From Bolinopsis microptera (taxonomy: Eukaryota > Ctenophora > Tentaculata > Lobata > Bolinopsidae), in assembly GCF_026151205.1 (NCBI RefSeq), contig NC_087081.1:5823246-5887245 (forward strand): DNA of 64,000 bases, read 5' to 3'. The notes below the pieces were generated by a model, which saw only the letters and a program-made list of their open reading frames with translations, did no database searches and was not told where the DNA came from. The number at the start of each line of letters is the position of its first letter. The stretch's first letter is position 1. Positions 1-64,000 of this stretch are shown here, piece after piece. The position numbers and the translations under genes are program-made.

Positions 1-156
1 CTAAACAAATTTAATTCTTGGCTTCAGTCATCCAGATTTGCTCGTGACTTCAATGACTTTGACCAAATTCCTGTTCAACGACTCAACTACATTTTAGAGT
101 GCTTTCTTGTTTCTGTTGGATTTGACTTGAAGATGAAGACTATGTATTCTGTCTAA
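1..156 (+). pseudogene. Coding fragment at window edge, possible Crypton/DUF3504-type recombinase N-terminus
   Basis: Reading from base 1, the frame is open for 51 codons and then stops at TAA 154-156. It contains FNSWLQ near its start and a later segment (IPVQRLNYILECFLVSVG) that recalls the region before the catalytic domain in KCTD1/QRICH-like DUF3504 proteins, which derive from Crypton tyrosine recombinases. The match is by memory of the motif pattern only. The 5' part lies outside the window and no catalytic residues are visible, so this is either the tail of a truncated copy or a chance resemblance. Confidence 0.3.
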
Positions 157-230
157 AAGTATAAATCCCTTGTCGAAATCGCCGGAGATAATTATAATCC
201 ATAAACACTTCACGCTCAGGGCTAAATAAA

Positions 231-367
231 TGTAATCCCTCAGCTGGCGCTTCGGGATTACATATTAACACAAAACTCGTGCGCTGCGTGCACTCGTATG
301 TGTTTATCAGATCATCCCGCTAGCGCGGGATGATCTGTTATATAAACCCTTTGCGTGGCGGGTTTAT
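231..367. repeat. Cluster of stem-loops
   Basis: Several inverted repeats follow each other. The best is 308-337, with 13-bp perfect arms (CAGATCATCCCGC) around a 4-base loop. Positions 231-262 have 9-bp arms (TGTAATCCC/GGGATTACA) with a further 3-bp inner stem. Positions 342-367 have 8-bp arms (ATAAACCC/GGGTTTAT). A weaker one at 268-304 has AACACA/TGTGTT ends. They are spaced about 35 bp apart. The function is unknown; they could be the end of a mobile element or a recombination site. Confidence 0.7.
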
Positions 368-2700
368 GTTATTATAGATCATTAGCTAATTATAGTTTCA
401 GCATGAAAAGAAAAATGTTGACAAAAGTTTTCATAAGAATAGAGCCTTCGGCCCACGTACTTAACGATATCTCCCGCCTCTTTTTGAAAAATGAAGCCGG
501 TATGTCACATAATGACATACCAGTATGACTATTACCCAAGTCCCCAACCCTCCCTTAGACCCGCTGGGCCTGGATCAGCAAACATATACTAAACCCACAC
601 TAATCAGAGAGAACAAACAAACAACACGTAATAGTAATAATATGCAATGTGTCTACACACACAGAGAGAGAGTCCAGTGTCTTCTTCTCTCCGGAGTGTA
701 CAGTATAGATCATTGCCTAATTACTGCTCCAGAGCAGCTACTACATGGAGTGAGGCGACTCACTGTTGAGGGAGCGTATGACCGCATTAAGGTATTCAGT
801 TTGCAATCTTGTATACGTGTAAGAGCTCCAGTTAAATGACATATTATATATACAGTGTATGTAAAAGCATGGCTCCATGTAGGGGACTGTTGAGGGAGCT
901 CTAACTACATTACACTCCGGACCACTCCGGACCACTCATTAGCAATACAAAGTTGCACATAGAACACCCTACAGGCAGGCAGGGTGATGTTAGTCATTAT
1001 TCATTAGGAATAGTCTTACGATCGGAATGAGGTGATTATTGATGAATGATAAACGACGAGGCCTTAAGGGCGGAGTATAACTTGAGTATTAGAGACTTTC
1101 TGGCACTGTATCAATACACATGTAGTAATGTTGTAATGATGGTGGAGTTGGCAAGCATGATGTGTTGAGGAATGTGTTTGTTAAGCAGAACCACTGTTGT
1201 TTTAGCATGTAGTCTGAATGTACATTACACAGTACTTGAAGTTTGCTGAGATTGAACTGAAGACCAGATGGATGATATTCAAATTCTAGTGTAATGAATT
1301 TAAATCATATGAGACGGTAGGTATGGGTAAAATTGTGAGAATATTTAATGACCGCTGTATTTACTCCCAGCTATCCTAGTTATCTAGTTATGACGAATAA
1401 AGATGAACCTGAGTCTTGGTCGTCAGGAACCATAGAATTTCTCTCCTTCACTGCATCTCCATAACTGTTCTTCCTTCTCCCCACCATCTTCACATTTTAT
1501 ACTCGCTTAGTACAATGTTTTATAGATAATGGTTTACAAACAAATGCAGATAGAAGCAGTTAAAGTCGATGTCAAGTTAAGCAACTGATATGGCTATTAG
1601 ATGTATATTCTAATCAAATCACCTCAATGTTCTACCACTTTCATCTCACTGGTCAAATCACAAACTCAAGATTGATAAATTCACACTGAGATGCAATGAA
1701 GTCTTTGTCATGGTAACAGGCCAGGAAGAATTGAATCAGATTCGCATAATATTATATTATGGTATTGAATAACATATTATTCTAAACATCATTATGGTAT
1801 TGAATAACATATTATTCTAAACATCACTCTATAAATCAAGAGGCTTGCATATAATGAACATATTGACACGGGTGCAGAGTTGAGTCTGTACGGAACCTAG
1901 TAGTTTCAGATCCTTGTTTAACTTGCCGTACAGCAAGGTCATCCACTACTTTAGCCCGGCGAGGCACATAACTCCCTCTACAACTCCATGACAAATGCTT
2001 CATATATACTAGCCGAGTTCACAAGTTATATCCTTGTGTTTGAGAAGAGCTCGTTAGAACTGCTTCCTTTCCCTTCAGTATCCCACAGTCTCTCGAGTTT
2101 CGTAACTGCCAGAGAACTCTCTTAAACAATTACTAGACTCGGTGATTATAAATCAAGAGGCTTGCATATAATGTATGTACTTATTTAAAATTACACTGGT
2201 AAATTGAAAGCCATATCAGATCTAGTAAAAACTACTGTCTATAACTGGCCACTATCAGAAAACAATAGCATCCACATTCCACTAGATATCAAGACAATAA
2301 ACAAGTCCACATCACGCCACTCACTGACAACACAGTACCACTATAAAAACAGTAGACCCGGACCAGTAACAGTGAGAGAGAGAAAGCGAGATTTAACAAG
2401 GGTATTGCTAGGAGGGTCAGGTTTCACGAAGTGGCCATTGTTTGATCCCGTCTCAGGGAGAGAGAGGGAGAGAGAGAGAGCCTAATTTGTGAGTAATGAG
2501 ATTTCCACGGTGTGGTGACTGGTGTGGGCCTGCTTCATGACCTGGTCTGATGAAGTAGAACATCAGGTTCATTTTCGTCATTTTAACACAATGGACAATA
2601 TCTTTTAAGTGTAACATTTATTATGTGCATCTCAAAATTGGTTTTGTGTGCGAACTGTAGGTACACCATAGTCCTTTGAACCTTTAATATAATAATTTGA
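368..2700. other. No recognisable gene
   Basis: Only short low-quality ORFs are present. Small repeats include a tandem duplication of about 38 bp near 1755-1826, and a segment of about 27 bp (around AAATCAAGAGGCTTGCATAT) found near 1832-1858 and again near 2148-2173. An AG-rich tract lies at 2455-2480. I see no coding signal that I trust. Confidence 0.5.
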
Positions 2701-2950
2701 TGTAATTTGAGAAAAAGGTAAGGGCTGAGGGGTGAGGAATGAAGGGGTGTGGGATTAGGGAGCGAGAGATGGGAAATGAATGATAAGGGTTGAGGATTTT
2801 AGCAATAAAGAATTAAGGATTAGGGATGAAGGGTGAATGTTAAAATGGTGAGGATTGAGTTTAAGAGGTTGAAGGGTTGAGGGATGAGGGAGTTAAAGAG
2901 GTTAAGGGTTGAGGGATGAGGGATAAGAGATGAGGGATGATGGTTGAGAG
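2700..2950 (+). repeat. Degenerate G-rich, telomere-like tract (TGAGGG/TTAGGG variants)
   Basis: Purine-rich DNA with many GGGATGAGG, TTAGGG and TTGAGGG variants in one orientation. TTAGGG-like words continue at 3020-3080, where GGATTAGGGTTAAGGG is followed by CCCTAAACCTAACC. It looks like decayed interstitial telomere-type or simple repeat DNA. Confidence 0.55.
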
Positions 2951-3499
2951 GCATTTTCCCTAGGAAGCGCATGGAAAAGCCCAACCACTAAGAGTAGATA
3001 ATGGATTAAGATTATAGTAATGGTTAGGATTAGGGTTAAGGGTAGAATAAGGGACCCCTGTAATAACCCTAAACCTAACCATTACTCAAAGTTGTTTTCT
3101 ACCCAAATGTCTACCCTCACTCCTCAGTAGGTCAAGCTTCTTGTATACTGTCGACCAATGTGTGTTAATAATTGTGCTATTCGAGTGTCCAGTGGACAGT
3201 GTCTACCGAATTAATTGTATTGGAACCAGTAAGCCTTGAGTCAGACTGGACACACTCTACCACATTTAGAATCAAACAAGTAAAGCAAGAAATAGATGTA
3301 TTAAACAGCCCGAGAGAATACTGGGGCATCTTTAGTCCCACGAATTTCAATGTCGATGAACTGGACAGTATGACACTCATTCTACAGAGTGGTGCCATCC
3401 ACAATTCCACAAGACTGTGTCCTTTGGGACACAATCCTAACAGAGTCCACTGGTCAAGGTTATATCTTTGTAAAAATACTGTGACCAAAAGTTAATTAA

Positions 3500-4320
3500 C
3501 TTACAGACATAGCCTAGTCTTCTTCTCGGAACTAGGAAAACTGAGCAACCAACATAAATAAATGCAGTCAATTGCACAATGTTTACGAGATCAAACACAT
3601 TCATTGCCTTGATCTGCTATACGGCCTTACGTACACTGCAACTCCAGCTTCATAAACACACGATTTGAGTGCAACATCTTCAGTCTTACAATTCTTTGTT
3701 TGAATGATCATGCCTACTCAATGCTTAATATATATATATAATATACTTAATATATTACATTGATATAAGATTTATTTTTGATAGGTACTCAATAAAGTTG
3801 ATGAATTTCCCTCCCTATTAAAATTTTAAACCCATTTAGTGAAAATTGATAAACGAAGATCTAGATATTGATACATATTATAACCAACATTGCTTATATT
3901 CTGCCTTGTAAACAAAGAGCAAATCTTCTTAATGCCTTCTTCCTGTCCTAAAACTAAAACTTCATCCTATTAAAGTAAAGGCCAGTTGTTACCACAAGCT
4001 ATTATACCGTCCCTCTCAAAAACATGCCTCAGCCTCCATCAAAAACAATTTTAGTTTTCAGTCCTTCTAGTTTCCAAAAATCTACCGAGCTAGTGTTCTG
4101 GTGTGCACAAAAGCCCCTAAGCCCGTGCATTCCTTGCCCCGCTAGCTGCCAGTCCTTGACAAACTTCCAATAGCAAAGATCAACTAGTCATTTACAAATT
4201 GAGCACTATACAATTTTAATTGTTTTAAATATTTGACTTTGTAAAATGAGCTAAAACATTGATTTATTAGTTTCATTGATTTATTAGTTTCATTGAATGA
4301 TATTACTAGATTCTTCGTAC
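3500..4320. other. No recognisable gene
   Basis: AT-rich sequence with a short TA-rich run at 3730-3760. No coding frame or clear repeat is seen. Confidence 0.5.
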
Positions 4321-4326
4321 TACCTT

Positions 4327-4385
4327 ACAGTGGCGTAACATTGCTTGTTGGCACCCCTGCTGTAAAAGCGCCCCCCTGTTGAAAA
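4327..4385. mobile_element. Fragment of a hAT-like MITE end
   Basis: It starts CAGTGGCGTAAC and is followed by GC-rich text (GGCACCCCTGCTG, GCGCCCCCCTG) like the complete copy at 4522-4810. No second terminus is seen, so this is probably a partial copy. Confidence 0.5.
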
Positions 4386-4521
4386 ATTAATTATATAAAC
4401 AATAATGTTTTATTTATTCATCTTTTAAACTTTGCACGCGATTCCCTCTGAGCCACCTAGTTTTTTAGGTGGCCCTGAATGATTATTTGCAAGGATGATG
4501 AATAATCACTCTACACTCGAC

Positions 4522-4810
4522 CAGTGGCGTAACGAAGGGCCCTGCTGACCCCGCTGTGCAGGGGGGCGCCGTCTTAGGGGGGCGCCAAATTGTCGTTTGA
4601 ATGTGGGACAATTTCGAAAACTTAACTAAAGTACTAGCAAAACTGTGCGTTTTGCTCTAGATACACACTTTTTTAGAGATTTTACCGGCGTATCCTCTAA
4701 AATCACCTAATTTGTTCAATTTTAGGGAGGGGCACCGAAAGGGGAGGGGGCGCCAACAGGGGGGCGCCTTTTCGGCAGGGGGGGCGCCAACAGGCAACGT
4801 TACGCCACTG
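4522..4810. mobile_element. Non-autonomous hAT-type element (289 bp) with 8-bp TSD
   Basis: Terminal inverted repeats CAGTGGCGTAACG...CGTTACGCCACTG. They are flanked by an 8-bp direct repeat, CACTCGAC, at 4514-4521 and 4811-4818. An 8-bp target duplication with CAGTGGCG-type ends is characteristic of the hAT superfamily. The interior is very GC/G-rich and has no ORF. It sits inside the CCCTAA-containing element and so inserted after it. Confidence 0.85.
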
Positions 4811-5138
4811 CACTCGACTGTCACGTGACTTTTTCAACCCATTCTTTAGCTGGTCCTGAACGACTATTCGAAACCCTAACCCTCTAATCTGATCCCAACC
4901 CTAACCCTAACCCAATCCTTAACAAAAGCATATGCAGAAATCCTAACACTAACGAGAAATTAGACTAACTTCCTTATACAGTTATACGGTCATATCACGT
5001 GATCGAGACAGTTTTTTGCAATTTTCTTGTCAGGGGAGCATTTTAACCCTATGTCATGCCCAGCAAAAGGTGGTTTAATTTAAACAGACGGCTTGAGTTC
5101 GCACGCGACATTAAGCATGAGTTGCAAACTTTTGATTG

Positions 5139-5670
5139 GCCCAAAATGACACTTTTCTGGAAATTTGAAGATACTTCAAAATCTATGTTGTCTTAAATTT
5201 TCAAATGCGGAATACACAGAAGGACCAAAGTGCAAAGAAACTGCTGCTAACAGCTGCTGACTGCTGCTAACTGCTGCTAACTGCTGCTAACTGCTGCTAA
5301 CTGCTACTATGTACTAACTGTAGGGTATTTTATTAGCTATTTTAGATTTAATAATAATAATGTAGGGTATTTTGGTTCAAACTTAAGACTTTAAAGAATT
5401 AAACGTACCTGTATATTCCTCCAAACCTACGACTTTAAAGAATTGAACTAGAATTCTGAATTAGCTGTATTTCGCCGTTAAACTAAAGCTTATACTGTTT
5501 ACTTCATGAGTGGGTCGTATTTCAAAAGCTAATTTGACAAGAAGTGGGGCCATTGGGTCATAGAGTACACAAATCTGCAAAATTAAATTTGCCAACTTTT
5601 GATCAGCCCAAAATGACACTTTTCTGGAGATTTGAAGATACCTCAAAATCTACGTTGTCTTAAATTTTCC
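5139..5670. repeat. Direct repeats flanking an insertion-like segment
   Basis: About 70 bp beginning near 5139 (CCAAAATGACACTTTTCTGG, then TTTGAAGATAC, then TTGTCTTAAATTTT) recurs near 5605-5670 with a few changes. Between them lie one arm of a CTGCTGCTAA foldback repeat (5220-5312) and anonymous sequence. Confidence 0.6.
5220..5312 (+). repeat. Half of a foldback repeat (CTGCTGCTAA units)
   Basis: It starts with AAAGTGCAAAGAAACTGCTG, the terminus seen in complete foldback copies, and continues with about seven ACTGCTGCTA units. The opposite arm is missing. Confidence 0.6.
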
Positions 5671-5929
5671 TGGGGAGTGGGGGGGACGATACTTTTACAA
5701 AACGAACATGTTACTTCTATCTCTTTAACTTTTGAAGTTAGGCCCTGGCCAGTAATTAGGATTTCTGGGTGAGGGGTGATTCGGAATCAGTGTCCGAAAA
5801 TACATCGATAGAAGTTGGTTTCAACTGTCGGGGGCCCTTTTAGAACAATCTCAAAGATCGACTGTAAATTGATTTAGCACGCTCCTATTTGAAACCTAAA
5901 TCTTTATAACATGAACACTGCACACTTAC

Positions 5930-6015
5930 CTGAGGACCCCAGGCTATTATGTTCATTAACATAATAAAATAATTAATAAAGATTTGGCGGAATGACAGGC
6001 TGAGCGCGGCCCAGT
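5930..6015 (+). mobile_element. Short TTACCTGGGG...CCCAGTAA element, copy 1
   Basis: It starts TTACCTGAGGACCCCAGGCT and ends GAGCGCGGCCCAGTAA. Related copies lie at 6664-6741 and about 41667-41749. The ends are imperfect inverted repeats (TTACCTGGG against TTACTGGGC). It is probably a very small MITE or SINE-like repeat without coding capacity. Confidence 0.55.
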
Positions 6016-6190
6016 AACTGCACACTTACAACTTAACTGATCCCAACATTAACCCCGATTTAATTCTTAACTGAAGCCTGTCATGTTTATTGTTACGCAG
6101 GATGCAAGAATTTTTATTCGCCGTACTATCTTTGATCTTTGATTGACAATGTCAATTTTAACTTTTTAAAATTCCTGTCCTCACAGCTAG

Positions 6191-6327
6191 GAGGGGCTAA
6201 GTGCAAAGAAACTGCTGCTAACTGCTGCTCACACAGTGAGCAGCAGTGAGCAGCAGTGAGCAGCAGTTAGTAGCAGTGAGCAGCAGTGAGCAGCAGTGAG
6301 CAGCAGTTTCTTTGCACTTAGCCCCTC
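6191..6327. mobile_element. Foldback element with CAGCAGTGAG/CAGCAGTTAG arrays
   Basis: The outer inverted repeats are GAGGGGCTAAGTGCAAAGAA and its complement ending TTCTTTGCACTTAGCCCCTC. Each continues into tandem ACTGCTGCT(A/C)A units, so the two halves can form one long hairpin. The left arm is short and the right arm longer. Confidence 0.8.
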
Positions 6328-6636
6328 GATCCTGTGTCCTATGGTCCTGAGCCAGTAAAATTTGCTAAGGTTTGCTGAATGCTTTGCTTTATTTATATGC
6401 AGAGCCTATGCGGCGAGGCGCGAAAGTAGATGGTTAACAAAAATAAATAAGTGCAGTGAAATGCATTTGCTGGGTTTGCAGATTAGTAAAAAATTTACTT
6501 GTTATATACTGCGTTCAGGTTGCCGCAGGATTAAATTTTCAGCGTAGCTTTTGTGGTTTGATTGGAGGACTTCGCCACTTCGACGCGCCGCGCAAACTAG
6601 CATTCTTGCTTCGCATCGTCGGTTCGTTGCTTTGCT

Positions 6637-6741
6637 TCGAATATATATATATATATATATATATTACCTGGGGACTTCAGGCTATCATGTTCATAAACGA
6701 ATAGAGATTAGGCGGAATGAAAGGCTGAGCGCGGCCCAGTA
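6637..6741 (+). repeat. (AT)n microsatellite followed by TTACCTGGGG element, copy 2
   Basis: A pure TA run at about 6640-6664 leads straight into TTACCTGGGGACTTCAGGCT. That repeat ends GCGCGGCCCAGTAA near 6741. Confidence 0.65.
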
Positions 6742-6744
6742 ACG

Positions 6745-7140
6745 ATCTCAATGGGTTGACACCTCCAATCAAGTGGTTTGACAGTTGCAACAAAATACAA
6801 ATAGAAATTTTAATTATTCCGTAATAATTTAGATTACTCGATCTTCCACTTCCAGATACAATGCAAATCCAGTTTTATTCTACAATTGGACACAACTCAG
6901 TATTTTTGTCATACGTTGTATATGACCGGCCGCCGCGCAAAAGTGCGCAGCTCCCCGGCCCTGCATGTATCGTAGTGAAACGACTGTGTGGGTCACGGCG
7001 TCGCGTGATACAACAATATCTAAAGTATAGCTCTGATACGTTTAACGGGTGATACTCTTAAAATATTTGTTTCGCGTCGAATACCGTCGACGAGTCCATT
7101 TTGCCCTTGGTAGGTTATAAACCTACATTTACAATGATAT
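6745..7140. other. No recognisable gene
   Basis: A short open frame at 6861-7052 has no recognisable protein features. Nothing else supports a gene here. Confidence 0.45.
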
Positions 7141-7144
7141 GATA

Positions 7145-7505
7145 CGTCTGATTAGAACCTGTTATATGTAAAACTGCCGACTGGCCTCCAGCTCGCCATT
7201 TTTGAGATTCAATCAAATCGATGATGTTTAAAGAGTGCAGATGTTCAGCTCGACAAAATACCGGTAGACATTTTTTCGTAGACTATAAAATTACTCCTCC
7301 AGATCCAGTCTTACCCCTCAATTGGACAATGGACATAGCTCAATACCTGACGTAGCTCTGATACGTCCGATTAGAACCTGTAAAACTGGCCTCCAGCTCG
7401 CCATTTTTAAGATTCAAGCAAATTGAGGATGTTCAAAGGGTGCAAGATGTTCAGCTCGACAAAATACCGGTAGACATTTTTTGTAGACCCTAAAATTACT
7501 CCAAA
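7145..7505. repeat. Direct repeat of about 150 bp, two copies
   Basis: The segment around GGCCTCCAGCTCGCCATTTT, then TCAGCTCGACAAAATACCGG, then AAAATTACTCC occurs at about 7150-7300 and again at about 7365-7503. The second copy lacks a few bases. Confidence 0.7.
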
Positions 7506-7507
7506 AT

Positions 7508-7700
7508 AGTGATATTGTAGTGACAATATATAGTGATAATATTGTAGTGACAATATGGTGATATTGTAGTGACAATATAGTGATATTGCATGTAGTGACA
7601 ATATAGTGATATTGTAGTGATAATATAGTGATATTGTAGTGATAATATAGTGATATTGTAGTGACAATATAACGTTTACTAATATGGTGATATTGTACAT
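7508..7700. repeat. Tandem array of GTGATATTGTA / GTGACAATATA units
   Basis: Repeating words GTGATATTGTAGTGACAATA, partly palindromic, fill about 190 bp. The ORFs here are an artefact of the repeat, giving YHYNITIL-type peptides on the minus strand. Confidence 0.75.
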
Positions 7701-7777
7701 TGTAGAGATAATAGATTATTCTCTTGACATGGACAATAGGGTAAAAATTAAGTAGGAAGAGACAAAAATTAAAGCTA

Positions 7778-7909
<132 letters not shown>

Positions 7910-8079
7910 TCATGTCATCATATTATCACCTTATTTTAATTATAATTTAAAATTGGTATTCAATCTAAATTGAAGAATCAACAAAATTTTAAGGAGTCTA
8001 AACTCTTCAATTTAAAATCCATTATGGGAACACATACAGGGGCACAATGTGGCCGATAAAGGGTCATAGATCAGACAAG

Positions 8080-8485
8080 GCTGGTCGGTCGGAGGTCGGT
8101 CGGAGGTCGGTCAGGCGCCGGTCGGCGGTAGGTGAACGCCGGTCGGAGGTCGGTCGGAGGTTGGTCGGAGGTTGGTCGGAGGTTGGTCGGAGGTCGATCG
8201 GAGGTCGATCGGAGGTCGGTCGGAGGTCGGTCGGGCGCCGGTCGGAGGTCGGTCGGAGGTCGGTCGGAGGTCGGTCGGGCGCCGGTCGGAGGTCGGTCGG
8301 AGGTCGGTCGGAGGTCGGTCGGGCGCCGGTCGGAGGTCGGTCGGAGGTCGGTCGGAGGTCGGTCGAAGGTCGGTCGGAGGTCAGTCGAAGGTCGGTCGGA
8401 GGTCGGCCGGGCGCCGGTCGGAGGTCGGTCGGGCGCCGGTCGGAGGTCGGTCGGAGGTCGGTCGGAGGTAGGTCGGGCGACCATT
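8080..8485. repeat. GGTCGGTCGGA minisatellite, main array
   Basis: An 11-bp unit (GGTCGGTCGGA with variants GGGCGCCGGTC and GGTCGATCGGA) repeats about 35 times. Several frames on both strands are open because the unit has no stop codons; the apparent RSEVGRRSVG proteins are therefore artefacts. Smaller blocks follow at about 8640-8735 and 8880-8960. Confidence 0.9.
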
Positions 8486-8494
8486 CTATAAGAC

Positions 8495-8885
8495 AATTTT
8501 GGACTCGAGGCTCCCCCTGGTAATGTGATCTCGGAAGGCAGGCCTCCCCTTTGCAACACGAGCTCGGAAGCGGGAGCTCTCGATACAGAAGGTACGTATC
8601 GAAAATGAGTCGGACCGAAAATTTTCTAAGTCAAGTTTTTCGGAGGTCGTTCGGGCGCCGGTCGGAGGTCGGTTGGGCGCCGGTCGGAGGTCGGTCGGAG
8701 GTCGGTCGGAGGTCGGTCGGAGGTCGGTCGGGTGACCTACCTATGACACAATTTTGGACTCGAGGCTCCCCCTGGTAAGGTGATCTCGGAAGGCAGGCCT
8801 CCCCTTTGCAACACGAGCTCGGAAGCGGGAGCTCTCGATACAGAAGGTACGTATAGAGAATGAGTCGGACCGAAAATTTCGGTCG
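8495..8885. repeat. Larger repeat unit linking GGTCGG arrays, two copies
   Basis: About 130 bp (ACAATTTTGGACTCGAGGCT, then GGAAGGCAGGCCTCCCCTTT, then GATACAGAAGGTACGTAT) follows the first array and then repeats after the second at about 8750-8880. The minisatellite and this spacer therefore form a unit of about 245 bp present at least twice. Confidence 0.75.
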
Positions 8886-9212
8886 GGCGCCGTTCAGAGG
8901 TTGGTCGGGTGCCGGTTGGGTGGTAAGCCGGGCGCTGGTCTGGCGACAAGGCTGGTGTTCCGGTCATTCCATAGCCATACTGACTGCGCTGGGTCGGTCG
9001 GACTGATACAGTCACGTTTTATAAAGATACGTCTACATTATGAAATCCGAATACATTTACAAGCAAAACGAAATGGATTAGATGATAATTTACAATATTC
9101 AATAGAATAATTATTTATAGAATAATTATTATTTAATAGTAATAGTATGGTAAATTAATAATTCTATCGATTAAATTAGTACAGTATGGTTACAGATTAT
9201 TTTAAAACTCTT

Positions 9213-9617
9213 CTACATCAGTCTCCCGCAAGAAATGGCTGCTGCTCTTGCTTCTTTCAAATGCCTTGTAGTGTTGATTACTCTGCTGGCTGCGTCATTT
9301 AGGGCCTCCATTCTGATCCTTCCGTTGGCTCCGAGCTCTCTTTTGACAAGTTCCAATAGTCGAGGGTGGTCGAGGACTGCCAGCTCTCCGATCCAACGAC
9401 GCCGTCTGAAGACCCTCTCCGATACTCCATTCTTAGCCAAGGCTCCTTTTATGGTGTGGCGTTCCCAGGGATCCATTACTGTCAGTCGTATCTTATTGTA
9501 CAAGTCTATCGAACTCTGCACTACATCGCTTCGTGAGAAGGCGGCTGGCCGGGATAGTGGAGCTGGACCTGGAGCTGGACCTGGAGCTGGACCTGGAGCA
9601 CTGCCGTTTTCTGACAA
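9213..9617 (-). CDS. Unrecognised ORF, possible transposon-encoded basic protein
   Basis: A 134-codon minus-strand frame opens with a TTG codon; the first in-frame ATG is at VMDPWER. The N-terminal part has Gly-Pro-Ala-Pro repeats (about residues 7-20). The rest is helical-looking and basic, with FRRRRWIGEL and LLELVKRELG, which resembles a small DNA-binding helical domain. The antisense frame is also open, so chance cannot be excluded. It lies next to repeats carrying AAAAGTGCTTAAGTAACATT and may be part of a degraded DNA transposon. No family is assigned. Confidence 0.35.
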   Translation of the reverse strand: MSENGSAPGPAPGPAPGPAPLSRPAAFSRSDVVQSSIDLYNKIRLTVMDPWERHTIKGALAKNGVSERVFRRRRWIGELAVLDHPRLLELVKRELGANGRIRMEALNDAASRVINTTRHLKEARAAAISCGRLM

Positions 9618-11255
9618 AAGTGCTTAAGTAACATTTTGGAAATTTCGGGTTTTTTAGTCTAACTTTTGTTTTTGGGTCAAGAACTATCCCTGAGGACCAT
9701 TGGATACATTCGCCGACCCCCCGAAACCCCCTTTTTGGAACCCCCTAAAATGCAAAAAATGGTCATTTTTCTGAGAAAAGTGCTTAAGTAACATTTTGGA
9801 AAACGGGTGCCGTTTATTTCAACAAGAATTGCGCCGGTTAGCGGACGCTAGATTTCCATCGCCCGTAATTAATTACAATTAACAATCGTTTCATATTGGT
9901 TAAATTACCAAATTTCTTTGGGGCGTTACAGAGAACAAAATGGAGGGATTGCCGTTGTCAATTATTTGAATCGAAAGTTAAACGACCGGACACCGTAGCG
10001 CAGCCTGTGCGGTGATATGCATGATGCAGTTAAAAGGACATCTGTCCGACAGCGACTCTTGTCCGACTCAATATGTTACCAGAAAAAAAAAGACATCTGT
10101 CCGAAATTGTGATCTAATTGCAATAAGACACATTTCCATTTTCCAATTAGAGACATGATCTGAACTGAGATATGACCTGAGCTGAACTCTACCATAGTTT
10201 ATTTTCATTTGATGTCAAAAATTGGACAATAGTTTAAATGTTATATAAATAACTGATCTCCATACCGCTCTCCTGTGTGTAATGTAGGCTGTGATGTGAT
10301 TGGCAGCTTGTTACAGCTTGTTAGTGTACGGCTAGCATGATCCTGTCCTCAAATAGTCAATCACGTATCGATGGATCAGATCTCAATGGATCAAATCAGC
10401 ATTATATTAGGACTGTGGGAGCAACGTCACAAGATTACACGTGAGCTTGTGAAATACGAACGTGATCTGAAATTGCAAATGTGATCCGAAAGTTGTACAG
10501 ATGTCGCCAAAAACGACTCCTATCTGACAGCGACTCTTGTCCGAAACCGGTAATTCGACTGTCGGACAGATGTCACCCAATCAAATCTGTGGTAGTTAAT
10601 ACAATGTGAATCATAATAAAATGTATCGTTCATTTCGTCTAAATATAATGAATCAATCTATGGGCAATCATGTTCAACATGATAGTCATAACATCATAAT
10701 TTATACAACAACATAACGGATTACTAATATCGGGTTGCACCATGACCAAGCACCCACAACAAAATGAGAAGTTTGTATCGCATGAAGTTAACGAAAGCTT
10801 AAACGACAAATATCAATGCGAATCAAAATGTATAATAGCGAAAAGAGATATACATGCGCGCCGTACACGATTTATTAGCTCGATTCTTGGTATAGAGTAC
10901 ACCTTGACATAAAAGCATTGTAAAATGCGCGCGCGACCATCAAAAGATAATTTGTAAAGGAGCACGTGTTTGCGGAGGTTAATGCATGTTTTGCTATGTG
11001 ACACGACGAAAAACCTATACCCACTATACCCATTCTCAAATCCTACCACTTCTAACCATCTATTGCCTTTTTAGGCGATGGAAAAAATGGTGGCATTTCG
11101 GGAACTGAAAATGGTGGCATTGTTTTCTACGTCAAAAACTGGACTAGTGACGGCAATTTAGTGACCGTGGGTCTTTTGGCCTGGGAAAAAACAATTTATG
11201 TCACTTAAGCACTTTTGTGAAAACGGGCTCGTTTTCTCACAAAAGTGCTTAAGTG
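9606..11255. repeat. Repeated AAAAGTGCTTAAGT motif in direct and inverted copies
   Basis: The words AAAAGTGCTTAAGTAACATT (9616-9640 and 9777-9800, plus), CACTTAAGCACTTTTGTGAA (about 11202-11221, minus) and CACAAAAGTGCTTAAGTGCC (about 11239-11258, plus) share a core. A further plus copy lies at about 14567-14583. Inverted spacing suggests transposon ends, but no TSD was identified. Confidence 0.5.
10037..10574. mobile_element. Non-autonomous DNA element with GACATCTGTCCGACAG termini (538 bp)
   Basis: The left end GACATCTGTCCGACAG (10037) is the exact inverse of CTGTCGGACAGATGTC (ends 10574). A subterminal CGACTCTTGTCCGA appears inside both ends. No coding frame is present. A TSD is not clear. 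Confidence 0.75.
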
Positions 11256-11540
11256 CCATTATACGTTTAATTAAATGTTGATTCTGCCAACTGAAACTAT
11301 ATAATCGGTACTAACAAATCTAAATTTTCACGGCGGATTGATTGGTGATGGTCATAAACTTCAGAAACGCTAGCTTCGCCGTCAAAATTGCCGATTTGCC
11401 AATGCAGAACGTTTCAAAATATACGTCATAATTTGCTTTAAAATTTTGTATTCTCTTATAAGTTGAGACTGGCGGGATTATCGACAGGCAAGGGAACATT
11501 ACCAAAGAGATAGAAGCGATTTGCCTCACTGCTCCTTCTC
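10575..11540. other. No recognisable gene
   Basis: Short ORFs at 10813-11049 and 11320-11529 have no recognised features. The CTTAAG repeat copies fall in 11200-11258. Confidence 0.45.
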
Positions 11541-11541
11541 T

Positions 11542-12075
11542 GTTGATATGGAGAAAGTTCTTTTACTACCACACATGCCGGAGTACAAGGAGGCGATTTT
11601 TACAAGACGCCTTGTCACATTTAACGAAAGTCTCGTTACGAGACCTTCGCGAGGCTGGGGTCAGACGGAGCTCCTTTAGCGATTCTCTGGAATGAGTCAA
11701 TCGCAGGAAGGAAAGATGAGAATGTGTCCTCGACTTGGATAAAGGCAATAAAACATTATGCTGCAGGCAAGATTGGTGGTAGCAGGGAGATCATTTTTTG
11801 GGCAGACGATTGTTCTGTTCAAAACAAGTGTTGGACTTTATTAATTATTTACTGCCCTATGTTCAATTATCAACAGCCCAGATGTTGACCTGGACAAGAT
11901 AACGGTCAAGTATCTAGAGCCAGAGCAACCTTTATGAGTGCAAACTCATTCCACCAGGCACCATAAAGTGGAGTTGTCCATTAAACAATCAGGTCAACTT
12001 CATGATTATAAGGACTTTGTTCAGGCAGTTGAACAGGTGGGTACTGCGATAAGCATGAACTGCACAGACTTTTAA
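11542..12075 (+). pseudogene. Broken DDE-like transposase relic
   Basis: Fragments in changing frames can be read in order. They are VDMEKVLLLPHMPEYKEAIF and FTRRLVTFNES (11542-11640), LAILWNESIAGRKDENVSST and FWADDCSVQNKCWTLL (about 11668-11860), KYLEPEQPFMSANSFHQA (to about 11955), and HHKVELSIKQ followed by HDYKDFVQAVEQ, ending at TAA 12073-12075. This series (MEK..LLP, TRR...FNE, WNE.IAGR, D(N/D)C..QNK, YLEPG..FMSA.SFH) matches my memory of an uncharacterised transposase-like family common in cnidarian and other invertebrate genomes. At least two frameshifts and an in-frame stop show it is dead. Confidence 0.6.
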
Positions 12076-12124
12076 TCAGTGATCACTATCCGTATTCCGT
12101 AATAATTTTCTGTTCGATTAAAAG

Positions 12125-12245
12125 ATTTATTGAATTTGTCTCCTGAATATCGTTCAGTACCATGACATTGAGTTAATATCTCATAGCCGGCTTATAACCA
12201 CTTTTGATACCTAAACGGCCTTTGACGGCCTTTGACGACCTTTGA
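12125..12245. repeat. Detached copy of the CCGGCTTATAA repeat
   Basis: ATATCGTTCAGTACCATGAC, GAGTTAATATCTCATAGCCG and ACCACTTTTGATACCTAAAC match the array at 13228-13690. CGGCCTTTGACGGCC words follow. Confidence 0.6.
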
Positions 12246-12840
12246 CGGCCCCAACGTTAATGTGGCTCTTGCTATGTGTTGGTTCAGCAGAATTGATTTG
12301 ATTTGATTTGAAACTTTTACAAATAGTACATTATACAATACAGCAAAGAGAATTAAAAATATACGACATTATTATCATGAGGCAATTGTAGGGTAAAAGT
12401 TGTAGTCCATATTGTATAAATACTAAAAGCATGGTTAAGTGGTACAAGTTCTGGGGGTATACGTATTACAAGTAATAGTTCTACTCCCAGACTCACTAAC
12501 ACCACCTCCATCTAAACACACAAAATGTATCTAAAACACGCAAATTTAGAATTATCAAAATAAATACATAATGTATCCATGACCTGACTCATAATGCGCC
12601 AAAAATTGCGTGCGTTTCATCACACAGCGCTTAGAAGCAAGATTACAGTCGGATATAAAGTTCGCGTAATCCAGTTAAGTATATTAACTGAGGACTGCAC
12701 CAGGGTCAAATCATGGTGACAGAACGTAAATGTTATTTAATATTATTTAATAGATTTATTTTTATATTATAGTTGTTATATTCAGTATCGTGACCGATCT
12801 ATCAGTGGCGGGGGCCCACATATAAATATCATTTGCACTC
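12246..12840. other. No recognisable gene
   Basis: AT-rich sequence without coding frames or repeats that I can identify. Confidence 0.45.
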
Positions 12841-12846
12841 ATTAAC

Positions 12847-13035
12847 TTAGTCAGGGTCTGTCAATTTGTCCCAAAAGTGTTTTGCCAGGTTTGCCTTAAA
12901 AGTTCCGGCATCACTTATCTCTTTAAGGTCAGTTGGTAGGTCATTCCAGACACTGTGTGTTCTGAAAGAGAAGCTTCTCTTAAAGGAGTGAGCTTTTGCT
13001 TCCACAGTACACTTCAGGGAAAGGTGGTCGTGTCT
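12847..13035 (-). pseudogene. C-terminal tail of a non-LTR retrotransposon (LINE) ORF2
   Basis: The minus frame reads CTVEAKAHSFKRSFSFRTHS, then VWNDLPTDLKEISDAGTFKA, and stops at 12849-12847 after KLTDPD. The pattern SF.FR...VWN.LP......FK..L..H is the typical end of many LINE reverse transcriptases (CR1/L2/RTE types). Only the last 60 or so codons are present, consistent with 5' truncation. Confidence 0.7.
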
Positions 13036-13227
13036 GTTCTGTTAATTATTATATGATCAAGTTTATTTTTCTCGTTAGTTGTCATCCGGCCAAGCATTAA
13101 GCAACTTATATTGCAGTACCATTTTTCATTTAGTATATCAAAATATGTCATTGTAATTTTGCATGGCTGAAATGTAACGCTTGATTTATATATATAATGA
13201 TTAATTGAATTTTCAAATAAAAAATAA

Positions 13228-13690
13228 AAAAAACGGCTTATAACCGGCTTATAACCGGCTAATAGCTGTTTTCACTGAATTTCTTATAGCCGGCTCCTGA
13301 CTATCGTTCAGTACGATGAAGTTAAGTTAATATCTTATAGCCGGCTTATAACCGGCTAATAGCCGTTTTCGCTGAATTTCTTATAGCCGGTTCAGTACGA
13401 TGAAGTTGAGTTAATATCTTATAACCGGCTTATAGCCGGCTTATAACCACTTTCGATACCTAAACGGCTAATAGCCGGCTTATTACCGGCTAATAGCCGT
13501 TTTCACTGAATTTCTTATAGCAGGCTCCTGACTATCGTTCAGTACGATGTAGTTGAGTTAATATCTTATAACCGGCTTATAACCACTTTTAATACCAAAA
13601 CGGCTAATAGCAGGCTTATAACCGGCTAATAGCCGTCGCTCAACAACAAATGTAAGCGGCTACTAACCGGCTATAAGCCGGCTTATAGCC
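13228..13690. repeat. Tandem palindromic CCGGCTTATAACCGGC array
   Basis: Alternating blocks of ATAGCCGGCTTATAACCGGC, ATTTCTTATAGCCGG, CGTTCAGTACGATGAAGTTG and TTAATATCTTATA repeat about four times with deletions. The GCCGGCTTATAACCGGC words are self-complementary enough to form cruciforms. No coding sequence is present. Confidence 0.85.
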
Positions 13691-13699
13691 GGTCGGTGA

Positions 13700-14430
13700 T
13701 CTACCAACTGGCCCCAAGGTCCTACGGAACAAGCAACCGTTGTAAAACTGAGAGACCTCTCTTAAAACTACAAGATGTTTAAGTTGTAAGTTTCCAGCGT
13801 GGGTCTGTAGAAATAGAATGGAAAACAAATCATGACGAGGTTTCCTTTCATTTCACTCCATTTCTCAGTCAAAAAGACGAGAGACTCATTTCCATAGGTT
13901 GCAAAATAGCTTTCACCCAGGGAGAGCCCCGGGGGATAGCTACTCCCAAAAAACAAGACATTATACGTAAACTGTGCAGGCTTATGGCCCCGAGTAGTAG
14001 GGTATTCTGGATGAACTTGCCTGATAGTACTGCAGATATAACATATCTTAATCGAGTGTTTGACTAAAAATCATCACCTTACAAGACATATTTATAACGT
14101 ACGAAATGTGGCGGTTTTCCGAAAATTTCGCCATATTTTCGGACCGCCAAAATTTCGGTCGTCGTAATAGAATCCGTCGCATTATCTTTTAGCTTATTTC
14201 AATGACTGTGCCTTCACTGCTTTATTTTGTTTCTAAAAAGTAATATCAAGTAAAATAAATAAATAAATTCTGGCATCTTGGGACAAATTATCACCACACC
14301 AATGACGAATTGAATGTCAAGCAATACAGTTTAAATTTGCATTAAAATACATGTATGTGCTAACATGAAAGTCGTACAGTCTTAATACAGATTAAGTTTG
14401 AACATGATTTTACCGAATTTCAGAAATTTC
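13700..14430. other. No recognisable gene
   Basis: Two overlapping 62-codon minus ORFs have no recognised features. Nothing else is supported. Confidence 0.45.
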
Positions 14431-14439
14431 CTTACTGCT

Positions 14440-15015
14440 TAATGACCCGTTCAAACCATTGGTCATCGAAAGTAAAACGAAAAATAAGCCTTAAACTGTT
14501 GTGATGAAACATTGGTTGTAAAAAGGGGACACGCTGAAATAGAAAATTTGAAAATTTCGTTTTCTGAGAAAAGTGCTTAAGTACAGCCACATTAGTGGAG
14601 ACTTTATCTGCGATCATTCTGACCTAAAATTTTACGACAAATTGATTGGTGGTAGTTTAAGAACACGAAAACAATCCCTTCTCCCCAGCGGATTAAAAAA
14701 TAGTCGGAATTCTACCAGCATTTCAACGAAGAGTTGATTGGTGAAAGTACGGGATAATAATAAATAAGTTTCTTTCTTTAGAAATTAAATTAAGAACTCA
14801 GATGAGGCTTTCTTCAGAAAACGAAATTTTCAAATTTTCTATTTCTAATGATCGCAGATAAAGACTCCACTAATGTGGAGACTTTTCTCAGAAAACGAAA
14901 TTTTCAAATTTTCTATTTCAGCGTGTCCCCTTTTTACAACCAATGTTTCATCACAACAGTTTAAGGCTAATTTTTCGTTTTACTTTCGATGACCAATGGT
15001 TTGAACGGGTCATTT
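14440..15015. repeat. Inverted duplication with about 140-bp arms
   Basis: The arm at 14440-14620 (TGACCCGTTCAAACCATTGG, then CATTGGTTGTAAAAAGGGG, then TTGAAAATTTCGTTTTCTGA) is found reversed at about 14880-15015. A shorter part (ATGATCGCAGATAAAGACTC) also lies reversed at 14815-14880. The region between arms is not coding. Confidence 0.8.
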
Positions 15016-15110
15016 TCGGTCAGGCGCCGACCGGCGTCTGACCGACCTCCGATCGACCTCCGACCGACCAGCCTTGTCTGATCTATGACCCGATAAAGTA
15101 GTATTATCAT
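15016..15110 (-). repeat. Inverted copy of the GGTCGG minisatellite flank
   Basis: CGACCTCCGATCGACCTCCG and CCAGCCTTGTCTGATCTATG are the reverse complement of 8050-8110, including the unique flank before the main array. The sequence therefore moved or duplicated as a block over about 7 kb. Confidence 0.8.
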
Positions 15111-15367
15111 CTTAATCAGTTAATCAAATAAGAACCTCGACAATCATTATCAATTATCATTTGCCTATATTGGCTAATCGCTACAAATTAAAGTTTCTTT
15201 TTGCAAAATAGTTGTCTCTCATCTGACTAAGCTTATAGGCCACCTTAGGTGAATTATATATCTTTGATGTCGAGGTTAAAGTGATCATTTCGTAACTATA
15301 AGACAGCTTGGACTCCAGATAATTGTGCCACAAAGGAGCTCAAAGAACGTAAACGCATGGGAAGGGG

Positions 15368-15375
15368 TATAAAAG
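15368..15375 (+). promoter_or_regulatory. TATA box of the 15.5 kb secreted-protein gene
   Basis: TATAAAAG lies 109 bp upstream of the ATG at 15477. Transcription would start near 15395-15405. The leader contains a tandem TCCTGTTGAAGCCCCC at about 15428 and 15451. Confidence 0.6.
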
Positions 15376-15476
15376 TAGAGACCAGCTACAGTAGAGGCAG
15401 TTGCCGAGATCAAGTCCCACTGAGAGTCCTGTTGAAGCCCCCACTGAAAGTCCTGTTGAAGCCCCCGCAACTAACG

Positions 15477-18400
15477 ATGTCCAAAATTTGTAGAAACTGC
15501 CTTCTCCTGATCTGCAGCCTGGTCTTGGTCCTGCAAACCTCCTCCCAGAAGTCTACCTTCAACGATAGCAAGAATAACAAGTGTCCTGACACACCTAAAC
15601 CTGTCAACAAGTTAGTTCCATCACCAATTTAAAGTATTTAGCAACTATGGTCGGGAACAAAACAGTATATCCCCTCAGATCCCACACTAAACAGTACGTA
15701 CCCTCAGATCCCACACTAAACAGTACGTACCCTCAGATCCCACACTAAACAGTACGTCCCCTCAGATCCCACACTAAACAGTACGTACCCTCAGATCCCA
15801 CACTAAACAGTACGTCCCCTCAGATCCCACACTAAACAGTACGTCCTCTCAGATCACACACTAAACAGTACGTCCTCTCAGATCCAACACTAAACAGTAC
15901 GTTCCCTCAGATCCCACACTAAACAGTACGTTCCCTCAGATCCCACACTAAACAGTACGTCCCCTCAGATCCCATACTAAACAGTACGTACCCTCAGATC
16001 CCACACTAAACAGTACGTTCCCTCAGATCCCATACTAAACAGTACGTACCCTCAGATCCCACACTAAACAGTACGTTCCCTCAGATCCCACACTAAACAG
16101 TACGTTCCCTCAGATCCCACACTAAACAGTACATCCCCTCAGATCCAACACTAAACAGTACGTCCCCTCAGATCCCATACTAAACAGTACGTACCCTCAG
16201 ATCCCACACTAAACAGTACGTCCCCTCAGATCCCACACTAAACAGTACGTACCCTCAGATCCCACACTAAACAGTACGTCCCCTCAGATCCCACACTAAA
16301 CAGTACGTACCCTCAGATCCCACACTAAACAGTACGTCCCCTCAGATCCCACACTAAACAGTACGTCCTCTCAGATCACACACTAAACAGTACGTCCTCT
16401 CAGATCCAACACTAAACAGTACGTTCCCTCAGATCCCACACTAAACAGTACGTTCCCTCAGATCCCACACTAAACAGTACGTCCCCTCAGATCCCATACT
16501 AAACAGTACGTACCCTCAGATCCCACACTAAACAGTACGTTCCCTCAGATCCCATACTAAACAGTACGTACCCTCAGATCCCACACTAAACAGTACGTTC
16601 CCTCAGATCCCACACTAAACAGTACGTTCCCTCAGATCCCACACTAAACAGTACGTTCCCTCAGATCCCACACTAAACAGTACGTCCCCTCAGATCCCAT
16701 ACTAAACAGTACGTACCCTCAGATCCCACACTAAACAGTACGTTCCCTCAGATCCCATACTAAACAGTACGTACCCTCAGATCCCACACTAAACAGTACG
16801 TTCCCTCAGATCCCACACTAAACAGTACGTTCCCTCAGATCCCACACTAAACAGTACGTCCCCTCAGATCCCATACTAAACAGTACGTACCCTCAGATCC
16901 CACACTAAACAGTACGTTCCCTCAGATCCCACACTAAACAGTACGTCCTCTCAGATCCCACACTAAACAGTACATCCCCTCAGATCCAACACTAAACAGT
17001 ACGTCCCCTCAGATCCCATACTAAACAGTACGTACCCTCAGATCCCACACTAAACAGTACGTCCCCTCAGATCCCACACTAAACAGTGCGTACCCTCAGA
17101 TCCCACACTAAACAGTACGTCCCCTCAGATCCCACACTAAACAGTACGTCCCCTCAGATCCCACACTAAACAGAACGTCCCCTCAGATCCAACACTAAAC
17201 AGTACATACCCTCAGATTCCACACTAAACAGTACGTACCCTCAGATCCCACACTAAACAGTACGTCCTCTCAGATCCCACACTAAACAGTACGTTCCCTC
17301 AGATCCCACACTAAACAGTACGTCCCCTCAGATCCAACACTAAACAGTACGTCCCCTCAGATCCCATACTAAACAGTACGTACCCTCAGATCCCACACTA
17401 AACAGTACGTCCTCTCAGATCCCACACTAAACAGTACATACCCTCAGATCCCACACTAAACAGTACGTCCTCTCAGATCCCACACTAAACAGTACGTCCT
17501 CTCAGATCCCACACTAAACAGTACGTTCCCTCAGATCCCACACTAAACAGTACGTTCCCTCAGATCCCATACTAAACAGTACGTACCCTCAGATCCCACA
17601 CTAAACAGTACGTTCCCTCAGATCCCACACTAAACAGTACGTTCCCTCAGATCCCACACTAAACAGTACATCCCCTCAGATCCAACACTAAACAGTACGT
17701 CCCCTCAGATCCCATACTAAACAGTACGTACCCTCAGATCCCACACTAAACAGTACGTCCCCTCAGATCCCACACTAAACAGTACGTACCCTCAGATCCC
17801 ACACTAAACAGTACGTCCCCTCAGATCCCACACTAAACAGTACGTACCCTCAGATCCCACACTAAACAGTACGTCACCTCAGATCCCACACTAAACAGTA
17901 CGTCCCCTCAGATCCCACACTAAACAGTACGTACCCTCAGATCCCACACTAAACAGTACGTCCTCTCAGATCCCACACTAAACAGTACGTACCCTCAGAT
18001 CCCACACTAAACAGTACGTCCACTCAGATCCCACACTAAACAGTACGTCCTCTCAGATCCCACACTAAACAGTACGTCCCCTCAGATTCCACACTAAACA
18101 GTACGTACCCTCAGATCCCACACTAAACAGTACGTCCTCTCAGATCCCACACTAAACAGTACGTTCCCTCAGATCCCACACTAAACAGTACGTCCCCTCA
18201 GATCCAACACTAAACAGTACGTCCCCTCAGATCCAATACTAAACAGTACGTACCCTCAGATCCCACACTAAACAGTACGTCCTCTCAGATCCCACACTAA
18301 ACAGTACATACCCTCAGATCCCACACTAAACAGTACGTCCTCTCAGATCCCACACTAAACAGTACGTCCTCTCAGATCCCACACTAAACAGTACGTTCCC

Positions 18401-21400
18401 TCAGATCCCACACTAAACAGTACGTACCCTCAGATCCCACACTAAACAGTACGTCCTCTCAGATCCCACACTAAACAGTACGTTCCCTCAGATCCCACAC
18501 TAAACAGTACGTCCCCTCAGATGCAACACTAAACAGTACGTCCCCTCAGATCCCATACTAAACAGTACGTATCCTCAGATCCCACACTAAACAGTACGTC
18601 CTCTCAGATCCCACACTAAACAGTACGTACCCTCAGATCCCACACTAAACAGTACGTCCTCTCAGATCCCACACTAAACAGTACGTCCTCTCAGATCCCA
18701 CACTAAACAGTACGTCCCCTCAGATCCCACACTAAACAGTACGTACCCTCAGATCCCACACTAAACAGTACGTCCCCTCAGATTCCACACTAAACAGTAC
18801 GTTCCCTCAAATCCCACACTAAACAGTACGTCCTCTCAGATCCCACACTAAAAAGTACGTTCCCTCAGATCCCACACTAAACAGTACGTCCCCTCAGATC
18901 CAACACTAAACAGTACGTCCCCTCAGATCCCATACTAAACAGTACGTACCCTCAGATCCAACACTAAACAGTACGTCCTCTCAGATCCCACACTAAACTG
19001 TACATACCCTCAGATCCCACACTAAACAGTACGTCCTCTCAGATCCCACACTAAACAGTACGTCCTCTCAGATCCCACACTAAACAGTACGTTCACTCAG
19101 ATCCCACACTAAACAGTACGTTCCCTCAGATCCCATACTAAACAGTACGTACCCTCAGATCCCACACTAAACAGTACGTTCCCTCAGATCCCACACTAAA
19201 CAGTACGTTCCCTCAGATCCCACACTAAACAGTACGTCCCCTCAGATCCAACACTAAACAGTACGTCCCCTCAGATCCCATACTAAACAGTACGTACCCT
19301 CAGATCCCACACTAAACAGTACGTCCCCTCAGATCCCACGCTAAACAGTACGTACCCTCAGATCCCACACTAAACAGTACGTCCCCTCAGATCCCACACT
19401 AAACAGTACGTACCCTCAGATTCCACACTAAACAGTACGTACCCTCAGATCCCACACTAAACAGTACGTCCTCTCAGATCCCACACTAAACAGTACGTTC
19501 CCTCAGATCCCACATTAAACAGTACGTCCCCTCAGATCCAACACTAAACAGTACGTCCCCTCAGATCCCACACTAAACAGTACGTACCCTCAGATCCCAC
19601 ACTAAACAGTACGTCCTCTCAGATCCCAGACTAAACAGTACGTCCTCTCAGATCCCACACTAAACAGTACGTCTACCCTCAGATCCCACACTAAACAGTA
19701 CGTCCCCTAAGATCCCACACTAAACAGTACGTGTACCCTCAGATCCCACACTAAACAGTACGTGTACCCTCAGATCCCACACTAAACAGTACGTCCCCTC
19801 AGATCCCACACTAAACAGTACGTCCCCTCAGATCCCACACTAAACAGTACGTACCCTCAGATCCCACACTAAACAGTACATCCCCTCAGATTCCACACTA
19901 AACAGTACGTCCTCTCAGATCCAACACTAAACAGTACGTCCCCTCAGATCCCACACTAAACAGTACGTACCCTCAGATCCCACACTAAACAGTACGTCCC
20001 CTCAGATCCCACACTAAACAGTACGTCCCCTCAGATCCCACACTAAACAGTACGAACCCTCAGACCCCACACTAAACAGTACGTCCCCTTAGATCCCACA
20101 CTAAACAGTACATACCCTCAGATCCCACACTAAACAGTACGTCCTCTCAGATCCCATACTAAACAGTACGTACCCTCAGATCCCACACAAAACAGTACGT
20201 ACCCTATGATCCCATACTGAATAGTACGTCAACTCAGATCCCATACTAAACAGTACGTACCCTCAGATCTCACACTAAACAGTACGTCCCCTCAGATCCC
20301 ACACTAAACAGTACGTACCCTCAGATCCCACACTAAACAGTACGTCCCCTCAGATCCCACACTAAACAGTACGTCCCCTCAGATCCCACACTAATTAGTA
20401 CGTCCCCTCAGATCCCACACTAAACAGTACGTCCCCTCAGATCCCACACTAAACAGTACGTCCCCTCAGATCCCATACTAAACAGTACGTCCTCTCAGAT
20501 CCCACACTAAACAGTACGTACCCTCAGATCGCACACTAAACAGTACGTCCTCTCAGATCCCACACTAAACAGTACGTACCCTCAGATCCCACACTAAACA
20601 GTACGTACCCTCAGATCCCACACTAAACAGTACGTACCCTCAGATCCCACACTAAACAGTACGTCCTCTCAGATCCCACACTAAACAGTACGTCCTCTCA
20701 GATCCCACACTAAACAGTACGTCTACCCTCAGATCCCACACTAAACAGTACGTCCCCTCAGATCCCACACTAAACAGTACGTGTACCCTCAGATCCCACA
20801 CTAAACAGTACGTCCCCTCAGATCCCACACTAAACAGTACGTCCCCTCAGATCCCACACTAAACAGTGCGTACCCTCAGATCCCACACTAAACAGTACAT
20901 CCCCTCAGATTCCACACTAAACAGTACGTCCTCTCAGATCCAACGCTAAACAGTACGTCCCCTCAGATCCCACACTAAACAGTACATACCCTCAGATCCC
21001 ACACTAAACAGTACGTCCCCTCAGATCCCACACTAAACAGTACGTCCCCTCAGATCCCACACTAAACAGTACATCCCCTCAGATCCCACACTAAACAGTA
21101 CGTCCCCTCAGATCCCACACTAAACAGTACGAACCCTCAGATCCCACACTAAACAGTACATCCCCTCAGATCCCACACTAAACAGTACGTCCCCTCAGAT
21201 CCCACACTAAACAGTACGAACCCTCAGACCCCACACTAAACAGTACGTCCCCTTAGATCCCACACTAAACAGTACATACCCTCAGATCCCACACTAAACA
21301 GCACGTCCTCTCAGATCCCATACTAAACAGTACGTACCCTCAGATCCCACACAAAACAGTACGTACCCTATGATACCATACTGAATAGTACGTCAACTCA

Positions 21401-24400
21401 GATCCCATACTAAACAGTACGTACCCTCAGATCCAACACTAAACAGTACGTACCCTCAGATCCCACACTAAACAGTACGTACCCTCAGATCTCACACTAA
21501 ACAGTACGTACCCTCAGATCCCACACTAAACATGGTACGTACCCTCAGATCCCACACTAAACAGTACATACCCTCAGATCCCACACTAAACAGTACGTAC
21601 CCTCAGATCCCTTATTAAACAGTACATACCCTCAGATCCCACACTAAACAGTACGTATAACCCTCAGATCCCACATTAAACAGTACGTACACTCAGATCC
21701 CACACTAAACAATACGTCCTCTCAGATCCCACACTAAACAGTACGTCCTCTCAGATCCCACACTAAACAGTACGTTCCCTCAGATCCCACACTAAACAGT
21801 ACGTTCCCTCAGATCCCACACTAAACAGTACGTCCTCTCAGATCCCACACTAAACAGTACGTTCCCTCAGATCCCACACTAAACAGTACGTCCCCTCAGA
21901 TCCCACACTAAACAGTACATCCCCTCAGATCCCACACTAAACAGTACGTACCCTCAGATCCCACACTAAACAGTACGTACCCTCAGATCCCACACTAAAC
22001 AGTACGTACCCTCAGATCCCATACTAAACAGTACGTCCCCTCAGATCCCACACTAAACAGTACGTCCCCTCAGATCCCACACTAAACAGTACGTCCCCTC
22101 AGATCCCACACTAAACAGTACGTCCCCTCAGATCCCACACTAAACAGTACGTCCCCTCAGATCCCATACTAAACAGTACGTCCTCTCAGATCCCACACTA
22201 AACAGTACGTCCCCTCAGATCCCACACTAAACAGTACGTCCCCTCAGATCTCACACTAAACAGTACGTCCTCTCAGATCCCACACTAAACAGTACGTACC
22301 CTCAGATCTCACACTAAACAGTACGTCCTCTCAGATCCCACACTAAACAGTACGTCCTCTCAGATCCCACACTAAACAGTACGTACCCTCAGATCCCACA
22401 CTAAACAGTACGTACCCTCAGATCCCACACTAAACAGTACGTACCCTCAGATCCCACACTAAACAGTACGTCTACCCTCAGATCCCACACTAAACAGTAC
22501 GTCCTCTCAGATCCCACACTAAACAGTACGTCTACCCTCAGATCCCACACTAAACAGTACGTCCCCTCAGATCCCACACTAAACAGTACGTGTACCCTCA
22601 GATCCCACACTAAACAGTACGTGTACCCTCAGATCCCACACTAAACAGTACGTCCCCTCAGATCCCACACTAAACAGTACGTCCCCTCAGATCCCACACT
22701 AAACAGTACGTACCCTCAGATCCCACACTAAACAGTACATCCCCTCAGATTCCACACTAAACAGTACGTCCTCTCAGATCCAACACTAAACAGTACGTCC
22801 CCTCAGATCCCACACTAAACAGTACGTACCCTCAGATCCCACACTAAACAGTACATCCCCTCAGATTCCACACTAAACAGTACGTCCTCTCAGATCCAAC
22901 ACTAAACAGTACGTCCCCTCAGATCCCACACTAAACAGTACGTGTACCCTCAGATCCCACACTAAACAGTACGTCCCCTCAGATCCCACACTAAACAGTA
23001 CGTCCCCTCAGATCCCACACTAAACAGTACGTCTACCCTCAGATCCCACACTAAACAGTACGTCCCCTCAGATCCCACACTAAACAGTACGTGTACCCTC
23101 AGATCCCACACTAAACAGTACGTGTACCCTCAGATCCCACACTAAACAGTACGTCCCCTCAGATCCCACACTAAACAGTACGTCCCCTCAGATCCCACAC
23201 TAAACAGTACGTACCCTCAGATCCCACACTAAACAGTACATCCCCTCAGATTCCACACTAAACAGTACGTCCTCTCAGATCCAACACTAAACAGTACGTC
23301 CCCTCAGATCCCACACTAAACAGTACGTACCCTCAGATCCCACACTAAACAGTACATCCCCTCAGATTCCACACTAAACAGTACGTCCTCTCAGATCCAA
23401 CACTAAACAGTACGTCCCCTCAGATCCCACACTAAACAGTACGTGTACCCTCAGATCCCACACTAAACAGTACGTCCCCTCAGATCCCACACTAAACAGT
23501 ACGTCCCCTCAGATCCCACACTAAACAGTACGTACCCTCAGATCCCACACTAAACAGTACATCCCCTCAGATTCCACACTAAACAGTACGTCCTCTCAGA
23601 TCCAACACTAAACAGTACGTCCCCTCAGATCCCACACTAAACAGTACGTACCCTCAGATCCCACACAAAACAGTACGTCCCCTCAGATCCCACACTAAAC
23701 AGTACGTCCCCTCAGATCCCACACTAAACAGTACATCCCCTCAGATCCCACACTAAACAGTACGTCCCCTCAGATCCCACACTAAACAGTACGAACCCTC
23801 AGACCCCACACTAAACAGTACGTCCCCTTAGATCCCACACTAAACAGTACATACCCTCAGATCCCACACTAAACAGTACGTACCCTCAGGTCCATCAAGG
23901 CTTGCTGGAACTACACGAAGAAGCTGGAAATGACATTGATTGATAAGACGGACTTTAAAAGGAATCTTTGTTTAGATGCGAACTCTAAATATGATAACCA
24001 TCAACGTGGAGCAGGTTCGTACACAAATATCATTTACACCTGCGCAATTCTAAATTAAAATTATCTGGAAAACATCTGTTCAGGTGTTGTGCAACAACGT
24101 TGACACAGCCTGGATTAGTACAAGTTTTATCGACCATTAACTTGACATAATATATACTTTTAGAGATAATGAGGACATCAAAGATCATATACTGTTTCGG
24201 AATTGTGAAAGGCAATAAGTTCAACAAGGAGGATTTCACATACCCCATCAACGGTATCATGCAGACCAAATCAGAGATCATGGAGAACCCAGACATCTGT
24301 GTGCTGGATGGTGACTACAAGGACCCCTCCTGCAGACAGATTGACTACAGTGACTACAACGTTCTCTACAAGGCCATCATGGAGCAGTCTAGAATGCTCG

Positions 24401-24441
24401 AGGGACTCTTCGTAGGCACTATAAGGCACTCAACAGTCTAA
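15477..24441 (+). CDS. Small secreted protein, three exons, minisatellite-filled intron
   Basis: Exons are 15477-15610, 23890-24014 and 24164-24441 (stop TAA). The phases fit: exon 1 ends phase 2 at GTTAGT, exon 2 starts after CCCTCAG and ends phase 1 at GTTCGT, and exon 3 starts after CTTTTAG. The product is about 178 aa. Residues 1-24 (MSKICRNCLLLICSLVLVLQ at the start) form a clear signal peptide. The mature part has about six cysteines (CPDTPKP, ACWN, LCLD, YCFG, ICVL, SCRQ), enough for three disulphides. I do not recognise the family; a secreted ligand, enzyme inhibitor or matrix protein would all fit. Intron 1 is 8.3 kb, nearly all tandem repeat. The joined frame has no internal stops, which supports the model, but transcripts are needed. 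Confidence 0.7.
15663..23889. repeat. 29-bp minisatellite array, about 283 copies, inside intron 1
   Basis: The unit is 29 bp and carries CAGTACGT, a variable pair (AC, CC, TC or CT), CCTCAGATCC and CACACTAAA. Some units have two extra bases (GTGTACC or GTCTACC). Variants are ordered: the rare AGATCACACAC unit recurs 522 bp apart (15851 and 16373), exactly 18 units. A rare ACCCTATGAT unit recurs at 20201 and 21365. The last unit supplies the acceptor CCCTCAG for exon 2. Short ORFs in the array are artefacts. Confidence 0.97.
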
Positions 24442-25140
24442 AATCAGATTCTTTACCCTATAGAGAGCGTTCACATATTACTATATTATTACGTCAGCAA
24501 GTTTTCGGTCATTTTAACCACTCTCCCCTCCGTCAGCATTAAGCGACCTCTTCTTCCCCCCCCCCCCCCCCCCCCCCCATGCAGTTCAAGGACCAGACCC
24601 CCGACCTCAGCAGCAACCGTCAGCATTCCCAATCCCCTTCCAGTTCCCCTCGTCTGCTGGAGTAATATGTGAACGCTCACTCTATTCTGTAATGGGGGTC
24701 AAAGGACTAACAGTAATTAATGTCAGTTATAATTCTACTGATTTTACCTTTTGCTCAGTAACCACTGACCCGTCTTTGGTACTAGGTTCTACTGACAGCA
24801 CCAGTTGATATTGGTCTCCCATTATTGGAATATAATTTCTAAACTAATTTGGAATGAGTAGAGGTGGTTGAGATGTACAATTCAAAAGTACGTGACTTGA
24901 CAAAATAGCTTCTTTTTTTCTTTTTTTAAAGAGTTTTTAATTCACTATTGCATAATTTAAAATTTAAATTTCGTGTGTTTCATTTTTTCCGTGTTAAAAA
25001 CCTAATACTCTAATAGTAATACCGCACGATCATGAAATCTAAAATTTCATGATCATAAGAATGTAATTTTTCATCACTATTTGAATTTGATCAATTGGTG
25101 ACATTAATGTAGGAACTAGGATGAAGGGTCACTATGGGAC
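24442..25140. other. 3' flank, no further gene; poly-C tract
   Basis: A run of about 20 C lies at about 24557-24579, probably prone to slippage. No coding frame or polyadenylation signal was clear to me. Confidence 0.5.
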
Positions 25141-25613
25141 TACCTTATCGGACCTTATTTGGACGGAAATTAAATGAACGGACATAGATGCTGAAACAAG
25201 TTTGTCATGTTGGCGGGGACTAGCTCATGAAGTATGAACTATGTTGTTGAGTGCCATCTCTCTCTCTCTCTGTTCTGGTCAACGGTTTCTGGCCTCTTAC
25301 GATAAAGATGGAGGCCTTCTCGCCGTGCCCACAGAATGCAACTCCTGCTAGCTGCATTCCAGGACTCCCAAAGTATATACGAAATCATAAAATAATAAAT
25401 ATCAATGCAACAGACCTCTGGAGTCTTGAAGCTGTCACTACCTGTCTCAGAGCAAACCCACTTCGGTTGTGGTACTTCGGTGGGCAGACAAGGGACTTCC
25501 GAGCCAGGTCATCTCCTGGAATTTGTGCTATTATTAGTTTTCCTGGGAGTGGGTTATTTCCTGATGTTGTTTTCCTGAAATTGTGTTATTTCCTGGTGTT
25601 AATTCCTAGTAGT

Positions 25614-28600
25614 TTACCCAAAGAGATCTTCCTTGTCTAGTCTTTTTGACTGTTCCACAAACTTTATGATGTGGTTGAGTTTACTGTTGATAATTTCCTC
25701 CATTGTGAGTAGAGGTTTACCAAATATCCTCAGTCTGATAGTCATCAGCTGTACACATTCGCAGAGGAAATGTTGTGATGTTTCTGCTTCCCCTGGGCAG
25801 TGTTCGCAGTCTTGTGTCTCAAAGTTGACGTTGTTGGCCCTAGTCTGAAAGTAAGCTAGTGGGCTGTGCCCTGAAAGTAGCCATGTTAGCCATCTGAGGT
25901 GAGTTCCTGTGATATTAATATTCCTGTATTTGTATTTGTTAAGGAATAGTCCAAGAGGGATTTTCCCTTTATCACTGAGGTCGACCTGTCGGTATGCGTT
26001 GAGGTGTAGTTTGAATAGGTACTCATCGATTGCGTTGTTGATGATTCCTTCAGGTAGTGGGAGGAATGGTTCAGGTCCTATGGGGATACTGCTGGATCCC
26101 TCTCTTGCGAGTTCGTCGGCAAGTTCGTTACCGTGTACTCCTTCGTGTCCTGGGACCCACCTAAGTTCTACTCGGTGGGAGGTACCTAATGTATTAAGTT
26201 GGTCTACGATGTCCAGTACTATTCTGGAGCTAATGCTAGTGCTGGTAAGCGCTTTAAGCGAGGCCTGGGAATCTGAGAAAAAGTTAATGGTAGCTGGTAA
26301 CCCTATGTTATCATTGATCCAGATACTTGCCATGTGGATCGCAAAGAGCTCGCATTGGTAGACTGTTGCCAGCGTGCCAAGTTGATAGCTGACTCTGTGG
26401 TACTCTTGTGCTGCTTTGATGACACAGAATCCCGCTCCTGTAATTCCACTTGCTTTCGAGCCGTCTGTAAAGATCTGCCAGATGTAGGGAGGAAGATTAT
26501 CGATGTAGTTGATGGCAGCTTTCCTTTCTTGTATAATTACCTTGAAACGTCTGTCCAGCATGGTAACCTTGGGGATATTGTCCTGAAGTGTGCATCCTGT
26601 GTAAGTTATGTTAGTTATCATTTTCTCGACGTTGTAAGCGTGTGATTTACAGTGTCCTCGCTGGTTGTAATGGTACTGTTTATTCCATGTTCCTTGTAAT
26701 TTAAGTCTCATTGCCGACTTAATTGCTAGAGATTTAAGTTTAAGGCTGATGGGACGGATTCTAGCTAGGATCTCCAGGTTAGGAGTGGGAGTACTTTTCA
26801 GTCCTCTAGTGATCATGAGACCTGCTTGGCGTTGAACTGTTTCCAGTCTGACAGAGATGTAGTGTCTGTCTGTTGAGTGTTGCCAAACTATCGCTGCATA
26901 ACCTAGTGAGGGGAGAATGACTTGGTTATAGATCCATCTCACACCCGCCGGTGAGATGCCCCAGATTTTTCCTACAGCTTGTTTACAAGCGTGAAGTTGT
27001 CCTATGGCCTTATCACATTTTTTAAGTATGTGAGTACCCCAATTAAGTTTCTGGTCGAAAGTAACCCCTAGGTAGACTGTACTATTAACTGTGGGAACTG
27101 TAGTTCCGTCAACTGTTAGCGGGGAGTCTAGATTATTGTCCTGTTTGGTGGTGAATAGGATTGCTGTACTCTTGACTCCACTGAGTTTTAATCCTTTGCT
27201 CGTGCACCAGTTGCTGATGTTCTGTAGCTGTTGCTGGGCTATGTCTCTGATCGTGACTTTACAGATGCCTCGTACGAGGATTACCAAGTCGTCTGCGAAT
27301 GCCTGTATAAAGTTATTGTGGATCCCTAGGCTGCTAAGGAAGGTGTTAAGAGTTAGATTCCATAATAGTGGTGACAATACTCCTCCTTGAGGGCTACCTT
27401 TAGTAGCTTTTTTAGTGATACTGAACTCGCAATACGTGAGAGTAATGTGCCTGTTACTTATCATGAAGTAGATCCATTCTGAAATGGTTGGAGGGATGTT
27501 GGCTTCCAGCAGAGCTCCTTTGATCGCTGTGAAGCTGACTGCGTCAAAAGCCTGTTCAATGTCTAGGAACACTCCTAAAGCGTAGTTCCCTGTTGCCATC
27601 GCATCTTCGATCCTGCGGGTTAACAGGTGGATCGCTGATTCCGTAGATTTACCTTTCCTAAAACCGTGTTGGTTTTTAGTGAGTTTAGCTGGAATTTTAA
27701 GGTCTAACTCAAGGTGCCAGAGTATGAGCCTTTCTAATAATTTTTGGAAACTGGATGTTAGTGAGATTATCCTGAATGCCCTAGGGTTACTGTAGTCCGG
27801 TTTGAGGGGTTTTGGTATAATACAACCTGTGGTATGATGCCAGGATTCTGGAGTAATTCCTAGTGCCAGTGAGTTGTGAAAGATCATACGGACTGGATCT
27901 TTAATGTGGTCCCAAGCTTTGAGTATCATTTCGTTCCTTATATCATCCGGTCCTGCAGCTTTGTTGAGCTGAAGTTCGCGAACTGCCCTGTCAACTCTGT
28001 TTGGAGCTGTGATTTGGATTATGGTTTCTGGATCTCCTCCTTCGTATGGCGTCCGGATTGTCCCTGTACCATCGCTCGGGATGAGTATGTCGCTCAAGAG
28101 TGTTAGTGTTTCCTGAGGCGTGTCAGTTAATGTTCCGTCCGGTTTCCTGAGGCTGTTAAGGTTTCCCTGAGATGGTTTGTTAAAGCTGAGGATTTTATGT
28201 ACCCTAGCTAGGGTTGAAGTACCTTTAAGATTATCGCAAAATTGTTTCCAGTTTGTACGTTTTGCCTTGGTTAAAAGTTTTTTGTATGTCCTGCTGGCAT
28301 CCCTGGAGAGTTCCCAGTTTTGGTTATTCCTGGTCCGGTTAGCTTTACGTCTCAGGGCTCGAGCTGTCTGCTTTGCTGTAGTAAGTTCCGCTGTCCACCA
28401 TGGTACTGTAGATCGAATGTTACCATGAGTAATAGGGCAGGCAGCATTGAAGCTTCTCCGCAAGATGTCAGAGATGAAAAGCTGTCGAGCATTGAGATCC
28501 GACGCTGCAGTGACTGGTGAGAACCAGTACGGATGTCTCTCCAACTCAGATGCTATCAGCTCCTTATATAGCTTCCAGTCGCACTTAGAAGATGAACGTG

Positions 28601-29308
28601 ATGCAAAGCTAACCCGGTCCCCTAGTCCTAGAGTAAAAGTAATGGCCTCGTGATCAGACAGGGATTTACCTTTATCCACTTTCCAATTTCTGATAAGGTT
28701 AAGGCCTAGTTGGTTACAAAGTGTGAGGTCAATAACAGAATGTCCTAATTTTCCTACAAATGTGGGTGTATTACCTGTATTACAGATCGCTAGGTTGTTG
28801 GAGCTGATAGCCTGTAGTAGTGATCTTCCCCTGGTGTTCGTACTGGTCCCCATGCAGTGTGATGGGCGTTGGAGTCCACTGATGCTATCAGCGGGAGTTT
28901 CTCTCTTTCCGCATAACTGGATATCCTTGTGATTAAGTCGCTAGGGATGTCCTTTGTTATATCCATGTATATTGAAGTCAATATAATCGATAAATCCTTG
29001 TTTATGTTACTCCTTAGAGTGATACTGTCACCAGAGCTGAGTCCTGCCAGCACCATAGTCTTTTTTCCTAAGTCCTTCGGTAGCAGGGCTGCTACTCTGG
29101 GTTTATCCTGGGTGAAGGGCACAAACTGCTTGTGACTCTTCGGCACGTTACCTACCACTCCTTTCCTCACGACCGGTTCCTGGATCAAGCAAATTTGATT
29201 AGTTTTTAGTTCCTTGTGCAGCGTGGAAGCTGCTGTAAAACGTTTGCCTAGATTAATTTGAATCACTGATGTTGAGAGATCTAGTTTACGAGGTTTAGTG
29301 GAACTCAT
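25614..29308 (-). pseudogene. LINE ORF2: endonuclease, reverse transcriptase, RNase H (one frameshift)
   Basis: The N-terminal frame (29308-28790, from ATG, MSSTKPRKLDLSTSVIQINL) carries an APE-type endonuclease with SVDSNAHHTAWG. The second frame, from 28853 to the stop at 25614, completes it (DLTLCNQL, SDHEAITF) and then has RT motifs AAGPDDIRNEM, LDIEQAFDAV, GSPQGGVLSPLLW and FADDLVIL. RNase H follows: IFTDGSKASG, CELFAIHMA, FSDSQASL and HGNELADELA, so its acidic residues are present. A CEHCPGEAETSQHFLCEC knuckle lies near the end. The frames break in the G run of GCATGGGGACC at about 28848-28853 by what looks like one missing base. RNase H in ORF2 points to the I/R1/LOA/Tad side of LINEs. 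Apart from the frameshift it looks complete and young. Confidence 0.9.
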
Positions 29309-29364
29309 TGATAACAGAAAGGGAAAGAAATCCTAAAAATACCTAAGATATACCTGTACTATAC

Positions 29365-30240
29365 CTAATCCACGTCGCTCAGACCCTCGCTCACTGAGAG
29401 TTTCCTCCTGATCTTCCCTTCCTGTGAGTCCGGCGAGCTGCTGCTGTCTCTGTCCGACCTCTTGCTACCTGCTGATAACTTGCGTAACCTGTTGGGAGTA
29501 CTGGTGTTTTCTGCCTGGGTTTCAAGAAGTTCCTCTTCCATTTTGTCCGTGAGGACTTCCTTGTATGGCTCGAGTTCCATGTCCAGGAGAACGTCGTCCT
29601 CGTCTTTGTTATCCTGCTTCTTCTTTTCGTTACCTCCTGTTATGTGTCTGATCCTGGGGCTCTCCTCGTCCACCGGCAACTGGATGTTGTTTAGGTCCGG
29701 GATATCCTGAGGGTTAACCTGTGGGAAAGAAGGTGTTTCCCGAATTGGGCTAGCCTGGGTTATTGTCTGGTCCTGTTCTTCTGTTGCTGTACTAGCTTCA
29801 TCCTCCTGTCTTAATGTAGCTTTTAGAACCTTGATGTTAGCGTCCGGGGCTATAAATCCTGTGATTCCTGTTACCTTTGGGTGTCCCCACATTGGGACGT
29901 ACAAACCTATTGGTGACAGCCAGTTTTTGGTCTTGAGCCACTGGACAGCCTCCTCGTCTATTTCTAGGTAGACATGCCAACTTGTCTCCTTGTCTCCTTC
30001 CATCCTCCATGCTTTCCTAGAAATACGTACCTGTTTTGTTGTTAATGACCCGAAGGTCCCTGCTACGAAATGCTCGTCAAGTTTAGACAACAATGGTGTT
30101 GCCATTCCTGGGAGAGTGGTGTAAATCTCCGTACCTGGCGGGCGTTCTCCTGGAAGGTAAGCTTCATACCCTGCAATCCTAGTTATTGCCTCTTTGTAGA
30201 AGCTGTTGAGTGCCATAATTTCGTTGACTTTTTCCGCCAA
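29365..30240 (-). CDS. LINE ORF1-like protein
   Basis: Up to 291 codons upstream of ORF2 on the same strand. The frame opens at a TTG codon; the first ATG is at MALNSFYKEAI, so the protein is probably about 283 aa unless it begins elsewhere. The N-terminal half is folded-looking (WLKTKNWLSPIGLYVPMWGH). The C-terminal half is acidic and Ser-rich (KDEDDVLLDMELEPYKEV, SSSSPDSQEG). No CCHC knuckle is visible. By position it should be the RNA-binding partner of ORF2, but that is inference. Confidence 0.65.
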   Translation of the reverse strand: MAEKVNEIMALNSFYKEAITRIAGYEAYLPGERPPGTEIYTTLPGMATPLLSKLDEHFVAGTFGSLTTKQVRISRKAWRMEGDKETSWHVYLEIDEEAVQWLKTKNWLSPIGLYVPMWGHPKVTGITGFIAPDANIKVLKATLRQEDEASTATEEQDQTITQASPIRETPSFPQVNPQDIPDLNNIQLPVDEESPRIRHITGGNEKKKQDNKDEDDVLLDMELEPYKEVLTDKMEEELLETQAENTSTPNRLRKLSAGSKRSDRDSSSSPDSQEGKIRRKLSVSEGLSDVD

Positions 30241-30727
30241 GTGACCCTTGAAGTTGAAAACATCATATACTAGTTAAGTTTTCGGTGCCTCCGGCAGACC
30301 AAGGAGAACATTTCCGTCGTTAATTCACGGCACAATAAAGTTCTTATAGTTATAGCTGTAATATTCTGGACAAAACGTTCGAAGTGGAAAAATTTTGGAA
30401 AAAAATTCAACGGACTTTATTTGAACAGACATTAAGATGAACGTTAGGTCCTCCAGCGTTCAATTAATGTCCGTCCAAATAAGGTCCGATAAGGTATGCA
30501 TAATATTAAAATGGTATTGGTAAACATAATTTGAGGTCATGCTAGTCGACGTTAATATGTCTTATGATCGTGTTATCGTGGGCTTTTTGCGTTCTTACAT
30601 AACATCTTTGAACTTTTGAAGATTTGAGCTCAAGATCATTCCAAAGTAAACACATTTTGTTAATCAACTTCATTTTAGTTCATAATTCAAACATAATAAA
30701 ACATTATTTACAGGCGACCTCCAGAAA

Positions 30728-33700
30728 TCACATCTCAGTTTCTACAAACTCGGCCACGCTTACTGCAGTCGTCCCAACAAACTTATTGAATAAGTTACAT
30801 CTTGTGTAAATAAAGTTTGTAAATTTTCTCATAGCTAGCTCGACAGTATCATCATATAACAGTGGATTTATAACAGAATTCATGGGCAAAATTATGATAG
30901 AAAATATTGGATACCACGACGTAGCTCCAAAAACATCAAAAAAGTGAAGCAAGCTGATGAAAATGAACGGAATCCAGCACAAAAAATCAGTTACAATGAT
31001 GACCGAAACTTTTGCGTTTAACCTGGTTTGGGTTCTTCGCTGTTGCACAGTTGTCCGTTCCATAATAACTTTACTGGTCTGGTGCTTCACTTTGAAGTTT
31101 ATGATACAGTAGCAGATAGTTATCAAAAGAAAACACACAAAGTTGAACAGAAGAACAACGAGTGAAAACACTTTCTGAGGATCTGAGGAGGATACTAAGT
31201 ATTTGAACAGACAAACACCGTCATTGCCATAAAACTCCACATTATCACCACTCACCAGCTTGTAGTCTTTTGAAAACATATTCCCTGTCATCTTTTGAAT
31301 AATTCTCCAGCTTAAAAATTGACTTCTGTAACGTCCGTAGTACACCTGTAGTACCTTGTTATGTGTATCTCTATTCACCATGCCCGTAAACAAAGTGACG
31401 GGACCGTAGTACAAGCCATTCACAAAATAATCTTCTAGAGAAGAAAAAAGCGGAACGATGGCTATTGAAATTGAGCTCCCTAATATAAAAGAGGAAATTG
31501 CCAAAATTTTAAGGAACGCTTTAAAAGAAGTTCCGTCTTTGGAGACAAGTGAGCTGATATTATAAACTCTAGAAATACTAAGGGCAGTCATTGAAAACAG
31601 TGATAGTTGAGAGCCAATGGTACTGACTACTCCGAGAGCACCGCAATAGTAACTAGTCAACCACAGGTACCTTTCTGTACAGTACTTAGAGGAGTAAATA
31701 AGATCCGCAACAGCAACTGAAAGAAGATAAACCCCAATCAGGAAGTCTCCAAATGATACCAACATAATCAACGTTTTGTCGATTCTGCCATGGAATGACG
31801 TACTCTTTAAAATTTTCCTTGAAATTCTCACCAAGGAGATTCCGTTGAGAACAACAGCAAGACCTCCCACTATCCAAGCCATTATTTTGATGGAACTGTT
31901 CTGTATCAGCTGCTTTGAACTTGAATCACACATCTCCCCACACTCATCAGATAAATCACTACAGTCATACTTCCCGTCACAGAGAGAGGAGAGGGGTATG
32001 TGATCACCACTCTCAATGCAATAAAAGTGGTTTGAACAGTTCCTCTCGTCACTCCAGTCTCCACAGTCGTTAGCCAAGTCACAAACTTTGGAGTAAGGTA
32101 TGCAAGTCTCTGAAGTGCAAGCGAAGTAATCACTGAAATAAGAACTTGTATCAATCTGTTTCCTCACTATAGTCAACTCATAACTTTTAGTCAAACTGAA
32201 GATTCTCTTCTCTGTGGGAATGTCCACACAACTGGATTGCTTGATCGGTCTCAGAGGGCAAACTGCGTTTTGGCACAATCCCGTGCAACTAAGATACACA
32301 TACCGCTCTCCGTAAGAATAAGAACAATCCACATAATCAGATGGGTGTGTCACCGAAACTGCGGTGACACCAAGAATCCCCTCTGAGGACCCTTCAAAGA
32401 GGGAGGTGGTGCACGGTGCAAGTAAGTGGGACATGGTCTCTAGTCCTAAGACACAGTGAGCGGTATACTTCTCCACCCCATTGTCATGGTTCATAACCTT
32501 GTTCCATGTTCTTTCTGAGCCTTTTGATTTGTCACAGATCTCACCCTCAATCCCACAAGCAGCTTGCTTACTGCAGAGCAGGCTGTATTCAGTGAACCCA
32601 CCCTCAGGGCACAAGAACACCTCCTGACACACTGACTCGTACTCCTGATATCTGGTGGTTACACCGTATCCACACTGAAACCAGAGATCCTCATCTTCGT
32701 CTTTTCCGTCTATACAATCCTTGTGACCATCCATAACCCAGGATAAAGGTATTGTCAATACTCTGGGTGACTGCTCATGACGATTGCTTATACTGGGTGT
32801 TTCTTTGACCCGACGGATACATCGGGTTGTATTTGTCATTCTATTACAGTCACTCTTTCGTTCATCAGCTCCGTTCTTACAGTCCTTTCTTCCGTCACAA
32901 ATCTGATTTCTGTGTACAACACAACCAGTTTCCGCTTCTACACAGAGATTATTGTACCTGTCAGAACAAAGATCAAAACCCATACAGAGTGCAAACTTGG
33001 AGAGTGTGGTGGGATAACCGTTCATCTGACAAGCCATAGCCACGCGAGAATTATCAGTGCAATTAATCTGATCTAACCCATCATTGCAGGTGTAATACTG
33101 GAAAGCACCTCTTGGCACCGCACAAATTTGATTTGGGTATAAATTTCTTATTCTTTTTTTGTTTCCAAGCCGGGAACATTTTCGAATAGCTTGTTTAGGT
33201 TTACATCGACGTTCATCCTTGTTATCGAGACAATGCGCTGTTGTATCGCATATATACCTGGCATGAACATATCCCCCTTTTGCAGTGTTACAAAACATTC
33301 CATAGGTCACATTGTTACATTTAGCTTCATCATCGCACATGTAGCAGTCACACTTTAAATCGCACACTGCAGACATGGGTATGCTGGAGGTAGATTTCCC
33401 TCTACATTTGAACATGTCATCTTCTTTGTCAGGTAAAGTGCACAATGTCTCGTCTAAGTCCGTGTTGGTGCAAGTTTTTTCTGAATCACAATCAGCGGTC
33501 ATTTCGTTTACCAGACCGGTCAGCTTTGAGCCAATATAAATTCCGTCCGTTTTTGAAGCCTTTGCGTATTTGCAAATGTAATCACCACAAAAAACACTTC
33601 CCATTTTGTGCTTTGCCCATGTGCAGCTTAAGCTTAGATGTCGACATACTTGATAAAATTTATCGTCATTTGGACAGATTCTGTCGAAAGCTCGGTTACA

Positions 33701-34069
33701 TTTGTTCCCATTTTTGACTTTAAACTCTCGGTCAGAATACAGGTCGGCTGATCGCGGACATCTGAATTTGTCGCCACATTTCTCTTTTAAGTAAATGTAG
33801 CTTTTGTTTTCAACTTCAACGATCGTACACTCTTCTCCTGAAATTGATTGTGTGAAGTGTGATACTGATACTCATTAATAATGAGAGAGATGTGAAGGGT
33901 GGAACACTTAAAGTGTATATCAACGTACACATGCAGATAAGGGAAATACTTTAAATATCAGTAATGGTAACATTATACCTTCTGAATCTGCTGAAAGGTG
34001 AGGTATGCATCGTGATGCAAGATAAATCACTCCAAGGAAAAGCTTGTGCTTCGTTATCGGTAGCCCCAT
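30728..34069 (-). CDS. LDLa-repeat 7TM receptor, LGR/relaxin-receptor type (about 1066 aa)
   Basis: Exon 1 is 34069-33979 (ATG, 30 codons plus 1 base, donor GTATAA). Exon 2 is 33837-30728 (acceptor TTTCAG, phase 1). Exon 1 encodes a signal peptide (MGLPITKHKLFLGVIYLASR), giving a surface receptor. The ectodomain (about residues 31-670) is Cys-rich with LDLa-like modules, including RNQICDGRKDCKNGADE, SWVMDGHKDCIDGKDED and a canonical pair at about 599-665 (SKVCDLANDCGDWSDERNC, SSLCDGKYDCSDLSDEC). The 7TM domain (about 680-1033) has FGDFLIGVYLL in TM2, YGNDGVCLFKY in loop 2, VTDFLCWIPFIF in TM6 and NSVINPLLYDD in TM7, as in LGR/RXFP receptors. No leucine-rich repeats are seen. A paralogue lies at 60.2 kb. 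A three-codon uORF (ATG AAG GAG TGA) overlaps the start. Confidence 0.88.
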
Positions 34070-36095
34070 CACTCCTTCATTTCTCTACAAAATTAAACAT
34101 ATGAATAAACAATATATCAGAAAGGGCAACTATGATAATGTTCAAAGCAAAGGAAAAGAAACCCCTTACTCCTTAGTCTCGTGAAAAAGCAAGGGAAACA
34201 TCTAGCAAGCAACAAAAGTCATTATAAAACTTAGACTAGACACGCACCTATAATAGTAATACCCGCGGCCATGGAGAAAGCATGCGTCTAATTATAATTC
34301 ACGTGGTTTATAATAAAACAGATCTCCACGTGTGATATTGGCAGTAGTAAAATAAGCGAAGCTAATTACATTCCCAATATAGAGATAAAGAGCTAAACGG
34401 TAAAATGGTTGGTCCACGTGTGTGTTGTCCCAGCCGAGAGATAGTATCTAGAAGATACGATTATAAACGGCTGCTTATTAGTCAGCGAAATAGTAAACTT
34501 TAAAGGTAATCATAATGATCTAAGAGTAAGTTAAAACGAACGAATGAACTTCAAATCTTTTTAATCGATAATAATACACTGAAGCTACGAATGCTCAAAC
34601 TGGTCCAGGATGGAACTTGGTGTGATGTAGTGATTATAGCCCTGGGTTTGCAGCTGTTTACAATTAGTAAACGTTTTTCTCATTAAATCGTTTGTTTTCT
34701 ACAGTGATATAGATTACTAAATAGCCACCTCAAATAGAAGCCCCAGGTGTCCGCAAACTATGAATGATGTGAGCTAAATAAGGTAGATAATAGTATCAGT
34801 TTATACTGTTATATACCACGTGCTGGTATGGGAATCGGTCACAAGGGCGAAAGTTTGTGTCTTTCGCCCTCGAGTCCAACCTTTCAGGATATTTCCCTTG
34901 GGTACTTCGCCCTCGCGACCTCCGCCCTCGCGACTTCCGCCATAATATCCTAACGAATATGCTAATATGCTGAAATGATGACGTCATAATATGCTAATGT
35001 TCGCAGAAGAAACTCTTCACGCCTCATAACAAAAAACTAAATAGTAAATTGTTGAGTTATTATAAATATTATTAATAACATTAATTGAGTATTTACTGTT
35101 CAAACTTAACAACAGCCACACCTTTAGATCCTGAAAGCTTATAATATAAATCGGATTATCTTTACTACTGTACATGTTTCAATATTGAGAAAATCACAAC
35201 TGACCCAGGGAAGTAGTAAGAAAATGCATGACAAATATGAGTGATGGACACCTGATGACTTGAAAATACAATGAAGTCGATTAAGTTTGTCACAACTTGT
35301 TTTTAAATGAACAAGTTATTTGCATTGTTGACATGTTAAGATGTCCATTGGTCACAAGCGTCTGACAAAATGAAAGTTTTTATTGAATACTTTTCGAATT
35401 TTACAGAGTACAGCAATAGATGATTATAAAATAGAACCTTTCGAAAATATTACCCCAGATGTAAATGAGTCATATAACGTTATCTAGAATCGTATAGAGC
35501 TAAAAGAATATTTAATAGTCAGGAAAATGGTTGACTATATAACTGTAATAATGAGCGACATTATGGACTGATCGCTTCACGGCTCACATCGTGTCGATTA
35601 AGCAACATAACTAAACCACGTGACTATTTGACTAAATCAGGTGGCTCTAACTGCCATACAACTGTCAGCATCAGACTCTCATAATCTCTAATCTGAGGAA
35701 CACCTGCGGAGTGAAAGAAATATGAAACCAAAATTAACCAAGTCCAATAAAAGATATTTCATGCAACGTGCATCTGTTATATCTATTACTACATAATAAT
35801 GAAATATTATGAACAGCTACTGTCGATATTACTGCTTCATGTAAAATGTAAACAGGCAGAAAAGTCGTCGTTACTTGGAAAATAATTGATAATCTTACCG
35901 TTTCAATTTCATAAATTTAAAAATTCAATCAATTATTTTATTTTTTGAACCACTCTGTTCATACAACTGGAATAATTATTTTTAAAACTTTCATAATTTC
36001 TATTTTCAAAACAGCTGTCATGTTGTATCGACAACCAAGGAAATGTTAAACCCAAATAAACCCTTATAGTAAGTACGTATGTTTAAACCAACAAT
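34070..36095. other. Intergenic, no recognisable gene
   Basis: AT-rich sequence upstream of the receptor. CGCCCTCG words repeat at about 34850-34945 (TTCGCCCTCGAG, TTCGCCCTCGCGAC, TCCGCCCTCGCGAC). No coding frame is convincing. Confidence 0.5.
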
Positions 36096-37909
36096 TTGAA
36101 CAGTGATGGTACAGTTACTAACAACAAGAGTACCTCCTCCCACTTCAAACCTGGCAAAGCTTATTTCTACCCCACTCTAAAGATCCACAAGCTTCAAAAG
36201 GAAGACCTTAAACCAGGAGTCGAGCCCCCCTTCAGGCTCATCACGGCACTTCAAGATGGAATCACAAAACGCAGTGATGTTTTCCTCGCTAGCCAATACC
36301 TGAAGGATCTTGAAAAGAATTTCTGCTCTGACCTTTTGACTGACAACACCGATGCCCTTCAATGGTTGGAATTCGTGGATAGTGAACATTCCCCAGTACA
36401 GAAGTTTACCTACGACTTTAAGGCCCTCTATGACTCCTTAACACCACCCCTCGTCATAGAGGCCTTGAGGTCCGATATGTCATCATGTAGAGAAGATTGG
36501 TCTGAAGACTTCTGCCAATGGCTCACACAACTGGTGGAATTAAGCCTCCGATCCTCTGTTGGGGTGTTCGATCAAAATTGGTTCATACAGCTCATTGGTA
36601 TCCCTACGGGTGGATCAATATGTGTCCAAATCGCAAACATAGCAGTCTACTACCTAATGAACAAATGTGTTTATAGTAACCCAGAGCATCGTATCAGCCA
36701 GGCGTTACATTGACGACGGAACAGGTTTGTTTGAGGGAACTACAGATGAGTTCAAAATTTGGATTGCAGATGTCAACAAAGCACTCTTCCCCCATGGACT
36801 TATCATTGATGAGTACCAAATAGAAGATCCTCGTAAATACGTATCTTTCCTTGACATAATGTTTACTTTCGATTCCTTGGGCTCCTTCCAAACGGATTTG
36901 TTCATAAAGAAAACGGACTCTCGTTCATACCTACACTTTAAAAGCTCCCACCCAAACCATATCTATTCCGGTATCGTGTACTCTCAATGCCTTAGACTCA
37001 GAAGGATCATCAACTGCCAAGAACGCCTCAAAGAACACCTCGCCAACCTCAAAAAAGCCTTCCTTGCTGCGTGTTACCATAGGAAAATGGTTGAGAACAT
37101 TAGTAATAAGGTTCTCAATTCAACAAGATCACTGTTACGCAAAGTTCAGACTCCTGATGACCAGACATCTTTACACCTTCCAATCAGGGTCATATCTACT
37201 TATGGTAGTGATGATGATCTGGTGTCTGTAACTAAGAAGTATGAAGAACACCTCTCAAGAACAAGGAGTTTCAGTGAAAGTGACACTGTTGAAACATCCC
37301 AAGAGACCTCCTCAACAGCTTCCACGCCTAGGAAGAAAATATTCAGTTACACCAAGAAGTCAGGGCCAAGCCTAAAATCTCGCCTCGTCAAATTGAAAGA
37401 ACTTGCTTTAGGAGCTAAACAGTAAACATGGTCCAACCAGCAAATGCCATATGCCAAGATGCAAATGCTGCGAACTTGTCAAAGGCAGCCATGAATTCAA
37501 AGTGAACGGCAAGAAGGTTAAAGCTTCCCCTGGAAACTGCCTGAGTTACAACATCATTTATCTGTTCCAATGTAGTTTCTGTGGAAAGGCTTACGTCGGT
37601 CGCACTACTCGCTCTCTACGGGTTAGGACTGGAGAACATAGGGTCAAATATCATAAACTTTTAAATGGTGATAAGGTAGATGAAACAAGTGATGAATATA
37701 GTTTGGGCTTACATTTGTTGGATCATGGTTTTAGACAAAGGGAGGATTTTAACAAAATTTGTAATGTGTCAATTATTGATAATTCTAGTCCTAAAACTTT
37801 AGAAGTTCGTGAACATAAATATATTCAACAACTCAAGACTTTAAAACCTTTGGGAATAAACACTATAAATCCTTTTGGCCTTCCCTTACTCCTAACATCT
37901 TACTTTTAA
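36096..37909 (+). mobile_element. Penelope-like retroelement, 5'-truncated, RT and GIY-YIG domains
   Basis: Three successive plus frames make one broken ORF: 36096-36713, 36667-37425 and 37451-37909. The first has typical Penelope RT text (YFYPTLKIHKLQK, PPFRLITALQDGITKRSDVF, QLIGIPTGGSICVQIANIAV). The second begins at the catalytic RYIDDG and continues the RT thumb and linker. The third has a Cys-rich linker (RCKCCELV), then a GIY-YIG nuclease: IIYLFQCSFCGKAYVGRTTR and LRVRTGEHR. RT plus C-terminal GIY-YIG defines Penelope-like elements. The N-terminal part and long terminal repeats are not seen. Two frame changes make it inactive. Confidence 0.88.
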
Positions 37910-37951
37910 TTATATAACCGTTTTAAGAGTGTTCAGATTTTTAAAGGAATT

Positions 37952-40900
37952 TTGGGTTTTACTAACTTTTTTTTACTAACGGAGGCTGGGCAAAGCCTAC
38001 GGGACCCCAGTCGCCTGATGAGAAGAGGGGGTACTCGTCATCCGACCAGATTTATTAGTCAACAGATCATCCATGTTGACCCTGCTTCCAACAAATCCAA
38101 TCCAGTAAATTATTGCAAACAGTTTTTACGTTTTGGAACATGGAACGTTCTATCTCTTGTCAGCTCATCTACACAGCTCTACCAACTTAGTCAAAACATT
38201 GATCAGTACAGATTGGATCTTTTGGGGATCACCGAGACTCACATGCCTGGATCTGGCACCACTCTACTGGACAATGGCAGTCTACTCATCCATTCCGGTA
38301 GAGTCGACGGGATCAAGAGACAGGGAGTCGGTCTCAGTCTTTCAAAACGAATCAGAAACTCCCTGATATCGTTCACTCCCACATCGGAGCGGGTTTTAAC
38401 TGCTAGGCTGCATAGTAAGCAAATCAACATCTCTGTTGTTGTGGCCTATGCTCCAACTGAGGGTGCAGAGGAGAGTGAGAAAGATAAGTTTTATAGGACA
38501 CTCACAGATACATTTGATGGGCTACCTCGTCACGATATCAAGTTACTGCTCGGCGATTTTAATGCAAAAGTAACATCAGGCAGATATGGAAGTGAAGCGG
38601 TCATCGGTGGGGAATCACTCCATAGCTCATCAAATGACAACGGGACAAGACTTGTGGATTTCTGTGCGACGAACCAGCTTGTCATCGGGGGAACTCTCTT
38701 CGAGCACAAGAAAATTCACAAGGGAACATGGCGGTCCCCCAACGGGCTCACCGTCAATCAGATAGATCATATCTGCATTGGAAAGCGGTTTCGTCAGTCA
38801 ATTTTTGATGTTAGGGTATGTCGCGGGGCAGACATCGGCTCCGATCATTATCTGGTTCTAGGACTGCTGAAAATCAAACTTCAGTCAGCGACAAAGATCA
38901 ACGCCAACAGGCCCAATGTGCCTGCCATTGAGCGCCTGAGGGATAGTACTACGGTTACAGAGTACAATGTGGCTCTTCAAACCCGATTTGCAAGTCTGGA
39001 TAGTGAGGTCAACCTCGAGGATATGTGGCGAAATCTCAGTCAGACCGTCACTGATGTCTCACTGGAGGTACTAGGCAAGAGACCCCGGAAGGCAAAGGAG
39101 CAACACCTGTCACGGAAGACCAAGGATTTATTGATTCAGCGGGCACAGTTTAAGCGCAAAGACCCAAACTCGGACGCTAACAGGTCAGAGTATTCTAAAC
39201 TTAATAAGTTAGTCAAGAAAAGCAGCAAGCTAGACGACAATAACTGGGCAGTTAGAGTAGCTACTGATCTTGAGGAAGCAGCGAGCAAAGGTCAGCAGCG
39301 TGAGGTATGGGCAAAGATCAAGAAGATCTCTGGTAAGAACAAGAAGCCTCAAGCATCTTGTGTCCGGGACAAGGACGGTAGGAAGATCACGGATCCCCAA
39401 CAGCAGAGGGATAGGTGGAAGGAGCACTATACTGAACTTCTGAACCCTCCATTATCAAGTGTCGACCTTGCCGACCTTGATACAGTACCACCCCAACCCC
39501 ACTTTAACTCTCTCTCTTGTTCGGATGGACCACCCACCAGAGACGAGATTAGTTACTCCCTGACAAAGCTTAAGAACAACAAAAGCCCAGGAGTGGACGG
39601 GATAACTAACGAGCAACTGAAGTATGGTGCGAGTGCTCTAGTTGATCAACTAGAGTGTCTATTCAAGAAAGTCTGGGAAGAAGAGACTGTTCCTGAAGAT
39701 TGGTTAAAGGGTGTGATCATTGTTATTGGGAAGAAAGGAGACACTTCAGTCTGCGGGAACAACAGAGGGATCACTTTAAAGTCTACAGCATCTAAGCTTT
39801 TTCAGATGATTCTTCTTAAGCGGTTACATGCTGGTATGGAGTGTCTTCTCAGGGAGAATCAGTGCGGATTTAGACAGAACCGCTCATGTATTGATCAGAT
39901 TTATTCTCTCCGAACTATTATTCATAACTGTCTTGAGTTTAACATTCCTCTTTACATTAATTTTGTCGATTTCAAGGCAGCGTTCGATTCTATCAGAAGG
40001 GACTTTATTTGGTGCAGTATGAGACACTATGGGCTGCCTGAAAAATATGTCAGAATATTTCAGTCATTTTTTGGGGGTACCATGAGTGCCGTGAGGGTTA
40101 ATGGGGAGCTGACAGACTGGTTTGATGTCAACTCAGGCACAGGTCAGGGCGACATTCAAGCACCTCCTGTCTTTAATTTCTGCCTAAACTTTTCTGCATT
40201 TCTGGCTGAGACCAACAAGATCATCAGTCAAGGCGCAGTGCTGCAGAAAGAGACGAAGACGGTCGAGGAAAAGGTCATTTTGGACACCGATTATGGACAA
40301 CTCAGGGGAAGGCCTACAGGAGTCAACTGATCTATTAGTTCATTACAGCTCCTACGCTGGGCTCAGAATAAATGCAAAGAAGACCCAATGATATGCATGG
40401 CTGTAAGCAAGTGCGCCTCCCAGCGACCTTTCATCAAGGATGATTGTATTGAGCTGTCGGTTGAGGGTGAACCCGTCGAGCAGGTTAGCAACTTTGTCTA
40501 CCTGGGTGCAACTATCAGTGGGGATGGGACAATCAACAGAGACCTGGATGTCCGTATCCAGAAGGCTAATGGCGCCTTTCATCAGCTCTGGAACATTTGG
40601 AATAGCAGAACTATAAAGACTCCAACCAAGATCAGGATCTATAGGGCTGCTGTCCTCACCATCTTGTTGTATGGAGCTGAAGTCTGGAACACCACCAAAA
40701 AGCAGATGAAACGCTTCGAGGTTTTCCATCAAACCTCCTTGAGAAGGATCCTTAGGATTAAATGGTTCTTTCATGTGACCAACGAAGAAGTTCTTAGGAG
40801 GGCTGGCATCAAGTCAGTCGAGACTTTCATCAGTGCTGCCAGGTTACGTTGGTATGGACATGTAGTTAGAATGCCAGACTCTAGACTACCAAGGTTTCTG

Positions 40901-41144
40901 TTGAACTGGAAGCCAAATTATGGAAAGAGGTCAAGGGGCAGACCCCGTAAGAACTGGAAGTCCTGCGTACTCGAAGATGCTGCTAAGTTTACAGGTGTTG
41001 AAAACATCGACAACAACACGACAGAAGCTTTGGCTACCAACCGAGTACAGTGGAGACATATGTTACGCCGCCAACGCGATGTGTGTGATGCAGGCCACTC
41101 CAACGACTGGGAGGAGACCTTACCATGTAACATGTAACATGTAA
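37952..41144 (+). mobile_element. RTE-like LINE, nearly full-length but inactivated
   Basis: The frame from 37952 to 40330 gives an APE endonuclease (FGTWNVLSL, LGITETHMPG, VVAYAPTEGA, LLLGDFNAKV, GSDHYLVLGLL) and RT motifs (NNKSPGVDGITNEQLKYG, NQCGFRQNRSCIDQI, FVDFKAAFDSI, GTGQGDIQAPPVFNF). It then stops. After a short frame shift the C-terminal part continues at 40388-41137 (NFVYLGATISGDG, LYGAEVW, RLRWYGHVVRM, RGRPRKNW). The YxDD catalytic box that should follow DTDY at about 40288 is deleted. The 3' end has ATGTAAC repeated (41125-41144), as in RTE/CR1 LINEs. It starts within about 45 bp of the Penelope end. Confidence 0.88.
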
Positions 41145-41640
41145 CTAACTTTTTACAATTTTTAGGCTTATGTCACTGAAGATGACGCCTTGCAACATGT
41201 TTGACGATAGCCTGTAGATTGATAGTTTGATCTCAGTATTTACAACAAATCATCTAGCTTGATTGAATCAAAGGGAGAATTAAATTCCTCTGTTTGTATA
41301 AGTATAACCTATATTGCATAAGTAAAGGAGCCGTCAAAGAAAAATCCATACATTTATACAGTACGGAGCTAGATGATTTGATATATTCCTCGAATGAGTG
41401 GTAATAATATTAGTAAGTCAAACCAGAAAGAATTATTTCAATCAGGCACTCAGTGACTGAGCTATAAAGGCCAAAGTATGTACACTGAATTTTACAATTT
41501 GTTTTAGTCCATCTGTCATTAAAAATTAGAATGATGAAAGATTGCTATTGGACACGCACTTCAATATTTCCTCCATCAAGAGGGTGTCTCCCTCGTCTAG
41601 CTGAAACAACCGTCCACGTCGAAAACAGAACTTGAAAAGA
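41145..41640. other. No recognisable gene; one MITE-related stretch
   Basis: Around 41375-41480 (TATTCCTCGAATGAGTGGTA, CAGGCACTCAGTGACTGAGC, GGCCAAAGTATGTACACTGA) it resembles the right-hand part of the TA-flanked MITEs at 51745 and 55605, so a degraded copy may lie here. Confidence 0.45.
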
Positions 41641-41666
41641 AAGGCTTCTGGTTAGAGTCTTGAGAT

Positions 41667-41749
41667 TACCTGGGGACCCTAGGCTATAATGTTCTAATGT
41701 TCATAAAGAGAGATTCGGCGGAATGACTGGCTGAACGCCGCCCAGTAAT
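41667..41749 (+). mobile_element. Short TTACCTGGGG...CCCAGTAA element, copy 3
   Basis: It starts TTACCTGGGGACCCTAGGCT and ends GAACGCCGCCCAGTAA. It matches the copies near 5930 and 6664. Confidence 0.6.
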
Positions 41750-41759
41750 CTTGAGAATG

Positions 41760-42450
41760 AGATCAAGTTCAACCGACGAAGTACCCATGATGCACTCGGA
41801 CTAGGGCGTATTATTCGTTCCACCTCAAATCTTTGAGTTTCGTCAGAAGTAGAACGGACTCGACGATCATTCCTTTGGGGGACTCCTAAGAACGCAAATC
41901 ATATGGACAATGGACATGGTGGACGCGGACGCGGAGCATTGGGTAATCGACGGTACCTTCAAATTCTTACTGTATTTCTTCTGCACCAGATTGGCTGCCA
42001 TTGTTGCAACATAAACAATAAAGATCGAGTATTTGATTTTGTTCGGTATTGAGAAATACTAGAGCTTGGACCGCTGCCAGTGTCTCTTTTTCCCAAACAA
42101 AAGGAAATGATATTAATTTGAATAACCGTCCGCAAATGCAAAATGATACCGAGAATGAAATCGGTCGCTCGCTTTTCCCATTCATTCACGGCTTACTCGG
42201 ACACGGGCGTATTATTCGTGACACCTCAAATCTTTAAGTTTGTCAGAACGGACTCGACGATCATTCCATTTCCTTTGGGGGACTCATAAGAACGCAAATC
42301 ATATGGACATGGTGGACGCGGAGCATTGGGTAATCGACGGCACCTTCAAATCTGAACCTTTAATTTTATATTTCAATTCCATCAGGTTGGTTGCCATTGT
42401 TGCGACATAAACAACAAAAATCGAGTACTTGTTCCGTATTGCGAAATACT
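41760..42450 (+). pseudogene. Two decayed copies of a MULE-like transposase fragment
   Basis: About 42300-42350 reads HMDMVDAEHWVIDGTFKSEP, close to the W..DGTFK..P core around the first catalytic Asp of Mutator-like transposases. A related copy lies at about 41900-41965 (EHWVIDGTFKF). Each is preceded by CGTATTATTCGT(T/G)CCACCTCAAATCT-like DNA and followed by TTGGTTGCCATTGTTGCGAC. Stops and shifts surround both. The family call rests on a short motif. Confidence 0.45.
41985..42185 (+). repeat. Dispersed repeat ending TCGCTTTTCCCATTCATTC
   Basis: GGACCGCTGCCAGTGTCTCT, AACCGTCCGCAAATGCAAAA and GAATGAAATCGGTCGCTCGC occur here and on the minus strand at 56636-56775. They also occur at 58195-58300 plus 58713-58740, where a second element interrupts them. 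Confidence 0.7.
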
Positions 42451-44200
42451 TTGGTAATGGTAGTTTCACTATTTGGTAGTAATAATGATATTGAGTAATT
42501 TTTTATTAGTAGTTGTACAGCAATACTAATGGGACTACTGCAGACCCTCTACCGGCCAAACCTTGTTAACAAAGCCGCAGTCAAGGTAGGGTGAACGGTA
42601 GTTAAAAGCGCTTAAGGGACATAAGTCAAAGTGGTATTATAGCAACATCATGTAGTGGACATCTTGAGAAATGAGTAGTAGGTAGAATGTAAGGTTGCTC
42701 CTTCATAAATCGTCTTTTTCTCCCATAATAAGTTGACATCAAGTCTTGAAAATTATTCGAGAAGAATCTCGAATAATTTAGTTTAATTGCAGCGTCCCAC
42801 ATGGCTATCTAAACTGCAAGCCCTATCCATTGCTGAGCAAGACCTTATTTATTTTCTCCGACGAGCGGGATCATCAATAACGAGGTCTGGTGACATCCTC
42901 TGGATCAGACATCCTCGGGATTACTTTTGTAGTAGTTGTGCAGCAATAAAATGATGTCACCATTTTACCTTCACACAGACATCGAACGCTGTAAGAAGAT
43001 GACGCGATCAAACCGCGTTAATTTGTTTTGTTCATAGAAAAATATAATAGGGATCTTTCATATTGTGTTCCATACATGGAGCGCTTTTTCACGCCACTGC
43101 TGACTGCTTTATACTATTACGATAGACACTATCTTACAAAATAAGAAACAGTCCACTTTTTATCTTACTATATATAAAGCGAGACGATATATACCGTTAG
43201 AGAGGGAGAAATGCTGTTGTGGGACGAGGAAGGCGTGCCCCTCCAAAGGAAAGAGGTTGGACTAGATATTATGAGGGTTACTAATTAAATGATCATTAAA
43301 TTAATTCCGTATGCGGTTTGGAATTTGGATGTCTTAAATCTTAATAGATTCTATCGGCCTATCAAAAAGGAAGTAAGTATTTTGAATTTGATAATTACAG
43401 TTACAAAGCAACAATTAACATTTAGCCTAAGAATTGAGGTTCAACATATTGATGTCTTCTGTTTCATATGTTATGACTGTGTGACATTATCTGTGTGACA
43501 TTATGACTGTGTGACATTATGACTGTGTGACATTATGACTGTGTGACATTATCATATCCTCTGGTTAGGTGCAACGTCACCATGAAAACCATTTTTATTT
43601 ATGAAATTCTCACTATTAAATATCGTCTATCTGATTAGCCATATTAAGTTATTTTGCTATTGAGTCTCGTTTGATGATTCTTTCAAACAAAATTCTGTAA
43701 AAAAACTTGATTCAGTGATGCTAACAAGGTTAGTAGATACTAAGATACGTACTATCGCGACTCGTACTAAAACTGTAACTAGACACTACAAATTACAACT
43801 TAAAAACTGAAATGTTAGCAGTTCCGAAGAAATAGTGATACAATATGAGAGGGTTGAATAGTTGTAGGAAGTTCGAACTTTAAGAATTTATTCGAACTGA
43901 CAGCGCATTAAAAACTATTCAGCTACTAAATAACTATGTAATAATAATATCATACAACGTGTCGCAAACACGAAATAAAAGATAAAGAATTTATCAAAGT
44001 GTCATTGGTTGAGACATCAACAGTTAGGATCGTACGATCATATTTACAACTAAATTATCCAACATTACCGAGCTTGCTATTTTATGGCTCGCTTCTCTCT
44101 GGGACATAGAAGTGAAACGAATGTGCATGGATGGAATTAGGAATGGTGCAGCTGATATGTTCAACATTGTCATTTCATCGAGTGTTAGTTTTTTACTAAC
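42450..44200. other. Intergenic, no recognisable gene; GACTGTGTGACATTAT repeat
   Basis: A 16-18 bp unit (GACTGTGTGACATTAT) repeats about five times at 43470-43555. Otherwise I see AT-rich sequence without a supported gene. Confidence 0.55.
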
Positions 44201-45105
44201 TTAAAAACGAGCTTCCTTGATTTCCCTGTTTAAATGTTGCTTTTTAAAAGTTCCTGTTGTCTTGACGCATGTTCTACAAACTTTACTGTTGTGCATGATA
44301 TGTTTGTCGGAAGGTTTGTGGTCTTGTTTGATAAGGACCAACTGCACTAGTGCAATCTTGAAACAAATCCTCTCCAGTTTCTCCAGAAAATAAGAGTTTA
44401 TATTCTTGTAAAGTTCACTGTAGAAAATAGGGTTCAGAATGCTGTTGATGGGTAGAACCACCAGAGCTAGCACTTCAAACAGTACGGGAGGAGGACTATC
44501 GCTAACTATTTGGAAGTACACGGCAGCCCCGATAAAAGATAACCAACTTGCTAGCTTTGTTCCTATCATCAGAGAAATCTTAGGAGCTAGTGAGGGGGCT
44601 GCAGTGTTTTGTCTGTTCATCCCACCTCCAACGTCTCCCACCTCACGTCGACACTCTAACTGCTTTCTAACTATGATGAGGTAAAAGAGAGTAACTATGA
44701 CCAGAAGTAGGAACACTGTGATAAGATAGGAGAGTTTATAGATGAGGTAGGATTGTTGTTCTTTAAAGACGTTGTGAACACACAGACGGGTGTTTCCATA
44801 ATATCCGATCTCTTTGATATCGAATATGTTGTCTTTACTGGTGATGATGTTGAGGTCTCTGACTGTTGTGTGCAGATCAGTTTTGTTAGAGTAATATGTT
44901 TCATGTAGGTAGTTTAACCAAGTCATGTTTACATAGTTAGAGCTGATGAAAGGATTATCTGGAAAGTTTTTAAAGAACACGTCTGTGCGGAAGATATTTT
45001 GTATAGCAATCAAAGGAAGGATGGGAATCAATGCGTTGATCACATTTATGGCAATAGATATCGCAGATGTTATAAATATTGTTTTAAGTTTGGCGGAGAT
45101 ATAAA
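44201..45105 (-). pseudogene. Truncated LGR-type 7TM receptor (TM4-TM7)
   Basis: The minus frame ends at 44201. A phase-1 acceptor (GGTGCAG) at 45106-45109 would start the exon at 45105; the open frame continues to 45196 but that part is not receptor-like. It has a TM4-like segment (FITSAISIAINVINALIPIL), loop 2 with YYGNTRLCVHNVF, TM5 (SYLITVFLLLVIVTLFYLII), TM6 (KISLMIGTKLASWLSFIGAA) and TM7 with LPINSILNPIFYSEL. These match loop 2 and TM7 of the 30.7 and 60.2 kb receptors, but TM6 has lost TDFxCW. No TM1-TM3 or ectodomain exon was found in the 1 kb upstream. It is either the last exon of a gene with distant 5' exons or a 5'-truncated remnant. Confidence 0.6.
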
Positions 45106-45199
45106 CTGCACCATTGCGGTTACAGCCGCGCACTCTGCACTCGTGCGCGGCAGGTCTACAACTACAAGCAACGTGTGACAAATTTAAACTAGGCACCGC

Positions 45200-45980
45200 G
45201 TCTCTGCCTAATTATTTTCGTCATCCAACAGGTGTGGTTTGATTCTGATCCTCAGGACCAAGGTGCATATCATTATCCCTTCATATTTTACAAAATTGGG
45301 ATACTGTGATTGATAATTATAATCTTGAAAGCTACAAAGTCAAAAGAGTTTTCTGGTCACAATCGTAAAAATAAAATCGGGTTACCCAACGGCAACACTA
45401 ACAGCTTCCATAACTGTCAAAATGCTCCTTCAAGCCAAGTCGAATGTCATCCCGTCTGATCGAGTTATTTTCGCCATTTTGCAACGCAAAGTTGGGAGTA
45501 ATATAAACAATAAAATTGTAAAATAAAATGTTTTAATGCGTCTTCACTTTCAGTGTTTGCTGCTAAAGCTAAAACGTAAATTTCGATCAGGTGGAAGCTT
45601 ACCATAATATTAATTCCTTTATTTCGTACCTTGACACCATTAATTTCCTGCTCGTGATATTAAGTGGTCCACGCCAATACCTAGCTTAGTACCTTTGATT
45701 TACTGTTCTTTGTTTGATATTAGTAAAGCTAGGTTGTTGGTTCGCAAAACCTTTGAGTGGATTTTACAATGTTTTGTTTGGTCAGCGACCAGCGTCATGG
45801 TGTGCATCGCTTTTTTATTTAACGGATATTACTGAAAGATCTATTTTCATATGACCATTGAGTCTCTATTGTGTTCCTTTACGATCCGATCCATCGATCG
45901 GCTGAATTAATTTTTCTCTCAGAAAGAGCTAAAATTTCAAACAAAGCGAAATGACGTATTTTTTGTTTCCCCAGCAGGAA
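45200..45980. other. Intergenic, no recognisable gene
   Basis: No coding frames. A phrase AAGTGGTCCACGCCAATACC at about 45661 recurs near 59430 (AAGTGGTCCACGCCAAGACC), followed in both places by TTTACTGTTCTTTGTTTGAT, so a short dispersed repeat is present. Confidence 0.55.
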
Positions 45981-45989
45981 GATGGTGAC

Positions 45990-45997
45990 TATAAAAG
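45990..45997 (+). promoter_or_regulatory. TATA box of the PAN-domain gene
   Basis: TATAAAAG lies about 200 bp upstream of the start codon at 46193. A start site near 46020 would fit. The same octamer precedes the secreted-protein gene at 15368. Confidence 0.55.
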
Positions 45998-46128
45998 TCA
46001 ACCCCAATCCCCTGAGATAGCAGTCGATACTCAGTTAGAAACGGAGTGCTCGAAGTAATTTAATTCTGCACCATTTTTGCACCATCAAGACTATTTTCTT
46101 TTTCTGATATTCAACAAATCGTTTGAAA

Positions 46129-46206
46129 ATGAAGCTTTTGTTAAAAATTATTACAAATATTTATTTGCAAGACACCAATTGGACTGCTCAGGATGTTAAC
46201 CATTGA
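46129..46206 (+). promoter_or_regulatory. Upstream ORF overlapping the PAN gene start
   Basis: An ATG at 46129 opens 25 codons and stops at TGA 46204-46206, past the proposed main ATG (46193) in another frame. If both lie on the mature mRNA, it would reduce initiation at the main start. Alternatively, a 5'UTR intron ending at CTGCTCAG (46190) would remove it. Confidence 0.45.
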
Positions 46207-49200
46207 GTGTTTATTGACTGTTATCCTGGCCCAACCGATGTATCTCTATGCACTTACTGAAAGTACTTCGAGTAGGTTTGGCTGGGATCGCTCCAGGACA
46301 ACAATATCAGGTACGTCATCCTATCACTCCACTGGGGTCTTTTTGTAAGTACCATTCCAAGATCCAAGAGTGAGTTGTTGTTAGTAGCAGTGTATCCTTT
46401 AGTACTAGTAGGGCACAGGGAAACTAAAGTGCAAAGAAACTGCTGTTAACTGTTGCTGACTGCTGCTAACTGCTGCTTACTGCTACTAACTGCTGCTAAA
46501 TACTGCTAACTGCTGCTAACTGCTGCTGTCGCGTGCGGGCCATTCGCAGCAGTTAGCAACAGTTAGCAGCAGTTAGCAGCAGTCAGCAGCAGTTAGCAAC
46601 AGTCAGCAGCAGTTAGCAACAGTCAGCAGCAGTTAGCAGCAGTTGCACGTGGCGTGCGCTATTCACTTATTCAGGTTATTTAAATCAAAAGAATCGAGCA
46701 GCCAGCTGAAGCCATAACATTGTTGACTTAGATGCTCAATATTTTGAACCTTGCTCATCGTTCTCAATTACAACTCGATCTTGTTGTTGTATTTTTCAAT
46801 ACCATGTTTATTCAATTACGTAATTGATAATCCTGTTTCCCCAGCCAATCTTGTGAGTCAAGAAAGCTGTTTTGTCCAGGATTTCGACTACTATGGAGCT
46901 GATATCAAGAACATAACAAACGTCGACTCTGCTGAATCCTGTCTTGCTATGGTTTGTACAAGCTTTAAACTTTTTTCGATTTAAATAAGTCTCAATTTTA
47001 AAAGTAAATCTGAGAAGAGTCATAAAAGCTTATTATATTACAAAAAAATATCCATATATACAGAAAATATCCATAATCTTCCTTCACTATTCTCACTTTT
47101 TCTCAAAATTATGGTTTTAAAAACACAATCACATACTTTTAGTGCGAAAAACAAGCAGGATGTCTGTCGATGACGTACTACTACTATGGCGGCGGCTGCT
47201 GGTTGAAGAACCTCATGTACGGTCAGAACCCCGCCCCAAAAGTCGGATGTGTCAGCGCTAACCTCGTCTGTCAAGGTAGGACTAATAAATTTAATTGACA
47301 CGTGACAAATATGAAAAACCGACCAATCAGCTTTGATAATTGCTGCTGACTGCTGCTAACTGCTGCTGACTGCTGCTAACTGCTGCTAACGGCTGCTGAC
47401 TGCTGCGAATGGGGCGCGAGCGACAGCAGCAGTTAGCAGCAGTTAGCAGCAGTTAGCAGCAGTCAGCAGCAGCGGTTAGCAGCAGTTAGCAGCAGTTAGC
47501 AGCAGTTAGCAGCAGTTAGCAGCAGTTAGCAGCAGTTAGCAGCAGTTAGAAGCAGTTAGCAGCAGTTTCTCTGCACTTTAGTGTGAGGGATTTTACTAAA
47601 TCACTCGCCAGCGCGTTATCACGTGTTTTTAATGCCGTGATTTCATTGGTCACCTCTATAACGCGCATTATTTGTGACAGCACAGTTGTTTTCACACAAT
47701 TTGTCCACCGCGCGTGCAATAAACTCAATTAAGTTAGCAGCAGTTAGCAGCAGTCAGCAGCAGTTAAGAGCAGTTTCACGCTGCATGCGCTATTCAGGTT
47801 ATTTAAATCAGTTATCATTATCAAAACTCTCCTCTTTTCCCATTTAACATACCTGGGTCCTCCTCTCCCCAGACCAAATGCTTCCTTTATCAGAACTTTT
47901 GACATGATTATATTCCATTTTCTTTGGGGTTGCAAACGGGATAAAATAAAACGTGAAATCATAACCCGAAATAAGGAACATGGAGGCCTGGGACTATTTT
48001 ATTTATCCGATTTTATTATAGGTCTTAAAACAAATCTTATTTCAAAGCTACTAAATGATTCCTTTCACCACACTTGGAAAGATATTATGATAATGCAACT
48101 GAAATTTCCCGAGCATATCACCATCTCTGTAGAAAACGGTCTCGCTAATATCAACTGCCATTTTACACAGGACGTCCTTAATTGCTACACTGAGTGGAAG
48201 ATTAGTTCGGCTAATGCAGCTTTGGATTCTATTGATCACTGTGTGTGGTCTAACCCAGCAATAACTGACATCGGGTCCAAACTTTAGAACAATCATCTTA
48301 TTGATAAGGGAATATTTTACATCTCAGATTTCCTTTCTATAGATTTTAAAGTACACTCCTTAACTACAATATGTTCATGAACAAGTGGGAGCTGTCTCCG
48401 AATACGATTTCCAAAATTGATTACTGTAACATTATCATGGGGATACGGAGATATAACTGTCCCACGATTAACTCAAGGAATATCAAATTTGTTGACCCGA
48501 ATATAAAACTTCAATTTTTACATTCTGCTGTCTGCAACTGGGCAGGTGAAGGGAAGCAAAATTCGGGATAAAACGTACGATTCTATTTGCCCAAACGAGC
48601 TGTCTCTTTTACGTCAATGGGTTATCGACTTAAACAGTCATTCTATCGATTGGGCAGTCGTTCTAAGCAACCTGTTTTTCTTAGTATCTAAAAATTTTAA
48701 GTTGATTCAATTTCAATACAAACTTTTAATGAGGATCACAACGTGTAGATACATGAGACATAAGATGAAAATTGTTACAGATACTCCCATGTGTAGCCTG
48801 TGTAATAAATATTTAGAAACTATTCCTCATATTTACCTCCATTGTATTCACACAAATAGCTTCATCACAATACTTGAAGACTTTATTAAAAGGAAAATCG
48901 ATAGAAATTACGAAGATCCCACTAAAATTAATTTTATAGTCTGTAATCACACTTCACAAATTAAAAATTATTTTTATATCGTTGCCAAATGGTACATTAG
49001 CAAAAAATTTCAGGCAGGAGACATACCGATCTGGCAGGGGTATATCAAACTTCTTAAGCTATCACTTACAGGAGATAAAATAGCTCACAAAAGTTCTATT
49101 GTGTCGATCTTGGCCGACAATATGTCCACTCCATTTATAATGGTGTCTATGTTATTTAATTTTTATTGGTTATTGTTACTATCTTGCAGTACTACTAGCT

Positions 49201-52200
49201 GTTTTTTGTAGTACATGCCCTGCTTCCTTCCTTTCATAAATTCCTTACAAGCTCCTCTTCTCTTACACCCTTTTCACTTACTTCATTTCACTCATTCACT
49301 TCATATTTTATTACCACAGTAACTGCCAAAACCAACATGGCCCAGGTAGAAAGGGGCCTTGACGTTCTTTCCCACTTGGCCCTGCATCCCATGCTGACGG
49401 TCAGCCTCCACTCAAATCCTGACCTCCTTTTACACCTTTGGGACGACTCTCGCAAATGCGAGAGGAATGACCCCGGGGAGGGCTCCATTGGTTTTAGTAG
49501 GTTGCATATTTAAAAAATTTAAAAAATTTATTATAAAAATACAAAATATAAATAAAAAATCGTGTAGCCAGCTGAAGCCATAACATTGTTGACTTAAGAT
49601 GCTCAATATTTTGAACCTTGCTCATCGTTCTCAATTACAACTCGATCTTGCTGTTGTATTTTTAAATACCATGTTTATTCAATTACGTAATTGATAATCC
49701 TGTTTCCCCAGCCAACCTTATGAGTCAAGAAAGCTGTTTTGTCCAGGATTTCGACTACCATGGAGCTGATATCAAGAACATAACAAACGTTGACTCTGCT
49801 GAATCATGTCTTGCTATGGTTTGTACAATCTTTAAACTTTTTTCGATTTAAATGAGTCTCAATTTTGAAAGTAAATCTGAGAAGAGTCCTAAAAGCTTAT
49901 TATATTACAGAAAATATCCATATATACAGAAAATATCCATAATCTTCCTTCACTATTCTCACTTTTTCTCAAAATTATAGTTTTAAAAACACAATCACAT
50001 ACTTTTAGTGCGGAAAACAAGCAGGATGTCTGTCGATGACGTACTACTACTATGGCGGCGGCTGCTGGTTGAAGAACCTCATGTACGGTCAGAACCCCGC
50101 CCCAAAAGTCGGATGTGTCAGCGCTAACCTCTTCTGTCAAGGTAGGACTAATAAATTTAATTGACACGTGACAAATATGAAAAACCGACCAATCAGCTTT
50201 GATTATTGCTGCTGACTGCTGCTAACTGCTGCTGACTGCTGCTAACTGCTGCTGACTGCTGCTGACTGCTGCAGTTAGCAGCAGTTAGCAGCAGTTAGCA
50301 GCAGTTAGCAGCAGTTAGCAGCAGTTTCTCTGCACTTTAGTGTGAGGGATTTTACTAAATCACTCGCCAGCGCGCTATCACGTGTTTTTAATGCCGTGAT
50401 TTCATTGGTCACCTCTATAACGCGCATTATTTGTGACAGCACAGTTGTTTTCACACAATTTGTCCACCGCGTGTGCAATAAACTCAATTAAGTTAGCAGC
50501 AGTTAGCAGCAGTCAGCAGCAGTTAAGAGCAGTTGCACGCTGCGTGTGCTATTCAGGTTATTTAAATCAGTTATCATTATCAAAACTCTCCTCTTTTCCC
50601 AATTAACATACCTGGTTCCTCCTCTCCCCAGACCGAATGCTTCCTTTATCAGAACTTTTGACACGATTATATTCCATTTTCTTTGGGGTTGCAAACGGGA
50701 TAAAATAAAACGTGAAATCATAACCCGAAATAAGGAACATGGAGGCCTGGGACTATTTTATTTATCGGATTTTATTATAGGTCTTAAAACAAGTCTTATT
50801 TCAAAGCTACTAAATGATTCCTTTCACCACACTTGGAAAGATATTATGATAATGCAACTGAAATTTCCCGAGCATATCACCATCTCTGTAGAAAACGGTC
50901 TCGCTAATATCAACTGCCATTTTACACAGGACGTCCTTAATTGCTACACTGAGTGGAAGATTAGTTCGGCTAATACAGCCTTGGGTTCTTTTGATCACTG
51001 TGTGTGGTCCAACCCAGCAATAACTGACATCGGGTCCAAACTTTGGAACAATCATCTTATTGAAAAGGGAATATCTTACATCTCAGATTTCCTTTCTATA
51101 GATTAAAGTACACTCATTTACTACAATATGTTCATGAACAAGTGGGAGCTGTCTCCGAATACGATTTCCAAAATTGATTACTGTAACATTATCATGGGGA
51201 TACGGAGATATAACTGTCCCACGATTAACTCAAGGAATATCGAATTTGTTGACCCGAATATAAAACTTCAATTTTTACATTCTGCAACTGGGCAGGTGAA
51301 GGGAAGCAAAATTCGGGATAAAACGTACGATTCTATTTGCCCAAACGAGCTGTCTCTTATACGTCAATGGGTTATCGACTTAAACAGTCATTCCATCGAT
51401 TGGGCAGTCGTTCTAAGCAACCTGTTTTTCTTAGTATCTAAAAATTTTAAGTTGATTCAATTTCAATACAAACTTTTAATGAGGATCACAACGTGTAGAT
51501 ACATGAGACATAAGATGAAAATTGTTACAGATACTCCCATGTGTAGCCTGTGTAATAAATATTTAGAAACTATTCCTCATATTTACCTCCATTGTATTCA
51601 CACAAATAGCTTCATCACAATACTTGAAGACTTTATTAAAAGGAAAATCGATAGAAATTACGAAGATCCCACTAAAATTAATTTTATAGTCTGTAATCAC
51701 ACTTCACAAATTATAAATTATTTTAATATCGTTGCCAAATGGTACAGGGTGGGCCAAAAGTCAGTGTGCAAACGTTGGGTCTTATACCTCCGCCGTGTTT
51801 TATATTTGAGAGCTGTTGCTTTGCAGATGGCATACTGTACTTACTGGTTCGAGGATTCCGTCGTCAAAATTTGAAAATTCGAATATTTTAGACCACGCCC
51901 ATTCAATATTAAAACACCTATATTGTTTTCTCTGAACATGCTGAACGCCTAATTTTTTCAGAGATGGTAGATTATCAAATGTTGCATATGATCTGAAAAC
52001 ATGAGGCAAAACAGATTAGAAATGACGAAGTTATTAAGCATTTTGTGTATCTCGTTAACAAAATTGACTGGGTGATTATGTGACACCGTGACACGACACC
52101 TTAATTGGGCACCCTTAACAATTCCCATAATGTTTAACGGGGTAGTTAACGGAGTCACCTAATCACGTGATTAGGTAAACCAATCACCTGATCACACGTA

Positions 52201-55200
52201 ATGAATAAACTCGTTATGCTTCATATCTCGGTCATCTGAGAAGCTACAGTTCTAATTCTTTCAGGACAAACGTAATTCGAATGGCCAAACACAATTCAAT
52301 AACATTTAGCTTGATCCGACTATCCAAACTATCAAATAAATGTGAAAATGAACCTCCATTTGAAAAAAATGAACGCGAATATTTTTCGAGTTGACAAATT
52401 CCTCGAACCAGTGGTGGTACTAAGTCATACCAGAAGGAAGTATTTCAATTGGGCACTCAGTGACTGAGCTATTAAGGCCAAAGTTTGCACACTGACTTTT
52501 GGCCCACCCTGTACATTAGCCAAAAATTTCAGGCAGGAGACATACCGATCTGGCAGGGGTATATCAAAATTCTTAAGCTATCACTTACAGGAGATAAAAT
52601 AGCTCACAAAAGTTCTATTGTGTCGATCTTGGCCGATTAGGGCAATATTTCCACTCCATTTATAATGGTGTCCATGTTATTTAATTTTTATTGGTTATTG
52701 TTACTATCTTGCAGTACTACCACCTGTTTTCTGTAGTACATGCCCTGCTTCCTTCCTTTCCTAAATTCCTTACAAGCTCCTCCTCTCTTACACCCTTTTC
52801 ACTCACTTCATTTCACTCTTCCACATTTTTATTACCACAGTATCTGCCAAAACCAACATGGCCCAGGTAGAAAGGGGCCTTGACGTTGTTTCCCACTTGG
52901 CCCTGCATCCCATACTGACGATCGGCCTCCACTCTAAAAAACTTACCTTCCGTGAAGGCCGATGGTCAACAAATAGCGATGTAAGAGCTTGGTGGGAACA
53001 AATCCTGACCTCCTTTTACACCTTTGGGACGACTCTCGCAAATGCGAGAGGAATGACCCCGGGGAGGGCTCCATTGGTTTTAGTAGGTTGCATATTTAAA
53101 AAATTTAAAAAATTTATTATAAAAATACAAAATATAAATAAAAAATCGTGTAGCCAGCTGAAGCCATAACATTGTTGACTTAAGATGCTCAATATTTTGA
53201 ACCTTGCTCATCGTTCTCAATTACAACTCGATCTTGTTGTTGTATTTTTCAATACCATGTTTATTCAATTACGTAATTGATAATCCTGTTTCCCCAGCCA
53301 ACCTTATGACTCAAGGAAGCTGTTTTGTCCAGGATTTCGACTACCATGGAGCTGATATCAAGAACATAACAAACGTTGACTCTGCTGAATCCTGTCTTGC
53401 TATGGTTTGCACAATCTTTAAACTTTTTTCGATTTAAATAAGTCTCAATTTTAAAAGTAAATCTGAAAAGAGTCATAAAAGCTTATACAGAAAATATCCA
53501 TAATCTTCCTTCACTATTCTCACTTTTTCTCAAAATTATGGTTTTAAAAACACAATCACATACTTTCAGTGCGGAAAACAAGCAGGATGTCTGTCGATGA
53601 CGTACTACTACTATGGCGGCGGCTGCTGGTTGAAGAACCTCATGTACGGTCAGAACCCCGCCCCAAAAGTCGGATGTGTCAGCGCTAACCTCGTCTGTCA
53701 AGGTAGGACTAATAAATTTTATTGACACGTGACAAATATGAAAAACCGACCAATCAGATTTGATTATTGCTGCTGACTGCGATTGGCGTGCGAGTGACAG
53801 CAGCAGTTAGCAGCAGTAAGCAGCAGTTAGCAGCAGTCAGCAGCAGTTAGCAGCAGTCAGCAGCAGTTAGCAGCAGTTAGCAGCAGTTAGCAGCAGTTAG
53901 CAGCAGTTAGCAGTAGTTTCTCTGCACTTTACACAGGAGGAGCAAAGTGCAAAGAAACTGCCACAAACTGCTACAAACTGCTACTAATTGCTACAAACTG
54001 GCACTAACTGCCACAAACTGCTACTAACTGCTACAAACGGCGCGCGAATGCGTGGGCGCGATTGCAGCAGTTAGTAGCAGTTTGTGGCAGTGGGTGCCAG
54101 TTTGTAGCAGTTAGTAGCAGTTTGTTGCAGTTTGTGGCAGTTTCTTTGCACTTTGCTCCTCCAGTGTTTAGTGTGCGGGATTTTACTAAATCACTCGCCA
54201 GCGCGCTATCACGTGTTTTTAATGCCGTGATTTCATTGGTCACCTCTATAACGCGTATTATTTGTGACAGCACAGTTGTTTTCACACAATTTGATTTTGT
54301 CCACCGCGCGTGCAATAAACTCCGATTTGTGACCAAAATGGACCATAATATCAATTTGGTTTATGCAATGCATGCCCGGTAAATAGCTATAAATTGAATT
54401 TTAGGCACTATGAGTTGCATAAATTCACGAATTATCAATAACATAACATGCAATAAAATTATTCCTGCATGTTTTGATTCATTTAAAGTTTTATAGATCT
54501 TGTTGATCAAGGGTAAAATATAAGCAGTAAAACATTATCGAATTGTTTTCAGTTTTGCATTGCAAGCAGATACCACAATTTCAAGTTGTTACACGGCCAA
54601 GGATAAATCTCAAAATTGTTTAGATTTGTAGCTCTGTTTATCAACGGTGAGATTTCTGATAGGGCAATTGAAATTGAGATAGATTTGCCTCTTAAACGTG
54701 ACTCAAACTGTTAAATAGATCCACATTCTACATTCTACCAGATTCTTATCTACCTAGATTCTACCATAGTCGATATATTATATACCAGAGCACGTCACAT
54801 TTCAATAATTTTACATTATGTTATTATATCAGCTACATATGTTTAAAGCATTAAAACACTTTTATGACGGTGCTGTTAGAATAAAAGAATATTTACGCTA
54901 TAAAACAGTTAACATCAAAAATAAAACAGTTGACATCAAAAATATTATAACATTACCAAATTAAGTAAAAAATAACAACTGTCCAATGTCCTAACCATGA
55001 ACCTGACCAAAAATGTCAGTAAATATTAGTTTATTCGAAATCACAGTCATATCACTATGAAGACCCGTGTATTAGCCCGGTAGGTGAGATATGATTATGT
55101 TGTGACAAAAAGTCGACACTAAAACATGCTTTAGTTTATATTGTGTAGTTCAAGGATATAAAATGTAGCTTCAAGGTGGATATTAAAGAGCTGGCGAAAG

Positions 55201-57426
55201 ATTATGGCCTTTGTATCAATGGTTATAATAAGCTATAAATATCTTAAACTATACAGTGCTAATTAAAAATTTCTTTATACTTCATTCTCAGATTAGATTT
55301 AGAAAATTCAAAAAATATACATTTATTTTATTAATACTTTCTCAAAATCTTTTACGGTCCAATCAAGCAGGGCGTGGTTATACTGATTGGCTAATAGCGC
55401 ACGACTCCTGCCCAGCTGGCACCTACACAGACAGTTATGCGAATATGAGAGAATGTCAACAGTGTCCTACAAACACATACAGTGAAGAGGATTCGCGATT
55501 CTGTAGAACATGTCCTCAAGGATCTCATGCCAATGAAGCCAATACTCAATGTGGTAAACGTTTACTCTCATTCCATTCTTGTCAAGATATTTATGATTTA
55601 TATACAGGGTGGGCCAAAAGTCAGTACCCATACGTTGGGTCTTATACCTCCGCCGTGTTTTATATTTGAGAGTTGTTGCTTTGCGGATGGCATACTGTAC
55701 CTACTTGTTCGAGGATTCCGTCACCAAAATTTGAAAATTCGATTTTTGGGGGCCACATCCAATAAACATTGAATTGCTTACACTGGTGTTTGTGAACATG
55801 TTAGAGACTCTGTTGTAACATATTGCAATAGGTCATTTAATCCGGAATATGATATGAAAAGATGGTGCGAAACAGATTTAAAATGACGAAGTTATCAAGC
55901 AATTTGTTTATATCGTTAGCAAAATTGATTGGGTAATCAATGATTACCCAATTACGGCACCGTAATTGGGCTCTCTACACGATTCCCATAATGCAGATCT
56001 AGCCTCAACCCTATTACCTGATCACACGTAATGAACAATTTCGTTATGCCTCATATCTCGGTCATCTGAGAAGCTAGAACTCTAATTTTTTCAGGACAAA
56101 CGTAATTTAAATGGCCAAACACTATTCAATAAAATTTGGCTTGATCCGACTATCCAAACTATCAAATAAATGCAAAAATGAACCTTTATTTGAAAAAAAA
56201 ATGAACACGAATATTTTTCGATTTGACAAATTCCTCGAACCAGTGGTGGTAGTAAGTCATACCATGAAGAATTATTTCAATTGGGCACTCAGTGATTGAG
56301 CTATTAAAGTATTAAGGCCAACATATGGGTACTGAGTTTTTGCCCACCCTGTATATTTATAATTGTATGGAAACAATCGGAACATTCCAGAAAATTTCGA
56401 AATCGTTGAAATAACCTCCTTATTATTTACAATTGTAATAGATTAAGAAGAACTACCCGAAGGCAGCTGTACTCGGCAATAAAGATTCAATAATTAACAT
56501 CAGCTAATTAGGCACTCACTACCACCCTTATCCCGAAGGAGAAATACTATAAGTATCGACCCGAAATCAACCCAAAAAGATTTTTACAGCATGTGATTGA
56601 TGCAATTAATCGAAACTTATTTAAATTCGTAAGCGGTGAATGAATGGGAAAAGCGAGCGACCGATAATTTCATTCTCGGTATCATTTTGCATTTGCGGAC
56701 GGGTATTCAAATTAATATCATTATCATTCCCTTTTGTTTGGGAAAGAGAGACACTGGCAGCAGTCCACTCTATTTATTTTTGGTCAAATATGTAATATAT
56801 CATATTTTGATTTTTATAAGATTAACGATCCGACATTTGTGCATCTTTTTGAGTTTTTGGGCATTTTTTTTCAATTTCAGTAATTAAATTTTCATTCGTT
56901 TTTAATACAGTGAGCAAGAAAAGCATTCGTTAAGCAGTAAAAATATTTATATAATCAAGTCCGATGATAGAATTATTGAAATTGGACATTAAAAATACTA
57001 ATAATCCTAGGAATCGGTGTGCCAGGTAATGGAAATATTTACTTCCAGGAATTTGGAGCAAGAATTACGCTGGTAAATATCTGATCGGCTACAGCGCAGG
57101 AACCGCCAAATACGACAGTCTTCTGACGGCTCAGAGCGAATGTCTCAAACGATCCGGTCAGTTCAAACTTGCAGTTAATTTGATGATAAATTAGAAAATT
57201 AATTGGTTATCTTGCGAAATTTAATACACAAAAGATATACAGAGTCGCAGTCTCTGGTAAAATATATCAATTCATCCTAAATACCACTTTCTTCCACTAG
57301 ACTGTGGAGGTATCACATACGAGACCATATCCGAAATGTTCACTCTGCGAAGAGGAGTCAACCTCAGGAACAGTTCCTCCAGTGAAATCTCCTGGAAGTG
57401 GATGGCTATCTCAAGCGATGATGAAG
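46193..57426 (+). CDS. Secreted/surface protein with three PAN/apple modules and an ephrin-receptor-like module
   Basis: The proposed exons are 46193-46310 (signal peptide, MLTIECLLTVILAQPMYLYA at the start), 46845-46951, 47143-47275, 49712-49818, 50009-50141, 53298-53404, 53570-53702, 55371 or 55398-55553, 57049-57156 and 57301-57426. Every donor is GT, every acceptor AG, and all phases join: module borders are phase 1 and the intron inside each PAN is phase 0. PAN modules carry SCFVQDFDYYGADIKNITNV and GCLSMTYYYYGGGCWLKNLM, with about six Cys each. The ephrin-receptor-like exon has CPAGTY, CQQCPTNTYS and CRTCPQGSH. The last two exons (IWSKNYAGKYLIGYSAG, DCGGITYETISEMFTLRRGV) look like a further apple-like fold. 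The 3' end is unresolved: 57426 ends with an open phase-1 donor. PAN folds bind protein or carbohydrate; the ligand is unknown. Confidence 0.72.
46424..46650. mobile_element. Foldback repeat in intron 1 of the PAN gene
   Basis: The left arm begins AAAGTGCAAAGAAACTGCTG and runs as ACTGCTGCTA units. The centre is TGTCGCGTGCGGGCCATTCG. The right arm is CAGCAGTTAGCAACAGTCAG-type units ending near 46650. The complement of this centre is conserved in the copies at 47339 and 53765. Confidence 0.8.
47339..47580. mobile_element. Foldback repeat, unit 1 copy
   Basis: CTGCTGCTAACTGCTGCTGA units, a GC-rich centre (GCGAATGGGGCGCGAGCGAC), then about 16 CAGCAGTTAG units ending CAGTTTCTCTGCACTTTAG. Copy number differs in the other two units (50207-50337 and 53765-53933). 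Confidence 0.8.
47775..49211 (+). pseudogene. L1-like LINE ORF2 C-terminal fragment, unit 1
   Basis: It contains FHFLWGCKRDKIKREIITRN and KEHGGLGLFYLSDF, the hallmark FLW...KI.....GGLGL block after the RT of L1/Tx1-type LINEs. A C-terminal knuckle follows (CSLCNKYLETIPHIYLHC). Stops break it: one after GSKL at about 48287, and frame shifts near 48350 and 48540. The RT catalytic part is absent, so it was 5'-truncated at insertion. Confidence 0.8.
50546..52740 (+). pseudogene. L1-like LINE ORF2 fragment, unit 2, interrupted by a MITE
   Basis: Here the frame reads IKTLLFSQLTYLVPPLPRPN and FHFLWGCKRDKIKREIITRN up to 51106 (stop after FLSID), then continues at 51128-51743 with the CSLCNKYLETIPHIYLHC knuckle. 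It resumes after the MITE at 52514. Where unit 1 has a stop after GSKL, this copy reads GSKLWNNHLIEKG, so the two copies have decayed separately. Confidence 0.8.
51745..52511. mobile_element. TA-flanked MITE (767 bp), copy 1
   Basis: The termini CAGGGTGGGCCAAAAGTCAG and CTGACTTTTGGCCCACCCTG are exact inverted repeats. The element is flanked by TA on both sides (51743-51744 and 52512-52513). The paralogous unit 1 keeps the empty site (GCCAAATGGTACATTAGC at about 48986-49003), which shows that TA was duplicated. TA duplication suggests a Tc1/mariner-type source. No transposase frame is seen. Confidence 0.93.
52780..53160 (+). other. Open frame following the L1-like tail, unrecognised
   Basis: A frame from 52858 reads MAQVERGLDVVSHLALHPIL, then WWEQILTSFYTFGTTLANAR and GRAPLVLVGCIFKKFKKFI. 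Unit 1 has the same text with about 70 bp deleted, which removes the frame. It may belong to the same retroelement or to another one. I do not recognise it. Confidence 0.3.
53765..53933. mobile_element. Foldback repeat, unit 3 copy
   Basis: The left arm is reduced to CTGCTGACTGC. It is followed by the centre GATTGGCGTGCGAGTGACAG and about 11 CAGCAGTTAG-type units ending AGTTTCTCTGCACTTTA. Confidence 0.75.
53936..54166. mobile_element. Foldback element, ACTGCTACAA variant
   Basis: The outer ends GGAGGAGCAAAGTGCAAAGA and its inverse TCTTTGCACTTTGCTCCTCC enclose arrays of ACTGCTACAA and ACTGCCACAA units. The GC-rich centre is GGCGCGCGAATGCGTGGGCG. It shares the AAGTGCAAAGAAACTGC terminus with the CAGCAGTTAG foldbacks but has a different unit, so it is a subfamily. 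Confidence 0.85.
54340..55370. other. PAN gene intron, no recognisable feature
   Basis: AT-rich, with short ORFs only. Nothing else is identified. Confidence 0.5.
55605..56351. mobile_element. TA-flanked MITE (747 bp), copy 2
   Basis: It begins CAGGGTGGGCCAAAAGTCAG and ends GAGTTTTTGCCCACCCTG, flanked by TATA. Internal text matches copy 1 (GTTGGGTCTTATACCTCCGC, CATATCTCGGTCATCTGAGA, TTCCTCGAACCAGTGGTGGT). It lies just after the ephrin-receptor-like exon, so the frame read across its left end (55554-55669) is not coding. Confidence 0.92.
56352..57048. other. PAN gene intron with one dispersed repeat
   Basis: At 56636-56775 is a minus-strand copy of the repeat seen at 41985 (GTGAATGAATGGGAAAAGCG, TTGCATTTGCGGACGGGTAT). 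The remainder is AT-rich without features. Confidence 0.6.
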
Positions 57427-57508
57427 GTAACAAAATATTTTTGGCGCTAGATAGCGCTACCATCGCGTTTAGACTATATGAAGTGTATAATTTGGTTTAC
57501 TTTCTTAC

Positions 57509-57888
57509 CATCGTTTGCGTTCTGAGCATATGAGTCTGAATCATACAAAATATGTTGCTTTTCATTGATAGAGCTGACCATACTGTTGTTTTCTTGTTCT
57601 GTAATTAGTGGCTTCTCGTAAGTGAATTTGAAGTTGTCAATATCCTCTTTACGTTTCAAATTGTTTGGTGGATGGCTTGCGAGACCACGCGGATGAAGTT
57701 TGTCATCGTACTGAACATTGACGGGCACGTGTGAATTTAAAATATCTTCGGTAATTTTATTTATCATTGAATCAAGAGTCGCCTTATCAATTTCTTCAAA
57801 TCTTTTCATGTTCAATTTTATAACGTCATATTTTGCAACAAACGACTCCTCAAGTGTAGTGTAATTCCCAAATATTTGTGCCTCATCA
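57509..57888 (-). CDS. Possible antisense exon of an unknown gene
   Basis: A minus-strand frame of about 126 codons is bounded by a good donor (GATG/GTAAGAAAG at 57508) and a possible acceptor (TTGAAG at about 57889). It encodes hydrophilic text such as FGNYTTLEESFVAKYDVIKL, DKATLDSMINKITEDILNSH and YEKPLITEQENNSMVSSINE. Composition looks protein-like, but no domain is recognised and no partner exon was found. It lies in an intron or 3' region of the plus-strand PAN gene. Confidence 0.4.
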
Positions 57889-57978
57889 CTTCAACTGTAT
57901 AATTCGATCAACATTTAAACATTAGATTTTGTAATATTATAGAACATTTTTCATAATTTACAGCGAATTCTTTGTAGC

Positions 57979-58080
57979 ACATGTCCTTCAAAAATCAGGC
58001 CTTTGTATACGATCAATGTCTCCCCGACATCAACACCGCCACAGTACAGGACACCATCAGAGTATCACGAGACTTCTGAC
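57979..58080 (+). CDS. Possible further exon of the PAN gene, interrupted by insertion
   Basis: After TTCTTTGTAG the frame reads HMSFKNQAFVYDQCLPDINT and ATVQDTIRVSRDF, then a stop within a hairpin. About 660 bp later (58739-58800) another protein-like stretch reads GDMTITCVQDAHYTFTDLQI. The two may be parts of one exon separated by nested repeats. The splice phase does not match the phase-1 donor at 57426, so an exon is missing or the reading is wrong. Confidence 0.3.
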
Positions 58081-58148
58081 CCCACTTCAGTGGGGTCAGA
58101 AGAAAAAAAGTGAAGGGTCGGAGAGGGCCTCTCCGACCCTTCACTTTT
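58075..58148. repeat. Two adjacent perfect hairpins
   Basis: The first has 11-bp arms, CTGACCCCACT/AGTGGGGTCAG, at about 58076-58099. The second has 22-bp arms starting AAAAAAGTGAAGGGTCGGAG with a 3-base loop, at about 58102-58148. Perfect pairing suggests recent origin. They mark the start of a nested-insert block. Confidence 0.85.
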
Positions 58149-58194
58149 TTATTTATTATATAAGTGAGTATTTGAACAAAACCCATAATCATGG

Positions 58195-58740
58195 GTAGAG
58201 TGGACCGCTGTCAGTACTTCTGACTATGAAATGATATCAATTTGAATAAGTTCGCAAATGCAAAATGATACCGAGAATGATACCGAGAATGAAATCCTAG
58301 CGTGCTAAATCACTCTACAGTCGAATTTTGAGATTGTTCTAAAAGGGCCCCGACAGTTGAAACCAACTTCAATAAATGTATTTTGGACGCTGATTCCGAA
58401 TCACCCCACCCCCATGACATAGGGTTAAGGGTTAAAATGCTCCCCTGACGAGATATTGGCGAAAAACTGTCTCGATCACGTGATATGACCGTATAATTAG
58501 GAAGTTATTTCTCGTTACTGTTAGGGTTAGGGTTTCAACTTTCAGCATATGCTTTTGTTAAGGATTGGGTTAGGGTTAGGGTTGCCGGTTGGGATCAGAT
58601 TAGAGGGTTAGTGGTTAGGGTTTCGAAAAATCGTTCAGGACCAGCTAGAAAACGGGTTGAAAAAGTCACGTGACAGTTGAGTGTAGAGTGATTAATCATC
58701 ATCCAATGAAATCGGTCGCTCGCTTTTCCCATTCATTCAT
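58195..58740 (+). mobile_element. Nested repeats: TTAGGG-containing TIR element inside the TCGCTTTTCC repeat
   Basis: The outer repeat (GACCGCTGTCAGTACTTCTG ... AAATCGGTCGCTCGCTTTTC) is split by an element at about 58303-58712. That element begins AAATCACTCTACAGTCGA and ends TTGAGTGTAGAGTGATT, an imperfect inverted repeat. It contains CGATCACGTGATATGACCGT and several TTAGGG words (TTAGGGTTAGGGTT). Confidence 0.75.
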
Positions 58741-58804
58741 GGAGACATGACGATAACCTGCGTGCAAGACGCTCACTATACCTTCACAGACTTACAGATC
58801 TGTA

Positions 58805-59560
58805 TTATATATAATTTTTCTGAAAAATTAAAATTTTATTAATTATTGATAGCTCAACGTGTTCACTTTCGATTTTACGCAAAAAAAAGCAAAGAAAAGA
58901 CCAAAACGCAAAAGTCCCAAATCCCAATATCTCGAAAAGGCAAATATGGACTTTATATTTCCTTATTACTGAGAAAACGGCAGTATTGCACATGCAATTA
59001 GGTATATCATATATGTCAGTAATCGTTGTAATAAATATAATTATGATAACTATTGCATAATTATCATTATTTTAACAAATCACACTGTATGTTATTATAC
59101 TTATTATAGAGGCAAGCAAATTTCCCACTTTTATATTAGTCATTTCACTCAAAACTACTTATCTCGAAAACACTGTACATGACATACGTAAAATAAAAAC
59201 CGTGCGTCCTTCACAAAACTTTTGATACATCGCAATTGTGTAATAAGCTTGATCTTACTGCTCAAAACTAAACAATTGAGGCATACTGCTTATTTTTAAT
59301 AAATTTGTGTGTTGTGGTTGTTCATATAAAAATTATAATAGCCCGACAAAAATAAATTAACTGGATTTAGATAAGAAGTGACTTAATTTTGTTTCTTTGA
59401 GGTGAAAAATTTTCGTGATATTATTATTAAGTGGTCCACGCCAAGACCTTATAAGTACCTTTGGAGCAGATTTACTGTTCTTTGTTTGATATTATATAGG
59501 TGTTATTATATAGGTGTTATTATATAGGTGTTATGGCCGACCAAAACGGTTTTTTGCCCA
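58805..59560. other. Intergenic, no recognisable gene
   Basis: AT-rich. A unit TATTATATAGGTGT repeats three times at about 59492-59531. No signal-peptide exon for the downstream receptor was found here. Confidence 0.5.
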
Positions 59561-59569
59561 TAACTCTCC

Positions 59570-59705
59570 GTGGAGGCATTTTTACCTTACGTCATGTCGG
59601 GTGATTCGGAATCATGGCGTCCAAAAATACACCGATTTAGATTTAGATCAATTTCACGCCCAAAGGGCCTTTTCACAAGAATTTTCGTAAAATTTTTGTG
59701 AGTGC
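59570..59705 (+). repeat. Relative of the TIR element (GTGATTCGGAATCA segment)
   Basis: GTCGGGTGATTCGGAATCAT, CAAAAATACACCGATTTAG and AAAGGGCCTTTTCACAAGAA resemble the 5'-part landmarks of the elements at 5740-5895 and 58330-58420, on the opposite strand in part. It is a decayed or related copy. Confidence 0.45.
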
Positions 59706-59729
59706 GCGATTTAGTAGGAGCGGATAAAA

Positions 59730-59985
59730 TGGGTTAACTCGAACGGCCTAGCTCTTAATCTGAAGAAGACTTGCTATATGGTATTATCAAAAAGACAAAT
59801 AGATCTATCGCCTCTACACTCTACAGGTAAGAATCAACAACTCTCCTATTGAACGCAAAACATAGTCCAGGTTTTTAGGAGTTATCGTCGACGACAAACA
59901 AAAATGGGCCAGCCACATCCGAGCCGTCAAAACAAAAATGTCACGGTTTATAGGTGTTATGTTCAAAAATCTAAAAATCTAGATA
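59730..59985 (+). pseudogene. LINE reverse-transcriptase fragment
   Basis: Broken frames read LALNLKKTCYMVLSKRQIDL, then FLGVIVDDKQKWASHIRAVK and TKMSRFIGVMFKNLK. The pattern LN..KT.YM.. then FLGV..D..L.W..HI is the region just after the RT catalytic box in Jockey/CR1-type LINEs. Frame shifts show it is a relic. Confidence 0.7.
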
Positions 59986-60168
59986 GTTTTGTTAAGTTTT
60001 GAGCCTTGTATCTTTGAATAAGCAAAATCGCACATTAAAGCAATATCAAACAAACAACTTTGGTTCCCTAGTAAAAGTCTAAAGAATTTATTGTCTAAAA
60101 CATTTGCCTTTACAATTTAAACGCGACCTTTACGTGGAATTTCCCAACACTAGCATTAAACATTTCAG

Positions 60169-63100
60169 TGTGTCAATCACTTCCAAATTCCAACGAAGAC
60201 GACTCTTGGCAGATAACCGAAGTGGACGGGTTTCTAAGAAACGTGAAATGTGTAAATCTAAAACTTGTCTACAAATGCACGCATTCTGACGATGTTTATG
60301 ATTTGGCTTCATACACGATAAACGAACTCTTTTCTGTCACTGAGTACAACGGCACATGCTCAAACGACCCATACTTTTACCAAGCCTGCAAATTGGATGC
60401 AATCGCTGGGGTTATAAAGGGAGACGGGAAGACGGTTTGCGGGGTCTTTATTTGCTCTGAGATTGTACCCTCAGGTCACAAGGAGACTCACAAGGAAACT
60501 CACATAGACCACATATATCAATCTGGGTACGTTTGTGAGGACATCCAGGACTGTTTCAACACTAACATTGCTGAAGAAATTGGGTGTGAAAAAGAAGGGA
60601 GTGAAAAGGTGTATCTCCCAAGCGGGAAACAGATCGATGCGTTTGACTTGTGCAATGATAGATGTGACTTGCAAAGCTGTGAGGATGAGGCTAAGTGTAA
60701 CGGATATCAATACGGAACCTACTGTCCTGAAGTACAGAATAATAAGATGAGTGTTATATACTTAAGACCAATAGATACCTGCATCTCCAACAGGAATTGT
60801 CCAAGTAAGTATGATAGCAACTGTGTAGTCTCGAATGATATGCAATCTTCTTGCATAGCGTCTTCAGCACTTGGCAACAACCTCCACAAGGTCCTACTTC
60901 CAGATCACTTCAGATGTGCAACTATGAGAAATTTTGACTCTTACTGTTACAACTTCTTAGACCAGACAAACTGCTCAGATCCTTTAAAAGTCGGACTTTT
61001 CTGTGAGATCGAAGGGCATAATTCGAGCATATCAACACAGAAAATATGCATAGGGGACCCTTTGTGCGATGACCATATTGATACGCATTGCGTCCGAACC
61101 TCTTCAGCGTGTTTCGTGCATAAACACAGCCTGTGTGACTTTATGGAAGATTGCACAGACAAAAGCGATGAAACGACCTTTCGTTGCAGCAATTCTAGTC
61201 TCACTGTGGAAACGTGCACACGTAGACTTCTACAAACAGCGAGAAATCTTCCGATCCGGTTAGCTTGGTTAAAAGACGGTGAAATAGATTGCACAGATGG
61301 AAAGGATGAAAAAAAAGATTGGCCAAGTTGTGGACAAGGACAAACATTTCGATATGTTAGAGACACTACATCCTGTGGAAATGTATACCTCTGTTCATCC
61401 GGACGTGCGGACTTCATCGAATTCGCACAGCTGTGTGATGGTATAGAGACATGTGGCAATGAACTACAAGTCTGCAAACTTGCTCGTTTGTCAATTGAAA
61501 TACCCTCTTTAATTTCACTGACCTCTCCAGACGGACTGAATAGACATCTTTCATACTGTGTTCGAGGACTTAGCAACATGGAATACCTCAAAGACAAATG
61601 TGTAAGCGATTATTTTCATGCTAATAAAACTCTTGACGTCTTTGGCCAGACTGCCATTCATATCCACATTCCATCAAAAGCCCGAGAGTGTGACAGCCTA
61701 TTTGGGGAGAATTACGTTCTGACAAGTTGTAGTAAAAAATGTATTAACTCTTCATGTCCCATACAGAGCTTCGGGAGTCCGGAACAGTGTTCCGAACAAT
61801 TAAATTCCAAGGTCTTTACCACTGCAAACAACAAACACTTAACGTTCCTAAGGAAACGTCGAGCTGCTTATATAATGGATTACTTTGCTTGTAAGAACAA
61901 TTACAAATGTTTGGAATTTAAACAAGTGTGCGACCTAGTGGACGACTGTGGCGACGATTCTGACGAAATCATGTGCAAAAACCATTTCCAGTGCACCGAC
62001 ACAGGCTTCTACATTCCAATGACAAGCAAATGCGATGGCACTATCAACTGTTCTAATCTATCAGATGAGTGTAATGAAGATTGCTCAGTTAAAATCCTTA
62101 AGAACTGGATGCTGGCTGTGCTGTCGTGGACTATGGGGGTGATAGCCGTTTCTGCAAATTTGTGGGTCATCGTAAAGAGCATTGTATTTTTCAAAACTTG
62201 TAACAAATCAATGGTATTTGTGAACAAATGTCTAATCGTAATGATATCATTTGCGGACTTTCTAGTAGGCGTATATCTACTCTTCATCGCTACGTTCGAC
62301 ACTATAATCTACAAAGACAACTACTGCTCCCAGCAGAACATTTGGCTCACTAGTACATTTTGCCAGGTACTAGGGGTGATAAGTTCTATGGGATCACAAA
62401 TTTCCTTATTTGCCATGACGGGGCTGAGCATGACTCGAGTTAAAGGAGTTTACTCTGGCATGAAACGCCAAGGTGATGTTACCTCCAAACTAAAACTTAA
62501 GATGGTCTTGACAGGGGTCCTTCTTTGCTCAGTAGCTACTTTCATATCGGTATTTCCACTGATTAATAGATTTGAGGACTACTTCGTAAATGGGTTGACG
62601 TACGACACTGAGATGAGAATATTCATAGGACGGGTCAACAAGGAGACTCACTTTGCGGGCTTACAAGGCTTTTACGGGAGAATGAAACACCAGACACTGT
62701 CTTGGCATATGATAAATAAAATGGTGGATGGTATGTTTTCACATGACTATGACTACACAAACATCACTGAAACCAGAAGGAAAGTCACTTTTTATGGAAA
62801 CGATGGAGTGTGTCTCTTTAAATACTTCGTCAAAAACACGGACCCTCAGAGACATTTTGTCTGGTCAATCTTAGGAATAGACCTGCTGTGCTTCTTGATG
62901 ATAGCAGTCTGCTACATCTGTATAGGAGTCATAACAACACGTTCATCCCATGCTGTTAACGTCCACAAAAATGATGCAGCATCCAAAAGGAGGAGGAGAA
63001 CTAATAAAAAAATCGCAATTATCATCTGTACGGATTTTTTCTGCTGGGTACCTTTCATTGTGATCTGTGTCCTACATTCGTGTGAAGTGCTGGATGCAAC

Positions 63101-63614
63101 ATTTTTATACTCAATGTTCTCCATTGGTATTTTACCTATAAACTCAATGATTAACCCTCTCCTTTATGATGATACCTTCGCCAAAAACCTTACACTCCAA
63201 ACCTTTAAATTGTTTTTTGTTTCTGGAACATCAATAGTGGTGAACCTCCGGAGGCGTGGGAGAGACAATCTTGTGCACTTCGGAAGAGATGTAATTGAAA
63301 TGAAAAACATTGGCCCCGCAAATGATCCTGCACCAACTGATTTAGTAATAACAGCAGAGCATGCAGCGGAAGAAATAGTTGGAATGAGAAACATTGGCCC
63401 CGCAAATGATCCTGCACCAACTGATTTAGTAAAAACGGCAAAGTATGCAGCGGAAGAAATAATTGAAATGAGAAACATTGGCCACGCAAATGATCCTGCA
63501 CCAGCTGATTTAGTAAAAACGGCAGAGTATGCAGCGGAAGAAATAGTTGAAATGAAAATCATTGGCCCCACAAATGATCCTGCACCAACTGCAGAGATAA
63601 CGGATTCTACATAA
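60169..63614 (+). CDS. LDLa-repeat 7TM receptor paralogue with repeated C-terminal tail
   Basis: One large exon begins after the acceptor CATTTCAG (phase 1, as in the paralogue at 30.7 kb) and runs to TAA at 63612-63614, about 1147 codons. The first codon of the open frame is a GTG spanning the acceptor, so the start and signal peptide must be on an upstream exon that I did not find. The ectodomain has LDLa-like modules, including KHSLCDFMEDCTDKSDE, WLKDGEIDCTDGKDEKK and a canonical pair at about residues 570-637 (KQVCDLVDDCGDDSDEIMC, TSKCDGTINCSNLSDEC). The 7TM domain (about 648-1000) has SFADFLVGVYLL, FYGNDGVCLFKY, CTDFFCWVPFIV and NSMINPLLYDD. The tail carries four 28-residue repeats. It is a probable LGR/RXFP-type receptor with unknown ligand. 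Confidence 0.85.
63298..63605 (+). repeat. 84-bp coding tandem repeat, four copies
   Basis: ATTGGCC recurs at 63309, 63393, 63477 and 63561, exactly 84 bp apart. It encodes 28-residue units with NIGPANDPAPTDLV and EYAAEEIVEM. The last copy is shortened. The paralogue at 30.7 kb lacks it, so expansion followed receptor duplication. Confidence 0.95.
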
Positions 63615-63670
63615 AAGGCAATAGCTATTTGTAAATAGCTTTTTGTAAATTAATTCAGGGACACATTTCC

Positions 63671-64000
63671 GAGCGTGCTAAATCACTCTACAGTCGATCT
63701 TCGAGATTGTTCTAAAAGGGCCCCCGACGGTTGTAACCAACTTCAATCGATGTATTTTCGGACGCTAATTCCGAATCACCCCCCACGACATAGGGTTAAA
63801 ATGCTCCCCTGACGAGATATTGGCGAAAAACTGTCTCGTCGTCTCAATCACGTGATATGACCATATAAGGAAGTTAGTCTAATTTCTTGTTAGGGTTAGG
63901 GTTTCAGCATATGTTTTTGTTAAGGATGGGTTAGGGTTATAGTTGTGATCAGATTATAGGAATAGAGGGTTAGGGTTTCGAAAAGTCGTTCAGAACCAGC
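63671..64000 (+). mobile_element. TTAGGG-containing TIR element, cut by the window end
   Basis: It begins GCGTGCTAAATCACTCTACA and contains GGGCCCCCGACGGTTGTAAC, CATAGGGTTAAAATGCTCCC, CACGTGATATGACCATATAA and TTAGGG words. It matches 58303-58712 closely. The right terminus is beyond the window. Confidence 0.8.

Follow-up and report, generated by a model that had tools for sequence, protein, structure and literature searches.

A 29-bp minisatellite makes up nearly all of an intron in a predicted secreted-protein gene of Bolinopsis microptera and ends at the splice acceptor

How is one splice acceptor chosen when the intron that it closes is built of 283 tandem units, nearly all of which end in AG and carry a branch-point-like motif? 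The question is raised by the first intron of what is, judging from its translation, a small secreted-protein gene of the ctenophore Bolinopsis microptera. The gene lies in the 64,000-nucleotide stretch of DNA that we analyzed (the window; contig C10, positions 5823246-5887245), and the genome searched comprised 264.65 Mb in 232 contigs. A 123-residue piece of a glutamate receptor from this genome had as its best PDB hit ML032222a (3.9e-34), a protein of the ctenophore Mnemiopsis, followed by 4zdm (3.4e-24), from another ctenophore, and by NMDA receptors (from 1.5e-16); for a longer query of 765 residues, the 60 hits listed were receptors named kainate, Glutamate receptor 2, delta or simply glutamate receptor, and ML032222a was not among them, since entries of whole length score higher there. 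We consider it quite probable that the 3′ end of the intron was amplified in tandem, that the last unit serves as the acceptor by exon definition, and that the decoy acceptors upstream of it are mostly passive.

The host gene and the array in its first intron

The gene and its parts are arranged as follows (positions are those of the window).

15368..15375, + strand: TATA box of the host gene (TATAAAAG), assigned by reading; the TATA stretch aligns in the C5 paralogue and in several C12 paralogues
15477..15610, + strand: exon 1, coding part, with Met at 15477 and 44 codons plus 2 nt; join placed via paralogues
15611..23889, + strand: intron 1, phase 2, donor CAA/GTTAGT and acceptor CCCTCAG/GTCC; same position in the C5 paralogue
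15611..15649, + strand: unique head of intron 1, alignable in part with the C5 intron
15650..15678, + strand: first, degenerate unit, with 8 mismatches to the consensus; aligns with the first unit of the C5 array
15679..23860, + strand: body of the minisatellite, 281 units, consensus ATCCCACACTAAACAGTACGTCCCCTCAG, with CTAAAC (branch-point-like) and a terminal AG in nearly all
23861..23889, + strand: last unit, supplying the putative branch point and the real acceptor
23890..24014, + strand: exon 2, 125 nt, placed by paralogue alignment
24015..24163, + strand: intron 2, 149 nt, without an array, placed by paralogue alignment
24164..24441, + strand: exon 3, coding part up to the TAA stop, placed by paralogue alignment

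Removal of both introns as GT...AG units restores the reading frame and gives a predicted product of 178 residues, the start of which resembles a signal peptide by eye. No Pfam family scored above its cut-off for this protein, the sole hit being zf-HIT at 11.7 bits against a cut-off of 24.7. The proposal of the initial annotation that the three exons belong together is supported by homology, and we accept the joins because all ten intronless paralogues (10/10) can be aligned across the two junctions of the window gene with no gap.

Intron 1 is 8,279 nt long (15611-23889). Tandem Repeats Finder (TRF) reported one array in it (15660-23893, period 29, 282.8 copies, 93% matches), the end of which lies 4 nt inside exon 2. 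When the array was split unit by unit, we obtained 283 head-to-tail units from 15650 to 23889, the last of which ends on the final base of the intron. This confirms the earlier observation that the intron, with the limits originally given for it, is nearly all 29-bp minisatellite, and bears out the suggestion that the exon 2 acceptor (23889/23890) is formed where the last unit ends. Spacing between the 283 units is 29 bp in 266 cases, 31 bp in 15 and 32 bp in one, and 53 distinct unit sequences occur. CTAAAC is found in 272 units, a terminal AG in 280 and both in 271, with 17 nt from the second A of CTAAAC to the final G; the branch points are motif matches and thus putative. The base that follows the AG is G at the real site and, for 266 of the 267 units of 29 bp, an A in the next unit.

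The exact sequence of the last unit is present in 37 of the 283 units, itself included, which leaves 36 identical decoys upstream. The initial annotation had placed about 283 decoys before the real acceptor; that some equal it in sequence holds, whereas the number has to be lowered to 278 (counting CTCAG/CTTAG) or 279 (counting any terminal AG).

Divergent first units are frequent at the edges of arrays, and boundary units are expected to escape homogenization. The first unit does so, its 8 mismatches to the consensus being the highest value among the 267 units of 29 bp (the next are 6, 5, and 5); the last unit does not stand out, with 1 mismatch. The longest exact repeat inside the array measures 527 bp, which we read as a recent block duplication.

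A 21-base pattern, searched genome-wide with up to 3 mismatches, gave 280 forward and 2 reverse matches (0 and 1 for a reversed-pattern control), and among the matches listed (about 100) all lie inside the window array. A 296-base array query found one other place in the genome among the best candidates, which alone were scored, and this is the same intron of a paralogue. A dispersed repeat or transposon family was rejected on the grounds that, among the matches listed and in searches that can miss weak matches, the sequence is confined to one locus and the paralogous intron. In ten arbitrary 10-kb stretches of the genome (one with 2,797 N), TRF found no array with a unit of at least 10 bp that exceeded 2.6 kb. 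The 2.6-kb array in these sampled stretches is TCC-rich low-complexity sequence and by eye does not lie at an acceptor. The last 290 nt of the window array fold as RNA no better than shuffled sequences (z 0.18), and there was no Rfam match at gathering score in 15300-24600. The loop motif of ctenophore tethering proteins is described as GC-rich in the available part of the source (PMC12221973).

Paralogues and the origin of the introns and the array

The family comprises 12 members including the window gene, derived from 18 genome matches, with several matches representing exons of a single gene; a weak match at C3:21068401 (E 0.21) was not counted. Both intron sites are uninterrupted in ten of the 12 (nine full-length copies and a C12 copy that is disrupted), and the C5 paralogue has introns at the same two places as the window gene. 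In a second protein tree, rooted with three distant copies and with C8 and C2 left out as long branches, the C12 copies cluster together (93/96), and C10 and C5 group weakly (59/43). The first protein tree, of 12 rows, pairs C10 with C5 at 81/77 and places C8 among the near copies on a branch of 2.7, a placement flagged as unsure. A midpoint-rooted DNA tree of the seven near copies splits C10 and C5 from the C12 genes with full support.

Pairwise comparison of the C10 and C5 genes gives a dS of 0.72, a dN of 0.132 and a dN/dS of 0.183. Because this ratio is low, we infer that the spliced product was under selection for most of the divergence of the two genes and that the intron is removed well enough for this. 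Residues unique to C10 number 20 against 5 for C5 when one outgroup is used, and 13 against 9 with another, so that some decay of the C10 protein is possible.

The first intron of the C5 gene (3070-4966 in the coordinates of the fetched stretch, L003) also contains an array, for which TRF reported 20.5 copies of a 29-bp unit at 4375-4969, ending at the acceptor. The consensus units of the two arrays are identical at 23 of 29 letters and differ in six columns (positions 4, 9, 11, 20, 21, and 25). CTAAAC in the window corresponds to TTTAAC in C5, with the T-N-A core of the branch motif kept, and the CAG is kept as well. Upstream in C5 are two seemingly older units, cut off from the array by an insert at 3271-4372. 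This insert is flanked on either side by ATCACCCC and, by eye, its ends are inverted, as is the case in hAT-like elements. The left edges of the two arrays can be aligned, first unit included, and for this reason the array probably existed before the C10 and C5 genes split, each copy having been homogenized since. With 283 units in one paralogue and about 21 in the other, copy number has turned over, as seen in one assembly.

These comparisons suggest the following history. The two introns would have been gained once, in the common ancestor of the C10 and C5 genes, while the rest of the family stayed mostly intronless; the host intron is probably young. In that ancestor, a segment of some 29 bp, with its end at the acceptor or slightly beyond it, would have been duplicated in tandem, and this segment would have held the branch point, a short pyrimidine stretch, the CAG and perhaps 4-8 nt from the start of exon 2. 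Unequal exchange could then have produced 283 units in C10 and about 21 in C5 while keeping each array homogeneous. Growth would have been tolerated because, at any copy number, it is the last unit that acts as the acceptor. Amplification from the 3′ end of the intron is what the unit and its position are suggestive of, and the unit may start with letters of the exon: the C10 unit matches the start of the C5 exon at 6 of 8 letters, and 0 of 116 other offsets are as good. Matches of the unit to its own exon start reach 5 of 8 letters in either locus, with 1 and 3 of 116 other offsets equally good.

An older origin of the introns, with loss from the ten other copies by recombination with cDNA, appears rather unlikely to us; the absence of both introns together in each of the ten copies speaks for it. 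Against it, loss would require at least two events on a rooted tree and gain only one, which favors a single gain (the C10/C5 grouping in this tree being weak). In addition, sequence upstream of the TATA box in the intronless copy C12_9157k resembles that of C10 and C5 with scores of 40 and 30, and the best of 500 single-base shuffles reached 25. A simple retrocopy is therefore an unlikely source of C12_9157k; recombination with cDNA at its locus is possible. For another copy, C12_9121k, the corresponding scores (23 and 24) do not rise above those of shuffles (27 and 28). The locus has a bearing on intron gain, since ten paralogues in this genome lack the host introns.

Acceptor choice and the fate of the decoys

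By their own letters, the last unit and the 36 identical decoys are indistinguishable. The last unit differs mainly by position: it alone would adjoin exon 2, and it lies nearest to the donor of that exon (125 nt). In an 8-kb intron, the spliceosome would be expected to act by exon definition and thus to select the acceptor nearest to the exon 2 donor. A preference in large introns for the splice sites that are closest across the exon is described in the available part of one source (PMC9225289).

What would become of transcripts spliced to a decoy? Each of the 278 decoy acceptors in the window (CTCAG/CTTAG; 278/278) leads to a premature stop that lies 71 nt or more ahead of the last junction, and in the C5 intron all 27 upstream [AC]TCAG sites (27/27), a few of which lie outside the array, lead to an early stop. 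Nonsense-mediated decay usually follows a 50-nt rule. Because their stops lie farther than this upstream of the last junction, messages from decoys would be targets of this pathway, and transcripts spliced in this way would be destroyed. An AG is also present four bases past the branch-like A, presumably too close to it for use.

We also considered selection on the decoy motifs. Rare variants are of 10 types in the 9 columns of CTAAAC and CAG and of 15 types in the other 20 columns, and the absence of depletion in the branch and CAG columns led us to reject it. Because rare variants are equally common in these columns, the decoys look neither kept nor clearly purged.

More costly noise, in which an appreciable fraction of transcripts uses acceptors of upstream units and a longer array lowers output through nonsense-mediated decay, is in our view doubtful, although not negligible. 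It draws on the 36 upstream units that match the last one letter for letter and on the unproductive outcome of all 278 decoys, and it has a precedent in human ABCA7, where a unit-derived donor causes retention of a single unit and a premature stop, and where longer arrays are associated with reduced expression and increased skipping of exon 19 (PMC5954066, available in part). The same text states that single-unit retention in ABCA7 does not change with length, and both the low dN/dS between C10 and C5 (0.183) and the rare variants (10 in 9 columns, 15 in 20), which give no strong sign of purging or keeping, speak against a large cost. A stronger version seems improbable to us: array length could act as a heritable rheostat, each added unit being one more competing unproductive acceptor, so that copy number sets the amount of functional mRNA. 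If so, the sisters with 283 and about 21 units would represent two settings of one dial. Array-length effects on output as such are possible.

On the reading that we prefer, with passive decoys and a last unit chosen by position, the locus would also be a natural test of site choice. Choice among equal acceptors is usually studied with few competing sites; here there are 283 acceptors, 37 of them identical, and about 21 in the sister gene. The readout would be clean, as all 278 incorrect acceptors that were tested would disrupt the protein.

The initial annotation had further raised recursive splicing and had read GTACGT as fitting a donor; neither recursive splicing through ratchet sites nor a conserved donor was supported. 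AGGT occurs 0 times in the 8,279 nt of intron 1, the only TCAGGT being the real junction itself, and because the intron has no AGGT it offers no ratchet-type site for recursive splicing. GTACGT is found in 249 of the 283 window units and 0 times in the C5 intron, where GTACAC (11) or GTACAT (7) stands in its place. We hold it very unlikely that the intron is shortened before the final step by stepwise or nested removal, with array donors (CA/GTACGT) pairing with array acceptors; the abundance of GTACGT in the window and the fact that internal events would leave the final mRNA unchanged are compatible with this, while the lack of AGGT precludes zero-length ratchet exons and the C5 intron lacks the donor motif. 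Less probable still are small in-frame exons made by the array, each running for 15 nt from the acceptor to the donor of one unit and adding SHTKQ. The frame does stay open in 242/242 acceptor-donor pairs at 15 nt, 10/23 at 75 nt and 1/205 at 102 nt (pairs were counted up to 102 nt apart), but the C5 counterpart of the 15 nt runs into TAA in the exon 1 frame, GTACGT is absent from C5, and 0/10 intronless copies have an insert at the point where exons 1 and 2 meet.

Comparison with known systems

A literature search of partial coverage found no such array in a ctenophore, and among publications on minisatellites and splice acceptors, also covered in part, only one on amphioxus was on topic by its title (PMC3087553). 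According to the available part of that paper, the amphioxus "mirage" minisatellites (Adh3 and the globins BflGb6 and BflGb9) are tandem repeats of an exon-intron boundary. The BflGb6 mirage consists of the 3′ end of an intron and the 5′ part of exon 2, with splice signals in many units; regular splicing is apparently undisturbed, and boundary units escape homogenization. BflGb6 haplotypes have 6 and 3 units of 150-160 bp, BflGb9 has a 157-bp duplicate, and the Adh3 units are cited there as 10-72 bp. As in mirages, the window repeats lie at an exon-intron boundary and carry a splice signal, with 280 of 283 units ending in AG and the last one at the acceptor. Unlike mirages, the array consists of 283 units, 29 bp in size, that hold hardly any exon sequence, or none; almost all of them have a branch-point-like motif, and a second paralogue carries an array too. 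The mirage unit spans the boundary; here TRF extends 4 nt into exon 2, and the unit shares 5 of 8 letters with the exon start within each locus and 6 of 8 across loci. Mirages are further marked by length instability, also somatic, and the difference between 283 and about 21 units in the two paralogues points to turnover here. The window array would thus extend the mirage phenomenon from amphioxus to a ctenophore.

Introns have reportedly arisen from tandem arrays or internal duplication (Rogers 1989; Zhuo et al. 2007). Our case has in common with these a tandem duplication beside splice signals and a probably young intron, and it differs in that the array seems to have grown later, on one side of the intron.

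Two human genes have arrays that provide donors. The VNTR in intron 18 of ABCA7 has a 25-bp unit and up to about 427 copies (10.7 kb), with the real donor at its edge (PMC5954066, available in part). There, too, the edge of an array supplies a real splice site, and retention of a single unit creates a premature stop; unlike that VNTR, the window array is on the acceptor side and is known from one assembly, whereas the ABCA7 array is polymorphic in people and has a measured effect. In the minisatellite of IFI6 (6-16), the units provide several splice sites (Turri et al. 1995, as cited in the available part of PMC4526556). Its donors are used alternatively and yield isoforms, in contrast to the acceptors of the window array, which would be unproductive if used. 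Overall, the window array is the acceptor-side counterpart of the donor arrays of ABCA7 and IFI6, its unit being minimal and its copy number very high.

Divergence of the C10 and C5 genes

When compared with one outgroup, the protein encoded by the long-array gene on contig C10 has 20 unique residues, versus 5 in its paralogue on C5, and with a second outgroup the counts are 13 versus 9. Thus, the long-array gene could be evolving faster than its C5 sister.

Within the array of the C5 sister lies an insert of ~1.1 kb (positions 3271-4372 of its locus, L003), which has inverted ends, is flanked by an 8-base duplication (ATCACCCC) and is presumably hAT-like.

Other open frames in the window

Four long open frames, judged by eye, resemble two kinds of protein:

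25614-28940, minus strand, putative reverse transcriptase of a LINE-type element
37910-41137, plus strand, putative reverse transcriptase of a LINE-type element
30728-33871, minus strand, single frame, putative GPCR with LDL-receptor-type repeats
60099-63614, plus strand, single frame, putative GPCR with LDL-receptor-type repeats

The last of these has an 84-bp tandem repeat (63295-63591) at its end.

Intron content of two gene families

Five intronless copies of the secreted-protein family, one of them disrupted, are found within ~37 kb of contig C12 (9120000-9159500; loci L012-L014). For the glutamate receptor ligand-binding family, 22 of the 32 matches in the assembly (loci L021-L024 and others) each sit within one uninterrupted open frame, 431-989 codons long; therefore this family has few introns, like the secreted-protein family.
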